Shown piece by piece: positions 1 through 53,394 of a DNA stretch of 53,394 nucleotides. The stretch is from a virus: the IMG/VR virus record IMGVR_UViG_3300014913_000002, positions 1-53,394 of that record; one strand, written 5' to 3'. How positions within the stretch are numbered: position 1 is the first letter of the stretch; each line of letters opens with the position of its first letter. Under the pieces are notes generated by a model. The model searched no databases. It was given only the letters and a program-made list of their open reading frames with translations, and had not been told where the DNA came from. Made by a program: the position numbers and the translations under genes.

Positions 1-81
1 AGTATGGTCGGCTTGTTTAACATAGATATTATTTAGTATCTCAGTGCTTGTCGGAATTTCCCAGCGACTTCCAGAAGCACC
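1..81. repeat. Terminal direct repeat, left copy (circular-assembly overlap)
   Basis: These 81 bases are identical to 53314-53394. The repeat lies inside one coding frame that stays open through the join, so it is best read as the overlap of a closed circular contig rather than a biological long terminal repeat. This fits a circularly permuted, headful-packaged genome, although a circular replicating form is equally possible. Confidence 0.9.
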
Positions 82-804
82 CTGATAATAGATTTTCACT
101 GTCGGGGCATTTCCGCTCCCGCTTACCGAGGCATAGATTTTCCCGACTATCCTTGAGCCCGAATCTGGAGTGTGGTCAGAATCCAAAGCTAAAGGTATTA
201 TATAGCTTGTTTTTTCTCCCATCTTCAACTCATTGCTTTCCGATGAGGTGGCAATCAAGACTTCTGAATCATCGGTTTTTCTTTCGTAAAGTTTCCAATA
301 GAGTCTAAGAGTCTTTGTTCCCGAAGTCTTTTCAGCGAAAATAAACCAATCATACATTCCTCGAGGGAGTTTTGATGGTGCTTCTCCGACATCTGAAATC
401 CATGTTCCAAGAAGCTGGCCGTCGGTTACGCCTGATGCCTCGATGTATGTCTCTGAGTCAGCCGAGGGAATAAGAGAGCAAACCTTATAACCTGTATCGC
501 CATCATCGTCATCGGTCATATAATAGTTTGCTCCGATAGCCGTGGCTACCCAATCAACATAACCTTTATTCACAAACTCATCAGGATTAGAAAAATCATC
601 ATATTCTTGGTCAAGAAGGGGGATGCCATTTACAACTGTCTGTGGTGTGGTTTGGTCAAGAATAAGGGCCTCGCCCGCTGTGGAAGAGGATGTTTCTCCA
701 CCACCTAAGGCTAGCATACGGAGAGACTGAAGGCGCTTTTCAAGTCGCATTGTAAATGATTCAAATTCATCACGCCTTAAAAATATCTTTCCTGTGCCAG
801 CCAT
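1..804 (-). CDS. Tail fibre/stalk protein, N-terminal part (gene continues across the circle join)
   Basis: The frame opens at ATG 804 after a strong ribosome site (AAGGAGGAAAT) and has no stop down to base 1. Because the genome is a circle of 53313 bp, it continues in phase at 53313 and ends at 52102, giving 671 residues. The N-terminus (MAGTGKIFLRRDEFESF) is followed by a short amphipathic stretch and then Gly/Ser/Thr/Asp-rich beta sequence, as in phage fibres and baseplate stalks. It lies directly after the baseplate hub-like gene (stop at 814) in the late unit. The role in host binding is inferred from position and composition. No enzymatic motif is seen. Confidence 0.8.
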   Translation of the reverse strand, partial: MAGTGKIFLRRDEFESFTMRLEKRLQSLRMLALGGGETSSSTAGEALILDQTTPQTVVNGIPLLDQEYDDFSNPDEFVNKGYVDWVATAIGANYYMTDDDDGDTGYKVCSLIPSADSETYIEASGVTDGQLLGTWISDVGEAPSKLPRGMYDWFIFAEKTSGTKTLRLYWKLYERKTDDSEVLIATSSESNELKMGEKTSYIIPLALDSDHTPDSGSRIVGKIYASVSGSGNAPTVKIYYQGASGSRWEIPTSTEILNNIYVKQADHT

Positions 805-813
805 ATTTCCTCC

Positions 814-2502
814 TTAATAGGTTTGAGAGTCTAAAATTGCCCTTACTTCCACCAACCCATCACTCCGCTTTGAAATTTCTCGAATTCTAAAAAGCACCGT
901 AGAGAGCTTGCCGTTTGAATAAAGAGCCCTATTTCTGGTAAGTTTTACTTTTTCAGTTGGGACTTGATTGTAACCTATTCCAAAGTCTGAAAAATAAACC
1001 TCAAGTCGAGGTGTTTCATACATGGATTTTAGAGAAGATGCCAGGTTTTGAGCATCCGTTGAGTTTTTTAGATAAGTTTCAATTTCCAAGGTTTCTTCAT
1101 TTCGATATAGATATTTCGCTACATCTGAGGTTGTCTCATACACGGAGAAAGTTCTTTTTGCGGGATTCTCGTCATATTTAATCTTGTAATTATATTTTAC
1201 TGTATCAACCCGCTGTGACATTTGAAAATTGACAAAATATTCATCTCTCAAGTGTGGTGTTCCTGATGGCTCGCCTGATTCAAAAACAATAGGTGCTAGC
1301 TTACCGTCAAGGGTGGGGATAAGCTTAAATAGACAGCTTGCTTCCAATCGCTCTACAAATTCTTGGAAAGACATTTCGGAGTCAAGATATATTGCCAACT
1401 CCTGAGTTCTTTTAGACTTGAGGTTAGAAAATTCAGTTAAATCTAAATTAGAGTCGGAAATATCAAGGACTGAATTTAGGACTTTCTTTAAGATATCCGA
1501 GACATTGGTCATGAGGCTTGAATCAGCGTTTTTGTAGCCCTTTGCCTCAACCAAAATCTCTGATGGTGCGGATCGCAACGTAAACCTAGCTGACTGAGCC
1601 CCACCATCACTAAATTGGGAAATATCCTTGTTTCCCATTTGCTGAGATTTTGAGCCAACTTGGGTTTCTGAAGGTGAATACTGAGAAAGGATGGCAATCT
1701 GGGCAGTTCCGGAAGGTGAACCAATTTTTTTAAACCAAAGAACAACCCTGGTTACATAAAAATCATTTCCGGCTGGTGTGGTAAAGCTTTGGGCGATTCT
1801 AGTCCGAGCTGAGGCATCTCGAAAAGGCTGGTATGACCACCCCGACCAATCAATATAACGGACTTTCAACTCCTCAGAGCCGGAATCAAGGTCTTCTTTG
1901 CCATAAATTTCAAATACTAAGTCATAACTTTTGCCCGTCCAGCTTCCCCCACCATCAATTTCAAAAGCCTGGCCATCTCCATAACCGGAGTTCTTCGCTA
2001 CCTGGAGATAATTGCTTCCATCGATTGAGAAATCGGCCTCTAAAACGAAATAATAGGTAGTCGAAGCAGACAGTTTTGGTGTCCCTGTAAGGGTAAATTC
2101 GCAGTTTGCCAGGTCTTCTGTATAGTCAGTCCCGGGGGTTAGGGTTTCTCCATCAGCTTCGATTTTCTCAATGCTATAAAGCTCACCTATATTTTCATCG
2201 CAGATTTTATATTTGAGCTGAGTGGTATCTATACAGACTGGGATAATATTTGATTTATGACCAAAAAGAAGGGGAATCGGCTGGCCGTCTGCGTTCGGGT
2301 CAAGATTGGGGTAGTCGGTGGTATTATACCGTCTTCTAGGAATGATAACATCTAACACTTCTTTTCCCTCTCCCTTGTAAGGAATATATCCGATGGCCGG
2401 GATTCTCCCGTATTCCATATCTCCAAGCCAGACAAAATATTGGGAGTCGACATAAGGGATTCTCCCGTATTCCATTGAACCAATGAATTTTGCACTACCC
2501 AC
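814..2502 (-). CDS. Baseplate hub-like tail protein
   Basis: This 562-residue protein starts at GTG 2502, eight bases after GGAG, and is translationally coupled to the gene ending at 2508. It is large and beta-rich. Its C-terminal half (about residues 330-560) has the long alternating strands seen in phage tail hub or tail-spike adaptor proteins, and it sits between small baseplate proteins and the fibre gene. The N-terminus carries two copies of MEYGRIP spaced 19 residues apart. The hub assignment rests mainly on gene order (tape measure, distal tail proteins, this gene, fibre), since no family-specific motif could be identified by eye. Confidence 0.6.
   Translation of the reverse strand: MGSAKFIGSMEYGRIPYVDSQYFVWLGDMEYGRIPAIGYIPYKGEGKEVLDVIIPRRRYNTTDYPNLDPNADGQPIPLLFGHKSNIIPVCIDTTQLKYKICDENIGELYSIEKIEADGETLTPGTDYTEDLANCEFTLTGTPKLSASTTYYFVLEADFSIDGSNYLQVAKNSGYGDGQAFEIDGGGSWTGKSYDLVFEIYGKEDLDSGSEELKVRYIDWSGWSYQPFRDASARTRIAQSFTTPAGNDFYVTRVVLWFKKIGSPSGTAQIAILSQYSPSETQVGSKSQQMGNKDISQFSDGGAQSARFTLRSAPSEILVEAKGYKNADSSLMTNVSDILKKVLNSVLDISDSNLDLTEFSNLKSKRTQELAIYLDSEMSFQEFVERLEASCLFKLIPTLDGKLAPIVFESGEPSGTPHLRDEYFVNFQMSQRVDTVKYNYKIKYDENPAKRTFSVYETTSDVAKYLYRNEETLEIETYLKNSTDAQNLASSLKSMYETPRLEVYFSDFGIGYNQVPTEKVKLTRNRALYSNGKLSTVLFRIREISKRSDGLVEVRAILDSQTY
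2399..2475 (-). repeat. Direct repeat of 20 bp encoding MEYGRIP twice
   Basis: The sequence GGGATTCTCCCGTATTCCAT occurs at 2399-2418 and 2456-2475. The spacing is 57 bp, which is 19 codons, so both copies are read in the same frame of the hub-like gene and give the peptide MEYGRIP twice. Confidence 0.9.
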
Positions 2503-2507
2503 ACCCT

Positions 2508-2924
2508 TTACTCCAGATTATCAAAATAAGCTCGTTTTTCGCCATTATCATATTCGCATGGATTCATTAATTGAACCAGATATATCTTCTTTGAAGCTGT
2601 GAAATTAGCCTCAATTTTCTCCCAAGCTCCATTTCCTGAAGCAGAAGCCTCGGCCATTATTTCACCTGTATCCGGGTCAATAATTCTCATGTAAACCTTT
2701 CCTGCCTCTGGCGGATATACATAAACCGAAACGGTTACATCTCCAGCATCGCAACCATACCAAACCTCACAAACTCCACCGTGCTTCAGCTCAAGAGCAT
2801 AAGAGCCAGCATACACAGTATTTGATTGAAGCCTGAATTTATTTTGCAGGGGCCAGAGATTCACGCCGTAAAACAAATTTTCAGACTCATTAATTACGAT
2901 TGAAACCCCATTATAATCAGCCAT
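2508..2924 (-). CDS. Small tail/baseplate protein, carbohydrate-binding-like fold
   Basis: The 138-residue protein starts at ATG 2924 (MADYNGVSIVI). The start lies three bases past the stop of the upstream gene, with AAGG before it; a longer TTG-start version would lack a ribosome site. The sequence (SGNGAWEKIEANFTA, a Trp/Tyr-rich core, ends near YFDNLE) resembles the jelly-roll carbohydrate-binding modules that close with a YFDDV/L-like motif. It may be a glycan-contacting tail appendage. Function is inferred from fold resemblance and position. Confidence 0.6.
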   Translation of the reverse strand: MADYNGVSIVINESENLFYGVNLWPLQNKFRLQSNTVYAGSYALELKHGGVCEVWYGCDAGDVTVSVYVYPPEAGKVYMRIIDPDTGEIMAEASASGNGAWEKIEANFTASKKIYLVQLMNPCEYDNGEKRAYFDNLE

Positions 2925-2926
2925 TT

Positions 2927-3697
2927 TTACGCCTTCTTTACGAGGCAACCGTTACTTCCACTATCTACCACCAACCACTCATATCCATCCAGACTTACAG
3001 TTTGTCCGTTGGTAAGATTGCTAGCATTATAATACTTGCATACCCCTTCAAGTTGGCCCATAATCTTTTTTGTATTAATATTTAAAATAGGTGTTTCAAA
3101 TATCATTACGGTTGAGGCTATTGTTAACAAAGATTGATAGCTTGAAGTATCTGCTCTTGATGCTAAGATTGTGCCTGAGTTACCGTTTTCATCAAAAAGA
3201 CATGCCCAGCCACTATAAGACCCCAAATTATAATATCCTAAGGGATTATAAGTAGAACCCGAACTTGTAGCCACAATAGCTATAGGCATATTTTTTGAGA
3301 CATCAAATCGAATCAACTGGCCAATGTAATAAGCATATCCAGAAGCCAAGTATACAAAAATAAACCTGTGGTTAGAGACGGCTATCCCGTATCCACCACT
3401 GGGTTTTCGGATATACATAGTATTGCTATTTATTTGAGTTAAGCTATTTCCTGTTCCACTGTGAGAACCAGAATCCCATCCTTCCCAAAGCTCTACGATG
3501 GCGTAATCTGCGTAATTATCATCTATTTTGACATAATAATCCACATTAGCCGAGGCATCATAGTTTCGATAAACTTTTGCATTTGTCCCTGCTGAGCCAT
3601 CATAGACCGACCAATAATCGTTTACCACAAGATAAGTATCCAAAATCGAAAGCAAAGCTCCTGCTGATTGACTCATTGTTCCGGTATTCCAAGCCAT
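2927..3697 (-). CDS. Tail-tip protein of unknown function
   Basis: The 256-residue protein starts at ATG 3697 after AAGGGG. It is rich in Tyr, Ser, Gly and Asn, without predicted membrane segments or catalytic motifs, and resembles beta-structured virion appendage proteins. It lies in the baseplate cluster, with its stop overlapping the ribosome-site region of the next gene. I do not recognise a family. A virion location is inferred from the operon. Confidence 0.6.
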   Translation of the reverse strand: MAWNTGTMSQSAGALLSILDTYLVVNDYWSVYDGSAGTNAKVYRNYDASANVDYYVKIDDNYADYAIVELWEGWDSGSHSGTGNSLTQINSNTMYIRKPSGGYGIAVSNHRFIFVYLASGYAYYIGQLIRFDVSKNMPIAIVATSSGSTYNPLGYYNLGSYSGWACLFDENGNSGTILASRADTSSYQSLLTIASTVMIFETPILNINTKKIMGQLEGVCKYYNASNLTNGQTVSLDGYEWLVVDSGSNGCLVKKA

Positions 3698-3707
3698 GTT
3701 TCACCCC

Positions 3708-4379
3708 TTACAATACAAATTTCCTTAAATCTTCAACTGCTATTTCTATATATAAATCCATCCAGGTAATATTTCCTGTCCAGCCATTCCAGAGGGTAAT
3801 ATAGTCGTTATAGCTGGCTCCCTTTTTTCCAATTTTAATAAGAATTTTCTTGGCCATGTAAATATAATCATGGAGTCTTTGGTCGAAATAGCCATCAGCA
3901 TTGATAAGTCGAATTGGCCCGATAGATTTCTGAATTCCCCCTTCTGAAAAATCAGATATAGCAAGATTTATTTCAGGAATGCTGGCATCATCCAAAAAAG
4001 GCAGATAAAATTTCCCATTGAAGACAATCTCATCAGGATGCACATATTGTTTATTTGTATAATATTCCCACCAGTATGAAGCGATTATGTAGCTTCCGCC
4101 ACCCGGGTCATCAGAGCCGGATGTATGGACATAGAGGCGATTACTTGAGCTGTCGTAATACCAACTTGAGGCGTTGGAGTCGCAATCTGATAAACTTGCT
4201 CTTTCGGTGTAATCCGTGCCATTCTCCTGGACTCGGGATGGCTTGCCTTCTGGGTGGGAAAGGTAGTAACAATTCGTATATGTTCCGTCTTGTGTCCAAC
4301 TCTCGGTATCAAGACGTCTAGCTGGCTCTATTTCTATCAAGAAAACAAGGTCATCTTGTTGAGTAAAAGAAACAGACAT
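3708..4379 (-). CDS. Baseplate-cluster tail protein
   Basis: The 223-residue protein starts at ATG 4379, one base past the stop of the previous gene, with GAGGAGG just upstream. Residues 110-223 (VFNGKFYLPFLDDASIPEIN, then ISDFSEGGIQKSIGPIRLIN) look like a domain found in tail proteins that connect hub and distal-tail components. No enzyme motif is seen. It is one of three similarly sized proteins between tape measure and hub. Confidence 0.6.
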   Translation of the reverse strand: MSVSFTQQDDLVFLIEIEPARRLDTESWTQDGTYTNCYYLSHPEGKPSRVQENGTDYTERASLSDCDSNASSWYYDSSSNRLYVHTSGSDDPGGGSYIIASYWWEYYTNKQYVHPDEIVFNGKFYLPFLDDASIPEINLAISDFSEGGIQKSIGPIRLINADGYFDQRLHDYIYMAKKILIKIGKKGASYNDYITLWNGWTGNITWMDLYIEIAVEDLRKFVL

Positions 4380-5129
4380 TTACCGAGCCTCCTCTAATTC
4401 AAGACGGAGTTCATATTTGTCAGAGTCGGGCATATTAGCTACAACCCAAGGCGTAGTATTTAAAACATAATAGGTGTTAGACGATGGAGAAGACGAATCG
4501 GCACAGAAGAAATATGGGATAGACTGACCCACGGAATCAAAGATAGTTTCAAGATTGGATTTGTCGGTTGAGGTTAAGCCCCGGAAATTGTAAGAAAAAC
4601 GTTTATAGCGGTCTTTCTGGTTTGTGGCGATCTGGCCGTTTGAAGAAAAAATAATCCCTGATGGGTCAATATATTGAAATTCGAAACCGTATGAATAAAC
4701 CCTTGATAATTCTACATGACCACCTAAAAAGACCCTTCCCACAAGTAAATAACCATCGCTATTTCCGGCATCATCAATATAAATTCTCCACCAGCGGTAA
4801 TTTTGAGCAGAAGACCAGAATTTTACAATTACATCTGAGGTTATATTCAAAGTTTCATCCACCGGTGGGGATGTCCAGCTATCCGAGGAGTTGGCCTGAA
4901 TTTTCAGCGTAGCCCCGGTTGTGAAGTTATGATATTTGATTGCGAAAGCCTTAATATCCTGAGCTGATCCTAAATCAATTTTCAGCCACTCTCCGGACAC
5001 CCCGGTTGATTTCCAGTATTTCTTCCACCAGTGATGCTGAGTATTTGAGGCTGGGAATTCACTATCCTCTGAAGATGCGGTTAGGGTTCCACCATCCCAG
5101 AGATTGTTATACATAAATCTTACTGCCAT
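4380..5129 (-). CDS. Distal tail-like protein with discoidin-like N-terminus
   Basis: The 249-residue protein starts at ATG 5129 after AGGAT, directly after the tape measure gene as expected of a distal tail protein. Residues 5-130 (TASSEDSEFPASN, WWKKYWKSTG, WLKIDLGSAQDIKAFAI) match the pattern of F5/8 type C (discoidin) domains, which bind carbohydrate or lipid. The C-terminal part has a distal-tail-like beta pattern ending YELRLELEEAR. It could therefore both shape the tail tip and touch surface glycans. Confidence 0.65.
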   Translation of the reverse strand: MAVRFMYNNLWDGGTLTASSEDSEFPASNTQHHWWKKYWKSTGVSGEWLKIDLGSAQDIKAFAIKYHNFTTGATLKIQANSSDSWTSPPVDETLNITSDVIVKFWSSAQNYRWWRIYIDDAGNSDGYLLVGRVFLGGHVELSRVYSYGFEFQYIDPSGIIFSSNGQIATNQKDRYKRFSYNFRGLTSTDKSNLETIFDSVGQSIPYFFCADSSSPSSNTYYVLNTTPWVVANMPDSDKYELRLELEEAR

Positions 5130-5133
5130 TTTT

Positions 5134-7521
5134 TTATCCTGAAATATTTGTCATGCGAACTCTTAATCTATTTGTATCAAAAAGATACTGAACCCAATTT
5201 TTAATCTCCCGACCACCGCCCTTGTTTATAAAATCCCGAAAAGACTGAGCATCTAAAGCACTAACCTGGAGATTTACGGTTAAGTTGGGGGAAGCAGGTT
5301 GGCTTGTAGGTGTCACGGCAATCCTTTCAGGCCCTCTTTCACCAGCCACAAAAAGTGTAGGTTGAGTTACGGTAGTGTTTATTCCAGTTTGGGCTGATTT
5401 AAGCTTACGGAGAAGGGAAGTATTGTTGCTAATTTCTTTAAGCAATCCCCTAATATAGCCTAGCTTTTGGTTTACATGGTCAACTTTTACTCCAAATTCA
5501 CTCCACATCCCGGCTATTTTTTTATTGACATCATCTAATTTTTCATTGATAACCGTCAAATAGACCCAGTTTTGTTCTTCAAGGAGTTTGGTTATATATT
5601 CATTACCACCTTTTTTTCCTTTGCCCAAGAGTTTATCTATTACACCGCCAACTAACTTAAAAGCCGCATAAAGAGCCACGGCCACCGCTCCCACCTTCAG
5701 GATAGCTCCCGCCGCATTAGCTAAAATTTTAGCTGAGGTAGCAATCGCCTTTGAAAGAGATACAAGAAGAAAACCTACGCTTTTGCCAACCCCTTTGACT
5801 GCATTGGCCATTGTGGTTATAGACGACCCTAGCGATGAGGTTATGCTAGAGGCCGCAGAGGTTGCCCCTGAGATAAGGTTTTTTATGAAATTCACCGACC
5901 ATTCAGCCACCATTTCACCGATGACCCGGAAGAAGGATTTTTTTATATCTTCCCAGAGGCCAGATAAAAATTCTTTAAATGTCTTTGTTCCCTCGAGCCA
6001 ACTTTGGATGGTGTTTGCCCAGCCGGTAGCAATGTCATTGTAAAGCCCATCGAAATAATTTTTGATGCTCTGTGTAGTTTCTTCTGTCTCGTATGAAAGA
6101 TTCTCGAGGCTTTCAGGAACCTTCTCGATAATATCTTTAAAATTTCTAGCCCCGGGAATAGCGGTTTCCAAGAAGCCATCTTTTAGGGTGGCCTGGGCTT
6201 TCTTTAAAACATTCACAAGATTTTCAACCACCGGAATGACCCCGTCATATCCGACAACCAGAGAATTGGTAGCATTGATTTGAGTCACAAGTAATGTGGT
6301 TGTTTGTTTCAAGGTTGAATTTAACTTACCGTGTTCTTCTTTGTTCTTTTTAGCCGCCTTTTCCATATCTTCAAGGTTTCTATCATATCCACCTACAACC
6401 GCCTGACCGCCATAAATCGTTGCGTGTAATTCCCAAAGTTTGCGGTCCAATTCTTCTCCGCTATATTTCATCTTTAGCCAAGCGGACTGAACCCCCCAAC
6501 TTACATCTCGAACCCGCTGGGCCCAAAAATTGACTGCCTTTAAGCCCTTTTCAACCACGGGAATGGCGATTTTACCAATTTGCTCCATTGCCTCAAACAA
6601 ATTCATGATTGCAGTGGCCGCACCTTCAGCCCACTCCTGCAATTTCCCGGTTTTTATCAACTGGTCAAGTTTTTCATTGAAGGCAGAGAGTCTTTCTTTG
6701 AGATAATCAAATACCCCGGCTTTCATTACAGCTTCCCGGAATTGAAACCATTTATCCTGAAGCATTGAAACGGTGCCAGCCCAGGTAGTAGAAAGCTTGT
6801 CGGCCGCTCCCGCTATTTTTCCTTCTGGGTCAGTAAAGGCCTCATACATAATTCGCCTAAATTCCGGCAGGCTAACCTTGGTAATATCTTCAATGCCATA
6901 TTTCATTCTGGCGAAGTCTTTAATGATTTGTAGAATGCCACGTTCACGAAAAATATCAGCCGCACCCGCACCGCCGGCGAATGCTCGCCCTAATGCTGAA
7001 GCCGCCTCTGGAAGTTTCATCCCCATCACGGCCGCTAAATCCGTCAGAATTGGAGTCCACTGCTGTAAATCCGCTCCCATTGCGGTAAGAGTAGTTCCGG
7101 ATTCAATTACCTCCTGAAGGGTAAAGGGAACTTTTGCGGCTGTCTTTCTAAAAAACTCCATCGCTTCAGTGGCCGCTTCTTGTGAGCCAAGTAAAGTTTC
7201 AAGGCGAAGTCTGTATTGTTCGGTAGAAGAAGCCACATCCATGAATGAACCCGCTAGCCTACTTAAGCCTCGAAGGCCAACATAAGCACCACCAAGGGCA
7301 ATGAGTTTTTTGGTCAAAGAACCAAACGCTGAAGAAGTTTTATTCGCCGCACCACTCGCTTTCCTTAAGGCTGGGGTAAGCTCTGAATTTGTAGATTTCC
7401 CCACAGAAGAAATTTTCAAACCGACATTTTTTAAGGCTCTTTCTGCATTAGATAATCCAGATTTTAGTTTAGAGGTATCCAGCCCCAAAGTGACAAAAAG
7501 TTCCCCTATGTTTTTACCCAT
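5134..7521 (-). CDS. Tail tape measure protein
   Basis: This 795-residue protein follows the frameshifted tail chaperone. It has the expected features: a helical N-terminus (TLGLDTSKLKSGLSNAERAL), an AMGADLQQW-type conserved segment near residues 120-230, long coiled stretches, and a hydrophobic Ala/Gly/Val segment around residues 570-640 that could cross a membrane during DNA injection. With the usual relation of about 0.15 nm per residue the tail would be roughly 120 nm long. It acts as the ruler and internal scaffold for tail-tube assembly. The start is ATG 7521, whose ribosome site is weak. Confidence 0.9.
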   Translation of the reverse strand: MGKNIGELFVTLGLDTSKLKSGLSNAERALKNVGLKISSVGKSTNSELTPALRKASGAANKTSSAFGSLTKKLIALGGAYVGLRGLSRLAGSFMDVASSTEQYRLRLETLLGSQEAATEAMEFFRKTAAKVPFTLQEVIESGTTLTAMGADLQQWTPILTDLAAVMGMKLPEAASALGRAFAGGAGAADIFRERGILQIIKDFARMKYGIEDITKVSLPEFRRIMYEAFTDPEGKIAGAADKLSTTWAGTVSMLQDKWFQFREAVMKAGVFDYLKERLSAFNEKLDQLIKTGKLQEWAEGAATAIMNLFEAMEQIGKIAIPVVEKGLKAVNFWAQRVRDVSWGVQSAWLKMKYSGEELDRKLWELHATIYGGQAVVGGYDRNLEDMEKAAKKNKEEHGKLNSTLKQTTTLLVTQINATNSLVVGYDGVIPVVENLVNVLKKAQATLKDGFLETAIPGARNFKDIIEKVPESLENLSYETEETTQSIKNYFDGLYNDIATGWANTIQSWLEGTKTFKEFLSGLWEDIKKSFFRVIGEMVAEWSVNFIKNLISGATSAASSITSSLGSSITTMANAVKGVGKSVGFLLVSLSKAIATSAKILANAAGAILKVGAVAVALYAAFKLVGGVIDKLLGKGKKGGNEYITKLLEEQNWVYLTVINEKLDDVNKKIAGMWSEFGVKVDHVNQKLGYIRGLLKEISNNTSLLRKLKSAQTGINTTVTQPTLFVAGERGPERIAVTPTSQPASPNLTVNLQVSALDAQSFRDFINKGGGREIKNWVQYLFDTNRLRVRMTNISG

Positions 7522-7527
7522 TTTCTT

Positions 7528-7907
7528 TTAATCCTTCACGTAATCATCCTTGATAAGTCGCCAAAATTTTTTCTTATGTTCCTTGGCAATTTCCTTTACA
7601 ATTTTGCGAATTTCCTCTGGAGACTTGATTTCTTTCACTTCTTTCGAAGGCCACCTCACCAGGTCTCTGGGATGAACCGGCCTTTTAACAAACCCAGAGT
7701 GATTGATAATCCAGCACGCTAGGGTGGCGTTTAGTTCTACTTGTTGTCGGAATCTCCGCTCATAACCAAAGGCTAAATCCTCAAGCTCCTTTGGTGTAAG
7801 ATTCCAGAAATCGCCAGGCTTGAGTTGAAGCTCACCGAGGGCGAACCGATATGAGTCCTGAATTAGGTTTCTTTTTTCGTTTCGCCCCCGGTCTGCTCTT
7901 TTTTTTT
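7528..7907 (-). CDS. Tail assembly chaperone, T segment reached by -1 frameshift
   Basis: There is no good start codon, but an open frame of about 126 codons lies in the -1 phase relative to the gene ending at 7863. It begins after a TGA just upstream of a nine-A run (7899-7907) and ends at TAA 7528. The translation contains FALGELQLKPGDFWNLTPKE, the signature of the second tail-chaperone domain (FW.LTP.EL). The product is expected only as a fusion of the first 99 or so residues of the upstream protein with this segment, about 225 residues in all. Such G/GT pairs bind the tape measure and recruit tube subunits. Confidence 0.8.
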
Positions 7908-8204
7908 CTCCTCACTACCTCCGAAGCTCAGCGTGATAGCCTCTTCAATTTTTGTAGTAATGTCATTGAGCCGGGAAATATCAATCCACTCTCCGACATC
8001 TTCAGGTCTGAGTGATTTGTCCTCATGCAGAAGACCAGCCCAAAGTAAAGCCCTAACTTGCTTGAGTGATATTGTACCACCGAGAATCTTGTCGAAATTG
8101 GCGATGGGAATACCAAATTCTTCTTCAAGGGCCACAAGTGAATTGAAGGTATACCGGAGAGAACGGCGTTTCCCTCCGAGCTCAATTGATACTGCCTGCT
8201 TCAT
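7863..8204 (-). CDS. Tail assembly chaperone, G segment
   Basis: The 113-residue protein begins at ATG 8204 with GAGGAGG upstream. It has the tail-chaperone pattern (RSLRYTFNSLVALEEEFGIP, VRALLWAGLLHED). The end is low-complexity (Glu/Lys/Thr) and contains the A9 slippery run used to reach the T segment. Upstream, CTCCTC in the leader can pair with the GAGGAG of the ribosome site, so translation may be damped by a hairpin. It sits between tail tube and tape measure, the invariant position for this gene. Confidence 0.85.
   Translation of the reverse strand: MKQAVSIELGGKRRSLRYTFNSLVALEEEFGIPIANFDKILGGTISLKQVRALLWAGLLHEDKSLRPEDVGEWIDISRLNDITTKIEEAITLSFGGSEEKKKEQTGGETKKET
7899..7907 (-). promoter_or_regulatory. 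Programmed -1 ribosomal frameshift site (A9)
   Basis: On the coding strand the codons GAG AAA AAA AAA GAG form an A-AAA-AAA slippery heptamer. The -1 phase is closed by TGA just before the run and stays open for about 126 codons after it, ending in the T segment. Both the sequence and the gene position are as expected for tail-chaperone frameshifting. Confidence 0.75.
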
Positions 8205-8255
8205 GCAGACCTCCTCTTTATGCTTATTTCACCGGAGGAGTGAGGCAGAAAGAAA

Positions 8256-8648
8256 TTAACTGGACGATGCAGTCAACCCTCCGGTGATCTGAATCGTAGC
8301 GGTGGCGGTCAGGGCGTCTTCAAAAGGCCCGGTGTAGGTGAGAGCGGTCACAATGCCTTCGCCAGTGTAGGTATTGCCATCAGGCATTGTGATAATGCAG
8401 GTCACCGTGCTGGGTGAACCGCTAACAATGTGGTCTTGAAGGACCTTTTTGCCAACGTCATCGTAGATATAGAGAGCGTCAACGTCAATGGTGTAGTCCC
8501 GACGCCCTGCTAAATATTCGCCCTCCCGACCGGAGTCGGCCGAGGTGACATCTATGGTTGCCTGGCTGAAGGAAAGTGTAAAACTTCTTGCTCCAGCCAG
8601 AACATCGCCTTCAACTGTTAAAGTCATATTTTGACCTGATACAGCCAT
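8256..8648 (-). CDS. Major tail protein (tail tube)
   Basis: I place the start at ATG 8648 (MAVSGQNMTL), six bases after AAAGGGGG; an ATG at 8654 touches the ribosome site. The 130-residue product is beta-rich and Thr/Asp-rich (TIDVTSADSGREGEYLAGRR, TATIQITGG), as in the tail-tube proteins of siphoviruses. It lies between the tail terminator and the tail chaperone. It would polymerise as rings around the tape measure. A stable CCGGGT/ACCCGG hairpin precedes it. Confidence 0.85.
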   Translation of the reverse strand: MAVSGQNMTLTVEGDVLAGARSFTLSFSQATIDVTSADSGREGEYLAGRRDYTIDVDALYIYDDVGKKVLQDHIVSGSPSTVTCIITMPDGNTYTGEGIVTALTYTGPFEDALTATATIQITGGLTASSS

Positions 8649-8681
8649 TTTCATCCCCCTTTGTGTGAGTTAAGTCTATTA

Positions 8682-8698
8682 CCGGGTGGTTTACCCGG
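8682..8698 (-). other. Hairpin upstream of the tail-tube gene
   Basis: Arms CCGGGT (8682-8687) and ACCCGG (8693-8698) enclose a five-base loop about 34 bases before the tail-tube start. There is no following U-run, so this is not a terminator. Upstream of it is a direct repeat of GTAAGAAAA-C/T-CCAA. It may stabilise the messenger or mark a processing site; function is unknown. Confidence 0.5.
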
Positions 8699-8734
8699 CT
8701 ATTGGATTTTCTTACATCCAAATGTTGGGTTTTC

Positions 8735-9151
8735 TTACGCCATGTGAACCCGAAACCGAACAACGCCGTGGTGTATCGGCTTTGCCGGCTCTGTATCATC
8801 TATCATGATGTCAGCATAATCAAAAAGACAGATTAGCTCTGTGTATGAATCAAAACTTAGTGGCGATGAAGTCATCGCCTGGACGATATTATCAATCATT
8901 TCAGCGGCTTCTTTATCGCCTTTATAGTCGCTCCAGACATGGATAGTGATAACATTTTCTTCAGCCGGATAGTCCCGGGCTGAGAAAGAATCAGACCTAG
9001 TTCCGATCATTGGCCCTAGGGAAATATAAGGAAAAGAGGCATCCCTGGGGACGTAGTTATATATTGAATAATTTTTTGTTAGGTTGTGGCTATCCAGACG
9101 GTTATAAACCGCTTTCATAAGTTCTTTAAAACCTACTTTCCTTGTTGTCAT
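8735..9151 (-). CDS. Tail terminator / tail completion protein
   Basis: The 138-residue protein starts at ATG 9151 immediately after the large sugar-enzyme gene. The pattern (LMKAVYNRLDSHNLTKNY, YISLGPMIGTR, ITIHVWSDYKGDKEAAEMI, ending VVRFRVHMA) matches the DUF3168/HK97 gp11-like tail completion family that caps the tail tube at the head end. The position just before the tube gene agrees. Confidence 0.8.
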   Translation of the reverse strand: MTTRKVGFKELMKAVYNRLDSHNLTKNYSIYNYVPRDASFPYISLGPMIGTRSDSFSARDYPAEENVITIHVWSDYKGDKEAAEMIDNIVQAMTSSPLSFDSYTELICLFDYADIMIDDTEPAKPIHHGVVRFRVHMA

Positions 9152-9152
9152 C

Positions 9153-11708
9153 TTAGAACCTGTTTATAACTGAATTTATGTCCCATTTCTGATAAAAATA
9201 AACCGGACTAGCCTGTCGTCTATGTCGTAAATACTCTAAATCAGGCTTGCTTCTCATGTGAATTGTTTCAGAATCCAAACAAACTGCAACTTTCCACCCA
9301 GAATGTTTCATAAGTGAAAGAAAAAAATCCATGTGTTCGTATTCTACCTTGATACGATTGTCCCACTTTACATCATCAAAAACTTCTCTCCGGGCCAAAA
9401 AGAAATTCGGAACCTGGTCAGCGTAGAGGAAATAAACACCATCAACTTGATGTATTTCCTTCTTTGACGGATAGCGGAAAAGAGTCTTGTCCTTCACGTT
9501 TAAAATCAGACCCTTGTTGTAATTTTCGTTGACATAGAAATTCCCGTCTGGCTCGTTTCGGAGAAGCCCGGAGACAATACCAATTTCATCATCGCTATCA
9601 AGGACTTTCTTCATATTTTCAATGGCTTTCCCATTGGTAAGCAAAATATCGTCATCGAGGATTAAGATATAGTCCTCGGTTACCCGGCTAACAATGGCAT
9701 TTCGGCCAACCGATATTCCCGAACCAAACGGAAGCCGGATAACTACGTGACCGTTTCGCTCCAATTGCTGATATAAATATTCTTTCTGGTGCGATATTCG
9801 ACCATCATCAGCGATATAAAGCCGGTATGGAAACGGAAAATTTTCCTCTATTCCCTGAATACACCGCAGAAATGTTTCTTCTCTGAGAAAGGTTTTTATC
9901 CCGATGGCAATGGGTTGGCCTTTCTTTCCCCCGGCTCTTTTCCCTCTGTTTCTTATAACTTCTCCACGCCGGATTTTCTCTTTTATGAGGCTTGAGTTAA
10001 TGTCTTTGGTATAAGGCAAGAATACCGCTTTTCCACCAAAGACTCGGACAAACTCTTCTCCAGGAATATGGTCCCAATCGTCACCGTGAACAATATAGTC
10101 AGGATGAATGCTGAGCCTCTGGAAATCCCGGGTAGGGTCGGGATCGTGTTGCTCTATAACCTCATCCACTATGGCCAGAGCTTCAATAATCCGCTTTCTC
10201 TGCTCAAAAGGAATAATCGGTGAGTCTTTGTATTTTCGTGTTGCCCGGTCGGTCAACACCCCCACAATTAGATAACTACCCAGTTTTTTAGCCTTCTCCA
10301 AAATATTCAAATGCCCGACATGAAACAAATCCCACACCCCACCAACAAAAACAGTCTTATTCTTTTTGAAAAACGCCGGGTCTATTGCCTGACAATCAAT
10401 CCAGTATTTGTAATCTTTCTTTGGTACTCGCCAATCTTTACCATACCGGTGTTCAAGATATTTCTCTGGCGGACTTGGAACAAAGCATCTTATGTTCCGA
10501 AACAGTATTTCTTCCAGCTCTTCAAAAAGCTCTGCCGGGAAGACATGGGGGAGAAATTTGTCATATTTCCCAGAAGGACCTGGTCCAAAAGCACCATGCC
10601 ACCAGATGTTGCCTTTTTTGAAAAAGAAAAACAGGTCAACTTTAATCCCTTTCCAGCGAAAGCTCAGCTCAATTTTCTTTCTTCCCCATCGCCATTCTTT
10701 GTAAAACTCAAAGCCGGCATCCAAGAATCGCTTCTTTAGTTTGTCCCAATGTTTTAAGTTCCCTGGTGCTATACCGATGTCTATGTCCGGATCATGACTG
10801 ATAAAATCCTTTTCCCGGATTGCCCCAAGACACGTCCCAGCTTCAAGCCACCATTTGATTTTTTCTTCCTCTAGAATCCTAACGGCCTTTTCTAATGCCT
10901 CGTCTTTTTCGCTATAATCAAATTTTCCCATAGTGTCATACCGTAAGGGATTTATTTTGTTAAACGAACTTATCGAGTAAGTTACTCCCCATTTTCGGCC
11001 AAAGAGTCGCCAGCCAACCGGCCGCTGGCGGTATTTTAGATACTCCGTGTTCTCTTTATTTGAATCATGAACCATGTAAACATCCGGGGTGTAAGCCACT
11101 TTCCACTTTGAGTCATATTTAACTCTAAGAAAGAAGTCCGAATGCTCAAGGGCGGTTTTAAATTGCTCGTCCCATTTTACCTTATCCCAAACCGCCCTCC
11201 GCATCATAAAGACATTTAAAATTAAGTCACAGAGAAAATAATTTATTCCGTCAACTGCCCGCCACTCCGGATTTTCTACTTTCTCAATATAATGGGTGTC
11301 ATTCTCAATCCAGGTATTTGCTTCATAGTGTTGTTCATCTCCATCTGGGGTTATAAGAAGCCCCCCGACTATTCCAACATCCGGCTCAGCATCCAGGATT
11401 TTCCGCCAGCACTCAAGCTTGGTTTCTTTTGTGAAGATAATATCGTCTTCACAGATGACTATAAATTCATATTCATCTGGAATTCTTTTTAAACTCTCAT
11501 TCCGGACGCCAGCCACCCCCAGGTCAAAGGGAAGCTCAAAAAGGACGCAATTGTATCTTTCTGCGAACTTTGTTTTCTTTTCTGATGGCCGACCGTTATC
11601 ACCGATAAAAATCGGGATGTCTTTGTAATATTTCCGGATTGACTTTATACATCGAAAAAGAAGCTCATCCCTGAGAAAAGTTGTAACAAGAATAGCCGTG
11701 TCTTTCAT
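9153..11708 (-). CDS. Four-domain sugar enzyme: glycosyltransferase, LicD, cytidylyltransferase, glycosyltransferase
   Basis: Translation most likely starts at ATG 11708, in an ATGA overlap with the upstream stop, giving 851 residues. Visible domains: residues about 4-245, GT-A type glycosyltransferase with an acidic EDD motif near 87; about 270-435, LicD-type phosphotransferase with GTCLGAIREKDF and DPDIDIG; about 452-585, a nucleotidyltransferase of the glycerol-3-phosphate cytidylyltransferase type, with HVGH near 463 and YTKDINSSLI near the end; about 600-851, a second glycosyltransferase with LILDDDI. Family knowledge suggests it activates a phospho-alcohol with CTP and attaches it and sugars to a glycan. 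Being inside the tail operon suggests virion or surface decoration. Substrates are unknown. Confidence 0.85.
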   Translation of the reverse strand: MKDTAILVTTFLRDELLFRCIKSIRKYYKDIPIFIGDNGRPSEKKTKFAERYNCVLFELPFDLGVAGVRNESLKRIPDEYEFIVICEDDIIFTKETKLECWRKILDAEPDVGIVGGLLITPDGDEQHYEANTWIENDTHYIEKVENPEWRAVDGINYFLCDLILNVFMMRRAVWDKVKWDEQFKTALEHSDFFLRVKYDSKWKVAYTPDVYMVHDSNKENTEYLKYRQRPVGWRLFGRKWGVTYSISSFNKINPLRYDTMGKFDYSEKDEALEKAVRILEEEKIKWWLEAGTCLGAIREKDFISHDPDIDIGIAPGNLKHWDKLKKRFLDAGFEFYKEWRWGRKKIELSFRWKGIKVDLFFFFKKGNIWWHGAFGPGPSGKYDKFLPHVFPAELFEELEEILFRNIRCFVPSPPEKYLEHRYGKDWRVPKKDYKYWIDCQAIDPAFFKKNKTVFVGGVWDLFHVGHLNILEKAKKLGSYLIVGVLTDRATRKYKDSPIIPFEQRKRIIEALAIVDEVIEQHDPDPTRDFQRLSIHPDYIVHGDDWDHIPGEEFVRVFGGKAVFLPYTKDINSSLIKEKIRRGEVIRNRGKRAGGKKGQPIAIGIKTFLREETFLRCIQGIEENFPFPYRLYIADDGRISHQKEYLYQQLERNGHVVIRLPFGSGISVGRNAIVSRVTEDYILILDDDILLTNGKAIENMKKVLDSDDEIGIVSGLLRNEPDGNFYVNENYNKGLILNVKDKTLFRYPSKKEIHQVDGVYFLYADQVPNFFLARREVFDDVKWDNRIKVEYEHMDFFLSLMKHSGWKVAVCLDSETIHMRSKPDLEYLRHRRQASPVYFYQKWDINSVINRF

Positions 11709-11935
11709 TTGTTCCATCGCAAAATGATATGCCAGCTTCCCTTGATACACCCTTTCTCAAAATGGTCAAGGTGAGCATGGGGATAAAATAATGCCTCGGT
11801 CAGGTTTGTAATATGCTTTCCGTCATCCGGCATCAGCTCGTAGTTGTCTTCAAGTGCAAAGACAGCCGGCTGGCCACATTTAGGGCATTCTCGCCACTGA
11901 AAGCGTCCTTGTTTGTCGGTATAGGTTTTTATCAT
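11705..11935 (-). CDS. Small zinc-binding-like protein
   Basis: The 76-residue protein contains CPKCGQPAVFALED near its N-terminus plus later His and Cys residues (HAHLDHFEKGC), a pattern that could bind one zinc. Its stop overlaps the start of the four-domain sugar enzyme (ATGA), so the two are co-translated. It resembles the 75-residue protein at 47870-48097, which also has a CPYCG motif followed by a GCEHFDHF segment. The two appear paralogous. Function unknown. Confidence 0.65.
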   Translation of the reverse strand: MIKTYTDKQGRFQWRECPKCGQPAVFALEDNYELMPDDGKHITNLTEALFYPHAHLDHFEKGCIKGSWHIILRWNK

Positions 11936-11981
11936 TTTTCGTCAATCTGTTATCACAAAACTTCAAATTCATGTCAGTCTA

Positions 11982-12010
11982 TTGACATTTCTCTAAAAAT
12001 GCTTTACAAT
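11982..12010 (+). promoter_or_regulatory. Consensus sigma-70 promoter, rightward
   Basis: The element is TTGACA (11982-11987), a spacer of exactly 17 bases, and TACAAT (12005-12010). The start codon of the only plus-strand gene in this region is at 12019, about where transcription should begin, so the messenger is probably leaderless. Confidence 0.8.
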
Positions 12011-12018
12011 AACAAAAA

Positions 12019-12294
12019 ATGATTCTCTTAAATAATGAACCCCGATTAATCCGTTCATTACATGAAGAATGGGATTGGATTCTACTTGTCTGTCCTCAAT
12101 GCGGCTTTAAACTCAAGATTCCAGTCTTCAATAAAGGCGCAGTGTATTACGATGAAGACTTAGACATTCTCACAATGCCCCACGTCTCTCCTCTGTATAT
12201 AGATATTGAACCATTATCCTTTATCTGTAATCATTGTGGTCGCGGGTTTCCTTCTTGTAAAAAAACCCTTACCGTTTATCCAAAATTTCCTTAA
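12019..12294 (+). CDS. Moron-like zinc-ribbon protein on the opposite strand
   Basis: The 91-residue protein contains CPQCGFKLKI and CNHCGRGF, two cysteine pairs about 50 residues apart, as in a zinc ribbon. It is the only plus-strand gene among the late genes, has its own consensus promoter with the start codon at the expected transcription start, and overlaps the end of the convergent glycosyltransferase gene by 26 bases. This is the arrangement of a moron, a gene expressed independently of the lytic programme, for instance in the lysogen. Target unknown. Confidence 0.75.
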   Translation: MILLNNEPRLIRSLHEEWDWILLVCPQCGFKLKIPVFNKGAVYYDEDLDILTMPHVSPLYIDIEPLSFICNHCGRGFPSCKKTLTVYPKFP

Positions 12295-12994
12295 CTAGTG
12301 GTTGCTCAAAAAGAATCTTCTTTCGCCTTTCAAATTCTGTTCTGGTTAAGTTGTCTACCTTATCTTTCTTCCACATCCGAGCGGAGTACCAATTGTGGTA
12401 GAGCGTGGGCTTCCCCATGATATAGTAATTGTCTCCCCATACATCACCATAAAACTTTTTGCCATCAGGCTCGTAGCCGGGTGGAATCCGGAGAATCTCC
12501 CAGCCTTCACTTAGAAGGTCGAAATAAATCTTTCTCCCCACATCAAAGCCTTCTCTGGGAACAAAAGATAATCCCATATCCAGAAAAAACTCCCGCTCAA
12601 AAAACATGAAACACGGATGAATCGGCTTGAGACCGTCTCCACCAGCACAAATAAGTTTTCTCTTTTTCTTGGCAATATAAAGCTCGATTAGGTCAAAATC
12701 CCATTCTTTTCTCTGAATATGTGCGTCTATATCCAGAACCAGACAGAACCGGCGTTCAGCCTGCCGGAGAGCAAAATCAAGTCCAGCTCCATGCCCAATG
12801 TTTTTGTTCAAGATAAATGCCCGGATGTCTTTAGCTTCTTTTTGCTCTTTCAAAATCCATTCAACCGAACCATCTTCACTTTTATTGTCAACTAGGATTA
12901 TCTCATAAGGAAAATGAGTAAACTTTCTCACTGAGGCAACTAATAGCTTCATAAAATCAAGACAGTTACGGTTAACTGTTAAAATAGAAATCAT
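12269..12994 (-). CDS. Glycosyltransferase family 2
   Basis: The 241-residue protein opens with ISILTVNRNCLDFMKLLVAS, continues with a VDNKSEDGS nucleotide-sugar motif near residue 36, and has LVLDIDAHI as the DxD-like metal site. This is the GT-A fold of family GT2. The start overlaps the stop of the 50-residue gene upstream. With the four-domain enzyme it makes a sugar-transfer island inside the head-tail gene order. Acceptor and donor are unknown. Confidence 0.85.
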   Translation of the reverse strand: MISILTVNRNCLDFMKLLVASVRKFTHFPYEIILVDNKSEDGSVEWILKEQKEAKDIRAFILNKNIGHGAGLDFALRQAERRFCLVLDIDAHIQRKEWDFDLIELYIAKKKRKLICAGGDGLKPIHPCFMFFEREFFLDMGLSFVPREGFDVGRKIYFDLLSEGWEILRIPPGYEPDGKKFYGDVWGDNYYIMGKPTLYHNWYSARMWKKDKVDNLTRTEFERRKKILFEQPLVKEILDKR

Positions 12995-13143
12995 TTTTTT
13001 CTAATCTTTCTTTTAAATAGCCACCATAATATTCCAATGGTAGCAATAAATTTGTTTTTTATAATTATTTCCTGAATGACCCGATTAGATTCTTTATCTA
13101 AATAAAATCTCCCAAATTTTATTCCCGGTATCCTAACTTTCAT
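12991..13143 (-). CDS. Small basic protein
   Basis: A 50-codon frame starts at ATG 13143 (MKVRIPGIKFGRFYLDKES) and ends in an ATGA overlap with the glycosyltransferase. It carries a hydrophobic stretch (FIATIGILWWLF) and a basic tail, so it may be membrane-associated. It has no recognisable family. It is supported by tight coupling on one side and by filling an otherwise empty interval. Confidence 0.5.
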   Translation of the reverse strand: MKVRIPGIKFGRFYLDKESNRVIQEIIIKNKFIATIGILWWLFKRKIRKK

Positions 13144-13158
13144 TTCTTCATTATCTCT

Positions 13159-13371
13159 TTAATCTTTATTTTTAATCCCCTGGTCTTTAATTTCTTGAAT
13201 TTCATCATCATAAATTGAATATTTATAAGCTTTTTTAATATCTACTTCAAAGCCGAAATCAAAAATTCCCGCTGTATTAATCAAAAAATCTCTTAATTTT
13301 TTATCCAGAGATTTAAAACGCTTTTTTCCCACTAATTTATACCACTCTTTCTCTTTTTCTTGTATCTTCAT
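13159..13371 (-). CDS. Small protein after the head-tail joining gene
   Basis: The 70-residue protein starts at ATG 13371, overlapping the previous stop (ATGA), with GAGG just upstream. It is Lys/Asp/Glu-rich and unrecognised. It is part of the structural transcript between the gp10-like joining protein and the sugar island. Confidence 0.55.
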   Translation of the reverse strand: MKIQEKEKEWYKLVGKKRFKSLDKKLRDFLINTAGIFDFGFEVDIKKAYKYSIYDDEIQEIKDQGIKNKD

Positions 13372-13799
13372 TTTCTTATTACCTCTTTAATCTTTTTCTC
13401 CACATCGCCTTCATGGGAAAAAAACGATGGGAAAAGATATGGCCTGCCAGCCATTTTCCTTGTTCCAAATTCCTGAAAAGGCGCATAAAAAACATTAGTG
13501 CCAACTACCACTTCAAATTTATCTGGTTTGGAGTCAGGCCGGCCAATGCCGTGTTCACTTTTAGCCGGTGGGGTAACCTTTCCTCTCTGAGGCCCACCAG
13601 TCCAATTAACCGACAAAGAACCAATAAGCAATCCCGTTTCGTAAACCCCTTTTTCTCTAGCGGTTAGCTTGGCGTCGGTAAGAATTCTGTAGCCGATTTC
13701 TTTCAGTACTTTCTTGGCCTCTCCACTTTTCTCTTCCACCCACCGCTTCAGGTTTAGCTTAACTTTATCGGTGCCCTTTATTTTTATCTCAACTGACAT
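13368..13799 (-). CDS. HK97 gp10-like head-tail joining/tail component
   Basis: This 143-residue protein starts at ATG 13799 with GGGGAGAG upstream. The pattern (VEIKIKGTDKVKLNLKRWVE, ILTDAKLTAREKG, FYAPFQEFGTRKMAGRPYL) is that of the HK97 gp10-like family, in which the FQEFGT..M..RP segment is conserved. The family works at the head-tail junction or in tail assembly. The neighbouring genes are connectors, consistent with this. Confidence 0.85.
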   Translation of the reverse strand: MSVEIKIKGTDKVKLNLKRWVEEKSGEAKKVLKEIGYRILTDAKLTAREKGVYETGLLIGSLSVNWTGGPQRGKVTPPAKSEHGIGRPDSKPDKFEVVVGTNVFYAPFQEFGTRKMAGRPYLFPSFFSHEGDVEKKIKEVIRK

Positions 13800-13800
13800 C

Positions 13801-14139
13801 TTAATCTCTCCCCAGCTCCACTACCGCTAGCTTCATGTATCTCCCCGCTTCACTCCAATTTTCAACCAGCTTTATTTCAAATGTCCGGCCATCTTTTTCT
13901 AAAATGTCACCTTCTTTTATCCCTGACCGATATTCCATGTAAACATAATAATCGGGAAATACCGCTTCTTTGTTGTAAGCGATAATCTCAAGTTTCTTGG
14001 TTAATGTCTCGAATCGGCAGGGAACCCGGCGATAAAGCACGGTGTAAGTTGTGTCTGAGTATCCCCCCAGCTCATCAACGGTAGAAACATCCGCCCTTTT
14101 TATGGTGCAGGATGAATCTAAAAGTGCCCTAAAGCTCAT
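13801..14139 (-). CDS. Head-tail stopper/adaptor (SPP1 gp16-like)
   Basis: The 112-residue protein starts at ATG 14139 in an ATGA overlap. It shows the head-tail joining pattern: an N-terminal CTIKR plus DELGGYSDTTYTVLYRRVPCRFE and a C-terminal beta barrel segment (EVEL-like, FEIKLVENWSE). It probably closes the connector after packaging and joins the tail. Start and spacing are typical of a translationally coupled connector cassette. Confidence 0.75.
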   Translation of the reverse strand: MSFRALLDSSCTIKRADVSTVDELGGYSDTTYTVLYRRVPCRFETLTKKLEIIAYNKEAVFPDYYVYMEYRSGIKEGDILEKDGRTFEIKLVENWSEAGRYMKLAVVELGRD

Positions 14140-14306
14140 TTTAATATTTCCCCACCTTCTCTTAATTCATATACGGTTACCTGATATTGTCCTCTTTGCT
14201 CCAGCCGGCCATACATCTTCAATAAAAACTGGATTAGCTCAAGTATTTCTTCCCGGTTGTCGGTTGAAAGGTAAATACTTTCGTCTCGAAACTCTATATC
14301 AATCAT
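14136..14306 (-). CDS. Small coupled protein in the connector cassette
   Basis: A 56-codon frame starts at ATG 14306, overlapping the connector stop (ATGA), and ends overlapping the next start (ATGA again). The sequence MIDIEFRDESIYLSTDN is followed by a helix-rich middle. Being coupled on both sides supports expression. No family is recognised. Confidence 0.6.
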   Translation of the reverse strand: MIDIEFRDESIYLSTDNREEILELIQFLLKMYGRLEQRGQYQVTVYELREGGEILK

Positions 14307-15430
14307 AAAATATCCACCCTTCTAAAAAGTTGGAGTTGTGAAAGAAGGTCATCGGGCAATGCATTCTTCAGATCAGCCAGTGTATAGCTATAAACATTGC
14401 CAATCTTTTCTGACTTCAGCCCGGAATCTCTTTTTGATTGGTCATATTTAAATTTCACCAGCTCTAGACAGGCCTGCTCTAAAGCATACGGAATGGTTGT
14501 ATAACCTGCGGTATACCAGACAAAAACATTTTGGTGGCCGGCAGTAAACCCGCCTGAATAGTAGAGAATCCCCGGGTTATAAAATTCATCTGTGCTGGTT
14601 TCTAAGTGATAGTCGGTTATATAGTCGTCTGGAATTTCAATATAAGCTATATCCGGGTCAAGGCAATACATGGCCGGTCGGACAAGGATTTCTGAGGCCT
14701 GATAGCTCCCAAAGTCTGAGTCAACCAGCGAACACTCCCAGCCGGTCTCATTTTCAATAGCGGTGATTAGGTCGTTTATGGTTGAATAGTCAGAGATAGT
14801 TAGCTCAGTCGCTGAGCCGTCAGCGGTCAGGATGACTTTGGTGTCCGTTACCTCGACAAAAGCTGAGGTGGTGGCGGTTGTGTTTTTCACCGAAAAAGCA
14901 TCGGCCCGGCCGATAGCCACTCGGGAAACCTGAGTCACCGGATATTCCCGGAGGACCAGCCTTCTTTTTCCATTTCCATCATATACTTCTTTGGTATAGC
15001 TCCGGCTTTTAAGTTTCCGGCCACAGTATCTCTCTATCAAATCAGACGCCCGGTCAATTAACCTTTCTATTAAGTAATTGTCTTTTATTTTTAGGGTTTG
15101 CTCGTTAGCCGAGCCTTTGGCATTCAGTTGGCCGGTCACCAGAAGGTCAGCCGATGAAGCCGAAGAGTGATAAAGAAGCCCGGCCACCCAATCGGTGACG
15201 CTATTGTTGATATAATTGACCAACTCTCCCAGCGTATCATAGCTAGCGTTGGTTAAATCAATCTCAGTAGTGCCAGAGTCGGTCAAGATAAGTTTATTTT
15301 CCTGAACCTCAACCGTAGCTGTGGCGTTTGTGCCACTATAATATATCCAGAAGGCATCCCGGCTTACATCTTCTCCGATATAAGCCAACGCCTCATTTAA
15401 ACTAGTTAATGCGTATGTTCCTACCGCCAT
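14303..15430 (-). CDS. Head-tail connector (gp6-like) with duplicated insert domain
   Basis: The 375-residue protein has the helical connector core of the gp6/gp15 family split into three parts: the N-terminus (SLNEALAYIGED), the middle (IERLIDRASDLIERYCGR and VLREYPVTQVSRVAIG) and the C-terminus (YALEQACLELVKFKYDQSKR, KIGNVYSYTLADL). Two beta inserts of about 50 residues (36-85 and 184-236) resemble each other: VEVQENKLILTDSGTTEIDL and VEVTDTKVILTADGSATELT. Family members are usually near 100-200 residues, so the inserts explain the size. It docks under the portal. Confidence 0.8.
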   Translation of the reverse strand: MAVGTYALTSLNEALAYIGEDVSRDAFWIYYSGTNATATVEVQENKLILTDSGTTEIDLTNASYDTLGELVNYINNSVTDWVAGLLYHSSASSADLLVTGQLNAKGSANEQTLKIKDNYLIERLIDRASDLIERYCGRKLKSRSYTKEVYDGNGKRRLVLREYPVTQVSRVAIGRADAFSVKNTTATTSAFVEVTDTKVILTADGSATELTISDYSTINDLITAIENETGWECSLVDSDFGSYQASEILVRPAMYCLDPDIAYIEIPDDYITDYHLETSTDEFYNPGILYYSGGFTAGHQNVFVWYTAGYTTIPYALEQACLELVKFKYDQSKRDSGLKSEKIGNVYSYTLADLKNALPDDLLSQLQLFRRVDIL

Positions 15431-15441
15431 TTTTTACTTCC

Positions 15442-15861
15442 TTACGCTTTTTGATATTGCGGACAAGCAATAATCTTTGTGTAAATTGATTGTTTACATC
15501 CCCGCTTACACGTTAAACACCGGGCGTTCAGCTTCTCCCACCACATTTTTTCAACTTCTTTTCTTGAAAAGTCACTGACTTTTTGAGTCCGCAAATTTTT
15601 GTTTTGTAAGTTATTGATTCTATTGAGCCTTTTTACAACCTTTTTGCCATTTTTTCGGGGGGTGCGTGGTAGACCCTTCAGATTTCGCTTGTTTTGCTCT
15701 TTTATGAAGCGTATAGCATTGATAGTTAAAGGTTTACGCCCGCTTTCCATCGCAGACACATATTGTTGAGAAACGCCTAGAATCGCCGCTAAATTCGCTT
15801 GGTTGTATTTTGCAATTTTACGGGCATTGATTAGGTCGAACCGGTCATAAGTCTGTTTCAT
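15442..15861 (-). CDS. XRE-type HTH protein with C-terminal zinc cluster, inside the head operon
   Basis: Residues 10-60 (ARKIAKYNQANLAAILGVSQ followed by QYVSAMESGRKPLT) form a Cro/CI-type helix-turn-helix. A basic linker follows, and the C-terminus has CLTCKRGCKQS...ACPQ, four Cys that could bind zinc or an iron-sulfur cluster. The 139-residue protein overlaps the end of the upstream gene and precedes the connector. A DNA-binding regulator here may tune late expression; this is inferred. Confidence 0.65.
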   Translation of the reverse strand: MKQTYDRFDLINARKIAKYNQANLAAILGVSQQYVSAMESGRKPLTINAIRFIKEQNKRNLKGLPRTPRKNGKKVVKRLNRINNLQNKNLRTQKVSDFSRKEVEKMWWEKLNARCLTCKRGCKQSIYTKIIACPQYQKA

Positions 15862-16150
15862 TGTCGCCGGCTTCCTTTATCTCTTCTGAATACTCTTTCC
15901 ACAGGTCACCCACTACACCTTGGGGTTCATCGTCTTCTGGGGTAAAAAAGACAAATTCATAATCCGATACCTCATCTTGGGTTTTTGTTTCCTTGGTCGC
16001 CTTCTTGGCTTTCTTTTTGCCTGTTTCCACTTTTGTCACACCATACACATCTATAAGATAATGAACCGTGGTTGGGGAAGTTGTATAGTGGAGTTGACCC
16101 TTCTTGTAAGGCCCCCAATCTTTTACAAATCTAAGTTTGGTCACCGTCAT
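15845..16150 (-). CDS. Head-operon protein with acidic tail
   Basis: The start is ATG 16150 (MTVTKLRFVK) after AAAAGGGGG. The 101-residue product has a short beta N-terminal module (WGPYKKGQLHYTTS), a Lys-rich linker, and an acidic C-terminus. Similar small proteins occur between capsid and connector genes in many phages. I infer a structural or assembly role without a named family. Confidence 0.55.
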   Translation of the reverse strand: MTVTKLRFVKDWGPYKKGQLHYTTSPTTVHYLIDVYGVTKVETGKKKAKKATKETKTQDEVSDYEFVFFTPEDDEPQGVVGDLWKEYSEEIKEAGDNETDL

Positions 16151-16268
16151 TATGACCCCCTTTTGCCTTCTCTGGCTCTTCAATCATTTTATTTCTGGGA
16201 GAAAACCCGAAAAACTTAATTTTCTTTCTTTTTCTGAACAGTCTTTTTGGTTTTTTCTTTTTTGCCAT
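16131..16268 (-). CDS. Small, very basic protein
   Basis: A 45-codon frame starts at ATG 16268 (MAKKKKPKRLFRKRKKIKFF) and overlaps the next gene start by 20 bases. The N-terminal half is almost all Lys/Arg, suggesting nucleic-acid binding. It lies just downstream of the terminator-like hairpin at 16288-16340. Real expression is likely but unproven. Confidence 0.5.
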   Translation of the reverse strand: MAKKKKPKRLFRKRKKIKFFGFSPRNKMIEEPEKAKGGHNDGDQT

Positions 16269-16287
16269 TTTCTCTTCAATCCACTCA

Positions 16288-16340
16288 AGAAAAAGCCGGG
16301 TAGGGGAAAGGCCATAACAAGGCCTCCCCCTCACTGGCTT
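16288..16340 (-). terminator. Terminator-like hairpin after the capsid/decoration genes
   Basis: On the minus strand a stem built from AAGCC...GGCTT, GGGG...CCCC and GGCC...GGCC closes a seven-base loop and is followed by TTTTTCTT. It lies right after the decoration gene (stop 16363), so it probably reduces transcription from the abundant capsid messages into the connector genes. Confidence 0.7.
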
Positions 16341-16362
16341 AATCTTCTATCTTACAACGGCC

Positions 16363-16785
16363 TTATGGTAAGCTTGAAGAGCCGTAGCGTGCTCTGCCCT
16401 GAAGCAGAATGCCGGCAATATATTCTTGTCCATCAGCATCATCGGTGCTTACTCGGAAACCCACATATCGATAATTGGGGCTAAGCTCTTCAGCTCGAAC
16501 TTCAGCTTGGAGAACATCTTTTACAGAAGTTCCGGTAGAGGTAAAGGTATCGGTTTTTCCTGAGATGGCCTGAGCATTTGCTCCACTGGAAGAAGTTGCT
16601 TCAAGTAACTGCAGAGTGATTTTCTGGCCATTGGCGACATTTGTGGCAATCACATAGGCCACAACCGCATCATAGTATTTCATGTCCACAAAAGTAGCAG
16701 TTTCCACCTTGTCATTGGTTTCTCCACCCAGAGCAGAGGAGAAAACACCATAGGCCGGTTTGTAGTTTTCTTTGAACTTGTGCAT
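16363..16785 (-). CDS. Head decoration protein candidate
   Basis: The 140-residue beta-rich protein (YDAVVAYVIATNVANGQKIT, YRYVGFRVSTDDADG, AGILLQGRARYGSSSLP) directly follows the two capsid genes, starts at ATG 16785 after TAGGAGGGTAG, and precedes the terminator. The pattern is that of small proteins found next to HK97-type capsids that coat the head surface. Decoration is inferred from fold pattern, size and place. Confidence 0.7.
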   Translation of the reverse strand: MHKFKENYKPAYGVFSSALGGETNDKVETATFVDMKYYDAVVAYVIATNVANGQKITLQLLEATSSSGANAQAISGKTDTFTSTGTSVKDVLQAEVRAEELSPNYRYVGFRVSTDDADGQEYIAGILLQGRARYGSSSLP

Positions 16786-16803
16786 TGTCTACCCTCCTAG
16801 AGT

Positions 16804-17841
16804 TTATGAAGAAGTCGTCAAGCATACAAACGGCGAAACCGTGCTTCCGCCACGCCTTGGGGTAATAGGTCCCTGTGGAACAGGTTGGCCATCCACCCGG
16901 AGGACGATTTTCCAGAATGTCTCGTTCTGGAGGAAGCCGTAGTTCCCGCCGTAATTCACGTGTCTTGACGACGCCACTATCAATTCCCTGTCGAATATGA
17001 CGTATTGTCCGAAGTCAGCCAGAATAATGTCTCCCGTTGTCCCCATAGCAGAGCATTTTTCGGTGACAATAATCGGCCGGCCGAGAATCTGCATCTTAGC
17101 CAAATCAATTACAGAAGCAGGATTGGCCGCATTGGCTGTCAGCTCCATCAACTCAGAAAGAACGCTCTGATTGACGAGCCAAACCGCCATCTGCCAGCTT
17201 CCAGGAAGAAGTCTCTCGGCCATATTGCCAATATCGGCTAGGTCAACTTTGGAGTTGGCTGTCCTGGTCACCGGAATCATTGCCCCGGAATTCATAATCC
17301 CCAGTGGCTGTCCGGAACCGGTTCCCCAGATATAGGCCTCGTCCTCATAGAACCGGATTGCCCGACCAAAAGCCTGGAGGAAGAACTGCTCGAACTTTTC
17401 GACGTCATTTTCAAGGCTATTGGAGACAAAAGCTCCAACCACACCTTCATGAGCTGTGAGTTTCAGGTTGCCCAGTGACGGATCAGAAACATTAGCCGCT
17501 TTATCGCCAGCTTCTTCCAACCAGGTCATGGTAATTCCGCCAAAAATATTGGAACTCCGGTCAGAATCTACAAGGACTCGGACATTCAATGTGTCTGAGT
17601 TTCCAGGTATCCGGATTGCTCTGCTTCTGACAATAGAGTTTTCTAGGGCAACGGAGAGAATCTGGTCTGCCCATTTTTCAGGAACGAGGACACCGCCCGC
17701 TGAGTCGGTGCCCTCGCTCATTGTTTTCTGGAACAATTCGTCTATTCGACTATCCCTTGCCTCCCCATCCAGATATTTCCGGGTGGCGACAAGGAACTCA
17801 CCAAGACTGCGAAACCCACCTGTGAGTTTTTCTTCACTCAT
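16804..17841 (-). CDS. Second HK97-type major capsid protein
   Basis: The 345-residue protein starts at ATG 17841 after GAGGTG. From GTDSAGGVLVPEKWADQIL to the end (VLRVDGQP, ITPRRGGST) it follows the first capsid protein segment by segment, including A-domain, P-domain (EDEAYIWGTGSGQPLGI) and the C-terminal PITPR motif. It lacks most of the charged N-terminal delta region of its neighbour. It could build pentamers or a subset of capsomers. Both copies look intact. Confidence 0.85.
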   Translation of the reverse strand: MSEEKLTGGFRSLGEFLVATRKYLDGEARDSRIDELFQKTMSEGTDSAGGVLVPEKWADQILSVALENSIVRSRAIRIPGNSDTLNVRVLVDSDRSSNIFGGITMTWLEEAGDKAANVSDPSLGNLKLTAHEGVVGAFVSNSLENDVEKFEQFFLQAFGRAIRFYEDEAYIWGTGSGQPLGIMNSGAMIPVTRTANSKVDLADIGNMAERLLPGSWQMAVWLVNQSVLSELMELTANAANPASVIDLAKMQILGRPIIVTEKCSAMGTTGDIILADFGQYVIFDRELIVASSRHVNYGGNYGFLQNETFWKIVLRVDGQPVPQGPITPRRGGSTVSPFVCLTTSS

Positions 17842-17853
17842 TGTTTCACCTCA

Positions 17854-19086
17854 TTAGCTAGTGCTGGAGAGAGTCACAAAGGGAGACAGGGTATTGGAGC
17901 CATTCCGAGGAGTGATGGGACTTGCAAGCCAAGGCTGACCGTCAACCCGGAGCACAAACCGCCATGCAGTGCAGTTGGTGGTGAAGTATACATGGGTTGA
18001 AGCATCAATGGTCAGGGTCTGGCGGTCTCCGATGAGGTAGTAACCGAAATCAAATACGCCAATATCACCCTCAGAACCCAAGGCGCTCATCTTTTCCGTC
18101 ACAAAGAAAGGACGGCCAAAGATGGTACCAGGAATCGATTTTGCGGCTCCCTGGTCACGGTTAATCCAAACGAGATTGTGTCCACTGGCTTGAGCGGCGT
18201 TGCCAGCGCCCATCTTCATCAGCTCAGGGAGAACCTCGGGGTTAAGCAACCAGATTGCCCGGCTCTGAGAAGAGGGGAGCAGTCGAGACCACATGTTCAC
18301 TAGGTCGTTGTAATAGACCTTGTTGTTGGCCTGGCGGGTAACCGTGATGGTGCAGGGTGCATTTAGAATACCCAAGGGTTCACCGCCACCAAGACCGCTG
18401 ATGAAGGCGACATCCTCGTAGTAAGCCCATGCTTCACCGAAAGCCCGGCGGATGAAAGATTCAAGCCCGATAGCCGCATCGGCCAGCAAGGCATTAGAAG
18501 CCTTGGTGTAACCGGCTAACTGGTGGGCGGTGAGCTTGCAGTTTCCCCACTTGGGTTCAGAAGCAGTCATGGTGCTGGTCTCACCTTCCCAGTAAGCCAC
18601 AACGCCACCGAAGACGCTTGAGGCATGGGAAGTGTCTTCAACCCGAGGGATATTAATGGTGTCAGAGCTCATCGGAATAATCATGGCACCATTAGCCCGA
18701 ACAATTGCCTTCTCGAGTCCAATCTGGAAAATCTGGTTTTTGTATTCTTCAAAGACCAAGAATCCACCGGCGCTATCGGTGCCCTCAGTCATGGTTTTCG
18801 ATTCAGGTGGAGAAGCAATCTTCCCCGAAGAGTCAACATAGACCAGCCGCTCATCATGCTGGCCGCCCTGTCGGTAGTTGTAAACTGCAGTCAGAAATTC
18901 ACCGAAGCTCTTGAACTTCTTTTCCTTGGCCGCTTTGTTAACTTCCTCTTCTTCTTTACTAGGTGTGAATTTCCCAAGTGCGTCTTGAATTTGTTCTTTC
19001 AGCTGGGCGGCAATGTACTCATCGGCGGTCTCTTTGACTCTATCTTCAATATATTTTTGAAGTTCTTCTTTGGTCATTTTCGTCAT
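17854..19086 (-). CDS. First HK97-type major capsid protein
   Basis: This 410-residue protein (an ATG at 19077 is better placed from AGGAG, giving 407) has a charged helical N-terminal delta/scaffold region of about 100 residues, then GTDSAGGFLVFEEYKNQIF and the HK97-fold domains, ending ITPRNGSNTLSPF. The delta region is expected to be removed by the prohead protease encoded upstream. It is preceded by a long structured leader (19087-19577) with a tRNA. It is the likely main shell protein. Confidence 0.9.
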   Translation of the reverse strand: MTKMTKEELQKYIEDRVKETADEYIAAQLKEQIQDALGKFTPSKEEEEVNKAAKEKKFKSFGEFLTAVYNYRQGGQHDERLVYVDSSGKIASPPESKTMTEGTDSAGGFLVFEEYKNQIFQIGLEKAIVRANGAMIIPMSSDTINIPRVEDTSHASSVFGGVVAYWEGETSTMTASEPKWGNCKLTAHQLAGYTKASNALLADAAIGLESFIRRAFGEAWAYYEDVAFISGLGGGEPLGILNAPCTITVTRQANNKVYYNDLVNMWSRLLPSSQSRAIWLLNPEVLPELMKMGAGNAAQASGHNLVWINRDQGAAKSIPGTIFGRPFFVTEKMSALGSEGDIGVFDFGYYLIGDRQTLTIDASTHVYFTTNCTAWRFVLRVDGQPWLASPITPRNGSNTLSPFVTLSSTS

Positions 19087-19200
19087 CTCCTGAATAGAGT
19101 TTTCTCCGTGGTGATGGATTTCAGCCTTGGGTGGCCTTGCCTCCTGGTGACCATCTTTGCGATGGTGGGTCTATATCTCCAGCTCAGACCAATAAAGGCT

Positions 19201-19226
19201 GGTGCCGCTTAGTTTAAAACGGCACC
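19201..19226 (-). other. Hairpin in the capsid leader
   Basis: Perfect seven-base arms GGTGCCG (19201-19207) and CGGCACC (19220-19226) enclose a 12-base loop. There is no U-run, so it is unlikely to be a terminator. It lies 115 bases before the capsid start. Confidence 0.55.
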
Positions 19227-19359
19227 GTTACTCCTCCCACTCATGGCGGGTGAGCTTTCCGGCTGATTATTCTATATAACAATCTCCACCGGATTGGCCT
19301 TGAGCCTGATATTCTCCGCTCGGAGAGCTACCCCTTTTGCTGACACCAGCGGAGATAAG

Positions 19360-19418
19360 TTCTTGTGTTAACCTATGTTAACTGACAAAAAGCCGGTTAA
19401 CATAAGTCAGCACAAGAA
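19360..19418 (-). repeat. Long imperfect inverted repeat next to the tRNA
   Basis: The left arm begins TTCTTGTG at 19360 and the right arm ends CACAAGAA at 19418. About 21 of 25 positions match, with TATGTTAAC exact in the middle, and the loop is about 9 bases. As RNA it would form a long hairpin immediately after the tRNA 3' end and could assist tRNA processing or terminate poorly. As DNA it could be a protein-binding site. Confidence 0.7.
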
Positions 19419-19424
19419 GAGATT

Positions 19425-19496
19425 TGGAGCTGGCCGGAGTCGAACCGGCGTTTTCCGGTGTGCAAGACCGGAGCCTTCCCTCTAGACCACAGCCCC
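19425..19496 (-). tRNA. tRNA-Ala (anticodon TGC)
   Basis: The 72-base cloverleaf is complete. The acceptor stem GGGGCTG/CAGCTCC contains the G3-U70 wobble that identifies alanine tRNAs. The D-stem is GTCT/AGGC, the anticodon stem CCGGT/ACCGG with loop CTTGCAC (anticodon TGC), the variable loop five bases, and the T-arm GCCGG-TTCGACT-CCGGC, with discriminator A. CCA is not encoded. It reads GCA codons. It lies inside the leader between the protease and capsid genes, transcribed with them. Confidence 0.93.
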
Positions 19497-19499
19497 ATA

Positions 19500-19575
19500 A
19501 TGTACATTTGAAATGTACATCTTAAATGCTCGACTAATCGTACAATTTATTGCTCACTTGTGCAATTTATTGCTC
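19500..19575. promoter_or_regulatory. Palindrome and direct repeats between protease gene and tRNA
   Basis: Bases 19500-19520 form a perfect palindrome with ten-base arms (ATGTACATTT and its complement) around a central G. Next to it CAATTTATTGCTC occurs twice, at 19543-19555 and 19563-19575, exactly 20 bp apart. Spacing near two helical turns and perfect dyad symmetry are typical of regulator binding sites. No clear promoter could be fixed. Confidence 0.6.
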
Positions 19576-19577
19576 GC

Positions 19578-21362
19578 TTACTCGATTTTCCCCTGGAGCT
19601 TCTTGATAGTCTGGTCAATAGTATCTTTGATAACCTCACCAATATTTAGCGACTTGAAGGCATTGTTGATTTTGTCTTCAACCAGCTTTTCAATTTCTTT
19701 CTTGTCCGGTTCCGGCTTTAGATTGACGTTCTCAATATCAATGTCTTTTCCGTCATCTTTTCCTTCGTCTTCGTTTCCTCGTTTGTCAGCCGCTAACACC
19801 TCTTGAAGCGCCGCAATAGCCTTTTTGATGATTTCCCGGTTCTTCTTACTCAGCACTCGGCCTTCTTTCAACTCGGCAATCCTCTCGTCTTTTTCAGCGA
19901 TAATCTTTTCATATTGCTCCCGAATCATATTGGCAATTTGCATCAGCTTTTCTTCCGGGTCTTCTGGCTTCTCTTCGTAAAACTCAGGAAACATAGCCTT
20001 TAGCTCAGCCTCGGTGTATTCTCTGAATTCTGGCACGGGTTTATCGAACTGTTTATAATGTTTGGCCAGATGGTTATAGATGCCCTTTCGGTCAGAATCA
20101 GGAATGTTTACCCCACCCCTTGCACCAAGAAGTGCGGCCATAGCGGCGGCAACACCTTTCCAAACTGCTTTATGTCCTTTTGCTTTGTGGTGGGGTAATT
20201 TATAGCTAGATTTAATATCCGGTTTTTCCGAGTCATACCAGGCACACATTAATTTTAAATCAGAAACCTCGGCTTCTCGAACTTCCGCCGGGCCATTCCA
20301 GGGTGTATCCTCAGGCATCTTGCCCAGGTCTTTATATGGAATAACCCCCTTTTCTTCTAACTCTAAATCTTCAATTTCAATCTCATCTTCAATCTTAGTT
20401 TCCTCTTCCTTGTTAAGTTCCTCTAAGTCAATTTCCTGGTAAATTTCATCTATTTCAACGATTGTCTTTTCTTCCATTTCCTCTTTCCTCCCCAGCATTT
20501 TTTCATACCGACCGAGAATCCCCTTGTGTTCATCAACCCACCGTTGGGCTTCTTCCATTGTCCATTTGTCTTTGTCGAATAGATAAGTAATTATCTTCTT
20601 GCAATCTACGCAATAGAGAGCCTTTATCCCCTTTTTGGCTGAGATGGTAATGGTTCTGATTTTGTGTCCTTTGTGCTTGTCTGGATCATCCACCGGGATG
20701 CGGTGGTAATTTTCGGTTGTCTCTGGCTTGGTGTCTGCGTCAACAACAATCTCCTCTTCCTCGTCTTCAATCTCTATCTCCTCGAGCTCCAGGTCTTTCT
20801 TTAGCTGAACTGACTGAATTAAGCCCTTTCGGTAAGCCTCAACCACAAGGGCGTTTTCGTTGGCCGGTACAGGCACCGCTGAAACTTCAAGTAACAATAT
20901 TTTCTTGTGAATCTTCTCTTTCTCGTCATAATCCAAAGGAATAAACCCGATGGAAAACGCCTTCAAAAACCCTTCCCGGTAGAGTTGGTAAATCTCATTC
21001 GCAAATTGAGATTTTGAGAACTCAAATTTTGCGACCAGCCCTTCTTTCTTTCGTTTTACCCACATCGCCCGGCCAATAGGTGGGTCCATATAGCGGTGGG
21101 CCCACAAAAGGACCGGGTTCTTCAGGTACCCATCAAGCTGTATCCCCCTGGGATCAACTATTTCTCCATCTCTGTCTCGGTCGGCTGTTGAAACAATAGC
21201 GGTAACCGCCCTCTCCTCTTCCGAAGACTCTATTTTCTCGGATGTATAAAATTTGCGGATGAACTTTATTTCATCCTTTTTTATATGCAACCGTTGAGCA
21301 AGTTTACCGGCTTGCTCCGGATTAATGTCTAGGTAATTTATAACCTCGGTTGAAATTTGCAT
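19578..21362 (-). CDS. Prohead serine protease fused to scaffold-like region
   Basis: I start at ATG 21362 after AAGGGGGAACAG, giving 594 residues. Residues about 30-185 carry the caudovirus prohead protease pattern: AIVSTADRDRDGEIVDPRG, the catalytic His in LLWAHRY, Ser in FLKAFSIGFIP, then LLEVSAVPVPAN. A middle part has a Cys pair (LYCVDCKKI) and a short conserved phage domain (HHKAKGHKAVWKGVAAAMAA). The last 150 residues are coiled-coil and highly charged, as in scaffolds. It would cleave scaffold and capsid delta regions during maturation. Confidence 0.88.
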   Translation of the reverse strand: MQISTEVINYLDINPEQAGKLAQRLHIKKDEIKFIRKFYTSEKIESSEEERAVTAIVSTADRDRDGEIVDPRGIQLDGYLKNPVLLWAHRYMDPPIGRAMWVKRKKEGLVAKFEFSKSQFANEIYQLYREGFLKAFSIGFIPLDYDEKEKIHKKILLLEVSAVPVPANENALVVEAYRKGLIQSVQLKKDLELEEIEIEDEEEEIVVDADTKPETTENYHRIPVDDPDKHKGHKIRTITISAKKGIKALYCVDCKKIITYLFDKDKWTMEEAQRWVDEHKGILGRYEKMLGRKEEMEEKTIVEIDEIYQEIDLEELNKEEETKIEDEIEIEDLELEEKGVIPYKDLGKMPEDTPWNGPAEVREAEVSDLKLMCAWYDSEKPDIKSSYKLPHHKAKGHKAVWKGVAAAMAALLGARGGVNIPDSDRKGIYNHLAKHYKQFDKPVPEFREYTEAELKAMFPEFYEEKPEDPEEKLMQIANMIREQYEKIIAEKDERIAELKEGRVLSKKNREIIKKAIAALQEVLAADKRGNEDEGKDDGKDIDIENVNLKPEPDKKEIEKLVEDKINNAFKSLNIGEVIKDTIDQTIKKLQGKIE

Positions 21363-21383
21363 CTGTTCCCCCTTTTTGTGCAA

Positions 21384-21561
21384 GTAAGCCGGGGCCCAGC
21401 TTTATTACCCGGGTGGTGGCTGGTCGACTACCCGGAACGTCCATAACCGACCCGGCAGTCACCACCCTAAGCTAGACCCCGGTTTCCACGGGTCGCCGTG
21501 GAGGGTATAGTATATATTTCTTTATTTAGTCCCATTTTTCGTTACCAATTTAAGATTTATA
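21384..21561 (-). ncRNA. Nested hairpin structure in the protease leader
   Basis: In this 178-base gap, arms at 21387-21403 and 21470-21486 pair at 14 of 17 positions. Inside them GGGTGGTGGCTG pairs with CAGTCACCACCC, and inside those GTCG pairs with CGAC. Directly beside lies a perfect seven-base hairpin TCCACGG-GTCG-CCGTGGA (21486-21503). The whole is GC-rich, has no U-run and no open frame, and ends about 20 bases before the ribosome site. It may be a cis-acting RNA; the class is not recognised. Confidence 0.6.
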
Positions 21562-22506
21562 TCAATCCTCGAACCAAGGACTTACCGCACACCGACACCC
21601 AGGATGACAGGGAGGGCTTGGAACATCTTCATAATCAAATTTCATGGTTCGCCGGTGTATTTTTCCATCCTCTTCCCACTCAACCGAAAATTCATCGCCT
21701 TGGTTGAAAAAGTTTTCCTCTACTGCAATTACTCGTCCATCCAACCGCTCGCAAAAGGGACAAGTTTTATCATCGAACATAGTTATCCAGATTTTTTTCC
21801 TCACCACTCCGCTCTGAATCATTGCCTCAACATTAGCCCGGTTGGTGGCCCGGAGTGCCTCGGTGCGGGCAATCATCTCGGAGCGGAGTTTATAAAAATT
21901 GTCATAGGTTTTATTGACACGCTTTATAAGCTGGGGAATCCCCTCCCCGGCCTCAATTCCTTCTTTTAGCTCTTTCTTGAGAAGAGCCACGTTTACTTCT
22001 TCCAGGCTCTCGGAGAACCGGGGGGTATATTGCTCAATCCATTCTTGAATCCGGGCTGTATCAACCTGGAAGACAGCGTCTGCCAAAAGCTCCTCAATGG
22101 CTGTCTGCCCTTCCTCGGCCAAAATCAAGGCTAGTATTTGAGCCATCTCATCAGACAGCTTCGCCTCAAATTCGGCCCGGGGATACATAACCATGTCAAT
22201 CATGCTTTCATCTTTTCTCTGAGAAAAATATTTCTTGAGCTTCTTCAGGTTGGCCACCAGGATTTTCTCTTCTTCCTTCCACACCTTGATAAGCATCTCT
22301 TTTATTTTTGGCTCATGCTTGGCCGTGCGTTTAAAGAGCTTTTCAAAATGAGCTTTCCTGGGGTCTTCCTCAAGGATTTGCTTTGCAATCTTTTTTGCGA
22401 TACTTTCTTTTATGGCCTCATATAGGTGGCCTTTTAGTGTATCTGTGGCCAATTCATTGGCCAGTTCGTTCAGTCGTTTATCAAGAAAGCCTAATCCTTT
22501 TTCCAT
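21562..22506 (-). CDS. Head morphogenesis protein (MuF / SPP1 gp7-like)
   Basis: The 314-residue protein has a long helical N-terminus and the diagnostic C-terminus of the MuF family: RTEALRATNRANVEAMIQSG, DDKTCPFCERLDGR, and SPPCHPGCRCAVSP, with cysteines that probably bind metal. These minor head proteins associate with the portal and may be ejected with DNA. The start at ATG 22506 overlaps the previous gene by 16 bases, implying coupling. Confidence 0.85.
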   Translation of the reverse strand: MEKGLGFLDKRLNELANELATDTLKGHLYEAIKESIAKKIAKQILEEDPRKAHFEKLFKRTAKHEPKIKEMLIKVWKEEEKILVANLKKLKKYFSQRKDESMIDMVMYPRAEFEAKLSDEMAQILALILAEEGQTAIEELLADAVFQVDTARIQEWIEQYTPRFSESLEEVNVALLKKELKEGIEAGEGIPQLIKRVNKTYDNFYKLRSEMIARTEALRATNRANVEAMIQSGVVRKKIWITMFDDKTCPFCERLDGRVIAVEENFFNQGDEFSVEWEEDGKIHRRTMKFDYEDVPSPPCHPGCRCAVSPWFED

Positions 22507-22781
22507 TTTTCTTGTGGTTTATAATCCTCGTCTTCCTTATTTGCCAAAATAACTATTGTCCCGGGGTTTATTGGATTAAATTTTTCTATCAAAAATTTTT
22601 CAAATTCCAATCTCTTATCAATGTCTTTCCCTTCAATATTAAATTCAATTATGAATTCATCGGGGTTCTCTTTTGTGCCAAAAACAATTCGCACCTCATA
22701 TATTTCTTTTAGGTGGTTCCGAATATATTTGTCCACCTCGGGTAAAATAGTGGTTACAAATTCCATGATTTGATTATTCAT
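22491..22781 (-). CDS. Small protein between portal and MuF genes
   Basis: The 96-residue protein starts at ATG 22781, overlapping the portal stop (ATGA). It has an alternating strand-helix pattern (EIYEVRIVFGTKENPDEFII, LEFEKFLIEKFNP) and no known motif. It is coupled to both neighbours, so it is very likely expressed. Function unknown. Confidence 0.6.
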   Translation of the reverse strand: MNNQIMEFVTTILPEVDKYIRNHLKEIYEVRIVFGTKENPDEFIIEFNIEGKDIDKRLEFEKFLIEKFNPINPGTIVILANKEDEDYKPQEKWKKD

Positions 22782-24190
22782 GCCAGCATCTCCCTGAGTT
22801 TCTCTTTCGCCCGCTTTACTAGCTCCTCGGTAAGGATTTTCTTTGAATCCTCTACCGGAACCAGATTCATCGGAAACCAGGCCGATTCTCCCCAGGCTAC
22901 CGGTTCTTTACCAAGTTCCTGGCGAACCTCATTGATTTTCAAAATATTTGCCTTAGTGTATGCCTCCCGCTCTTTAAGCTGAAATTCTTTATCCTCAGGC
23001 ACCGGGTTATCAAAGGCCACAAATAGTCGTTCATCGAACATAGGAAGCAGACGCTCGTTCAGCTTTTCTTCAATCCGGCGGAGTCTAGGAAGGATGCCGT
23101 TTTTCATGTGACGGTAGTCGGCTACTTCGGCGTTAGCACGATTTATATCTTTGGAAACCAATGCTCCAATGGGAACATCGAAAGCGGCGGCGATCTCCTC
23201 ACGCATCAGTTTACGGCCTTCAATAAACGACAGTTCTTCCGGAGTCATGGTGTCCCGGTTAAACTTCAGTCCATAAGGAAGAATAACCGTCTTCCCGGAA
23301 TTGGCCGCACCGGAGTATTTTTGCTCCCAGCTCTCCCGGAACCGCTTTAGTGACGGTTCTGACACCCTTTCGCTTTGCTCTATTACTCCGCCGACCCGGG
23401 CTTTTTTCTCAAACAGTGCTTCCTCAAACTCATACATCTTCATATTTACATACACAGCATCAGCTATTCCCTGGACACAAGAAAAACCTTTAAACTGGTT
23501 TTTAGGGTTAGGATAGGTAAAGCGGATAACCTCGTCCCGGCTCAGCTCCACTTCCCGGTTCCCCCGGCGGTAAATATAGCCTTTGATAAAATCTTCTAGC
23601 GACTCGCCGGGAACCGGCTTTATATACTGGCTGGGAATAGGCCATATTTGAACCGGGACTTCCTGTCCGGCGATGTTAGCTTTCACCAAATACCAGTAGG
23701 CATCTCCGGTCAAGTCGAGAAAAAGCGATGTTATCTCCCACAAATCCCGGGCATTGATAAAAGGATTAACATTGGTCATTAAATCCAAAAAGGCATGGTC
23801 GGTGACTTCTTCCACCTCCTCGGCTTTTCTGAGAAACTGGTCGAGGCTATTGTTGCTATAGAGATATTTGAGCCGGCGGTTGTCAACCTGTTTTGTTTGA
23901 ATCAGCGGATATTTCTTCCCCTTCTTTTCTTTGGCTACATAAAGCCGGAGAGGGACGGAAGCCAACGTGGTAGCGTTCAGTGAAGCACATATATAAACCC
24001 AGCTCGTAAAATAGCTAATATATTCTTCAGATGTTCGGGGTTTCTTGTTCTGGAGTAACCCCTCTCCCCACAAGACAGGGTGCATCCAGGAAGAATCAGC
24101 GTTAAGTGGTGCGTCTGCCCAGTCAACGCCTTTTTTGTATAATCCCCGGAGTCGTCCGAGGCTATATATAATTTTCTCGATTGCGTTCAT
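22778..24190 (-). CDS. Portal protein (HK97 family)
   Basis: The 470-residue protein starts at ATG 24190 after GGAG. It follows the HK97 portal pattern: SYFTSWVYICASLNATTLAS with PLRLY, NPFINARDLWEITSLFLDLT, the G-DAYWYL motif, WPIPSQYIKPV, FDVPIGALVSKDINRANAEV, and RLLPMFDERL. It forms the dodecameric DNA gate at one capsid vertex and docks with TerL during packaging. Two operator-like palindromes lie just upstream. Confidence 0.9.
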   Translation of the reverse strand: MNAIEKIIYSLGRLRGLYKKGVDWADAPLNADSSWMHPVLWGEGLLQNKKPRTSEEYISYFTSWVYICASLNATTLASVPLRLYVAKEKKGKKYPLIQTKQVDNRRLKYLYSNNSLDQFLRKAEEVEEVTDHAFLDLMTNVNPFINARDLWEITSLFLDLTGDAYWYLVKANIAGQEVPVQIWPIPSQYIKPVPGESLEDFIKGYIYRRGNREVELSRDEVIRFTYPNPKNQFKGFSCVQGIADAVYVNMKMYEFEEALFEKKARVGGVIEQSERVSEPSLKRFRESWEQKYSGAANSGKTVILPYGLKFNRDTMTPEELSFIEGRKLMREEIAAAFDVPIGALVSKDINRANAEVADYRHMKNGILPRLRRIEEKLNERLLPMFDERLFVAFDNPVPEDKEFQLKEREAYTKANILKINEVRQELGKEPVAWGESAWFPMNLVPVEDSKKILTEELVKRAKEKLREMLA

Positions 24191-24212
24191 TGCTAAAGCT
24201 CCAATTTTGAAA

Positions 24213-24272
24213 TCACAACTTGTGACCTCATTTGTTCATAATTCATGAACGTTTTGTTCATATTCCGTGAAC
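24213..24272. promoter_or_regulatory. Three palindromes between terL and portal
   Basis: GTTCATAATTCATGAAC (24234-24250) and GTTCATATTCCGTGAAC (24256-24272) are two 17-bp dyads 22 bp centre to centre, two helical turns. TCACAACTTGTGA (24213-24225) is a third perfect dyad. They lie in an 86-bp gap where connector-type operons are usually compact. This looks like a tandem operator that a dimeric regulator could occupy cooperatively. Confidence 0.65.
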
Positions 24273-24276
24273 ATCC

Positions 24277-25446
24277 CTAGGGCAAAACAATCAGCTCATC
24301 TCTAATGCCGGCCCTCATTTCCTCAAGACCCATGACCATGTAGCGTAAAGAGTCCATTGCGTGGTCGTTCAGCTTTACTGGTTTATCTTTTTCCTCTTCC
24401 CACCGATAAGTTTCAAACTCATCAATCAGGTTTCGGCATCGCCGGCAAACCTTCAGCCGACCGGTCTTGATTCGTTCATTAACTTTATTTATCCCGATAT
24501 TTACATCATTGTCGGCTGATTGAATATCAAGCCCCATTGCTAGAAGCTCTTCAATTTCCCGCTTTCCTGAGGGGTCGGCAAAATAAGTTATCTCGGGGTC
24601 AAGTCGCTTTGCGTGTTCCTGAAGAAGTTCTCTTTCCTTGTAATGCTCATCATAAATAATCAGAACATCATCCGGACTAAGCGCCCCCCGGAGTGCCACA
24701 AACGGATTGTTGTAACCAAAGTCAATCCCACCCACCTTTAGCCAATCATCCGGCGGTTGAAAATCATCTATAATATGCTGGGGTCCAAAGTCGGGATAAA
24801 TTAGCCCTTCCGCCTTGGTGAACACCCCCTCATATCTCAGCTTAAATTGAATCTCGGTCAGAGTCCGCTTTGCCCTCTCGTATTCTTCTTTCGGGAAATA
24901 AGGATTGTCAACATTCCGGAACTGGATAAATTCATAGTCTGGATCGCCGTCTTTCCAACGTTTGTAAAGCTCGTGGTAAATCCAATTCAGGGCAATAGGA
25001 GTAAATGTCAAAAGAATCCTGCCCTTGGTGGCGCTTACTCGGCCTTGCATAATCAGCCAGGCATTGGGCTTCATGAGCGACGCTTCATCAGCCCAAATAG
25101 CTTTGGCTGTGATTCCTTCAATTGACTCCGGCTTCTCTGCTGACCGCAAAAAGAACATCCGGCCATCTATGGTCTCAAAGGTTGACTCGGCTTTGTTGTA
25201 AACCCCATATCCTTTTGGCACTATTTCAAAAAACTTGGTCAGCGTGCTTTGCTTTAAAATTTTGTAAGTAGGAGAAAGGATAATATATTCTCCCGGCCCC
25301 CGCTCTTGTGCCTCGTTCAGTATCCAGACCGACCCAAAGGTGGTTTTTCCTCCCTGCACCCCAGAACAAAAAGCTATAAATCGCTTCTTGCTTTCCCAGG
25401 CTTTCACCTGGAATGGATGAAGCCTTATTTCCAATACTCGAGGCAT
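24277..25446 (-). CDS. terL: Terminase large subunit
   Basis: The 389-residue packaging motor starts at ATG 25446 in a TAATG overlap with the small subunit. The ATPase half shows FCSGVQGGKTTFG (Walker A), AIWADEASL (Walker B/DE) and LLTFTPIALNW (coupling motif). The nuclease half has GIDFGYNNPF and a second acidic cluster (IIYDEHYKER), with LNDHAMDSLRYMVMG near the end. It translocates DNA into the prohead and cuts concatemers. It is a little shorter than many relatives but has all motifs. Confidence 0.92.
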   Translation of the reverse strand: MPRVLEIRLHPFQVKAWESKKRFIAFCSGVQGGKTTFGSVWILNEAQERGPGEYIILSPTYKILKQSTLTKFFEIVPKGYGVYNKAESTFETIDGRMFFLRSAEKPESIEGITAKAIWADEASLMKPNAWLIMQGRVSATKGRILLTFTPIALNWIYHELYKRWKDGDPDYEFIQFRNVDNPYFPKEEYERAKRTLTEIQFKLRYEGVFTKAEGLIYPDFGPQHIIDDFQPPDDWLKVGGIDFGYNNPFVALRGALSPDDVLIIYDEHYKERELLQEHAKRLDPEITYFADPSGKREIEELLAMGLDIQSADNDVNIGINKVNERIKTGRLKVCRRCRNLIDEFETYRWEEEKDKPVKLNDHAMDSLRYMVMGLEEMRAGIRDELIVLP

Positions 25447-25814
25447 TATTTGCCATTGTCTTTTGAGATAATAACCTTTAGTGGTTTAAATTCGGTAGTC
25501 TGCTGGACTTCCTGTTTGTCGGTCATGCCTAGCCAGTTTTTGGCTAGGAAAATCTGAACTGATGCATTATGCTTCTTGACCGCATTTTCATACATTGCCT
25601 TCATGAGACTAATCTTTTTGTGTGCTTGCCCTTCTTTTAATGCTAACAATAATTCTTCATGTTGCTTCTTCCAATTGGCAAAAGTGTTTGGATGAACTCC
25701 AAAATACCAGGCGATGTCTTCTTCGTTTACACCAAGAGTGGCTAACTTTCTGGTTTCTTCCGGATGCCTTTCCGGGTCATATTTTGATGGTCTGCCCGGT
25801 CTCTCTGTTTTCAT
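25446..25814 (-). CDS. terS: Terminase small subunit
   Basis: The 122-residue protein has an N-terminal helix-turn-helix (TRKLATLGVNEEDIAWYFGV followed by HPNTFANWKK) and a helical oligomerisation part. The family recognises the packaging site and stimulates TerL. It is directly coupled to TerL, and overlaps the previous small gene by 38 bases. HTH and location make the call reliable although sequence conservation in this family is low. Confidence 0.82.
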   Translation of the reverse strand: MKTERPGRPSKYDPERHPEETRKLATLGVNEEDIAWYFGVHPNTFANWKKQHEELLLALKEGQAHKKISLMKAMYENAVKKHNASVQIFLAKNWLGMTDKQEVQQTTEFKPLKVIISKDNGK

Positions 25815-25989
25815 GGATTATCACCCTCACTAAATCATCAGCCTTATGTAATCTATTTAACTGATTCAGTATTTCGTCTGTCGGGAGAAACCGAAGCCTT
25901 ATCTCTGCTTCCTTGTCTCCCGATACAAGGCTTTTGATGGTTAATTGCTTTATTAGTGCCTCAAAAGTAACGCTTGCTTCCTGGGTCAT
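25777..25989 (-). CDS. Small protein upstream of terminase
   Basis: The 70-residue protein starts at ATG 25989 and overlaps the terS start. It is mostly helical (FEALIKQLTIKSL, FLPTDEILNQLNRLHKADD). No family recognised. It opens the packaging transcript together with the small membrane peptide upstream. Confidence 0.55.
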   Translation of the reverse strand: MTQEASVTFEALIKQLTIKSLVSGDKEAEIRLRFLPTDEILNQLNRLHKADDLVRVIIHENRETGQTIKI

Positions 25990-26013
25990 TGTTTTGTTGC
26001 ATTTCCTGGGTAG

Positions 26014-26154
26014 TTATAAATTTTTACCTGGGATTTGTAACCTCTTCCAGGCTTCTGGAATAGATTTTAAGTAGGCCACAATCGCCATCGGGATACACAC
26101 AATCGCCCCGATGATTAAATAAAGAACAAAAGCTATTATATTTAATGGTTTCAT
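26014..26154 (-). CDS. Small single-pass membrane protein
   Basis: A 46-codon frame starts at ATG 26154 (MKPLNIIAFVLYLIIGAIVC). The first 28 residues form one hydrophobic helix and the short tail is basic (EAWKRLQIPGKNL). It lies next to another membrane protein, 26158-26415, so the two may act together, for example in lysis. No family recognised. Confidence 0.5.
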   Translation of the reverse strand: MKPLNIIAFVLYLIIGAIVCIPMAIVAYLKSIPEAWKRLQIPGKNL

Positions 26155-26157
26155 TTT

Positions 26158-26415
26158 CTAAAACAATAACATCAACAACCTAGAGGCTATGTCTCTTATG
26201 TCTGGATTTGAAACAATCAACAAAATTATGATTGCTATCAGGATTTTATACAGCTTCTTAATCTTACCCTCTAAATCTATTTGCCTTCTCTCAAGACAAT
26301 GCAGGTCATTGGTCGCCATCATAAACACCATTGTGGCTAAAGTTTCGACCTTCTCTTTTATCGTCCCGGCTGACTTGATTTGCTCAATTAGCTCTTTGTA
26401 TTTATCCCCATTCAT
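26158..26415 (-). CDS. Tail-anchored membrane protein, XhlA-like layout
   Basis: The 85-residue protein starts at ATG 26415 after TTGAGGAGAAACTGAG. A helical, charged N-terminal part (about 1-58) is followed by one hydrophobic helix (KILIAIIILLIVSN) and a short end. Haemolysin XhlA-type phage proteins, which cooperate with holins, share this layout. It is next to a small membrane peptide, but the endolysin is 4.7 kb away. The family link is tentative. Confidence 0.5.
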   Translation of the reverse strand: MNGDKYKELIEQIKSAGTIKEKVETLATMVFMMATNDLHCLERRQIDLEGKIKKLYKILIAIIILLIVSNPDIRDIASRLLMLLF

Positions 26416-26471
26416 CTCAGTTTCTCCTCAAGGTGTCCTTCTGAGAAGGATAGATTCTTTAAAATGTATCC

Positions 26472-26519
26472 TTGATAAAATTACCTATACTTGTTAATAA
26501 CTATCGGTGCTTTTATCAA
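26472..26519. repeat. Inverted repeat in an AT-rich gap
   Basis: TTGATAAAA (26472-26480) and TTTTATCAA (26511-26519) are perfect nine-base arms around 30 bases, in the 200-bp gap between two minus-strand genes. On the minus strand the gap is very U-rich before the repeat. It may end the upstream rsr/spanin transcript or hold a promoter, but no convincing -35/-10 pair was found. Confidence 0.45.
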
Positions 26520-26616
26520 AAAAATTCACAAAAACCAAAAAACAACTAAAAGTAAATCAACAACTTAATAAAAACCCCTATGAATACAGTAATTGCTATT
26601 TAGAAACACCATTCTT

Positions 26617-27321
26617 TTAAAACTTCAGATTCAGCCCCACATACGGCCTCGAGCCGATAAAATCATATCCCCCTACCAAGCTAAACAAAAACGTGACTCT
26701 CTGGCTGGAAAGCTCCCACCATTTGTATTTCAGGCTTAGCCCGACAAGATAATCTGAAAAGGTGTTCCCCCGAACACCAACCCCTACCTCAGAGCCAAAA
26801 TAAAATCGCCACACCCGGAAATAATCCAGCGAAAGGCAATGGTAAACCTTATCGCTGGCCACTAGGGAATAGCCAAACCTGAATTCCAAGCCGGCGATCG
26901 GTGGCTTCCATTCAGTAACAGAAATCTCAGTTTTATTATCTGCTATTGTATAAAAATTGCCTTTTTTATCTATTATCAAAGTTGTTTTTATCTCTCGGCC
27001 TTCCGGTGTTTCGGTTTTTATTTCAATCGTTCTCTTTACTAGTTCGGGATGAATGGGTAATTTCTTTTTCTCTACCGGTGGCTTGTCCGGCGTAATGGGT
27101 GTTTTTACGACTGGTGGCCGGTAGGTCTTTTTTTCGGTATTTTGTGCAGTGTAGTTGCCAAAAAGTTCGACTTTTTGTGCAGTATGCTTATCATAAAGTC
27201 GCTTTTTACTACATTTTTGAATCTGGATTACTCCCCAGATAACCGCCAGCACCAAAATAAGCAGTAGGCCTGACCGGATTACTTTGCTAATAGCGGTCAA
27301 GGTCTCGGTAAATTTATTCAT
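26617..27321 (-). CDS. Envelope-spanning protein with C-terminal outer-membrane-like strands (spanin-like)
   Basis: This 234-residue protein has an N-terminal transmembrane helix (residues 15-31), a Lys/Pro-rich linker (about 60-95) and a C-terminal region of alternating amphipathic strands ending YVGLNLKF. The final aromatic residue and strand pattern resemble outer-membrane beta-barrel proteins. A protein fixed in the inner membrane and able to enter the outer membrane would suit a spanin-like role in the last step of lysis. It is not a typical spanin, so this is inference. Confidence 0.5.
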   Translation of the reverse strand: MNKFTETLTAISKVIRSGLLLILVLAVIWGVIQIQKCSKKRLYDKHTAQKVELFGNYTAQNTEKKTYRPPVVKTPITPDKPPVEKKKLPIHPELVKRTIEIKTETPEGREIKTTLIIDKKGNFYTIADNKTEISVTEWKPPIAGLEFRFGYSLVASDKVYHCLSLDYFRVWRFYFGSEVGVGVRGNTFSDYLVGLSLKYKWWELSSQRVTFLFSLVGGYDFIGSRPYVGLNLKF

Positions 27322-27348
27322 GATTTGAATTAAAATTATTTATTGTTG

Positions 27349-27391
27349 TTTGGATGGGCAATGGGTCGGACTATAAAATACCGCCACCCCA
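27349..27391 (-). other. Hairpin after rsr sharing GGGGTGGCGG with the two upstream RNAs
   Basis: Just after the rsr stop, the minus strand reads GGGGTGGCGG followed by a stem-loop closed by CGG/CCG and GGGT/ACCC, then CCCATCC. The first ten bases equal part of the two RNAs before rsr, but the conserved ATACTTCGG block is absent. It could be a decayed third copy or a simple terminator-like fold. Confidence 0.35.
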
Positions 27392-27399
27392 AGTTTTTG

Positions 27400-28881
27400 C
27401 TATAAACCCAACTCTATTTCTTCAATCTTGTCTAAAGCTGATTTCCCGTTTTCTATGGCTTTTAAAACATCAAAAACTTTCTCTGACCACCCGGAAATAA
27501 GAAAAACATCATTATTGTTGACTTCCAGCGGAGTATTACCGTAACCGGCTAAATCAAAAAGATAAAGCTTTGCCCTAGGATTAATTGTTTGTTTATAGAT
27601 GCTCCACTCTTCTTTTAAATTCTTCCCCTGGAGACTAGAATCCCATAGCTGACAATCCGTAAAGATCATAATCTTATCAACAAAAAGCTCTTTTTGGTTT
27701 AGCCATTCAATAACTTTCCATCCATTTGTGCTATACCCGACTTCCCCCTCTCTTCTATGAAACTCATCAGCATTTCTTAGAATTGAATCTTTAGGAACAC
27801 CAATGACTTTCCAGGTATCCCCAAACATCCCCACAATTGCTTTTTTGCATTTTAAATTTAGCATCATCCCCAAAACGATGCCAATATCAAAATATTGAAT
27901 CTTTGACCGAGGGGAAACTTGGTTTTCCATTGAACCAGAAACATCACAAGCAATTAAAACATTCGAGTCGCTATCAATAGGAATATTCTCACAACTAGCT
28001 TTGATAGCTTTTTCAAGAGCGTCCTCAACAAGATTAAAATTAAAGCTGGCCACTTTTTTAATTTCTCGATATACGGCCAAAAACCTAAATGGCAACTGTT
28101 TCGATTTCTTTACCGCTTCCGGATTGCTTAAATAAGCCAAAACTTTATTAAGGTGTTCTCCGCTAACCTGGGCATTTAAAATATTTCGCAGGTTTCTCAA
28201 TAACGCCATATAGCCAACTTTGCCAGAATCAATCAGCTCTTCCCAAACTTCTTTGGTGTTTCCCCTCTCTGAAAGCTGGGTTTCCCAGGTGTATGGCGGA
28301 GTTAATTCATCATTTGCAATTTTCTTAAATAATTGCTCTTGTTCTTTGGTTCTTGGTTTGGGATGAGTAAGAAATAAAACATCTCTCAGCTTAATTTCCG
28401 TCTTCCGGTTATACTTAGCAAATTGATATTCATCAAATTTCAGAAAAGCCCTGGCAATTCCCTTCTGTAATTGTTTGGATAACTTGTTTAATTTTTCCTC
28501 TTTATCATTCGCCAACCAATAATAAGCCAGAATTTCATAAAGCTCGTCAGCCCGTTGAATGATTCTCTCTACCAGCCTGCTAACTAGGCTATCACCATTG
28601 TGGATTTTTGCCAATTCAACCGCTAACACCAAGGGAATGCTCCGCAAATACATTTTTTCCCTAGCATAAACAGCCAACTTAGCCACAAATTCAGCGGGAA
28701 CCTTTTTTATTAAATCCCTTATTTCACCGAGTTGAGAATTAACATCCTCATAAAATTTCGGCTGAAGTGAAGCCGTGCAAATACGTGTATAAAGCTCTAA
28801 TTTAGGCCACAGCTTATAAGCCGTTTCCCCCTCGTAATTGACGGTTTTGTTTTTACCCCTGGCTGGTTGAGAGAATCTCAT
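27400..28881 (-). CDS. rsr: Ro60/Rsr-type RNA-binding protein (TROVE plus VWA domains)
   Basis: The 493-residue protein starts at ATG 28881 after AGGAGG. Residues about 1-300 form the TROVE helical-repeat ring (YTRICTASLQPKFYED, IRDLIKKVPAEFVAKLAVYA, LVERIIQRADELYEILAYYW, MALLRNLRNIL). Residues 310-490 form a von Willebrand A domain with an intact metal site, DVSGS at 313-317. Ro60 proteins bind misfolded RNAs in the ring and Y RNAs on its outer face. In bacteria Rsr works with exoribonucleases in RNA decay and stress survival. Two candidate partner RNAs and a consensus promoter lie directly upstream. Confidence 0.9.
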   Translation of the reverse strand: MRFSQPARGKNKTVNYEGETAYKLWPKLELYTRICTASLQPKFYEDVNSQLGEIRDLIKKVPAEFVAKLAVYAREKMYLRSIPLVLAVELAKIHNGDSLVSRLVERIIQRADELYEILAYYWLANDKEEKLNKLSKQLQKGIARAFLKFDEYQFAKYNRKTEIKLRDVLFLTHPKPRTKEQEQLFKKIANDELTPPYTWETQLSERGNTKEVWEELIDSGKVGYMALLRNLRNILNAQVSGEHLNKVLAYLSNPEAVKKSKQLPFRFLAVYREIKKVASFNFNLVEDALEKAIKASCENIPIDSDSNVLIACDVSGSMENQVSPRSKIQYFDIGIVLGMMLNLKCKKAIVGMFGDTWKVIGVPKDSILRNADEFHRREGEVGYSTNGWKVIEWLNQKELFVDKIMIFTDCQLWDSSLQGKNLKEEWSIYKQTINPRAKLYLFDLAGYGNTPLEVNNNDVFLISGWSEKVFDVLKAIENGKSALDKIEEIELGL

Positions 28882-28899
28882 AATTCCTCCTATAAAATC

Positions 28900-28970
28900 A
28901 AGGGGGAACAAACGAGAGGGGGGAGGGATTTACTGTCCTGCCGAAGTATCCCCTCTCTCCGCCACCCCTT
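28900..28970 (-). ncRNA. Candidate Rsr-associated small RNA, copy B
   Basis: This 71-nt unit, just upstream of rsr, folds into one long hairpin: AAGGGG/CCCCTT at the base, then GAGAGGGG/CCCCTCTC, then GGA/TCC with loop CAGTAAA. It shares GGTGGCGGAGA, GGGATACTTCGG and TGTTCCCC with copy A, while its stem sequences differ in a compensatory way. It is read from the promoter at 29087-29115. A Y-RNA-like role is inferred from its place beside rsr. Confidence 0.65.
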
Positions 28971-28984
28971 AATATCAAAAGAAG

Positions 28985-29056
28985 CACGGGGAACAGGCGA
29001 AAAGGGAACAAAAAGCGGATTAACAGTCCGAAGTATCCCTTTTCTCCGCCACCGTG
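28985..29056 (-). ncRNA. Candidate Rsr-associated small RNA, copy A
   Basis: This 72-nt unit folds as CACGG/CCGTG, GGCG/CGCC, AAAAGGGA/TCCCTTTT and CGGA/TCCG with loop CTGTTAA. It begins about 25 bases after the predicted transcription start. Identical blocks in the internal loops and compensatory changes in the stems relative to copy B show selection on RNA structure. The small size and the neighbouring rsr gene suggest a compact Y-like RNA. I could not match the classical Ro60-binding motif with certainty. Confidence 0.68.
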
Positions 29057-29086
29057 TTTTATTTCTCATGCACCAGCCTTTTTCTA

Positions 29087-29115
29087 AAGATATACCATAA
29101 AAACTGTTTTGTCAA
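29087..29115 (-). promoter_or_regulatory. Consensus sigma-70 promoter for the RNA/rsr unit
   Basis: On the minus strand TTGACA (29115-29110) is followed by exactly 17 bases and TATCTT (29092-29087), with an overlapping TATATC. The predicted start near 29080 lies upstream of both small RNAs and rsr, and the promoter is in the only real gap of this operon. It allows this unit to be expressed apart from the phage lytic genes. Confidence 0.78.
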
Positions 29116-29139
29116 GTTTTTTTAATCATTTCACAAAAT

Positions 29140-29325
29140 TTAATCATCTTCATTAAAAACATCTTCTTTGGTTGAAAACTGTCCTTCTTCTATTTCTTTC
29201 ATGGCTTGCCTCAATGATTCTCTTAATTCCTTGTCTCTCATAATCTCAAAAGTAAGCCACCAGCCATGGATCTCGTCTATTATCTTTTTCCCAAACCGAT
29301 AAGGACAGGCTCTTATAATACCCAT
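29140..29325 (-). CDS. Small protein with antitoxin-like C-terminus
   Basis: The 61-residue frame ends with MRDKELRESLRQAMKEIEEG and STKEDVF, resembling the C-terminal tail of Phd/RelB-type antitoxins (EL.ESL..A..EIE.G....EEV). The first 28 residues do not look like the usual DNA-binding part, and a start at the inner ATG would give 33 residues. No toxin partner is evident. Function is uncertain. Confidence 0.45.
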   Translation of the reverse strand: MGIIRACPYRFGKKIIDEIHGWWLTFEIMRDKELRESLRQAMKEIEEGQFSTKEDVFNEDD

Positions 29326-29328
29326 TTG

Positions 29329-30051
29329 TTAGGTCTTCCCCTTATTCTTGCCAATTGACTCAATAAAAGCCTTTACCACCCGGCCCGGGATTATATTTGT
29401 ATCCCAATTCTTATATCCCTCAACCGCTACCCCAAGAACCTCGCCTTTGCGGTTAATCACCGGTGAGCCGGAGTTCCCAAAGTAAACCCGGGCAGTGAGA
29501 TAAAACAAAGTCGGTTTATGAGTGTTATAAGTTATGTATCCCGGTCCCGAGGGGACCAAATCCGCTACTCCCCGAAACCCGAATATCCAGCATTCTTCAA
29601 AAAGGTGGGGATTGCGAAAGTCTTTGAAATAAAACCTGGGTTTAAACTTAACCTTAAAGGCAAGTAAATCTAGTTTGTTAGCTATAATTACATCCGTTGA
29701 TTTTAGAGCCTCCATCTGCTCATGCCGGTTGAAAATCACATAAATCTCATTGGCTTTGGGGAAATCCCGGTCAACCTTGTGACCGGCCGTTATAACCCAG
29801 CCGTCTTCCGAAACAAAAAAGCCGGTGGTCTTAGAACTCCCAGAATAACAGTAAACAATCCCCGGCATCAGCCTTACAAAAAGATTGTGAAGCTGGGTGC
29901 TTTCCCTGATAATCCGGACACCTTCAAATTGGGTCTGTTTAAGATACCCTTCTTCTTGTTGGATATATATCTGGCCAAAGGCAAAAATGGCCAAAATAAA
30001 AACCGCTCCAATAAAAACCTTTTTCACTGTTTCTTTTGCCTCTTTGGTCAT
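29329..30051 (-). CDS. Membrane-anchored trypsin-like serine protease
   Basis: The 240-residue protein starts at ATG 30051 in an ATGA overlap with the exonuclease. A hydrophobic anchor or signal (KVFIGAVFILAIFAFGQIYI) is followed by a chymotrypsin-fold domain: catalytic His in WVITAGHKV, Asp in NKLDLLAFK, and Ser in YFGNSGSPVINRKGEVLGVA. DegP-like relatives act in the periplasm. There is no PDZ domain. In a phage it could act in envelope interference or lysis; the substrate is unknown. Confidence 0.8.
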   Translation of the reverse strand: MTKEAKETVKKVFIGAVFILAIFAFGQIYIQQEEGYLKQTQFEGVRIIRESTQLHNLFVRLMPGIVYCYSGSSKTTGFFVSEDGWVITAGHKVDRDFPKANEIYVIFNRHEQMEALKSTDVIIANKLDLLAFKVKFKPRFYFKDFRNPHLFEECWIFGFRGVADLVPSGPGYITYNTHKPTLFYLTARVYFGNSGSPVINRKGEVLGVAVEGYKNWDTNIIPGRVVKAFIESIGKNKGKT

Positions 30052-30716
30052 ATCGACCTGTCTGTTTCTTTTACGAATCCATTGATTGCCAAATAAAGGT
30101 CTTCAAGGTCACGGACGTCTCTCCGGCAATGATGGAGAATGTATTTCAATGATTTTTCATGACCCTGAAGTGCCAAAACCCAAGCCTGGGGGTCAATATG
30201 TGTTTTTCTGGATTTCCCTAAAACATGGCGACAGGCTTGTTCAAGCCGATTGCGACTAATACAAAGTTTATTCCGCACCATGTAATAAACATCCTTGTGG
30301 GCCAGGTCACCATAGCCGGGAAAATCAAGCCCCCAAAACAATGCCCGGCTTCTCACATAAGGGAAATCAAACCGAGAACCATAGTAAGAAATAATCTTAT
30401 CGAATTTCCTTAAATCTTCAATGCATTGCTTAACAACTTCTTTATCTAGAACCTTCTCTTTTTGGAGTTCCTCTTTTGTAATGCATCGTTCATAAATTTT
30501 CCGTTTCCCCAGAACCTTGATACAGTAACAAAGCATAATCCCAAAATCAGCTTTCAGGTTTGAAGCTTCAATGTCGAAAAAACCGATTTTAAGCCCTTTG
30601 GGGTTCTCTTGAAGATAGCAATTGTAATGCTCAAGGTATGTATGGCCGTGCCGGCACCGATGATTGTGGAGCCAGATTATTTCTTTTTTTGTCAGTCTCC
30701 CGACTGGAGCAATCAT
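30048..30716 (-). CDS. DEDD-family 3'-5' exonuclease (YprB-like RNase H fold)
   Basis: The 222-residue protein shows FFDIEASNLKADFG (first acidic pair), ISYYGSRFDFPYVRSRA (second), and a final HHCRRDVRDLEDLY motif. These are Exo I, II and III of DnaQ-like nucleases, closest in style to the YprB_RNaseH-like family. An N-terminal His/Cys-containing segment precedes the fold. It could process RNA or DNA ends. It is less than 2 kb from rsr, on the same strand, and Rsr proteins work with exoribonucleases, though a direct link is only inference. Confidence 0.75.
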   Translation of the reverse strand: MIAPVGRLTKKEIIWLHNHRCRHGHTYLEHYNCYLQENPKGLKIGFFDIEASNLKADFGIMLCYCIKVLGKRKIYERCITKEELQKEKVLDKEVVKQCIEDLRKFDKIISYYGSRFDFPYVRSRALFWGLDFPGYGDLAHKDVYYMVRNKLCISRNRLEQACRHVLGKSRKTHIDPQAWVLALQGHEKSLKYILHHCRRDVRDLEDLYLAINGFVKETDRSI

Positions 30717-30789
30717 ATTTAGCCCTTTCTAGTGTTGGCCACCACCCACCTGTGGCTCATTTCTTTTCAACACTATTGACCCGCCTCTT

Positions 30790-31149
30790 TTAATATTCAA
30801 AGTGATACTGATCATTAAATTTTGTTTTCCCTTCTTTATACCAATCGCCACCCCAGGTTCCACCTAATTTTTTCCATAAATCACCAAGGATTTCATACTC
30901 CAAAGTTTCTTCCCAAACCGGATTATTGTTTTCATCTATAATGACTATATCCATAGCCCGGCCCAACTGGTGCTTAGAGATTTTCTTGTAACCATCGCAA
31001 AGTGATTTACCAGCTTTATATAATTTCTTTTGCTCTTCTGCAGTCCTGAGAAACGATGTAGGGATAAAATGTATTCCGTGAATTTCGGCTAAAACGGTGA
31101 ACATACTAAATTTCAATATAAATTCCCACCGTCGCCTTGTATTGTTCAT
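30790..31149 (-). CDS. Endolysin, M15-type peptidase
   Basis: I start at ATG 31149 (MNNTRRRWEFIL), which overlaps the upstream stop (ATGA); the longer frame reads the previous gene out of phase. The 119-residue protein has SKHQLGRAMDIVI (zinc ligands His and Asp) and FNDQYHFEY (third zinc ligand), the pattern of M15 D-Ala-D-Ala-type or L-Ala-D-Glu peptidases used as phage endolysins. It would cut peptidoglycan peptides. No signal peptide is visible, so it needs a holin. Confidence 0.85.
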   Translation of the reverse strand: MNNTRRRWEFILKFSMFTVLAEIHGIHFIPTSFLRTAEEQKKLYKAGKSLCDGYKKISKHQLGRAMDIVIIDENNNPVWEETLEYEILGDLWKKLGGTWGGDWYKEGKTKFNDQYHFEY

Positions 31150-31334
31150 CTCTTCTTTATCTCCCGAATCTCCTGCCTGGTTGCCCGGGGTGGCCAATTC
31201 TCGGACGGTTCCCCCAAAAGCACCGCCTCGCAATACCCGCAAAGGTAGAGTCCGTCATCAATCTTGACGGCGTGTTTTTTGAGGATTTTGTCTTTGCAAT
31301 GCAAGCAAAGAACATATTCAGACCCTTTTTTCAC
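31146..31334 (-). CDS. Small zinc-ribbon protein upstream of the endolysin
   Basis: The 62-residue protein has CLHCKDKILKKHAVKIDDGL followed by YLCGYCEAVL, two CxxC pairs in a zinc-ribbon or treble-clef style. It is the first gene after the regulated promoter region at 31344-31440, with SD GTGAGGTG, and is coupled to the endolysin. Possibly a small regulator. Family unknown. Confidence 0.6.
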   Translation of the reverse strand: MKKGSEYVLCLHCKDKILKKHAVKIDDGLYLCGYCEAVLLGEPSENWPPRATRQEIREIKKR

Positions 31335-31343
31335 CTCACTTAT

Positions 31344-31440
31344 ATTATAAGGGGGGTCTGGAAGGCTTGTTGATGAATCGTCTTACATTGTAAGACAAAA
31401 ATCGCCAAAAACCCCCATTTTTGGCCAAAACAATCTTACA
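31344..31440 (-). promoter_or_regulatory. Terminator-operator-promoter cluster before the lysis genes
   Basis: In transcription order: the half-site TCTTACA (31434-31440), the hairpin GCCAAAAA/TTTTTGGC (31404-31425) followed by GATTTTTG as a terminator-like element, the 17-bp dyad GTCTTACATTGTAAGAC (31380-31396), and TATAAT (31349-31344) with a weak -35 (TCAACA, 18-base spacer). Upstream transcription seems to stop here and a controlled promoter to restart it. Confidence 0.6.
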
Positions 31441-31524
31441 ATTCGCTATTGACAAGGTTTTCTGAGGGGGGGTAAATTTTGGGCAAATTGAAGGGTAAGT
31501 TAAAGTGGAACTTCTCAAAAAATA

Positions 31525-31851
31525 TTAAGAAGAAATCGGCTCGATGACTTGGTTCCGGTGATTAAAGATAATTTTCTGCCACTCCCGGCTTCCGTAGGGC
31601 CTACACCAGATTTCTTTTGTCTGAGAGGGGAGAATGGGAATTTTTTTAATCAGCTCTATGTCTTTATCGGTTATCTCGTCCACCACCACTTTTATCTTCC
31701 TCTCTGCTATCCCACCCATTGAAGCAATAAAACAGAATATTTGATTGTCGGAGTTTATAATCTCAAAACCGAGTTCTTTGAACAATTGTTTAGCAGATTC
31801 TTTGGCATAATAAAGGCGTTGACGGTAGGCGTCCGCTTTTTCCTCTGTCAT
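31525..31851 (-). CDS. Unknown protein, 108 residues
   Basis: The protein starts at ATG 31851 with AAAGGAGGGTAA upstream. It has a helical N-terminus and a beta part (KIKVVVDEITDKDIELIKKI, EIWCRPYGSREWQKI), somewhat like small nuclease- or Holliday-junction-type folds, but without clear catalytic residues. It is the last gene of the early unit before the terminator cluster. Confidence 0.55.
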   Translation of the reverse strand: MTEEKADAYRQRLYYAKESAKQLFKELGFEIINSDNQIFCFIASMGGIAERKIKVVVDEITDKDIELIKKIPILPSQTKEIWCRPYGSREWQKIIFNHRNQVIEPISS

Positions 31852-32064
31852 TTACCCTCCTTTTATAGGCGTCATTTTGCCTAGGGTTTCCAAAATATCT
31901 TTTAGATAGCCACAAACACTTAACATAAACAAAATAAGCATAAGTATTATACAGACTGTTCCCGCCTTCTTTGATTTTTCTCCGCTTTCTACCAGAAAAA
32001 TAAATGTGCTCCAGCCTAAAAGACCCCCACATACTATCGTTATTATCGCAATAAGCGTGTCCAC
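31852..32064 (-). CDS. Small two-helix membrane protein
   Basis: A GTG at 32064 directly follows the upstream stop and has GAGGAGG before it, giving 70 residues with two transmembrane helices (TLIAIITIVCGGLLGWSTFI and VCIILMLILFMLSVCGY). The longer ATG reading overlaps the HicB-like gene and is less likely. Possible holin-related or superinfection protein; unknown. Confidence 0.55.
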   Translation of the reverse strand: MDTLIAIITIVCGGLLGWSTFIFLVESGEKSKKAGTVCIILMLILFMLSVCGYLKDILETLGKMTPIKGG

Positions 32065-32065
32065 C

Positions 32066-32533
32066 TTAATCCTCCTCTTTATTGTCTTTGACGAGTATTT
32101 CCCCAGAAATTTCTCTAATAAGCTCATCGCAACAACTTATTCTTTCGGTAGCCCTGTTTACCGTAACAACATCAGGGCTATCTAACATTTTTAATGCTCT
32201 TTCTTTTTTGTTCTTAATACAATTAAGAGCTGATTTTAGCCCATGTTTAACGCCTGAAAAATAATTTTCCTCGACGACAATTTCTTCACTATAAACTTGA
32301 TAGCTTTCTGGTTCTGGTATTTCAATACCTTTCTTATACCAATCTTCAAAATAGTCTCTTTTAACTTCTTCTAGCTGAGCTAATGCTTCTTCAATAGTAT
32401 CCCCATCGCCCACAAAAGCGTATCTGCCTAATTCTGGTATCACGGCCCGCCATCCCCCACCATCTTCTTCTGGTATGGGGATTAATTCTATGGTATATCT
32501 CAGATTAAGATAATAGTTTAAGTCTTTTTTCAT
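32066..32533 (-). CDS. HicB-like protein
   Basis: Residues 10-75 (YTIELIPIPEEDGGGWRAVI, ELGRYAFVGDGDTIEEALAQ, EIPEPESY) follow the HicB partial RNase H fold, with the GDT..EAL signature. The remaining 80 residues are helical. HicB proteins are antitoxins, but no HicA toxin is seen within this window near the gene. Orphan phage HicB proteins could neutralise host HicA. Start ATG 32533 is coupled to the previous gene. Confidence 0.65.
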   Translation of the reverse strand: MKKDLNYYLNLRYTIELIPIPEEDGGGWRAVIPELGRYAFVGDGDTIEEALAQLEEVKRDYFEDWYKKGIEIPEPESYQVYSEEIVVEENYFSGVKHGLKSALNCIKNKKERALKMLDSPDVVTVNRATERISCCDELIREISGEILVKDNKEED

Positions 32534-32721
32534 TGGTTTATCCCCCCTTCTAACTCTCTCTCTAAAACCTTAATCGCTTCCGATAAAGAGTCTATCAGCT
32601 CTTGCCGGTTCTTTTCTCTTTCTTTGTCTCCTGCAGGACGATGGCTAAACGCAAACATCATACCACCAATGGTACCCTTTAAAAACTTGATGGCTCTTTT
32701 GATTTTTCTCTGTTTAGTCAT
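32530..32721 (-). CDS. Small helical protein
   Basis: The 63-residue protein is basic at the N-terminus (MTKQRKIKRAIKFLKGTIGG) and helical afterwards. It overlaps the HicB-like start (ATGA). No family recognised; genuineness rests on the coupled arrangement. Confidence 0.5.
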   Translation of the reverse strand: MTKQRKIKRAIKFLKGTIGGMMFAFSHRPAGDKEREKNRQELIDSLSEAIKVLERELEGGINQ

Positions 32722-32730
32722 GGTTCTTGC

Positions 32731-33075
32731 CTAGCTAAACTCTCTGTAAGTGAATTCGTAGCCTTCTTTATCTGTCCATATACCCCGATCGCTTTTTAGG
32801 TGGCTTTTAAAACCCTCATACTTATGTCTTATTGCTAAAAGCCCCACAAAATCCTCTTTTTCTACCTCGTCGCCATACTCGTCCACAATCTTTACGTCTG
32901 GTTGTCTCCAAAATTCAACCCAATCTCGGAAAGACCTAATTTCAACCCCATACTCCTCTTCTCGATAAGCCTGAAACAACGGTTTCCATCCAAAGCTAAT
33001 TTTGCAAATATGCAGTTCGTCATACCGCCCGCATTGCGGGCAAATGTTATACCGGGCATAGTAATTTGTTCCCAT
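32731..33075 (-). CDS. Phage protein of the MGTNYYA type
   Basis: The 114-residue protein begins MGTNYYARYNICPQCGRYDE and continues LHICKISFGWKPLFQA. This start is shared by a family of uncharacterised phage proteins with a CxxCG pair, a His-containing motif and a conserved SxGW element. It probably binds zinc. Role unknown. Start ATG 33075 with TGGAGG upstream. Confidence 0.65.
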   Translation of the reverse strand: MGTNYYARYNICPQCGRYDELHICKISFGWKPLFQAYREEEYGVEIRSFRDWVEFWRQPDVKIVDEYGDEVEKEDFVGLLAIRHKYEGFKSHLKSDRGIWTDKEGYEFTYREFS

Positions 33076-33076
33076 G

Positions 33077-33241
33077 TTAACCTCCAGATTTATTTTTTTG
33101 TTTTAAATATTCCTGAAGCCCATTATTTAACCACTTTAATGCTTCTTCTCTTGTATCAAATTCTCCGCTAAGCCAAAGAATTGTTGCCCAGCACGCTTTG
33201 AAAACTGAGTGGTTATCCTGATTTTCCTCTGGATTTTTCAT
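33077..33241 (-). CDS. Small protein
   Basis: The start is ATG 33241, overlapping the previous stop (ATGA), for 54 residues (MKNPEENQDNHSVFKACWAT, GEFDTREEALKWLNNGLQEY). The middle is helix-prone. No recognised family. Confidence 0.5.
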   Translation of the reverse strand: MKNPEENQDNHSVFKACWATILWLSGEFDTREEALKWLNNGLQEYLKQKNKSGG

Positions 33242-33468
33242 TTTAATAATCCCGCTTTTATTTTCTCTAGGCTTTCCCAATGCTGACGATATAAATTATA
33301 TACACCAATCTCATTTTTGATAACCCTCTCTAAGCATTCTAGTGCCTGCGGTGGGGCTTGAATAAAAATGCACTTCTTTATTTCTTTATTCCAGGCAAGA
33401 CATTTTTCTCTAGCACAAATATTTATTCCTAAAATTGGACATTTGATATTACTGGTAAACCCTCTCAC
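33238..33468 (-). CDS. Small cysteine-rich protein
   Basis: The 76-residue protein carries CPILGINICAREKCLAWNKE and a further Cys, a spacing used by small metal- or iron-sulfur-binding proteins common in anaerobe phages. The rest is helical. It overlaps both neighbours. Function unknown. Confidence 0.55.
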   Translation of the reverse strand: MRGFTSNIKCPILGINICAREKCLAWNKEIKKCIFIQAPPQALECLERVIKNEIGVYNLYRQHWESLEKIKAGLLK

Positions 33469-33707
33469 TTTTTCCTCCTCTCATAATCCCCACACCAGAA
33501 ATAAGTTAATCCTGGTGCGTTGTATTGGCCTCGACATCCATGTTTAAACTTAGCACATTTCTTACATTTCGGATGATAACCGAAAAGTATCACGTTTTCT
33601 AGAAACTCCAGTTCGCTTCTCTTGATTTGAAGTTCCGAAGGATAAAGCCTTCCTGGGGGTTTTGGCTTTGATTTTGTTTCCCTAATTTCATTCCAATGGG
33701 TTCTCAT
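33465..33707 (-). CDS. Small cysteine-rich protein
   Basis: The 80-residue protein has HPKCKKCAKFKHGCRG and WCGDYERRKK, so four Cys that could bind a metal, after a basic N-terminus. It overlaps neighbours at both ends. It shares with the previous gene a C-terminal location in a run of Cys-rich genes. Function unknown. Confidence 0.55.
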   Translation of the reverse strand: MRTHWNEIRETKSKPKPPGRLYPSELQIKRSELEFLENVILFGYHPKCKKCAKFKHGCRGQYNAPGLTYFWCGDYERRKK

Positions 33708-34119
33708 GGTTTGCCTCTATATTTAAAAATTTCTTTAGACCCTCTTGGGTCAGCGGAATATAAAGCATTTTGTCTTTATCGCTCCAGATCGCCCGGTATC
33801 GCAATTTTTGTGATGATGTAAGCAGGCGATGATATAATCCAATTTCACCAAGAAATGATTTACACGCAATATATCCACCTTGTTTTTTCTTATTGACCGA
33901 AAAAACAAAAGTCGCTTCCGTTTCTTCTGGGCTGGGTTTTAGGGCAATTATCTTCTCATCGGCGTTATAAAAAATATAAACATATCGCTGGCGTAGCAGG
34001 TTCATTTTCCGGATAGCGTTTATATTTAGATAAAGATTTCCTGATTTTGTGATTGTTACATAGGGATATTTTCGGTGTCTTAATTGTTTTGGCTTGACCA
34101 GTTTAAATCCCGATTCCAT
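33688..34119 (-). CDS. Unknown protein, 143 residues
   Basis: It starts at ATG 34119 just downstream of the RlaP-like gene, with AGAGGTGATGCA before the ATG. The pattern VTITKSGNLYLNINAIRKMN followed by RYVYIFYNADEKIIAL resembles AbrB-type swapped-hairpin DNA-binding modules, but the match is by eye only. The second half is mixed. Possible DNA-binding regulator. Confidence 0.5.
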   Translation of the reverse strand: MESGFKLVKPKQLRHRKYPYVTITKSGNLYLNINAIRKMNLLRQRYVYIFYNADEKIIALKPSPEETEATFVFSVNKKKQGGYIACKSFLGEIGLYHRLLTSSQKLRYRAIWSDKDKMLYIPLTQEGLKKFLNIEANHENPLE

Positions 34120-34123
34120 TGCA

Positions 34124-34900
34124 TCACCTCTTTATGCCATAAAAATCCATCATTATTTCCATACAAAGCTTGTTTACAAAATCCCTATCCACCTTCTCTT
34201 GTAATTTTGAGTGAATCAGGGCATCTTCTATTCTGCTAAATAGCTCCTCGGAATATTTAAGGACTCTTTCCAACGACCATTCTCCCCTTTTTATCTCCAA
34301 AAGCATTTGGCTATCGGGTCTTTCCACGATCAGCTCTCCGGTAGAAAGCAACTCTATCCCCATCTTGAGCAACCGTATTAAATGACTAGCATTTTTGGTG
34401 TCATAGCCGAATTTTTCAAGAAGTTCTTTTCTTTTGGCTCCCATTCTCCCTGTATTGGGATGTGTCATTCGGTGAAGCTGACCATAAGCATAACCACAGA
34501 AGGAGTGATAGCATTGTTTTGAGATTAATTTGTTTCTATTCTTGATTAATCTTTCTCCTAGCTCTGTGCGGATTATGTAATATTTGTCAGTCAGCCAAAG
34601 TAAACACAAAATATTTGGATTTTGCTTAAGGATTAAATTCATGTATTTAGGAAGACTATAATAAACCACATCCCAGACAATCATTTTTTTCTGGGAAATT
34701 TTCTCTTCCCACATTCTTTCAACAGTTTCTAAGTTATCTATACCAAAACAAGTGCTCTCTGGCGGGATAAACACCCCCATTATATCTTTGTCGTCATGAG
34801 TAGTGTTTACATCATAAGTGCCGTGTGCAATACTGCCTCGATAACCCTTGAGAATCATATAATTTTCCAAGCTTTGTAACTCTTTTTCACTAACCTTCAT
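34124..34900 (-). CDS. rlaP: RlaP-like polymerase-beta nucleotidyltransferase
   Basis: I start at ATG 34900 (MKVSEKELQSLENYM) after AAGGATGG, 258 residues. The nucleotidyltransferase signature is clear: YRGSIAHGTYDVNTTHDDKD, with GS and the acidic DDKD pair, and a later acidic residue (KMIVWDVVYYSLPKYMNLIL). This is the pattern of the RlaP family (predicted nucleotidyltransferase of pfam10127), known from phages and linked in genome surveys with RNA repair. It may add nucleotides to damaged RNA ends. Substrate unproven. Confidence 0.72.
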   Translation of the reverse strand: MKVSEKELQSLENYMILKGYRGSIAHGTYDVNTTHDDKDIMGVFIPPESTCFGIDNLETVERMWEEKISQKKMIVWDVVYYSLPKYMNLILKQNPNILCLLWLTDKYYIIRTELGERLIKNRNKLISKQCYHSFCGYAYGQLHRMTHPNTGRMGAKRKELLEKFGYDTKNASHLIRLLKMGIELLSTGELIVERPDSQMLLEIKRGEWSLERVLKYSEELFSRIEDALIHSKLQEKVDRDFVNKLCMEIMMDFYGIKR

Positions 34901-34949
34901 TGTTCCATCCTTAAAGCTTTCCCACCCCAATCCCACAATGACCTATAGC

Positions 34950-35291
34950 TTACACTGACTCTTTCTTGAAATCCACCCGGAACAAGATGCCCATAATCAA
35001 GGTCAGGACTGCAATAATCGCTTCTACAGGAAGATTCAATCCGAACTGCTCATTCAAAGCACTAATCAGCACGGAAATAAACGCCAGCCAGAATTTTGGG
35101 TCTTTGAACCGACCCGCTTGTGCTACGACCCGCTTGAAGTCCAGTTTCGCCTCAAAAAGTACATAGAGAACCACCACTGAAAGTCCAGCCATAACTGCTT
35201 GAGCATCAAGATTTAGCCCGAATTCTTCAGAGAAAAATGTCAGGATAGCCGTTATCACTCCAATAACAGCCAAAAGTGTTTTACGACTCAT
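34950..35291 (-). CDS. Holin-like membrane protein with internal duplication
   Basis: The 113-residue protein starts at ATG 35291 after GGAGG. It has three to four hydrophobic helices. Two halves are similar: FSEEFGLNLDAQAVMAGLSV at about residue 20 and LNEQFGLNLPVEAIIAVLTL at about residue 79, each followed by a membrane helix and a (K/R)xDFK stretch. This layout occurs in some phage holins. It is 3.7 kb upstream of the endolysin. Holin function is plausible, not shown. Confidence 0.6.
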   Translation of the reverse strand: MSRKTLLAVIGVITAILTFFSEEFGLNLDAQAVMAGLSVVVLYVLFEAKLDFKRVVAQAGRFKDPKFWLAFISVLISALNEQFGLNLPVEAIIAVLTLIMGILFRVDFKKESV

Positions 35292-35294
35292 GAG

Positions 35295-35514
35295 TCACCT
35301 CCTTTCTTTGGGTTTTATCTTCACTTCCCTCACTATGCTTTGCAATCCCTTAAAACATTCTTGACAAATAATTTCTTTTCTTCTGCCAGGATACAGCTCT
35401 ACCACCTTGGGATTGCTCTTTATTTCTGTATAGCATAATCCACATAAAGGAAACCCTAAATCCCGGAAAGCTGTAAAGTGTTTTTTTGAAGGCCCTTAAC
35501 ATTATTTCATCCAT
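35295..35514 (-). pseudogene. Small zinc-finger gene broken at an A7 run (or frameshifted)
   Basis: ATG 35514, after GAAAGGAGGT, opens a frame that ends soon. Reading +1 from the seven-A run (T7 at 35481-35487 on the plus strand) gives a better protein: FPLCGLCYTEIKSNPKVVEL and IICQECFKGLQS, two CxxC pairs, ending at TGA 35295 next to the ribosome site of the holin-like gene. With one A fewer the product would be a 72-residue zinc-ribbon protein. It may be an assembly error, a real mutation or ribosomal slippage. Confidence 0.55.
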
Positions 35515-35849
35515 TAAGAATTACCTCCTTTCTTTGTTAGTGTTTCTAACCATACCCAGGGAACTTCAAAAAAATAAACTCCTCCCCGCTCCCAGCCTAT
35601 CCAGAACTTCTCCCAAAACGGGGTATTCTCAAGAGCAAAAAGAAGCTCCTCATTATCCCTCCATCCTCCGGTGGTTACCTTTAGTTTCAAATAAGTAGGA
35701 GTTTTCTCAAGTAGAACACTACCATAGTCAGTATTCCAAAGCACCACAAGCAGGGCTACGATCAGAGAGAAATCTTTTTTCTTTTTCCCTGTTTCCCAAA
35801 GCCGGGAGAAGACTTCTCGTAATATCTTCTTTCTTGTTATGCTTTTCAT
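35514..35849 (-). CDS. Unknown protein, 111 residues
   Basis: The start is ATG 35849 in a TGATG overlap. The protein has basic helical N-terminus, a hydrophobic segment (FSLIVALLVVLWNTDYGSVL), then a tryptophan-rich half (GGWRDNEELLFAL, FWIGWERGGVYFFEV). No family recognised. Confidence 0.5.
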   Translation of the reverse strand: MKSITRKKILREVFSRLWETGKKKKDFSLIVALLVVLWNTDYGSVLLEKTPTYLKLKVTTGGWRDNEELLFALENTPFWEKFWIGWERGGVYFFEVPWVWLETLTKKGGNS

Positions 35850-36220
35850 CACAGCCTCTTATTGCTTTTTTCTGAAGTTAAAATGAATGTTTCAATAAAT
35901 CTAATGGCGTGTCTATCGTTATCCGGCGCTTGTAACCTTTCAGAATGACAAAGTCGCCTTATTTCTTCCCGACATTTTATTAGTGCTTCTAGATATCCTT
36001 TTTCTCTTTCAGTCTTCTTGCGGTTTAGCTCCCGGATTTCCTCTTTCCATTTGTTTTTCAGCTTAATCAATTGTCGCCTGACCGCCAGCCATTTAAAAAC
36101 CCCACGCTTCAGGAGAATTTCCATTGTTACCTCTTTAGGCACGCCATATTGTTCTAAATCCCTAGCAATAAGAATTGGCCGGTTCTGTCTGTATTGCCAA
36201 AGATTGTTTTTGATATTCAT
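35849..36220 (-). CDS. Unknown coiled-coil protein
   Basis: ATG 36220 overlaps the upstream stop (ATGA) and yields 123 residues (MNIKNNLWQYRQNRPILIAR). The middle is a charged coiled coil (LKNKWKEEIRELNRKKTERE). The C-terminus is NDRHAIRFIETFILTSEKSN. The longer upstream reading is out of phase with the previous gene and not used. Confidence 0.5.
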   Translation of the reverse strand: MNIKNNLWQYRQNRPILIARDLEQYGVPKEVTMEILLKRGVFKWLAVRRQLIKLKNKWKEEIRELNRKKTEREKGYLEALIKCREEIRRLCHSERLQAPDNDRHAIRFIETFILTSEKSNKRL

Positions 36221-36498
36221 TTTTCTTTCGGAAAAGAAAATATTACTGGATACTCTTTTTCTAGCTGGAAAGCAAAGAAAAACCATCTATCAATTATGCG
36301 AACACATGATAAATTATATTTTTTTTGAGCCTCTTCAATTGGCATATTAAAATATTCTTCAATAATAATCTTTGCCTCATCGCTTCCTCTAGCTAGAAAG
36401 AAAATTAGCTTTTCTTCTGCTAAATCCTTATCTGTATAATTGGCGCAATATAAATCATGTTCTTTCTTTTCTAAGATTAAATAATGTTTATTTTTCAT
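36217..36498 (-). CDS. Unknown protein, 93 residues
   Basis: It starts at ATG 36498 with AAGGGGGAAATA upstream. The sequence mixes strands and helices (YLILEKKEHDLYCANYTDKD, EEAQKKYNLSCVRIIDRWFF). It seems to be a small soluble protein typical of early phage regions. No family recognised. Confidence 0.5.
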   Translation of the reverse strand: MKNKHYLILEKKEHDLYCANYTDKDLAEEKLIFFLARGSDEAKIIIEEYFNMPIEEAQKKYNLSCVRIIDRWFFFAFQLEKEYPVIFSFPKEK

Positions 36499-36517
36499 TA
36501 TTTCCCCCTTATTTCAA

Positions 36518-36742
36518 CTAAAAAACCTCTACTATTTTGCCCTCATCTAGCTTTTCTCTTACCTTTTCCCAATTTCCCAAATAAACCGTAAAATCAATAT
36601 TCCGATAAAATACTTCTCCATATTCTTTCCTTAACTTCTCAAGAGCCTCATCTTCATCGTTAGCACAAATCAAAAAACTCCGCTGACGATTGCCCGAATC
36701 AATGAGGGTCTCAATATAAAAAACCTGAGATTCATTGGCCAT
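36518..36742 (-). CDS. Unknown protein, 74 residues
   Basis: It starts at ATG 36742 after AAGGAGGAATAAT. Pattern beta-alpha-beta (SQVFYIETLIDSGNRQRSFL, ICANDEDEALEKLRKEYGEV), small and acidic. No family recognised. Confidence 0.5.
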   Translation of the reverse strand: MANESQVFYIETLIDSGNRQRSFLICANDEDEALEKLRKEYGEVFYRNIDFTVYLGNWEKVREKLDEGKIVEVF

Positions 36743-36743
36743 A

Positions 36744-37238
36744 TTATTCCTCCTTTTTTAACTCAAAAAGCACTTTATCCACGGTAAGAACAAAGCCTCT
36801 ATCAAATTTAACTCGATAGCTTTTCTTGAAAATTTTCAGAACCTCTCCCCATCCATAAAGAGGGCAAAAAACTCTAGAGCCAACTTGAACCTCTCGATCT
36901 AATTTCTCTCTCTTTTCTTCTCTTGCTCTCTCGGCGTCGCCTTTAACCCTGCTTCCGTAAATCCGGATGTTCTCGGCTTTCTCAAATAGTTTTTTAGCTT
37001 CTTCCCGTAGAGCAAAAACTTTTTCTTGTTGCCTGATAATCCTAGCTCTCATTGGAATATGCCCCGGTTGAGTGATAAAAGCGATGTCATGGATAACATC
37101 CTTTGGCCAAGATTCTTCAATCCTTTGTGCTTCTTTCAACAGTCTTTTAGCTCTAGTCTCAATTCTTTTTGCTTTTCTCTCTGCTTTCTCTTTTTTGATT
37201 TTTCTTTGTTCTTCAATGTTCATCGCTTCGGTCTTCAT
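36744..37238 (-). CDS. Coiled-coil protein with C-terminal Tudor/KOW-like domain
   Basis: The 164-residue protein starts at ATG 37238 after AAAGGAATG. Residues 1-115 are a highly charged coiled coil. Residues 118-164 (VQVGSRVFCPLYGWGEVLKI followed by YRVKFDRGFVLTV) follow the Tudor-like domain found at the end of UvrD/PcrA helicases and in KOW-type proteins that contact RNA polymerase or RNA. A host RNA-polymerase-binding factor is possible; this is inferred. Confidence 0.5.
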   Translation of the reverse strand: MKTEAMNIEEQRKIKKEKAERKAKRIETRAKRLLKEAQRIEESWPKDVIHDIAFITQPGHIPMRARIIRQQEKVFALREEAKKLFEKAENIRIYGSRVKGDAERAREEKREKLDREVQVGSRVFCPLYGWGEVLKIFKKSYRVKFDRGFVLTVDKVLFELKKEE

Positions 37239-37404
37239 TGTTCATTCCTTTTTGATTTTTTAGAGTTTCTAATAAATATTTCCTAGCTTTCTTCTGCCAA
37301 CCATTAGGCGTCATGAGCCAAAATACCATATATTCAAAAGCTTTTTGCTCTTTTATTGCTTTTCTAGCCATCTCTTTAATCATTTCATCTGTAAAATCAC
37401 TCAT
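37213..37404 (-). CDS. Unknown protein, 63 residues
   Basis: The helical protein (MSDFTDEMIKEMARKAIKEQ, YMVFWLMTPNGWQKKARKYL) overlaps both neighbours by short stretches. No family recognised. Confidence 0.5.
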   Translation of the reverse strand: MSDFTDEMIKEMARKAIKEQKAFEYMVFWLMTPNGWQKKARKYLLETLKNQKGMNNEDRSDEH

Positions 37405-37588
37405 CTTTCTTCTCTCTTACCCATCTAACTTCACATTCTTTTCCACATTTAGAACAAATATATGGATGGACTAAAACAGCCGATGGTTGATAACTATCAC
37501 CAATTACATGAAGATACTCAATTTTATCTTTTGATAAATCAGGGAAGGCTAAAGCATTACAGCATTTAGAAAGTGGTTTTTTATTCAC
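37397..37588 (-). CDS. Small zinc-binding protein
   Basis: The 63-residue protein has LSKCCNALAFPDLSKD near the start and YICSKCGKECEVRWV near the end, forming a likely zinc ribbon. It belongs to a run of such small proteins in this operon and overlaps its neighbours. Function unknown. Confidence 0.55.
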   Translation of the reverse strand: MNKKPLSKCCNALAFPDLSKDKIEYLHVIGDSYQPSAVLVHPYICSKCGKECEVRWVREKKDE

Positions 37589-37931
37589 TTCTCCCCCTTA
37601 TAATCTCCTCCAATCTCCGCTCCCACCGCTTGAGTCGGGAAATGTGGTTTTCTATTAATTCCTTACAAACAGAAGATGGAATAATATCCCAAATTGAAGG
37701 CAAAAAGGTTGGACATTTATTTCCCTCAAAAATTTTCCACAAACAATAATCACAGGCTTTAAATGGGTTTTTTTGAATGGTCATTGCCACCGAACAAAGA
37801 TATCCAGATGGAATAATATTAAGAACATTAAAATAAAAAGCTTGTTTCCTCTTCCTTTCATAATATCCCCTCAGCTCCCTAACTACAGGAAGCCAGAGCT
37901 TTGCGTGTTCGGGTGTTAGTTTATAAGTCAT
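37581..37931 (-). CDS. Cysteine-cluster protein, 116 residues
   Basis: It contains FKACDYCLWKIFEGNKCPTF plus earlier and later Cys, which may bind a metal. The N-terminus is helical (LWLPVVRELRGYYERKRKQA). It starts at ATG 37931 after AAGAGGAAACA and ends overlapping the next gene. Function unknown. Confidence 0.5.
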   Translation of the reverse strand: MTYKLTPEHAKLWLPVVRELRGYYERKRKQAFYFNVLNIIPSGYLCSVAMTIQKNPFKACDYCLWKIFEGNKCPTFLPSIWDIIPSSVCKELIENHISRLKRWERRLEEIIRGRSE

Positions 37932-38185
37932 TGTTTCCTCTTCTCCAAAACAAAAAGAATAAACTTAAATGTCTCTACGATGGGAGCAATAAACAAGAGA
38001 TACAAAAAGGCAATTATTCGGATAAACTTCAAGTATCTAGGTCGCTTAGAATAAAAGAGACCGTAAACAGGAAAAAACACAGTTGGCTTTGGTATAATAA
38101 TCGGCAAGAAATCAAAGAAAAAGAAAAGCCGTCCCCCCATACAATACAGCCCTTTGTAATTCAAATAATAATCAAATGACCTCAT
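37928..38185 (-). CDS. Small membrane protein
   Basis: The start is ATG 38185, directly after a GAGGAG site and the upstream stop, giving 85 residues. Two hydrophobic stretches (GRLFFFFDFLPIIIPKPTVF and FIRIIAFLYLLFIAPIVETF) suggest two membrane helices. Function unknown. Confidence 0.5.
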   Translation of the reverse strand: MRSFDYYLNYKGLYCMGGRLFFFFDFLPIIIPKPTVFFPVYGLFYSKRPRYLKFIRIIAFLYLLFIAPIVETFKFILFVLEKRKQ

Positions 38186-38187
38186 GG

Positions 38188-38562
38188 CTACTCCTCTGGC
38201 CATACTTTCTTGATTAGTTTAATTTGCTTAGCCATACATGTTCCATATTGCCAGGTCGGTAACAATTCCTCTATCAAGCGCCCTAAGCGTATTTGGTAAC
38301 CATCACAAAATGGAGGAAGTTGAGTAATTGTGCTGATTTTACATTCCCAGATCTGCAATTTGTCATAAAAATAATCCCACTTCTCCAAAAAATATTTTGC
38401 TGAGCCTAAATCTCTAAAAAACGTTAAATGGTAACCTTGTTGGGTTAACCATTTTGGTGCGCTTGCCCATTTATTCGGCTCATAAATAACCTGAGCTTTA
38501 CCTCGAGCTAAAGCACTAATTAATTTGCCCTTTTCTTCAAAAACTACTTTATAACCTTTCAT
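38188..38562 (-). CDS. Unknown protein, 124 residues
   Basis: The protein starts MKGYKVVFEEKGKLISALAR and later has LTFFRDLGSAKYFLEKWDYF then IWECKIS. This pattern (an opening YKV, a display-like strand, then an F...A..F...W..C element) is shared in part by the next gene and by uncharacterised phage proteins. Start ATG 38562 is coupled to the previous stop. Confidence 0.5.
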   Translation of the reverse strand: MKGYKVVFEEKGKLISALARGKAQVIYEPNKWASAPKWLTQQGYHLTFFRDLGSAKYFLEKWDYFYDKLQIWECKISTITQLPPFCDGYQIRLGRLIEELLPTWQYGTCMAKQIKLIKKVWPEE

Positions 38563-38948
38563 AAATCCTCCTCCGCAAGAATCATCATTTCTTTGGCCAC
38601 CTCTACTTTCTTGTCATCCTGATAGCCGGTAGCGACTATATAGCGGAAACGGACGGGAAGAATAAAAGTATTTTCATAAGATTCCCAAAAACCTTCCGCA
38701 TCATCTTTATTGAGAAATACATGAAAGCCTATAAGATATTGTTGTATTGAAATTTCATCTCTACCGTAAGCAAGTAAAGTTTCTATATTGTCTATCCTAT
38801 ACCAATTTTCTGGTAACCATTCATAGAAAACCGAATATTCACATGTAAAAAACCCACTAATATGAGGTTCATCTTTATCTGCAAAAAACACCTTCCACCC
38901 AACCCCAGGGTCGGGCACTTTAAAATCAGCCAGTCTTTCAAGGCACAT
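38559..38948 (-). CDS. Unknown protein, 129 residues, related in layout to the next gene
   Basis: The protein has VGWKVFFADKDEPHISGFFT and LIGFHVFLNKDDAEGFWESY followed by a strand (VRFRYIVATGYQD). The layout matches the downstream 124-residue protein, so the pair may be diverged duplicates. No known function. Confidence 0.5.
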   Translation of the reverse strand: MCLERLADFKVPDPGVGWKVFFADKDEPHISGFFTCEYSVFYEWLPENWYRIDNIETLLAYGRDEISIQQYLIGFHVFLNKDDAEGFWESYENTFILPVRFRYIVATGYQDDKKVEVAKEMMILAEEDL

Positions 38949-38950
38949 GA

Positions 38951-39124
38951 TTACCCCTCTTGATTAATTTTTCTAAGCTCTCTCTTTAGCCTAGCTAATA
39001 GCTCATTCGCCAGCTTCTCACCAAAAGCACCAGGTGGTAGTTCTTTTTCTCTCTGTTTGCGTTTATACCACCTGGGAAAATAAGTTTTTTCTATTTCATG
39101 GATAGAGCGAAATACTTCTTTCAT
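38951..39124 (-). CDS. Small basic helical protein
   Basis: The start is ATG 39124 (MKEVFRSIHEIEKTYFPRWY) after GGGGGG; the longer frame lacks a ribosome site. The 57-residue product is basic. No family recognised. Confidence 0.45.
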   Translation of the reverse strand: MKEVFRSIHEIEKTYFPRWYKRKQREKELPPGAFGEKLANELLARLKRELRKINQEG

Positions 39125-39126
39125 GG

Positions 39127-39309
39127 TTAGCCCCCCATATTTTTCTCGAACACAATTTCTATTGACCAAAAAAGAAAACCAAATGTAATAAAGCTACAAT
39201 TTTCAATTGTATCGACTGTAAAGACAATTGTAGGCAACAATGCACACTCAATATATTTCCAACCCAATCCTTTTAATACCAAATTATTAAATCTGAATTT
39301 AAGAGGCAT
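39127..39309 (-). CDS. Small hydrophobic protein
   Basis: The 60-residue protein starts at ATG 39309 after AAAGGGAGTTAACC and holds hydrophobic stretches (YIECALLPTIVFTVDTI and CSFITFGFLFWSIEIVF) that may cross the membrane twice. No family recognised. Confidence 0.45.
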   Translation of the reverse strand: MPLKFRFNNLVLKGLGWKYIECALLPTIVFTVDTIENCSFITFGFLFWSIEIVFEKNMGG

Positions 39310-39348
39310 GGTTAACTCCCTTTTGGAAATTCCTGGATTATTAACATA

Positions 39349-39948
39349 TTAATGCTCATCCCAAAAAATATGTCTTAAATACCATTTTGATTTAACCGAT
39401 TTGATCACACATAAAAATTTAGCCTGGTCAAATCTATCTCCTTTTAATCTAACGCCGTTTACTTTTTGTGATGGGTATATTTCTTCAATAAATCTAAACC
39501 CAAAATCATTTGCATAGGTTATTATTCTGTTTCTAATCTCTTGGTTTGAATTATAAATTCTTAGGTTTGATCTGTGCCAATTCCCTTCTGCATCAAAAAT
39601 ACCAGCTAGATAACCTCTTTTGAAATCCTTGTTTATTTCTGAGGGGGTTGTGATTTTTTTAATTCTTATCAATATATTAGCTTTACGGGTTTCAATTTTA
39701 TATATATCCCCATAAAATGGCCTTATATTTAACCTAATTCCTAGCCGTCTAAGGTATTGTCGAACTCTTTTTAGGATTGCCTTATCTTTAACCGCAATCC
39801 TCCAATACCATTGGTTTTCTCTATATGTGTTTTTATAAGTCGGCATTTTAAATGTTCCGTCCCCGTCAGTCATTCCTGCTATATAACCAGCTATATATCC
39901 CCGGTTTCCATTAAAGATGTCGGTCCATTCAATTTTGGTTTTGTTCAT
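39349..39948 (-). CDS. LAGLIDADG homing endonuclease with TKIEWTD leader
   Basis: The 199-residue protein has two LAGLIDADG motifs, YIAGMTDGDGTF near residue 22 and YLAGIFDAEGNW near 112, each with the catalytic acidic residue, so it is a single-chain enzyme. The first residues, MNKTKIEWTD, are the usual start of the phage Gp37/Gp68 (DUF5131) family, but the rest of that protein is absent nearby. The endonuclease seems fused to, or left from, an invasion of such a gene. It would cut DNA at a long recognition site and promote its own spread. Confidence 0.85.
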   Translation of the reverse strand: MNKTKIEWTDIFNGNRGYIAGYIAGMTDGDGTFKMPTYKNTYRENQWYWRIAVKDKAILKRVRQYLRRLGIRLNIRPFYGDIYKIETRKANILIRIKKITTPSEINKDFKRGYLAGIFDAEGNWHRSNLRIYNSNQEIRNRIITYANDFGFRFIEEIYPSQKVNGVRLKGDRFDQAKFLCVIKSVKSKWYLRHIFWDEH

Positions 39949-39951
39949 AGT

Positions 39952-40341
39952 CTATCCCCACCTTAAATATTCATACTCTTGTATAAGTTTTCTTTGTGCT
40001 TCGCTGAGATTATCTTTGAATTCCTTTAATGCTTGGTCTTTTTTCTTGAAGTATTCATCCACTTTTTTGCGGACTTCTTCATGATGTCTTTTATCGGTAT
40101 CAATCCCTATACCAAAGATCTTAAATTTAAAAGAAAATAATCTTGGTATTTTGTTGGGGTTAAACCTCACAGAAAAGTCTAAAATAGTTCGTTTGTAAAT
40201 TGAAAATATAACCCCAAATATGTTTAAACTGTAATAAGTCGCAAAAACATACAGCCAGAGATGAATTTTCCATATCCCTATATGACTATCTATAATTCTG
40301 TGTTTATGAAAGAAATTGATTATTTTGTTTATTTTATTCAT
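39952..40341 (-). CDS. Unknown membrane-associated protein, 129 residues
   Basis: The first half is basic and hydrophobic (GIWKIHLWLYVFATYYSLNI, FGVIFSIYKRTIL). The second half is a charged helix (HHEEVRKKVDEYFKKKDQAL). Start ATG 40341 lies just past the stop of the small membrane peptide. It is AT-rich, like the endonuclease beside it. No family recognised. Confidence 0.5.
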   Translation of the reverse strand: MNKINKIINFFHKHRIIDSHIGIWKIHLWLYVFATYYSLNIFGVIFSIYKRTILDFSVRFNPNKIPRLFSFKFKIFGIGIDTDKRHHEEVRKKVDEYFKKKDQALKEFKDNLSEAQRKLIQEYEYLRWG

Positions 40342-40344
40342 AGT

Positions 40345-40452
40345 TTACCCCTTAATCATGATCAGAAACATAACCACAAGGAACATTACAATCAAAATCA
40401 TCGATAACCAAAAAGCCAGCCATGATCCGGAAATTGATTTTTTCTTAATCAT
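40345..40452 (-). CDS. Very small single-pass membrane peptide
   Basis: A 35-codon frame starts at ATG 40452 after a strong GAGGAG site: a basic N-terminus (MIKKKSISGSW) then one hydrophobic helix (FWLSMILIVMFLVVMFLIMI). Its strong ribosome site and tight fit between neighbours support expression. Unknown role. Confidence 0.5.
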   Translation of the reverse strand: MIKKKSISGSWLAFWLSMILIVMFLVVMFLIMIKG

Positions 40453-40454
40453 TT

Positions 40455-40667
40455 CTAATTCTCCTCGTTTGCTTCAATTCCCAATTTCTCCTGATATTTC
40501 GGACAATACCATTTTTTGCCTTTGCAAACCCAATCATATTCGTTTACCGCTATCCAAGCTAAATCTTCAGCTTCTTTTTCACAAAATTCTGAAACTACTT
40601 CATCCCCCAAAGATTCTCCACATTCATCACAGGTTAAAATCCAAAACATTTCTTGTTTTAATCCCAT
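40455..40667 (-). CDS. Small zinc-finger-like protein
   Basis: ATG 40667 follows GAGGAGG at the stop of the upstream gene, giving 70 residues. CDECGESLGDEVVSEFCEKE and VCKGKKWYCPKYQ provide four or more Cys for zinc. It resembles the small treble-clef proteins common in this genome. Function unknown. Confidence 0.55.
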   Translation of the reverse strand: MGLKQEMFWILTCDECGESLGDEVVSEFCEKEAEDLAWIAVNEYDWVCKGKKWYCPKYQEKLGIEANEEN

Positions 40668-40668
40668 C

Positions 40669-40938
40669 CTAATCCTCCTCACTCGGTCTCATTCGCAAAT
40701 CCTCAATCAGCCGGCAGATTTCACGGTCGTAGGTCTTTATTGCCCGGAGCAGTGCGTCAAGTTTTTCTTCTTCCAATTTAATCCGCCGGATCGTCAGCTC
40801 TATTTCTTTTTGCTTTTCCTTTATTCCCCAGAACCAAATCTGCTTCTGGCTGACTGAATAACCTATGATTATCCCAAGGATAATTCCAACAAAAACACCG
40901 ACAACCACCCAAGTTATTAGCCTGCCTTGTTTATTCAT
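40669..40938 (-). CDS. Membrane-anchored coiled-coil protein
   Basis: The 89-residue protein has an N-terminal membrane helix (LITWVVVGVFVGIILGIIIG) and a coiled coil (KEIELTIRRIKLEEEKLDAL). The layout resembles Rz-type inner-membrane spanin subunits, but it lies far from the endolysin and no outer lipoprotein is seen. Start ATG 40938 overlaps the previous gene. Confidence 0.5.
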   Translation of the reverse strand: MNKQGRLITWVVVGVFVGIILGIIIGYSVSQKQIWFWGIKEKQKEIELTIRRIKLEEEKLDALLRAIKTYDREICRLIEDLRMRPSEED

Positions 40939-41230
40939 TGTCTTCCCCTTTCTCTTTCCTCTTGTTTTTTAATAGCTCTTTTAACCGATTTATTTTTTCT
41001 TTCTTGATTTCCTCATACACACTTGTCGAGAGCATTGTTTTAATCTGGTTAATCATAATTTCAACATCCACAATTTCTTCAACAAAATGAATAAAATTTC
41101 CCAAGCTTTTTTCCCGCCGAAATTTCATTACCGAATGAATTAATTCACCACATTCTTCCACAAGAACATCAAGCTGAAAGTTAATACCCCACTTTTTAAT
41201 TGCTTCTTGATAAATATTACCCTTTTTCAT
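40931..41230 (-). CDS. MazG-like nucleotide pyrophosphohydrolase
   Basis: The 99-residue all-helical protein has VEECGELIHSVMK and FVEEIVDVEIMINQI, giving the E..E and E..D metal-binding residues of the MazG/dUTPase-2-like superfamily. It would hydrolyse NTPs or dNTPs to monophosphates, adjusting nucleotide pools or alarmone levels during infection. Start ATG 41230 is coupled to the previous gene (ATGA). Confidence 0.75.
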   Translation of the reverse strand: MKKGNIYQEAIKKWGINFQLDVLVEECGELIHSVMKFRREKSLGNFIHFVEEIVDVEIMINQIKTMLSTSVYEEIKKEKINRLKELLKNKRKEKGEDNE

Positions 41231-41640
41231 AACTCAAACCTCCCTTCTTTCGGGTAAAAAACTCTATTGCGAATCCTTCCTACTTCTTCAGCCACTTGCC
41301 GAAACGGAGAATATCGTTTCACAACTATTTCTGTGCGATTGATTTTCTGAAATATAAACACCTCATCGCCCGGTGCCCAGGGGATATTTTTCAGTTTCTC
41401 CACTTTCCGGCCTATACTTGAATCCAATGTCGCCTGTATCCATAGGGTGCGGTAGTCTTTCTTTGCTATTAGGTCAACACAATTGAAAATATCGGTTTTC
41501 CGGCTGACCCAAACCATGCCCTTTTTTGTATAAATCGGTTTCGCTGATGGTGTTTCGTTATGAACAATCCAACCTCGCTCTTCCAGCCACTTTTGAATCC
41601 AGCGTTGGAACCCTAGACCTTTATCACGTTTTGTGCTCAT
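41227..41640 (-). CDS. PD-(D/E)XK-type resolvase-like nuclease
   Basis: The 137-residue protein has FQRWIQKWLEERGWIVHNET, then DIFNCVDLIAKKDYRTLWIQ. This resembles the Holliday-junction-resolvase-like layout of an N-terminal helix, then D-(x)n-Q-x-T in place of the usual E-x-K. It may cut branched or damaged DNA. It overlaps the ClpP stop (ATGA). The replaced catalytic residue leaves some doubt about activity. Confidence 0.6.
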   Translation of the reverse strand: MSTKRDKGLGFQRWIQKWLEERGWIVHNETPSAKPIYTKKGMVWVSRKTDIFNCVDLIAKKDYRTLWIQATLDSSIGRKVEKLKNIPWAPGDEVFIFQKINRTEIVVKRYSPFRQVAEEVGRIRNRVFYPKEGRFEL

Positions 41641-42185
41641 TTGGGCCTCTCCCGCCTATTTATAATTGCATCTACCAATCCATAATCAACTGCTTCTTTT
41701 GCGGTCATATATCTCAAATATGTTAGGTCTTTCCTAATTTGGCTCAGCTTTTGACCTGTTGTTTTTGCTAATAAAGTTTCCACCTTCTGTTGTAGGCGTT
41801 TAATCTCTTTGGCTTCAATTTCAATTTCTGATGCACTTCCAAAACTAAATGACCACACCTGATGAATCATTACCCTTGAGTTTGGGGTTATAAATCTCTT
41901 CCCTTTTGTCCCAGCCGACAAGACCATTGCCGCTCCAGACATCGCCTTTCCTATACAGATAGTTCGGACATCACAACTTATAAGATTCATGACATCTATA
42001 ATACTGAAGGTTGAATCCACATATCCCCCATATGAATCAATGTAAAAATAGATGTCTTGAATTGGACTCTCCCATTCTAAAAGCAAAAGCTTTTCGTTTA
42101 TCTCTTTTGCCTTTTTTTCATCAATTCTCCCATTGAGAAAAATGATTCTTCCTTCTTTCAGTTTGTTTTCTTTCTCTTCACTCAT
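41637..42185 (-). CDS. clpP: ClpP-family serine protease
   Basis: The start is ATG 42185 (MSEEKENKLKEGR) after AGGAGGAAAG, giving 182 residues. The fold is ClpP/crotonase: IYFYIDSYGGYVDSTFSIID, nucleophile Ser in GKAMSGAAMVLSAG, His in VMIHQVWSF, and the acidic element in DYGLVDAII. Unlike phages that use ClpP-like proteases in head maturation, this gene lies among replication genes and the head operon has its own protease. It may work with host ClpX/ClpA to degrade specific proteins. Confidence 0.88.
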   Translation of the reverse strand: MSEEKENKLKEGRIIFLNGRIDEKKAKEINEKLLLLEWESPIQDIYFYIDSYGGYVDSTFSIIDVMNLISCDVRTICIGKAMSGAAMVLSAGTKGKRFITPNSRVMIHQVWSFSFGSASEIEIEAKEIKRLQQKVETLLAKTTGQKLSQIRKDLTYLRYMTAKEAVDYGLVDAIINRRERPK

Positions 42186-42196
42186 CTTTCCTCCTC

Positions 42197-42463
42197 TCAC
42201 AAAATAGCCAGGGCGTCTTCCAGGTGAGATAGCTCTTGTTTTAGGTATTCACAAAATAGACGCCCTTGCTCATCTGGTGGACAGAGACACCCCACATCCG
42301 GATTCAATAAACACTCATCCTGACTGACTCCGGCTTCCGGACACTTACCTTGTTCGCAGAGCCCCAATTGTTCTTCCACTTTTCCCATCCTCTCTATAAG
42401 TCTCTGTCTTTCTTGTTCCCTTTCGTATTCAAAGAATTTTTGTTCCAATGGGTCTTTAAGCAT
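42197..42463 (-). CDS. Coiled-coil protein with Cys cluster
   Basis: The start is ATG 42463 (MLKDPLEQKFFEYEREQERQ) after AAGGGGG, 88 residues. A charged coiled coil precedes CEQGKCPEAGVSQDECLLNP and CLCPP, with several Cys suited to a metal cluster. Function unknown. Confidence 0.55.
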   Translation of the reverse strand: MLKDPLEQKFFEYEREQERQRLIERMGKVEEQLGLCEQGKCPEAGVSQDECLLNPDVGCLCPPDEQGRLFCEYLKQELSHLEDALAIL

Positions 42464-42474
42464 TGGTAGCCCCC

Positions 42475-42672
42475 TTAATAAAAACTCGGCCAAGTTTCTT
42501 TGTCGACCATACTAACCAATACCTCTTTCAGTTTTTTAATGAGCTCAACAATAGTATTGGGGTCTAAATACATCAGGGTTTCTTTTCCATTTTTATCCAC
42601 AAACCATAAGTGGTCTTGGTCAAAATAAATCCCAATTTTACAATCTTTGGTATTACAGGCACATTTAATCAT
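42475..42672 (-). CDS. Small Cys-containing protein
   Basis: ATG 42672 (MIKCACNTKDCKIGIYFDQD) follows GAAGGGAAGGGA, 65 residues. The N-terminal CACNTKDC may bind metal. The middle is beta (LWFVDKNGKETLMYLDPNTI). It overlaps the end of the small membrane peptide. Confidence 0.55.
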   Translation of the reverse strand: MIKCACNTKDCKIGIYFDQDHLWFVDKNGKETLMYLDPNTIVELIKKLKEVLVSMVDKETWPSFY

Positions 42673-42760
42673 TTTTATTCCCTTCCCTTCCAGCCACAAA
42701 AAGACAGGCCGTCCAAAACCCAAACCAAAACATAAAAAACCCGACAATTACATACCACAT
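42665..42760 (-). CDS. Very small membrane peptide
   Basis: A 31-codon frame starts at ATG 42760 (MWYVIVGFFMFWFGFWTACL) after AAAGGGGGAAC. It is almost entirely one hydrophobic helix with a charged end. It overlaps both neighbours by a few codons. Plausible but not proven. Confidence 0.45.
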   Translation of the reverse strand: MWYVIVGFFMFWFGFWTACLFVAGREGNKND

Positions 42761-42918
42761 TGTTCCCCCTTTAAAATCTCTATAGCCCGGTCAATCTGGG
42801 CTATAATTATTTTGGCGTGTTTTTCAATAATTTCCCGGTCTTTCTCAGGCCAGGGTTTCTTTATGGATTCTCGGTATTGCCTTTTTGATGCCTCAAGAAT
42901 ATTCAAGACATAATTCAT
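42748..42918 (-). CDS. Small helical protein after the helicase
   Basis: The start is ATG 42918 (MNYVLNILEASKRQYRESIK) after GGGGGTAAAT, 56 residues. Nearly all helix, charged. Its start lies at the helicase stop. Possible helicase accessory; unknown. Confidence 0.5.
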   Translation of the reverse strand: MNYVLNILEASKRQYRESIKKPWPEKDREIIEKHAKIIIAQIDRAIEILKGEQCGM

Positions 42919-42920
42919 AT

Positions 42921-44210
42921 TTACCCCCAATTTAGCCCAGCCGGCTTTTTGGGTTGGTTCTCCGGGATTGAGCCATCGCTTTCCTCAACTTCCATCATCT
43001 TCCCGGTCTCAGAGTCAAACCTGACTTTTATCCCCCCAGTCCGGCCACGCTTATTTTTTATTAGTCGAACATACCTAAAGCCTTCCCACTCACCCGGGTG
43101 GCTTGGATGTTCGTATGGATTCGATATGCCAATCATAAAGTCTGAATTCTCCTCAATTGCTCCGGAATCCCGGGCTGAATCCAATCGCACCGCTTCATAT
43201 TCGGCCACCGCCCGAGAAAGCTGGACTAAAAGAATTAGAAAGATTTCTCTTTCTTTCGCCAGATTTTTAAGATCTAGCATCTTGCGGGTCGTCTTTTCAT
43301 AAAGGCTTCCCGGCTGGTCGGTTTTAATGATATTTAAATAATCAATTAAAATAATTCTTAAATCATCTTCTTTGACAATCTGATTAATATCATCCACCGA
43401 GTAAGGCTTCTCGTAAATTTTAAGGTTGCCGGCATGATGGTTTACAAAATCTTCTGTCACCAGCTCACCCTTAATCATCCTTGACCGCACCTCCTGAAAA
43501 CTCATCCCATACCAGCTTTGGACCATCCGCATCACTAAAGCCTCTTTTGTCATCTCAAGGCTAAAAAACCCAATGGGTATGTCCATTGTATTTACTAGGT
43601 GCTGGGTTATATGAAGGGCGAAAAAAGTTTTACCGGCCGTAGGTCGTCCAAGAATCGAAAGAAGTTCTCCGTAATTGTAACTATGAACCCAGTGGTCGAG
43701 AGAAGGAAAACCGATAGTTATCCCAGCGCCACTCCCTAAAGTGATCCATTCAACAAATTTTTCAAATGCTATCTCAAAATCTCCGCTTTCTCGTTCCCTT
43801 TCAGTAACTTTAGCTTTTTCAACGATTGCTGAAATGGCCTCCCAATCGATAGGCTTCCCCCTGGCTATCTCTGATATTTCGCTTATAAGCATTCGGTGAG
43901 CTTTCTCTTTCTTTATCTCTTCAATCAATCTTAAAAGTTCTTTTTCCTGCCAACCCAAGGGAATTCCCTTAACCCAATCTGAGGTTATAAATTCAGCCAA
44001 CTCCGAACCGGAAATAAAAGTTTTGCTTTGGTCATAAAGCTGAATCAAATCAATTCGCCCTTCCTTCTCATAGAGTTCTTTCATTTTCTGAAAAAGCGTG
44101 TGGTATCTTTTCCGAGTAAACAAGTCTTCTGAATAATTTGCCCTCAATACAGGAAATAGATGGGGGTAATGAAAAATCATAGAGAAGATTAATTTTTCTT
44201 TATCCATCAC
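42921..44210 (-). CDS. dnaB: Replicative DNA helicase (DnaB-like)
   Basis: The 429-residue protein has a short N-terminal helical domain and a RecA-type motor: GRPTAGKTFFALHI (Walker A), IGFFSLEMTKEALVMRMVQS, IILIDYLNII (Walker B), and LILLVQLSRAVAEYEA, then RDSGAIEENSDFMIG and IKNKRGRTGG. This matches DnaB/DnaC-type phage helicases. The start overlaps the end of the initiator gene (ATGA). It would unwind the replication fork and recruit the host primase and polymerase. Confidence 0.92.
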   Translation of the reverse strand: MMDKEKLIFSMIFHYPHLFPVLRANYSEDLFTRKRYHTLFQKMKELYEKEGRIDLIQLYDQSKTFISGSELAEFITSDWVKGIPLGWQEKELLRLIEEIKKEKAHRMLISEISEIARGKPIDWEAISAIVEKAKVTERERESGDFEIAFEKFVEWITLGSGAGITIGFPSLDHWVHSYNYGELLSILGRPTAGKTFFALHITQHLVNTMDIPIGFFSLEMTKEALVMRMVQSWYGMSFQEVRSRMIKGELVTEDFVNHHAGNLKIYEKPYSVDDINQIVKEDDLRIILIDYLNIIKTDQPGSLYEKTTRKMLDLKNLAKEREIFLILLVQLSRAVAEYEAVRLDSARDSGAIEENSDFMIGISNPYEHPSHPGEWEGFRYVRLIKNKRGRTGGIKVRFDSETGKMMEVEESDGSIPENQPKKPAGLNWG

Positions 44211-45460
44211 TTACCCCTATTAATCATATCTTTTTCCAACTCGGCCTGTATTTCTTCCCACGGCCGGACATCTGTTTTTCTAGCCTTCTTTGTCCCTCCG
44301 GTTCCCCCTCGGTCTTGTTGTCGGTTCAGCCAATTAATGATAAACCGTTTATAGTTTTTCTTTCTTTTGTCCGGATTAGCCAAAAGCCAGGCTCTCATTT
44401 TTTTGAGCTCAGCTCTTACATTACAGGCCGGATATGCATCAACCCAAACTTGAATGTCTTCAGGAGTAATATTTTCCCATTTTCTAGTTTCAAAATTAAA
44501 TGTTATCTTGGGGGGCTTTGAGGATGGCTTCGAATCGTTTTTACGATTTGGAGCTGTAGTATATTTAACGCCACTATCTATATATATATTATTATTACTA
44601 GATTTAGTGCCTATTACTTGATCTTGGCTACTATTATTATTCTTTTCTTTTCTTTTCTTTTCTTTATTAGATAAGGTATTTTCATCTAAGAATATCCCAT
44701 TCTTTTTTAAGAATAGGGTATTTTTAATTTGATTTAGGGTTAAATTTTTATTAAATACCTTATTAAATTTTTCTAGTTTTTTAGGAAAATTTAATAATTC
44801 TTTTAAGGCTTCGAACATATGATATGATTGAGCCGAGACAAAAGGAAATCCAACTTCTTCTGGTAAATTGTTTAATTTCTTTTGATTACACTTTTTACAA
44901 CAACAAACTAAATTTGCATAATTTGTTCTTCCGCCTTTTGATAAGGGAATAATATGATCTATTTCTAGATTTTTATGATTTAGTATTTCTTTCCCACAAT
45001 ACCGACACTTAAAATCATCTCTTATTGCAATTACTTCCCTTTGAGATAAAGAGATTTTATTTTTTTCTATATCTTCAAGTTCTTGAAAAATGTCATCGTA
45101 AAAAATAATGAATTCCCTTTTTATATCACAATTGGGAATTGATTTAATTTCTTCTTTTATTCTTTTTGTTACTTTTAAACTAGAATTTGGTTGGTGTTTT
45201 AAGAAATTGATTACCCATATAATATTTTCTTCATATTTAATTTTTCCATCTTCCATAAATTTTTTGATAATCTCTTTTACCCGATTTAATTCACACCCCG
45301 TTTCAAAGGCGATTGTCTTTAATGAGATAGGATAGATTCCGGCTTGATTTGAATGTTCATTTGTGAAAAGCCATATAAAAATTAATTTTTCATCTGGTTC
45401 TAACTCAAGAATATAAGGATCAGACCAAAATTTGCATTTAATATAACGGAAATCAGCCAT
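44207..45460 (-). CDS. Phage replication initiator with embedded HNH endonuclease
   Basis: I start at ATG 45460 (MADFRYIKCKFWSDPYILEL) after GAGGGGAAC, giving 417 residues. Residues 1-110 look like the winged-helix start of phage replication proteins (LIFIWLFTNEHSNQAGIYPI). Residues about 130-200 are an HNH nuclease (FKCRYCGKEILNHKNLEIDH followed by IIPLSKGG and CKKCNQKK). The C-terminus (ITPEDIQVWVDAYPACNVRA followed by LKKMRAWLLANPDKRKKNYK) is typical of phage helicase-loader or initiator proteins. The HNH and linker region is AT-rich, suggesting an insertion. Confidence 0.82.
   Translation of the reverse strand: MADFRYIKCKFWSDPYILELEPDEKLIFIWLFTNEHSNQAGIYPISLKTIAFETGCELNRVKEIIKKFMEDGKIKYEENIIWVINFLKHQPNSSLKVTKRIKEEIKSIPNCDIKREFIIFYDDIFQELEDIEKNKISLSQREVIAIRDDFKCRYCGKEILNHKNLEIDHIIPLSKGGRTNYANLVCCCKKCNQKKLNNLPEEVGFPFVSAQSYHMFEALKELLNFPKKLEKFNKVFNKNLTLNQIKNTLFLKKNGIFLDENTLSNKEKKRKEKNNNSSQDQVIGTKSSNNNIYIDSGVKYTTAPNRKNDSKPSSKPPKITFNFETRKWENITPEDIQVWVDAYPACNVRAELKKMRAWLLANPDKRKKNYKRFIINWLNRQQDRGGTGGTKKARKTDVRPWEEIQAELEKDMINRGK
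44575..44675. repeat. AT-rich and polypyrimidine tract inside the initiator gene
   Basis: Within the coding sequence are alternating TA bases (about 44575-44590), a run of ATT repeats, and four tandem CTTTT units (about 44642-44665). They encode Lys/Glu/Asn-rich linker. Such tracts within initiator genes sometimes serve as DNA-unwinding regions, but no iterons are clear. Confidence 0.4.
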
Positions 45461-45674
45461 ATTGTTCCCCTCTTTGCTCTGACATGAATTTATCAATTAA
45501 TTCCCGGATTTCCTTTTCGTCCCCCTCAATATCTTCAAACCGGAGATGACAAAATCGGCCGTGCCTATCGTAGGCAAACACAAAGCATGGCCTTATGCTT
45601 CCATCTAGCTTTTGCTCAAAATCAATCCTGTAAATCTCAATTATTTCTCTTGTTCCTTTAATCCGAATACTCAT
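45453..45674 (-). CDS. Unknown protein, 73 residues
   Basis: ATG 45674 (MSIRIKGTREIIEIYRIDFE) lies nine bases after GGAG. It is a small beta-alpha protein (FVFAYDRHGRFCHLRFEDIE). It overlaps the initiator start by 8 bases. A structured non-coding stretch precedes it. No family recognised. Confidence 0.5.
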   Translation of the reverse strand: MSIRIKGTREIIEIYRIDFEQKLDGSIRPCFVFAYDRHGRFCHLRFEDIEGDEKEIRELIDKFMSEQRGEQYG

Positions 45675-45716
45675 CTGATAAATCTCCACAAATTTATCTC
45701 AAAAGAATGACAAAAT

Positions 45717-45784
45717 AGGGGAGAGGCTAAAAAATGGGGGGTTGATGTTTTTAGGGAATGCCTTGGATGATCCACCTCTCCCCT
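45717..45784 (-). other. Nested hairpin in an intercistronic gap
   Basis: AGGGGAGAGG (45717-45726) and CCTCTCCCCT (45775-45784) are perfect ten-base arms, and inside, CTAAAAA pairs with TTTTTAG. The element sits between two minus-strand genes in a 115-base gap and is followed on that strand by TATTTTGTCATTCTTTT. It could terminate weakly or act as a structured leader of the 73-residue gene. Confidence 0.55.
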
Positions 45785-45789
45785 TGGAT

Positions 45790-45963
45790 TCATTGCCCTG
45801 AAATTCTCTCATCTTTCTTTATTACTTGATACTGTCGGAGTTTTACCCAGACGGGATACTCATCCCCACAAGTCAGGCAGACAGCCATTTCACCAAAGAT
45901 TGCGTGATCTACCCAGCCACCACATTTGTGACAATAAAACTTCTTTTTAACCCTGAATTTCAT
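45790..45963 (-). CDS. Small zinc-ribbon protein
   Basis: A 57-codon frame starts at ATG 45963, overlapping the stop of the nuclease gene. It has YCHKCGGWVDHAIFGEMAVC followed by LTCGDEYPVW, two CxxC pairs 15 residues apart, the core of a zinc ribbon. The tail is basic. Too short for standard cut-offs but well formed. Function unknown. Confidence 0.65.
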   Translation of the reverse strand: MKFRVKKKFYCHKCGGWVDHAIFGEMAVCLTCGDEYPVWVKLRQYQVIKKDERISGQ

Positions 45964-46931
45964 TGTCCTATCCTTTCTATCTTTACTACAAAATATGGCC
46001 TCTTTTCAACATATTTCTTTTTGATCTCATCGGGAATATTATAATGGGTTCGCTCATACTCTTTGGTTTCAACCTTCCAATCACCGATAATTGTGTTTTT
46101 ACCCTTCAGCTCTTCTTTGATTTCCTTGTCGAGTTCTTGGAATTCTTTAGCTAACTCTTTTAGCTCTCCCCAGCGGTTGAGTTTTGCCTCTAGCTCTTCA
46201 TCACTCAGGATGTCAAAGCCTTCTCCGAAATCTTTATCCGGGAAACAAGATGTCCGGGCAAAACCACATCTTTTACACTCTTCACAAGGCTCAACTGGTG
46301 GTAATTCGTTTTTGGCTACATATTCATTTACCAGCTCTAATTTCTGGAGTATTGTTTCTGCGTATTCAAGATTCTCGTCAGTAAGGTAGAAAGTTTTCTG
46401 GCATAATTCACCGGTGGACTTGTTCTTGAAAATAATTATCCCTGTATCTTTGCCGTCCATGAGCATATAGAGAAGAATCTGGGCCGGGTATTTGCGAATC
46501 CATGGATATTTCGACTTCAACATATCTTCAGGTGATATATCTTTAATGGCTCTAAAAACATTCGGAGAACAGCTTTTTATTTCAAGTGGAATGAGAATCG
46601 GTTTTCCGTTTTGCTCGATTCGGATTTTGGCATCTATATGGCCTGAGAGCTGAAATTTCTTCCACTCAAAAGGTCGTTGTTGTTCAACGAGAGTATATCC
46701 TGCCTCTCTTAGTTTCTGGAGGACCGCTTCTTCATGGAGATTCCCTTCTTCAAATATTCGCTGGAGTGAAACATCATGAAGCTCTTTCAATTCCGGATGG
46801 AGCCGGGAAAGCACTAAAAACCGGACACAAGGATGGCCCGCTTCACTAGCCCTATTGTTTGGATGAGGATATTGTTTTATCTTTCTCCGATAAACCTCAT
46901 CAACTGCTTCAACCAGATTGATGTCTATCAT
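45960..46931 (-). CDS. RecB/Cas4-like PD-(D/E)XK exonuclease
   Basis: The 323-residue protein has the RecB-family core: GNLHEEAVLQKLREAGYTLV, GHIDAKIRIE (Asp), PLEIKSCSP (E-x-K), and QILLYMLMDGKDTGI (Q-x3-Y). Cysteines at the N-terminus (HPCVRFLVLS) and in CEECKRCGFARTSC could bind an Fe-S cluster, as in Cas4/AddB-type nucleases. With the neighbouring annealing-type protein it would form a phage recombination pair. Confidence 0.85.
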   Translation of the reverse strand: MIDINLVEAVDEVYRRKIKQYPHPNNRASEAGHPCVRFLVLSRLHPELKELHDVSLQRIFEEGNLHEEAVLQKLREAGYTLVEQQRPFEWKKFQLSGHIDAKIRIEQNGKPILIPLEIKSCSPNVFRAIKDISPEDMLKSKYPWIRKYPAQILLYMLMDGKDTGIIIFKNKSTGELCQKTFYLTDENLEYAETILQKLELVNEYVAKNELPPVEPCEECKRCGFARTSCFPDKDFGEGFDILSDEELEAKLNRWGELKELAKEFQELDKEIKEELKGKNTIIGDWKVETKEYERTHYNIPDEIKKKYVEKRPYFVVKIERIGQ

Positions 46932-47854
46932 TGTGCACCCTCCTCAAAAAGAGGTTGCCCTTGTTCTTCTTCTGGTTCGGTTCCTACCTCGGCTTCCCAA
47001 GCCTCTTTGACCTTCCCGTATGTAACTTGAATCCATTTTTCAGATTTCAAATCTTCAGGCGATTTAGCGTAATAGGTCCTTTCTTTTCCATTTTTGGTAG
47101 TGGTAACTTTCGAATATTCCTCAAGAAGTGTAAGGGCCTGAGCCTCATCTCCAAGGGCTAAATCCATGAGCATTTTCCAGGTTTTCTCCCGGAGTTCTAA
47201 GGCCTGCAGACTGAGGGTTCTTTCAGTCTTTTTCTTCCCAGACCTATATTCAATCTTCTGGATTTTAGAAACATTCAACCCGGCTTTTTTCAGGTCGTCA
47301 AAAGTAACCGACATGAGCCCAACTAATCGCTTGATAAGGCGGTTGTGAAGATTGGTGACCGCTTTCCGGCGAATATTTGCAACGTCTACTTCTTCGACCG
47401 GAATAAGCTTTCCGCCCATCCGAGCAAAAAACTTATCTCTCTGTGTGCAGACGCCTACGTCTTCAACTGTTCGGTTCAGCTTCTTTGAATAGGCCCTTCC
47501 TGTCGCAATAAAACCGAAATAACGACCTTTAGCATCTTCATACCACTCCTGTTTCACTTGAACATCGGTAATATCCACACCCCAGGCAATAGCGATATTC
47601 TCAGCCCCTCGGTCCATAAGATAAGGGTTTCCGCCCTGGTCAATCCAATCTTCTTCCTTAGTGAGCTTCAGGGATAGGATTTTGATTTGGTTGAATAGTT
47701 TAATGTTTTTCTCTAGTTGCTCAATTTCTTCTTGAATTTTGCGTGAATCAAGTTTCACAGCCGGAATATTGATAATTCCACCATTTTGTTCTGCTACTTC
47801 GATGGCTTCATCCTTAACCTCTTCCTTTGTGATTTTTTCATTGGCATTAGCCAT
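46928..47854 (-). CDS. Putative single-strand annealing/recombination protein
   Basis: The 308-residue protein starts at ATG 47854 after TAGGAGG and overlaps the nuclease start (ATGA). The core (DWIDQGGNPYLMDRGAENIA, RYFGFIATGRAYSKKL, VANIRRKAVTNLHNRLIKRL) looks like a recombinase-mediator fold, and the C-terminus is acidic. It is paired with a RecB-like exonuclease, the usual operon of phage annealing systems. The exact family could not be assigned by eye. Confidence 0.55.
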   Translation of the reverse strand: MANANEKITKEEVKDEAIEVAEQNGGIINIPAVKLDSRKIQEEIEQLEKNIKLFNQIKILSLKLTKEEDWIDQGGNPYLMDRGAENIAIAWGVDITDVQVKQEWYEDAKGRYFGFIATGRAYSKKLNRTVEDVGVCTQRDKFFARMGGKLIPVEEVDVANIRRKAVTNLHNRLIKRLVGLMSVTFDDLKKAGLNVSKIQKIEYRSGKKKTERTLSLQALELREKTWKMLMDLALGDEAQALTLLEEYSKVTTTKNGKERTYYAKSPEDLKSEKWIQVTYGKVKEAWEAEVGTEPEEEQGQPLFEEGAQ

Positions 47855-47869
47855 GCCAAACCTCCTATT

Positions 47870-48097
47870 TTATTTTTTAGCCCAAAGGCTTGGATTCGAA
47901 AATATAAATTTCTTGCCATTGAAATGGTCGAAGTGTTCACAACCGGAAAGAAGCACAGCGGGTTTTTTGAGATAGATAGTTCCAAAATTTAAGGCCTGGA
48001 TAAATTCCGGATCAGGAGACTCAATATAGACAGCTCTTTTTCCACAATAAGGGCAGGTATCTGTGGCATAAAAAACATCGGTGGATTTTTGTTTCAT
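47870..48097 (-). CDS. Small zinc-binding-like protein next to the repressor
   Basis: The 75-residue protein starts at ATG 48097 after AGGAGGAAAA. It has TCPYCGKRAVYIESPDPEFI and SGCEHFDHFNGKKF, the same layout as the small protein at 11705-11935 (CPKCG...AHLDHFEKGC), so the two seem related. It is the first gene of the leftward operon after the repressor. Function unknown. Confidence 0.6.
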   Translation of the reverse strand: MKQKSTDVFYATDTCPYCGKRAVYIESPDPEFIQALNFGTIYLKKPAVLLSGCEHFDHFNGKKFIFSNPSLWAKK

Positions 48098-48105
48098 TTT
48101 TCCTC

Positions 48106-48327
48106 CTAAAAAAGAAGATTTTCTAGGGGAATGCCAGTTTTTTTATGAATCTTCAGGGCCAGCTTTTTTCCGAATTTTCGCTTACCACGAAAATAATAAG
48201 AGAGATAAGATTCAGATACCCCTAAATATCGAGACAATTCTCTCTGGGTCTCAATTTGATGAAGACACATAAATTCCTGGAGATTTTTAGGTTGTGGTTT
48301 CTTTTTGAGAAATCCTGAAATTCTCAT
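48106..48327 (-). CDS. Cro/CI-type repressor
   Basis: The 73-residue protein consists of one helix-turn-helix (LQEFMCLHQIETQRELSRYL followed by GVSESYLSYYFRGKRKF), as in small XRE/Cro repressors, with no protease or dimerisation domain. The start codon is only about ten bases after the -10 element, so the messenger is probably leaderless, like lambda cI from its maintenance promoter. It likely controls the divergent promoters beside it. Confidence 0.8.
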   Translation of the reverse strand: MRISGFLKKKPQPKNLQEFMCLHQIETQRELSRYLGVSESYLSYYFRGKRKFGKKLALKIHKKTGIPLENLLF

Positions 48328-48336
48328 TGCAATATC

Positions 48337-48365
48337 AATATAAGGAAAAATTCTACATTTGTCAA
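48337..48365 (-). promoter_or_regulatory. Consensus sigma-70 promoter, leftward (repressor)
   Basis: TTGACA (48365-48360), 17-base spacer, TATATT (48342-48337) on the minus strand. The repressor ATG lies at 48327, so transcription would begin at or within three bases of the start codon. Confidence 0.82.
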
Positions 48366-48437
48366 GTTCTAAATTAAAAAAATTTCAAAATCCTAATACA
48401 AAATCCTTCCTGATAATTATTGAAAAAAACCATAAAA

Positions 48438-48457
48438 TTGCACATGGTATTGTGCAA
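48438..48457. promoter_or_regulatory. Operator-like palindrome in the control region
   Basis: TTGCACA and TGTGCAA (48438-48444 and 48451-48457) are perfect seven-base arms six bases apart, located between the two divergent promoters. Long A/T tracts on either side (48366-48502) suggest bent DNA. It is the best candidate binding site for the small repressor. Confidence 0.6.
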
Positions 48458-48502
48458 AATTAAAAAAATTTAAAAAAAATTCAAAAAAATTTAATAAAAA
48501 AC

Positions 48503-48531
48503 TTGACAAGTGGCATATTTTGGCTTATATT
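48503..48531 (+). promoter_or_regulatory. Consensus sigma-70 promoter, rightward (early operon)
   Basis: TTGACA (48503-48508), 17-base spacer, TATATT (48526-48531). A-rich tracts just upstream could act as an UP element. The leader would be about 35 bases to the first gene, with an AAGGAG ribosome site. Confidence 0.85.
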
Positions 48532-48573
48532 AATAGTAGAAAGATGAGAGAGAAAAAAGAAAGGAGAGAAAAA

Positions 48574-49014
48574 ATGAAAGAAAAGAAACAAATCATCTTA
48601 GGGACTTTTTCAGTGGTTCGAGAAACCGAGAAAGCATATCTTCTTCGTTTCAAAGGAACTTCTCGGGATTGTTGGGGTGGATTATTTTACTCTGAGAAAG
48701 ACGAGGAGTTCTGGGTTCCAAAGTCAGCCATCGAGCGGATTGGCGACGGCTATATCGTCGCTCGGTGGTGGAAACTTCGAGATGGCGATCCCGTCTTGGA
48801 CAGCACCCGCTGGCCGGGTTGTCGGGTAGTACTTTGGCTTCCCCCCTCTACACCGCGGTATGAGGAGCTGATTAGCTTAAAGGACTGGGAAGTCCAAGTC
48901 TTTCAGGTCACCTGGGCGAAGGAGCTTGGCTCAGTTGAAGTGGAGCAAGGGAAAGCATCTTTTCAGTTTTCGGATGAAGAGGCGAAGCAGATTGTTTCTG
49001 CTTTGCTTAAATAG
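48574..49014 (+). CDS. First early protein, unknown
   Basis: The start is ATG 48574 (MKEKKQIILGTFSVVRETEK) after AAAGGAGAG; earlier in-frame ATGs lie at or before the promoter. The 146-residue product has a beta-barrel-like first half (AYLLRFKGTSRDCWGGLFYS, FWVPKSAIERIGDGYIVARW) and an acidic helical end (QFSDEEAKQIVSALLK). Position first in the early operon suggests a host-takeover role. No family recognised. Confidence 0.65.
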   Translation: MKEKKQIILGTFSVVRETEKAYLLRFKGTSRDCWGGLFYSEKDEEFWVPKSAIERIGDGYIVARWWKLRDGDPVLDSTRWPGCRVVLWLPPSTPRYEELISLKDWEVQVFQVTWAKELGSVEVEQGKASFQFSDEEAKQIVSALLK

Positions 49015-49029
49015 AGAAAGGAGGTAAAG

Positions 49030-49134
49030 ATGACAAAAGTAAAATTTTTTCTTTTCAAAATTCTTTTTCCAGGAATCTATCAAAAATTCAAATGGATGGA
49101 AGAAGAGCTGAGCGGATTTTATCTTCATTGTTAA
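49030..49134 (+). CDS. Very small early protein
   Basis: A 34-codon frame starts at ATG 49030 after AAAGGAGGTAAAG, a near-perfect ribosome site: MTKVKFFLFKILFPGIYQKF then KWMEEELSGFYLHC. The first part is hydrophobic-basic. The excellent ribosome site supports expression. Function unknown. Confidence 0.6.
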   Translation: MTKVKFFLFKILFPGIYQKFKWMEEELSGFYLHC

Positions 49135-49140
49135 GCCGAA

Positions 49141-49188
49141 ATAGCCGGGAATCACCCGGCTATCCTTCCACCGTTGGCCGGGTGGAGG
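49141..49188 (+). other. Two tandem hairpins in the early transcript
   Basis: ATAGCCGGG-AATCA-CCCGGCTAT (49141-49163) is a perfect nine-base stem. TCCACC/GGTGGA (49167-49186) follows at once. Neither has a U-run. They lie between the 34-residue gene and the next ribosome site. They could limit RNA decay, slow polymerase or bind a regulator. Confidence 0.55.
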
Positions 49189-49230
49189 CTGACGAGGCAG
49201 GCCAAGAAAAATTTTCAGGGAGGTTTCAAG

Positions 49231-49434
49231 ATGAAAAGATATGAAGCTTTAAGGATTTATCAGCGGTCACCAGAGGTAGCAGGTTTTCATCCGGAGGATA
49301 TGTTCAAGGTTAAGTGTGCCAATTGCGGACGATTTTTTTCTATGTATAGGAATCATCACACAGTAAAACAAGGTGAGATAATAGAGGGAATTATCCAGTG
49401 CGAGTGTGGGCAGTGGCATAGATTTATAGATTAA
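49231..49434 (+). CDS. Small early zinc-ribbon protein
   Basis: ATG 49231 follows CAGGGAGGTTTCAAG, giving 67 residues (MKRYEALRIYQRSPEVAGFH). KCANCGRFFSMYRNH and IQCECGQWHRF supply two Cys pairs as in a zinc ribbon. Likely a nucleic-acid or protein-binding adaptor. Function unknown. Confidence 0.6.
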   Translation: MKRYEALRIYQRSPEVAGFHPEDMFKVKCANCGRFFSMYRNHHTVKQGEIIEGIIQCECGQWHRFID

Positions 49435-49436
49435 AA

Positions 49437-49532
49437 ATGGTCAATATTTTATCGATCGCTGGGCTTTTCATTTGCTTGGCCGTCCTGGCCATCCGAGTCG
49501 GGACGGCCAGAAATTTTTATAGGAGGTTTTAA
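49437..49532 (+). CDS. Very small membrane peptide in the early operon
   Basis: A 31-codon frame starts at ATG 49437, two bases after the upstream stop, and ends just before the next ATG. It is one hydrophobic helix (NILSIAGLFICLAVLAIRVG) with a basic tail. The frame includes the TGGCCGTCC/GGACGGCCA stem and the next ribosome site. No ribosome site of its own, so translation would rely on coupling. Confidence 0.45.
   Translation: MVNILSIAGLFICLAVLAIRVGTARNFYRRF
49477..49509 (+). other. Hairpin before the ribosome site of the fourth early gene
   Basis: Perfect nine-base arms TGGCCGTCC (49477-49485) and GGACGGCCA (49501-49509) are followed by GAAATTTTTATAGGAGG. The short U-run right after the stem gives it a terminator look, so it may be an attenuator between early genes. 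Confidence 0.55.
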
Positions 49533-49742
49533 ATGAAAAGATTGGTCAATGAAAGGTTTGATGATGGCTCTCTATTCCAAATTTATTGGGATGGAGAACG
49601 GACTCTTTATGTCCGTGAGGCAAGCCTGGAGTTTGAAAGGATTATAGAGGTTTTTCTATTACCCAGACAGAAAGTCCAGGAAATTTATTGGAAAGATGCT
49701 TCAGTAGAAGATGGGGAGTATCCGGACTTTATTGAAGATTAA
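49533..49742 (+). CDS. Small early protein, unknown
   Basis: The 69-residue protein starts at ATG 49533 after ATAGGAGG. It is beta-rich (LFQIYWDGERTLYVREASLE) with an acidic end. No family recognised. Its end lies 13 bases before the start of the next gene. Confidence 0.55.
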   Translation: MKRLVNERFDDGSLFQIYWDGERTLYVREASLEFERIIEVFLLPRQKVQEIYWKDASVEDGEYPDFIED

Positions 49743-49755
49743 GGGAGAGTATAAG

Positions 49756-50229
49756 ATGAGAAAAATACATCTTGAAACCCTGCGGGAAAATTTACTGGAT
49801 GCCATGAAAAACATAGCTCAATCTACGTGGCCATTGCCAGCTGATCTTTTTGTGGAATGGTTGGTGAAATATCCGGGTCAATCCTCTAAAACACTAGGGC
49901 TTTTCCGAGATTGGTTGGAAGGAAGTAATTGGATTGTGAAAGGAGCTGAAGAAGAAGGGAAGGAAGTTTGGTGGGGTAATTATACTTATCTCCCCAATGA
50001 ATTTGTGAATTTCGCCCAAGACTGGGTAGAGGAGTCGGAAAGGTGGGGCTATTATTTGCATTGTTTGAAGTTTTTAAAAGAGAGGCTGGGTCTTACCTAC
50101 GAAGAAATGGCAGAGCTAATTGGTGTTTCATACAGAAGTTTATTTCGATGGCTGAGGGAAGGTCTATCACCATCTCGAATGGCGATACAAGTGATTGAGA
50201 ATTACTTTAGACAAGTTCGAATCCCTTAA
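49756..50229 (+). CDS. HTH regulator, last gene of the early operon
   Basis: ATG 49756 follows AAGGGAGAG, giving 157 residues (MRKIHLETLRENLLDAMKNI). Residues 1-100 form an uncharacterised helical, Trp-rich domain. The C-terminus (LKERLGLTYEEMAELIGVSY followed by RSLFRWLREGLSPS) is an XRE-type helix-turn-helix. It is a plausible switch or late-gene activator. It is directly followed by the terminator at 50246. Confidence 0.7.
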   Translation: MRKIHLETLRENLLDAMKNIAQSTWPLPADLFVEWLVKYPGQSSKTLGLFRDWLEGSNWIVKGAEEEGKEVWWGNYTYLPNEFVNFAQDWVEESERWGYYLHCLKFLKERLGLTYEEMAELIGVSYRSLFRWLREGLSPSRMAIQVIENYFRQVRIP

Positions 50230-50245
50230 CCCTAAATTTTCTTTT

Positions 50246-50280
50246 ATCCCCGGGGTCTTCGGATTCCCGGGGATTTTTTT
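50246..50280 (+). terminator. Intrinsic terminator of the early operon
   Basis: Nine-base arms ATCCCCGGG (50246-50254) and CCCGGGGAT (50266-50274) with a loop containing TCTTCGGAT, then seven Ts (50274-50280). It lies between convergent operons and ends the rightward transcript. Confidence 0.9.
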
Positions 50281-51544
50281 ATCCCTCCATAATTTTATCA
50301 ACCGCCCTCTTGATCGCCTTTAGTTCCGGCAACTTATTTAGTTTATAATCTACTCCAAATTTCTGTGTTTCTTTCTCAGTAAGACCCTCAAGGGCACAGT
50401 GTTTCCAAAAGCTCATATTTGGAACATCGGTTTTCTTCGCCCAGGCTCCGGCAGACATGATAATCCAACCACCACCACCGGCGACATAGTCAGTTATGAG
50501 GCCAATCATCATATCCCAGCTAGCCGGCCGGGAGAATTCTTTGTTCCAATTCCAGCCACGCAAGCCCCGACCGACAAGTTTCTCATCCCAGGTCTGCGCT
50601 CCATCTGAGTCAGAGATGATCCGCCGGCCACAAGGTTTATAGAAATATGTCTGAAATTCACAACCCTTAAGGTGATACCGATTGAATGCCCAGGCGGTAT
50701 TTATTCCATGATGAGAATATAAAACCTTCTTCCATCGCTTTACCCATTTTAGCGTGATAGAGCTGTCTATATGTTCAATCATAATCCGCTTTTGGGGGAG
50801 CTGGAGGTCTTTAGTCATGAAATTGACGATGTCGGTTAACCAAGCATCTAAGGTTTCAGGGTTTATACCTTGCGGCTCATTAACGACTTCCCAGATAACA
50901 TGAGGATTGTCAAACTCTTTTACCATGGCTCGGATATAGTCTTTAAAAATCGTCCGAATGGTTTGACTTGTGAAAAACCGTTTGTAATCAGTGGGTAAAT
51001 TAAGATGATTTCGGCTCCACATAGTCCATTTGTAGCGGAGACCTTTAATTCCAGAGGCAAGGCAAATTACCGTCTTGATGCCCCTCTTATGGAAACAATC
51101 AAGGCGACGGTGTATTTCGGTTGTATATTCTTCGTTTAACTCAAGAATCCCCTGGCCATCATACTTAAAAATAAATTTCCCCTTGTGTTTGGGTAAAGGG
51201 TAGAAAAAAGACACAAAGCAGTTTTTGTCTTCCAAACAATATGCAAAGAGGCGAATAGCATTGATGCCATGTTTTGCCAGAAGCTCGGCCGCATTATCAA
51301 ATTGATTGAAATTCCAGCTTGAGCCATCCTTGAAAGGAATAACAAAGCCATGTAAATCCCAAGGGACATAGCCAACCATAAAATCTTTGTAAGGAAAAAT
51401 TGTTTTGGTGTATTTCTTTTTTGGCTTAGGTTTTGGTTTGGGGTTTTCTTCTTTATATGAATCTGTGGAATATTTTGTTTTTAATAATTTTTTACAGATT
51501 TGTATAAGTTGGTTGAAGATAAATTTAAGGATTTTTTTAATCAT
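50279..51544 (-). CDS. Glycoside-hydrolase-like (GH5-type) protein with anchor and Lys/Pro linker
   Basis: The 421-residue protein starts with a basic hydrophobic segment (MIKKILKFIFNQLIQICKKL) and a PKPKPKPKKK linker, then a TIM-barrel-like region: LLAKHGINAIRLFAYCLED, FHKRGIKTVICLASG, and HVIWEVVNEPQG with the acid/base Glu at about 213 in the GH-A motif NEP. Near the expected nucleophile the sequence reads RRIISDSDGAQTWD, where no clear Glu is seen. It ends the late transcript after the fibre, so it may digest or bind host surface polysaccharide. Confidence 0.65.
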   Translation of the reverse strand: MIKKILKFIFNQLIQICKKLLKTKYSTDSYKEENPKPKPKPKKKYTKTIFPYKDFMVGYVPWDLHGFVIPFKDGSSWNFNQFDNAAELLAKHGINAIRLFAYCLEDKNCFVSFFYPLPKHKGKFIFKYDGQGILELNEEYTTEIHRRLDCFHKRGIKTVICLASGIKGLRYKWTMWSRNHLNLPTDYKRFFTSQTIRTIFKDYIRAMVKEFDNPHVIWEVVNEPQGINPETLDAWLTDIVNFMTKDLQLPQKRIMIEHIDSSITLKWVKRWKKVLYSHHGINTAWAFNRYHLKGCEFQTYFYKPCGRRIISDSDGAQTWDEKLVGRGLRGWNWNKEFSRPASWDMMIGLITDYVAGGGGWIIMSAGAWAKKTDVPNMSFWKHCALEGLTEKETQKFGVDYKLNKLPELKAIKRAVDKIMEG

Positions 51545-51789
51545 TTCTTTTCCTTTGGGGTAACCTTTTGTTTTTGGGGTGGCTCAATTTTCTCAAAATA
51601 TTCCCCGTCTTTCGAGAGTCGCCATCGTTCTTTCTCCATATCAATCCCCAACTCAAAAGCCACAGTCTCAATCGCCCGCTGAAGCTCCGCCTGCTTCTGC
51701 TCAGCCAATCGGATGGCGTCCTGCACTATTAGCCTTTTCAGCCTCAAAAGCTCTCTCTGGCTCTCCATGAGTTTTATTCTTCGGGTCAT
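51541..51789 (-). CDS. Small coiled-coil protein after the fibre genes
   Basis: The 82-residue protein is helical (SQRELLRLKRLIVQDAIRLA) with a short C-terminal basic tail. It overlaps both neighbours (ATGA-type). Small coiled-coil proteins in this place often attach fibres or assist their assembly, but no family is recognised. Confidence 0.55.
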   Translation of the reverse strand: MTRRIKLMESQRELLRLKRLIVQDAIRLAEQKQAELQRAIETVAFELGIDMEKERWRLSKDGEYFEKIEPPQKQKVTPKEKK

Positions 51790-52100
51790 TTAATTACTCC
51801 CTTCTTTCGTATAACTTGAATCAGTAAAGTCTTCGGGTCAACGCCTTTCTTTAAGGCGGACATAAACTCTGTATATTCGTATGAAGCTGGAGCTATTTCT
51901 TCGCCTGTATCAGGGTCTATCATTGCTTCCATGTCTTGAAGCGTAATTGTATTTCTTCTAATTTCACTTATTCCGCCCGTGTCATTTATGGCTAAAATTC
52001 TATATTCAATATCCACTCTCCTGTTCTCAAAATCAATAATCAATCCTGATAATCTCGCCTTGGAAATTATTTTGGTTTCTTTTAAATCTAATTCAGTCAT
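51786..52100 (-). CDS. Unknown virion-associated protein, 104 residues
   Basis: The start is ATG 52100, directly past the fibre gene stop. The protein has repeated short strands (GLIIDFENRRVDIEYRILAI, EIAPASYEYTEFMSALKKG), a pattern seen in small tail-fibre-associated proteins. Function is inferred only from position. Confidence 0.55.
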   Translation of the reverse strand: MTELDLKETKIISKARLSGLIIDFENRRVDIEYRILAINDTGGISEIRRNTITLQDMEAMIDPDTGEEIAPASYEYTEFMSALKKGVDPKTLLIQVIRKKGVIK

Positions 52101-52101
52101 A

Positions 52102-53394
52102 TTATACCGCCTTTACCGGAATTTTATAATCTGTTCCATCACAGGAAATCACTATATATTTATCAGGTGTAAAAGTTCCTGCCGTCGGGGTTTGGTCTAT
52201 GCGGAATGAATCACATCGCAATTCTGCTTGAACATCAAGGTTACCATACATCTCATCACCTCTTTTATGAATATGCCAAGGGTCCCAACTTGCAGTTTGG
52301 TGATACAAAATTACCCTTTGAAGTCTAAGGTGATATGTTAATGGGTTTGGAACAGTTAATGTTATCCGAAGTTTATAAATACAGCAACTTGAACTTGTCG
52401 CCTGAAAAAGGGGACCCAAAAAAACATGGTCAGTTATAGTTACATCTTGGTCAAAAACCGTGGCGTATGAACCTTCATCATTATCCCAATCCTCAATTTT
52501 AATATGCGTAGGATATTGAGATGTAGCCCACCTGAAAGTTAAGGCTAATCGGAAATAAGCACTTGCCTTGTGTGTAATTGGTGAGCCGCTAGTATCAATC
52601 TCAATAACTATTCCACCTGTCGTATCAGTTCCAGAATTCCATTGTATCCAATCGGATGTATCATGAAAAATATAACTGGTGGAACCACTATCCTGGGCTG
52701 GTGAAATTGAAACTGAAGCCCCTTTTTCCACTAGATTTGCAAATTCATCTTGATAATCAAGCATAATAATATGTGTAATGTCATATCTTCTGGGTATGTA
52801 AATATCAGTTAAGCGTCGGTCTAAACTAGTAGTTAATCCTAAACTAACATCGCCCGAAACATCAAGGTCGCCAACATTAGTCAAATCCTGCCCATTCCAA
52901 TCAAATGCCGAACCCGCCTTCCCCGAAAGCTGAGCCAGAATCTCAGCATCCGTCCGACTCTCAAGCCCTGAAGATGTCGCCCTGACAAGATTACCAGCAG
53001 TCAGCCCTGCGGCTTGGTCAACTTGGAGAATTTTGTTATCCGCTATACCTACATCCACATTAAAAGTTCTATTAGCAGAAATATCACCCCCGCCGGTCAA
53101 GCCTGTCCCAGCAATCAGGGTGACTGATGTATGGTCTATATGCTCATTAGCAACAAAGTCAGTAAACGAATCATGAGAAAGATTATAAATATTTGATGGT
53201 GAAGATAATGTTAAATCGTTGAATGTAGGACTTGCAGTTGTGCGGACATCTTGGTCAAGGTGATAACCATCCGTGGTCTCGGCATCTATTCCTAAAGCAT
53301 CATGAACGGCTTTAGTATGGTCGGCTTGTTTAACATAGATATTATTTAGTATCTCAGTGCTTGTCGGAATTTCCCAGCGACTTCCAGAAGCACC
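52102..53394 (-). CDS. Tail fibre/stalk protein, C-terminal part (continues from base 1)
   Basis: This is the rest of the frame that opens at 804. An internal ATG gives 332 residues from 53100, but the frame is open upstream to the window end and beyond the join. A clear fibre motif occurs at the boundary: TLIAGTGLTGGGDISANRTF, used in many phage fibres as a trimeric shaft repeat. LDVSGDVSLG and a C-terminal beta domain with Trp and aromatic clusters (about the last 230 residues) follow, probably the receptor-contact tip. Confidence 0.8.
   Translation of the reverse strand, partial: GASGSRWEIPTSTEILNNIYVKQADHTKAVHDALGIDAETTDGYHLDQDVRTTASPTFNDLTLSSPSNIYNLSHDSFTDFVANEHIDHTSVTLIAGTGLTGGGDISANRTFNVDVGIADNKILQVDQAAGLTAGNLVRATSSGLESRTDAEILAQLSGKAGSAFDWNGQDLTNVGDLDVSGDVSLGLTTSLDRRLTDIYIPRRYDITHIIMLDYQDEFANLVEKGASVSISPAQDSGSTSYIFHDTSDWIQWNSGTDTTGGIVIEIDTSGSPITHKASAYFRLALTFRWATSQYPTHIKIEDWDNDEGSYATVFDQDVTITDHVFLGPLFQATSSSCCIYKLRITLTVPNPLTYHLRLQRVILYHQTASWDPWHIHKRGDEMYGNLDVQAELRCDSFRIDQTPTAGTFTPDKYIVISCDGTDYKIPVKAV
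53314..53394. repeat. Terminal direct repeat, right copy
   Basis: Identical to bases 1-81. Together with the in-phase fibre frame it closes the circle at a unique length of 53313 bp. Confidence 0.9.

Follow-up and report, generated by a model that had tools for sequence, protein, structure and literature searches.

In most HK97-type phages the hexamers and the pentamers of the shell are formed by one shape-switching protein. Phage T4 is an exception, with a second capsid gene that adjoins the major capsid gene and with separate scaffold proteins. The T4 capsid gene is thought to have been duplicated to give gp23 and gp24, two HK97-fold proteins of about 20% identity that are cut by one protease, gp24 forming the pentamers and losing the shorter propeptide (10 residues vs 65 in gp23; PMC9958956). 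The other exception found is the satellite SaPIbov5, whose Ccm is a homologue, with a shorter delta domain, of the delta-domain HK97-type capsid protein (CP) of phi12; both are cleaved, Ccm losing residues 1-87 and CP residues 1-128, and Ccm is located at the pentamers of SaPIbov5 procapsids (PMC8569155). Two co-assembling HK97-fold shell proteins are also described for Family 2B encapsulins (PMC12407261). The tandem pair reported here, M1 and M2, would be a further instance of this type of two-protein HK97 shell, in a new form; it would be the third exception after T4 and one satellite.

The pair lies in the IMG/VR virus record IMGVR_UViG_3300014913_000002, analysed over a stretch of 53,394 bases (the window). 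All head genes are on the minus strand, in the order terminase large subunit (24277..25446; PF03237, 6.1e-10), portal protein (22778..24190; PF04860, 3.5e-54), Mu F-like head protein (21562..22506; PF04233, 3.5e-19), S78 prohead protease with a long C-terminal extension (19578..21383; PF04586, 1.9e-9; PHROG head maturation protease, 7.9e-23), tRNA-Ala, M1 (17854..19086; PF05065, 3.7e-43) and M2 (16804..17841; PF05065, 2e-34). M1, with its long N-terminal delta-like region, is the predicted hexamer protein, and M2, with a short N-terminal region, the predicted pentamer protein. Past M2, on the same strand, follow a small head protein of 140 residues (16363..16785) and the head-tail genes. The small head protein matches phrog_28483, a family of unknown function, and is probably a decoration protein; a similar gene is found near the pair in 49 of 51 pair loci. 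The window also contains a tape measure profile match (5.8e-10) slightly below the model cut-off.

Both capsid ORFs are intact (M1, 410 residues; M2, 345 residues), separated by 12 nt and each preceded by a Shine-Dalgarno-like sequence. For M1 the second ATG is the likelier start, giving 407 residues as in contig L001, which holds a copy of M1 that is 92% identical. Both proteins match the mature-domain profiles of HK97-type major capsid proteins, PF05065 and TIGR01554 (major_cap_HK97), the latter at model positions 38-381 for M1 and at 87-380 only for M2; M1 also matches a PHROG major head protein. In BLASTP the two align at 44% identity over 361 columns (261 bits, E 3e-89), from the N-arm to the C-terminus with the GTDSAGG and ITPR motifs included. 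This bears out an earlier note on this DNA, which had proposed two tandem HK97-fold capsid genes whose products share the segments from GTDSAGG to ITPR. The absence of the delta region from M2, also claimed there, holds as a shortening and not as a complete loss: 43 residues remain before EGTDSAGG, compared with about 97 in M1. What M2 lacks is the front half of this N-terminal stretch, and an F-x-S-x-G-E-F-L helix is common to both. The region of about 97 residues in M1, a putative delta (scaffold) region that may be cleaved off, has predicted helices and is encoded downstream of the S78 protease gene.

Compared with T4, M2 is likewise a second HK97-fold gene next to the major capsid gene with a shorter propeptide. 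M1 and M2 are, at 44% identity, more alike than gp23 and gp24, and unlike in T4, where the scaffold proteins are separate, a delta-type region is fused to M1. A search of PDB chains with the M2 profile at E 0.01 returned the RcGTA capsid protein as sole match, and no sequence relationship to gp24 was detected. While Ccm is encoded by a satellite that uses the helper capsid and redirects its shape, M2 is part of the phage's own complete head operon, beside M1 and with portal and terminase. Encapsulins of Family 2B are cellular compartments, and two-component encapsulins are marked by enzyme cargo and by the lack of packaging and tail genes; M1 and M2, in contrast, are flanked by genes for terminase, portal, protease and tail. 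The best identities in the phage collection are 41% to M1 and 33.5% to M2. The closest match to M1 is the major capsid protein of Streptomyces phage Dagobah (MT711977; 41% over 76% of the length), in which one capsid gene is annotated in the region as compared to the pair here. As the number of matching places equals the number of records for both M1 (195, 195) and M2 (60, 60), no record of that collection has two places. No cultivated phage carrying the pair was found, nor was a paper on it among the open-licence literature matches listed.

Structure prediction is consistent with the profile matches. An AF2 model of M2 built from 28 sequences (pLDDT 73) superimposes on the RcGTA capsid protein (6tb9_A4; VIA Z 15.8, rmsd 3.4, 241 aligned residues) and on HK97 prohead I (8fqk_D; Z 14.4, rmsd 4.1, 247 aligned). 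Residues 7-345 of the model cover residues 76-383 of 8fqk_D, in agreement with a cut-down delta region. M1 is modelled poorly (pLDDT 56), and the top Foldseek matches of its model are HK97-type capsids (E 6.1e-12). T4 gp24 is not among the 50 VIA rows, which says nothing for or against a relationship.

We then characterized the distribution of the pair in IMG/VR. A scan with relatives of M2 gave 80 rows; identity to M2 is 49% or more in the top 39 and then falls to 37%. An M1-type ORF lies upstream in all 36 of the M2-type rows that have upstream sequence (adjoining in 34, about 1.7 kb apart in L125 and L126); the other three of the 39 start within M2 at a contig edge. To avoid selection by M2 we scanned separately with an M1 alignment. 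Its best 80 rows comprise 59 with M2, five of the M1 clade without M2 and 16 lower-scoring single-copy outgroups (M1 score at most 442). Thus 59 of the 64 M1-clade rows among these best 80 are pairs; four (L182, L190, L220, L236) stop at M1, the contig ending no more than 84 nt beyond it, and the rearranged L199 ends 1.8 kb past M1, before M2 is expected in its gene order. L203 and L204 carry the small head protein followed by a glycosyltransferase between M1 and M2, showing that M2 is retained even where it is not adjacent to M1. The earlier note had called duplicate capsid genes uncommon; within this clade, judged from both scans, possession of the pair looks like the norm.

A first scan, based on A1, had returned mainly single-copy relatives, with more than one ORF in 9 of 104 loci (duplicates of one contig counted). 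The impression of rarity that it gave was discarded, since A1-based patterns miss most M1 proteins of pairs, and for this reason the scans were redone with the M2 and M1 alignments. These two scans overlap in contigs, and their 79 pair loci reduce to 51 distinct pairs, which were selected for full length so that broken copies are uncountable among them. The breaks seen in M1 of L003 resemble assembly gaps. An earlier set of 181 loci included 88 single-capsid loci with 1.5 kb or more flanking the gene on each side and 48 with less. L127, in which the start of M2 was misplaced, was omitted from A4 and A5. The gene-order variants map to 3012-5333 in L203 and 5234-6945 in L204, with L199 likewise a variant, and a glycosyltransferase-like gene near the capsid genes recurs in L009 (named by eye).

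In the phylogenetic tree M1 and M2 form separate clades with support values of 97 and 99, and no intact single-copy capsid protein falls within either. An earlier tree gave 97 and 100; its M2 clade included L133, which is an M2 truncated by the contig edge and labelled as single. The duplication is older than the split of all sampled pairs. M2 is on a long branch in the free tree, the tree joining M1 and M2 is 9.35 log units better, and a single clade of M1 and M2 is not rejected (p-AU 0.70). A duplication inside this lineage is therefore compatible with the trees and is not settled by them. Over the 51 pairs, distances within M1 correlate with those within M2 (r=0.80, reached by 0 of 2000 permutations), and the median M2/M1 distance ratio of 0.93 indicates similar rates. 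Two odd tandem pairs, L140 (2463-4739) and L146 (645-2975), have second genes with short N-termini (46 and 42 residues) and without the hairpin insertion of M2. These genes may fall outside the M2 clade, and do so in the trees, but the tree constrained to group them with M2 has the higher likelihood and is not rejected (p-AU 0.58), so that an independent origin of these pairs is not established.

The strongest same-phage co-variation between the two proteins maps to the putative protease site. In M1 this is the junction K97-G108 (18763..18798, minus strand) between the delta-like region and the mature part, and in M2 its counterpart K39-G50 (17692..17727, minus strand). Over the 14 residues up to the conserved GG, M1 and M2 from a single phage are 79% identical vs 59% for those of different phages, while the downstream mature region gives 41% vs 39%. 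The excess at the junction (0.22) is the highest of 82 windows (median 0.013, sd 0.040). It is also evident in a GH motif: in the 36 pairs whose M1 junction contains GH, M2 always has it too, and in the other 15 M2 never does. The same-phage excess persists within the GH (0.827 vs 0.752) and non-GH (0.705 vs 0.596) groups and was reached by 0 of 5000 permutations in each, although the permutations leave some relatedness and the figures are not probabilities. Recent gene conversion was considered as the source of this likeness and rejected, as codons at identical residues are shared no more often within phages than between them (0.379 vs 0.376). Since the duplication predates the pairs, the co-variation needs a cause acting on both proteins. 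The simplest would be one protease reading both junctions, with cleavage at these sites as its presumed outcome, and the S78 protease is the likely processing enzyme for both. Same-phage co-variation of this kind may serve more generally as a test, made from sequence, for a maturation protease common to two capsid paralogues.

M2 further differs from M1 in the length of two segments, which by topology would be a loop facing the capsomer centre and a loop facing the threefold contacts. The first, in the A-domain, has 42-48 residues in 51 of 51 M1 proteins (residues 279-323 here; 18118..18252, minus strand) and 33 in 49 of 51 M2 proteins (residues 221-253; 17083..17181, minus strand), the remaining two having 30 and 31; single-copy relatives mostly have 36-45. 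The second, a late hairpin that by its topology would be the P-loop, has 14 residues in every M1 (residues 361-374; 17965..18006, minus strand) and 16-27 in every M2 (residues 290-309; 16915..16974, minus strand). As this segment also has 14 residues in 115 of 118 single-copy proteins, the M2 hairpin is the derived form. Of the three exceptions, L101 and L236 are empty in the segment and L103 has 25 residues; L236, counted as single-copy, is a cut M1-clade row. The E-loop segment is kept in M2 (49-52 residues). N-terminal lengths in this comparison are stop-to-stop upper bounds. Family-specific fixed residues were also sought and dismissed: at 85% in both families only two columns qualified, both of them gap columns.

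Both genes are clearly under purifying selection. For M2 the dN/dS is 0.081 (window vs L001), 0.068 (window vs L004) and 0.083 (L001 vs L004); for M1 it is 0.045 in the one full-length contrast and 0.026-0.052 in four partial ones. The other head genes give 0.035 (portal), 0.051-0.058 (head-tail protein) and 0.064-0.068 (small head protein). All these values are rough because dS is about 1 or higher in most contrasts. Relaxed selection on one copy, named in the earlier note as evidence against a joint role, was thus not observed, with M2 at 0.068-0.083 although dS is near saturation.

The pair is real and conserved; it is almost certainly functional. Its retention by dozens of uncultured relatives suggests a shell of two dedicated proteins, one probably serving the flat faces and the other the corners. 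Conservation, co-inheritance, purifying selection and junction co-variation make the mixed shell or special pentamer protein raised by the earlier note the best reading of the genes. We consider it reasonably probable that the shell consists of M1 hexamers and M2 pentamers, with virion presence, cleavage and placement all part of the prediction. M1, carrying the full delta-like scaffold region, would form the hexamers, and M2, with its short propeptide, trimmed A-domain loop and longer late hairpin, eleven pentamers, the portal occupying the twelfth vertex. Both would join one prohead and be trimmed at like junctions by the S78 protease, whose gene lies a short way upstream. M2 is placed at the pentamers by analogy, because the propeptide pattern (about 97 vs 43) resembles that of T4 and of SaPIbov5 Ccm. 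The sequence results fit pentamers, fixed hexamer positions or random mixing alike.

Under random mixing, capsomers would contain both M1 and M2, in proportions that vary and without fixed roles, as for the two HK97-fold shell proteins of the Family 2B encapsulin of Streptomyces lydicus, which co-assemble in variable ratio with irregular tiling (PMC12407261). The junction co-variation is compatible with any such co-assembly, but the fixed M2 indels in two regions and the reciprocal monophyly suggest distinct sites for the two proteins instead of interchangeable subunits, and we regard this arrangement, the main rival model, as unlikely. It is quite unlikely that M2 forms pentamers in some particles only, setting the T number or the shape. 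Ccm offers the precedent of a shorter capsid homologue at pentamers that turns prolate procapsids into isometric ones (PMC8569155), yet it is satellite-borne, and a second capsid gene kept in the phage's own head operon throughout the sampled pair clade is more in keeping with a permanent component than with a switch used on occasion.

The short propeptide and altered loops are equally compatible with M2 as an assembly factor or a subunit at a special position, for example beside the portal. The HK97 fold of M2, its retained E-loop segment and its Z of 15.8 to a capsid subunit make this role very improbable, and we know of no capsid homologue restricted to the portal ring. That M2 is a surplus or decaying copy left out of virions is hardly credible given its purifying selection, deep conservation and co-inheritance with M1, even if a second capsid paralogue does stay out of virions in rudiviruses (PMC10848311). 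Returning to hexamers of M1 and pentamers of M2, some points weigh against this reading: single-copy relatives presumably build their pentamers from one protein, which makes a second protein dispensable in principle, the M2 profile gave no match to gp24, the M1 model is weak, and the second genes of L140 and L146 have no hairpin insertion. We see an evenly balanced case for the wider proposal that, independently of T4, an uncultured tailed-phage lineage has obligately divided its HK97 shell between a hexamer protein bearing the scaffold and a pentamer protein with little of it, the cleavage junction co-evolving in both. If so, each phage in the clade would offer a natural experiment on the loss of quasi-equivalence. 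With at least 51 distinct pairs and proteins still 44% identical, alignments of the pairs could then reveal the hexamer and pentamer determinants, which segment swaps between the two proteins could test.

Several further features were observed in and around these loci. The tRNA-Ala (19424-19497) lies inside the head operon upstream of M1; the window has no other Rfam match. At least one tRNA is present in 10 of 42 pair loci scanned, and its identity varies: Ala in L001 (5364-5437), Met in L009 (4708-4783) and a Gly-Ala-Pro-Trp cluster in L105 (3863-4169). A terminator-like hairpin on the minus strand lies between the tRNA and M1 (19201-19226); the window has three such hairpins vs a mean of 4.3 by chance, hence no excess. 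In L002 the Mu F-like gene (1619-3520) carries an intein-like insert and is crossed by an antisense ORF resembling a homing nuclease (2507-3439, by eye), and in L009 the protease ORF of 1017 residues (1652-4705) includes an AAA+ ATPase-like stretch (by eye). The window also encodes a Ro60-like protein (27400-28911; TROVE 2.7e-40 and vWA), with no Rfam match to the Y-RNA family in the window, and, amid the structural genes, an 865-residue fusion protein (9153-11750) with a glycosyltransferase 2, a LicD and a cytidylyltransferase domain.

What the first reader, a model, noticed from the sequence alone, without database searches (positions are those of the whole stretch)
27400..29115. Phage Ro60/Rsr protein with two paralogous hairpin RNAs and its own consensus promoter
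Seen: a TTGACA-17-TATCTT promoter, then two RNA-sized units (72 and 71 nt) sharing GGTGGCGGAGA, GGGATACTTCGG and TGTTCCCC blocks, with stem pairs replaced as pairs (CACGG/CCGTG against AAGGGG/CCCCTT; AAAAGGGA/TCCCTTTT against GAGAGGGG/CCCCTCTC), then a TROVE-VWA gene with intact DVSGS metal site. Known: bacterial Rsr proteins work with adjacent Y RNAs. Inferred: a compact phage Ro ribonucleoprotein with duplicated RNAs that lack the usual Y-RNA plan, acting on host RNA decay or as a decoy.
Basis: partly seen in the sequence, partly recalled or inferred. Interest (0 to 1): 0.9.

Follow-up and report, generated by a model that had tools for sequence, protein, structure and literature searches.

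The report
Phage Ro protein with two Y RNAs
This virus of bacteria carries its own Ro protein, a ring-shaped RNA-binding protein, together with two short partner RNAs of a type found beside most such virus genes; the pair is real, but it belongs to a known and widespread kind.

Summary
On the minus strand lie a 10-of-12 sigma-70 promoter, two hairpin RNAs (29056-28985, 72 nt; 28970-28900, 71 nt) and an intact 493-aa TROVE-vWA Rsr gene. A covariance model built without the window (27 phage units, 1 Bacteroidota unit) finds exactly these two units in 53 kb (E 1.8e-16 and 3.9e-16). Both helices covary strongly in relatives, including 44 units picked by motif alone. Of 95 phage rsr loci, 71 carry one to eight such units; Bacteroidota rsr loci carry them too, mostly downstream. 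These are Y RNAs, the partner RNAs of Rsr. Phage Ro genes and phage Y RNAs are already reported, and a phage Ro60 structure is in the PDB. New here, and worth testing: many YrlA-type copies in relatives carry an anticodon stem-loop with real tRNA loop sequences, and window unit 1 ends in a hairpin identical to the tRNA-Asn(GUU) loop. The function during infection is inferred, not shown.

The parts
29087..29115 (-). sigma-70-type promoter TTGACA-17-TATCTT of the Y RNA-rsr transcription unit
   Evidence: 10 of 12 consensus matches; strong sites before the first Y unit are enriched across phage loci, 14/68 against 10/340 in controls
28985..29056 (-). Y RNA unit 1 (72 nt). Outer helix CACGG/CCGTG, bulged U, GG/CC, internal loop, 7-bp inner helix, UACUUC block, apical hairpin CGGA-CUGUUAA-UCCG identical to a tRNA-Asn(GUU) anticodon loop
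   Evidence: CM R1 built without the window: 59.4 bits, E 3.9e-16; covariation in relatives; loop match; refolding
28900..28970 (-). Y RNA unit 2 (71 nt). Same plan; apical hairpin GGA-CAGUAAA-UCC, the counterpart of the unit 1 hairpin
   Evidence: CM R1 60.5 bits, E 1.8e-16; alignment of the two units
28879..28897 (-). ribosome-binding site (AGGAGG, 28891-28886) and ATG, directly after unit 2 with no terminator between
   Evidence: sequence
27400..28881 (-). rsr: Ro60-related ring protein (TROVE plus vWA, 493 aa, intact DVSGS site)
   Evidence: Pfam, PHROG 850, alignments, AlphaFold2 and Foldseek to Ro60 structures

Best explanation
This is a phage-borne Ro ribonucleoprotein module. One transcript starts about 20-25 nt before unit 1 and runs through two short Y RNAs into rsr; the two hairpins are released by processing and each binds the Rsr ring through its conserved bulged helix and UACUUC block. 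Bound Y RNA then stabilises Rsr, covers its RNA-binding surface and offers an apical hairpin to other factors, as Y RNA does in the cellular Ro RNPs. In the infected cell the particle most likely handles damaged or structured RNA (tRNA and rRNA fragments), with or without a host exonuclease such as PNPase. Shown: the genes, the RNA family, the helices and the linkage to rsr. Inferred: transcription, processing, binding, and the role in RNA handling (about 0.45 on its own).
For: Family membership with the window left out of the model. Covariation of both helices. 71 of 95 phage rsr loci and most Bacteroidota rsr loci tested carry 1 to 9 units, all on the rsr strand. Intact Rsr with Ro60 fold. 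Rsr genes of other phages often lie among tRNA genes. An RNA-repair nucleotidyltransferase (RlaP) is encoded at 34124-34936 and is found in 12 of 60 Rsr phages. Literature: Rsr binds the basal stem of Y RNAs and, through Y RNA, PNPase, for decay of structured RNA (PMC4726728, PMC8394870).
Against: No RNA-seq or binding data for this phage. The units lack the tRNA-like module that the literature gives as the PNPase-binding part (PMC8394870), so tethering to PNPase in particular is doubtful here. 24 of 95 phage rsr loci had no detected unit, so Rsr may sometimes work without one or with diverged ones. The human Ro60 Y-RNA contact His187 (its role and position from memory) aligns to a non-His residue, though bacterial partners may differ.
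Confidence: 0.78

Rival explanations
1. Cis-acting leader: the two hairpins are an autoregulatory 5' UTR. Free Rsr binds unit 2, whose 3' end lies a few nucleotides from the Shine-Dalgarno sequence, and blocks its own translation; the hairpins are not independent RNAs.
For: Unit 2 ends 8 nt before AGGAGG, with no terminator between. 155 of 187 phage units lie upstream of rsr, the last often within 100 nt of it.
Against: 32 phage units and most Bacteroidota units lie downstream of rsr, where they cannot act this way; one to nine copies per locus; cellular Y RNAs are known separate RNAs. Leader control could exist as well as the RNA role.
Confidence: 0.12
2. Anticodon decoy: apical hairpins imitate tRNA anticodon loops (unit 1: tRNA-Asn GUU) so that host anticodon nucleases or tRNA-processing enzymes are titrated or delivered to Rsr.
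For: 46 units (29 of 243 with T-loop, 17 of 248 without) carry a hairpin whose 7-nt loop equals a real tRNA anticodon loop, against 0.5 and 0.3 in shuffles. In YrlA-type copies 7-nt loops are specifically enriched, with U33 in 36 of 42 and the G36-G37 / U36-A37 rule, and pair 31:39 covaries only at loop size 7. Competitive inhibition of an anticodon nuclease by YrlA was proposed for Salmonella (PMC7790460).
Against: Only a minority of units have a canonical loop. Among module-less units as a class the fixed-register 7-nt loop is not significantly enriched. Unit 2 has A where U33 should be. The hairpins could be relics of a permuted tRNA ancestor.
Confidence: 0.15
3. Chance hairpins or ordinary attenuators with no link to Rsr.
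For: Single-sequence folding is only moderately better than shuffles; Rfam has no family that matches.
Against: E 1e-16 with a model that never saw the window; covariation and strict association with rsr in hundreds of units; no terminator at either unit.
Confidence: 0.01

Closest known systems
YrlA (Rfam RF02553), bacterial and phage Y RNA with tRNA-like domain
   Same: Adjacent to rsr, Ro-binding basal stem. RF02553 hits several relatives' tRNA-like units (Xanthomonas phage Usaquen, E 5e-12), and these also match model R1.
   Different: Window units have no tRNA-like module and no RF02553 match even at E 10; 71-72 nt against 90-150 nt.
Module-less Y RNAs beside rsr in other phages and in Bacteroidota
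   Same: Same length, helices, conserved blocks and tandem arrangement.
   Different: Window units have G at the position usually U or A (GGCGGAG for GGCGUAG) and lie upstream of rsr, whereas Bacteroidota copies are mostly downstream.
Deinococcus radiodurans Rsr / Y RNA / PNPase complex (RYPER)
   Same: Rsr ring protein plus adjacent Y RNA; the working model for function (PMC4726728).
   Different: Phage Rsr is far diverged (Foldseek 17% identity to 2nvo); the RNA lacks the effector domain; no evidence of PNPase recruitment.
Phage Ro60 proteins, e.g. Thermus phage phiLo Ro60 (PDB 9l5y), Ro-like proteins of actinophages, crAss001 gp96
   Same: TROVE plus vWA protein in a tailed phage; PHROG 850.
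   Different: Low identity (23% to 9l5y); no unit of this family was detected near phiLo's gene at a firm score.
Listeria phage CKA15 (P100-like), proposed Rsr and Y RNAs
   Same: Independent proposal of phage Rsr plus Y RNAs, with highly transcribed regions near the gene (PMC12282133).
   Different: P100 shows neither a TROVE match nor an R1 match here, so it does not support the window's case.

Membership tests
Rsr / Ro60 protein | TROVE domain | tested here: met
   PF05731 E 2.5e-40, above the curated cut-off
Rsr / Ro60 protein | C-terminal vWA domain with DxSxS metal site | tested here: met
   PF25045 E 1.4e-8; D313, S315 and S317 invariant
Rsr / Ro60 protein | Ro60 ring fold | tested here: met
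   AlphaFold2 pTM 0.91; the 13 best PDB matches are all Ro60 or TROVE structures, TM up to 0.80
Rsr / Ro60 protein | binds Y RNA and misfolded RNA | not testable with these tools
   needs binding assays
Bacterial Y RNA (broad sense) | encoded beside rsr on the same strand | tested here: met
   14 nt between units, 18 nt from unit 2 to the ATG; all listed hits on the rsr strand in about 175 loci
Bacterial Y RNA (broad sense) | 5' and 3' ends form a conserved bulged Ro-binding helix shared with Y RNAs of relatives | tested here: met
   covariation; CM built without the window
Bacterial Y RNA (broad sense) | bound by Rsr in the cell | not testable with these tools
   needs co-purification
YrlA (RF02553) | tRNA-like module with D, T and acceptor arms | tested here: not met
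   no RF02553 match in the window at E 10; no T-loop in either unit
YrlA (RF02553) | score above the family's gathering threshold | tested here: not met

The most novel reading that the evidence does not exclude
Phage and Bacteroidota Y RNAs are modular tRNA mimics that include a real anticodon arm (a circularly permuted whole tRNA in YrlA-type copies, the anticodon arm alone in some short copies such as window unit 1), with different anticodons in different copies. Ro RNPs would then act as a display of anticodon baits that protects phage and host tRNAs from anticodon nucleases or hands cleaved tRNAs to repair enzymes.
Probability: 0.18. Interest if true: 0.8.

Novelty: new member of a known kind. 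Interest (0 to 1): 0.45.

Why it matters
It shows that a short, tRNA-module-free Y RNA type, which no Rfam family recognised here, sits beside many phage and Bacteroidota rsr genes, and it supplies a covariance model to find more. It raises two testable questions: what a Ro RNP without an effector module does in an infected cell, and why Y RNAs in this family carry anticodon stem-loops with real tRNA loop sequences. The second would bear on the open question of what phage Ro proteins are for, given the link of Rsr operons to tRNA damage (PMC7790460).

Tried and rejected
Rfam scans of the window and loci gave no Y-RNA match at the gathering scores, only chance miRNA families below them. Nucleotide search with the leader in phages gave nothing of note. 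Regex searches of Bacteroidota loci upstream of rsr mostly failed; the CM showed the units are downstream. Listeria P100 as independent transcript evidence: rejected, no TROVE or R1 match. TROVE in a defence context: the 2026 preprint on TEP1 concerns another domain, and PADLOC has no match for the window's Rsr. My first covariation set chose 3' halves by pairing, which is circular, so it was redone by motif alone. The search for a literature report on phage Ro60 function found none in the held library; the Chen 2014 paper and the Ro60 review are not held, so what they say of phage Y RNAs rests on citing papers and my memory.

Full report
What is there. The window is a 53,394-base virus record. 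On its minus strand an open reading frame from 28881 to 27400 encodes a 493-aa protein with a TROVE domain (E 2.5e-40) and a Ro60-type vWA domain (E 1.4e-8), filed in PHROG 850, a phage RNA-binding protein family. The DVSGS metal-site residues D313, S315 and S317 are invariant in alignments of 18 and 28 relatives. AlphaFold2 gives pLDDT 91.6 and pTM 0.91, and the 13 best matches in the PDB are Ro60 or TROVE structures, among them Ro60 of Thermus phage phiLo. Upstream lie a TTGACA-17-TATCTT promoter and two hairpin units, 29056-28985 and 28970-28900; unit 2 ends 8 nt before the AGGAGG and 18 nt before the ATG of rsr, with no terminator between.

Are the hairpins real. Folding alone is not persuasive (z -2.8 and -2.1). 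Comparison is. Searches found 14 close phage relatives of rsr, 91 annotated phage records, at least 579 candidates in viral contigs and 554 in bacterial genomes, nearest in Bacteroidota. The same motif recurs near rsr in most of them. In 44 units outside the window, chosen by sequence motif without regard to pairing, pairing at inner positions 1-6, G4-C9 and outer positions 1-4 exceeds all 2000 shuffles of the 3' halves; the two outermost pairs are not supported, and G1-C11 hardly varies. On a MAFFT alignment of 28 units, 92.6% of cells pair against 60.8% in shuffles, with 13 of 14 pairs changed on both sides, and sliding the partner by one to three columns destroys the signal. That second set was restricted to units with short loops, and four poor units were left out, so it leans towards the structure; the first set does not. 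A covariance model built from these 28 (none from the window) finds exactly two places in the window, the two units, with E 1.8e-16 and 3.9e-16.

How widespread. With the same model 71 of 95 phage rsr loci have at least one unit (one to eight copies, 187 in all), 155 upstream and 32 downstream of rsr; 115 are short and lack a T-loop, 62 have one; in 23 loci only short units were seen, an upper bound since some tRNA-like copies score low. The 80 Bacteroidota loci gave 282 matches, mostly downstream of rsr. Every listed match is on the rsr strand. Some of the loci were used to build the model, and the loci are related, so these are not independent counts. 24 phage loci, including the halovirus HGTV-1, crAss001 and phiLo, showed none at a firm score.

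What they are. The shared plan is an outer helix with one bulged U, an internal loop, a 7-bp inner helix, then UACUUC on the 5' side and UGUUCC on the 3' side. Some relatives carry a tRNA-like insert (T arm, acceptor stem closed by a small loop, D arm) between the two halves and are hit by Rfam YrlA, below its gathering score. So the units are Y RNAs. The window's two lack that insert, and YrlA does not match them at E 10. Phage Y RNAs are already reported: a 2025 paper states that Y RNAs have been identified in bacteria and mycobacteriophages, citing Chen 2014 (PMC12282133), and a jumbo-phage survey lists TROVE proteins (PMC7824862). From memory, Chen 2014 reported at least one tRNA-like Y RNA per species; the window, with none in the contig, would be an exception, but the contig may be incomplete.

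A side finding. Directly after UAC the YrlA-type units often form an anticodon stem-loop. In fixed register a 7-nt loop closed by a 4-bp stem occurs in 42 of 243 T-loop units, against 2 to 8 for other loop sizes; U33 is present in 36 of 42, and the G36-G37 / U36-A37 pattern of real tRNAs is seen (Fisher 2e-5). Pair 31:39 covaries only at loop size 7, in phage and Bacteroidota sets apart. 29 T-loop and 17 other units carry a hairpin whose loop is identical to an anticodon loop of a tRNA gene in the same set of loci, against 0.5 and 0.3 in shuffles. The review I could read describes YrlA as imitating the D, T and acceptor arms (PMC8394870). Window unit 1 has CGGA-CUGUUAA-UCCG, the tRNA-Asn(GUU) loop; unit 2 has the counterpart GGA-CAGUAAA-UCC without U33. 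Among short units as a class the fixed-register signal is not significant, so for unit 1 the claim rests on the exact loop match. The shuffles keep base composition only, and the tRNA set comes from the same loci.

How it most likely works. Established for the family: Rsr binds the basal stem of Y RNAs, Y RNA gates access to Rsr and in Deinococcus tethers PNPase (PMC4726728). By analogy the two units bind phage Rsr and stabilise or gate it; without the tRNA-like module, PNPase tethering is doubtful. The phage also encodes an RlaP-type nucleotidyltransferase (34124-34936), a predicted RNA-repair enzyme, present in 12 of 60 Rsr phages against 582 of 50,697 phage records by a different, less sensitive search; this suggests, and does not prove, a link to RNA repair. 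Ranking: independent Y RNAs of an Rsr RNP first, with cis-regulation and anticodon decoy as rivals that may also coexist with it.

Origin. In a tree of 28 Rsr proteins the window groups with three phage proteins with moderate support (88/84), near a clade of Bacteroidota and phage proteins; its highest identity is 61% to a Tannerella protein. The host is not established: the terminase has only distant matches (29% or less among those listed).

Verdict. Real, well supported, and a member of a known kind; interest is moderate, with the anticodon stem-loops as the part most worth following.

Noticed in passing
L020, L021, L123, L124, L126, L145 and others (Y units beside rsr); window 28900-29056: Y RNAs of the tRNA-like type carry an anticodon stem-loop with real, varied tRNA loop sequences, so the insert reads as a circularly permuted whole tRNA. 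Window unit 1 keeps only such a hairpin.
   Followed up: partly
window 34124-34936 (-): RlaP-type nucleotidyltransferase of predicted RNA-repair pathways; 12 of 60 Rsr phages have one, and in halovirus HGTV-1 it lies close to TROVE.
   Followed up: partly
window 29329-30051 (-): Trypsin-like protease gene a short way upstream of the Y array; weak PADLOC matches to RT-Protease XI and LmuA models.
   Followed up: no
L021 (Caulobacter phage CcrColossus) 1716-2911: Eight Y RNA units in tandem before rsr, several of the tRNA-like type; a stretch annotated as tRNA-Gln (2128-2195) lies inside one, possibly a misannotation.
   Followed up: no
L033-L112 (Bacteroidota genomes): Most Bacteroidota rsr loci have several (up to nine) Y RNA units, mostly downstream of rsr; the short ones resemble the window's.
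   Followed up: partly
L206 (LR745206.1 at 342958-343029): A Y-like match 100 kb away from rsr in a 635-kb phage; a lone Y RNA or a chance match.
   Followed up: no
window 9153-11750 (-): 865-aa protein with a nucleotidyltransferase-like part matched by PHROG 7878 and glycosyltransferase-like similarity; an unusual fusion for a phage.
   Followed up: no
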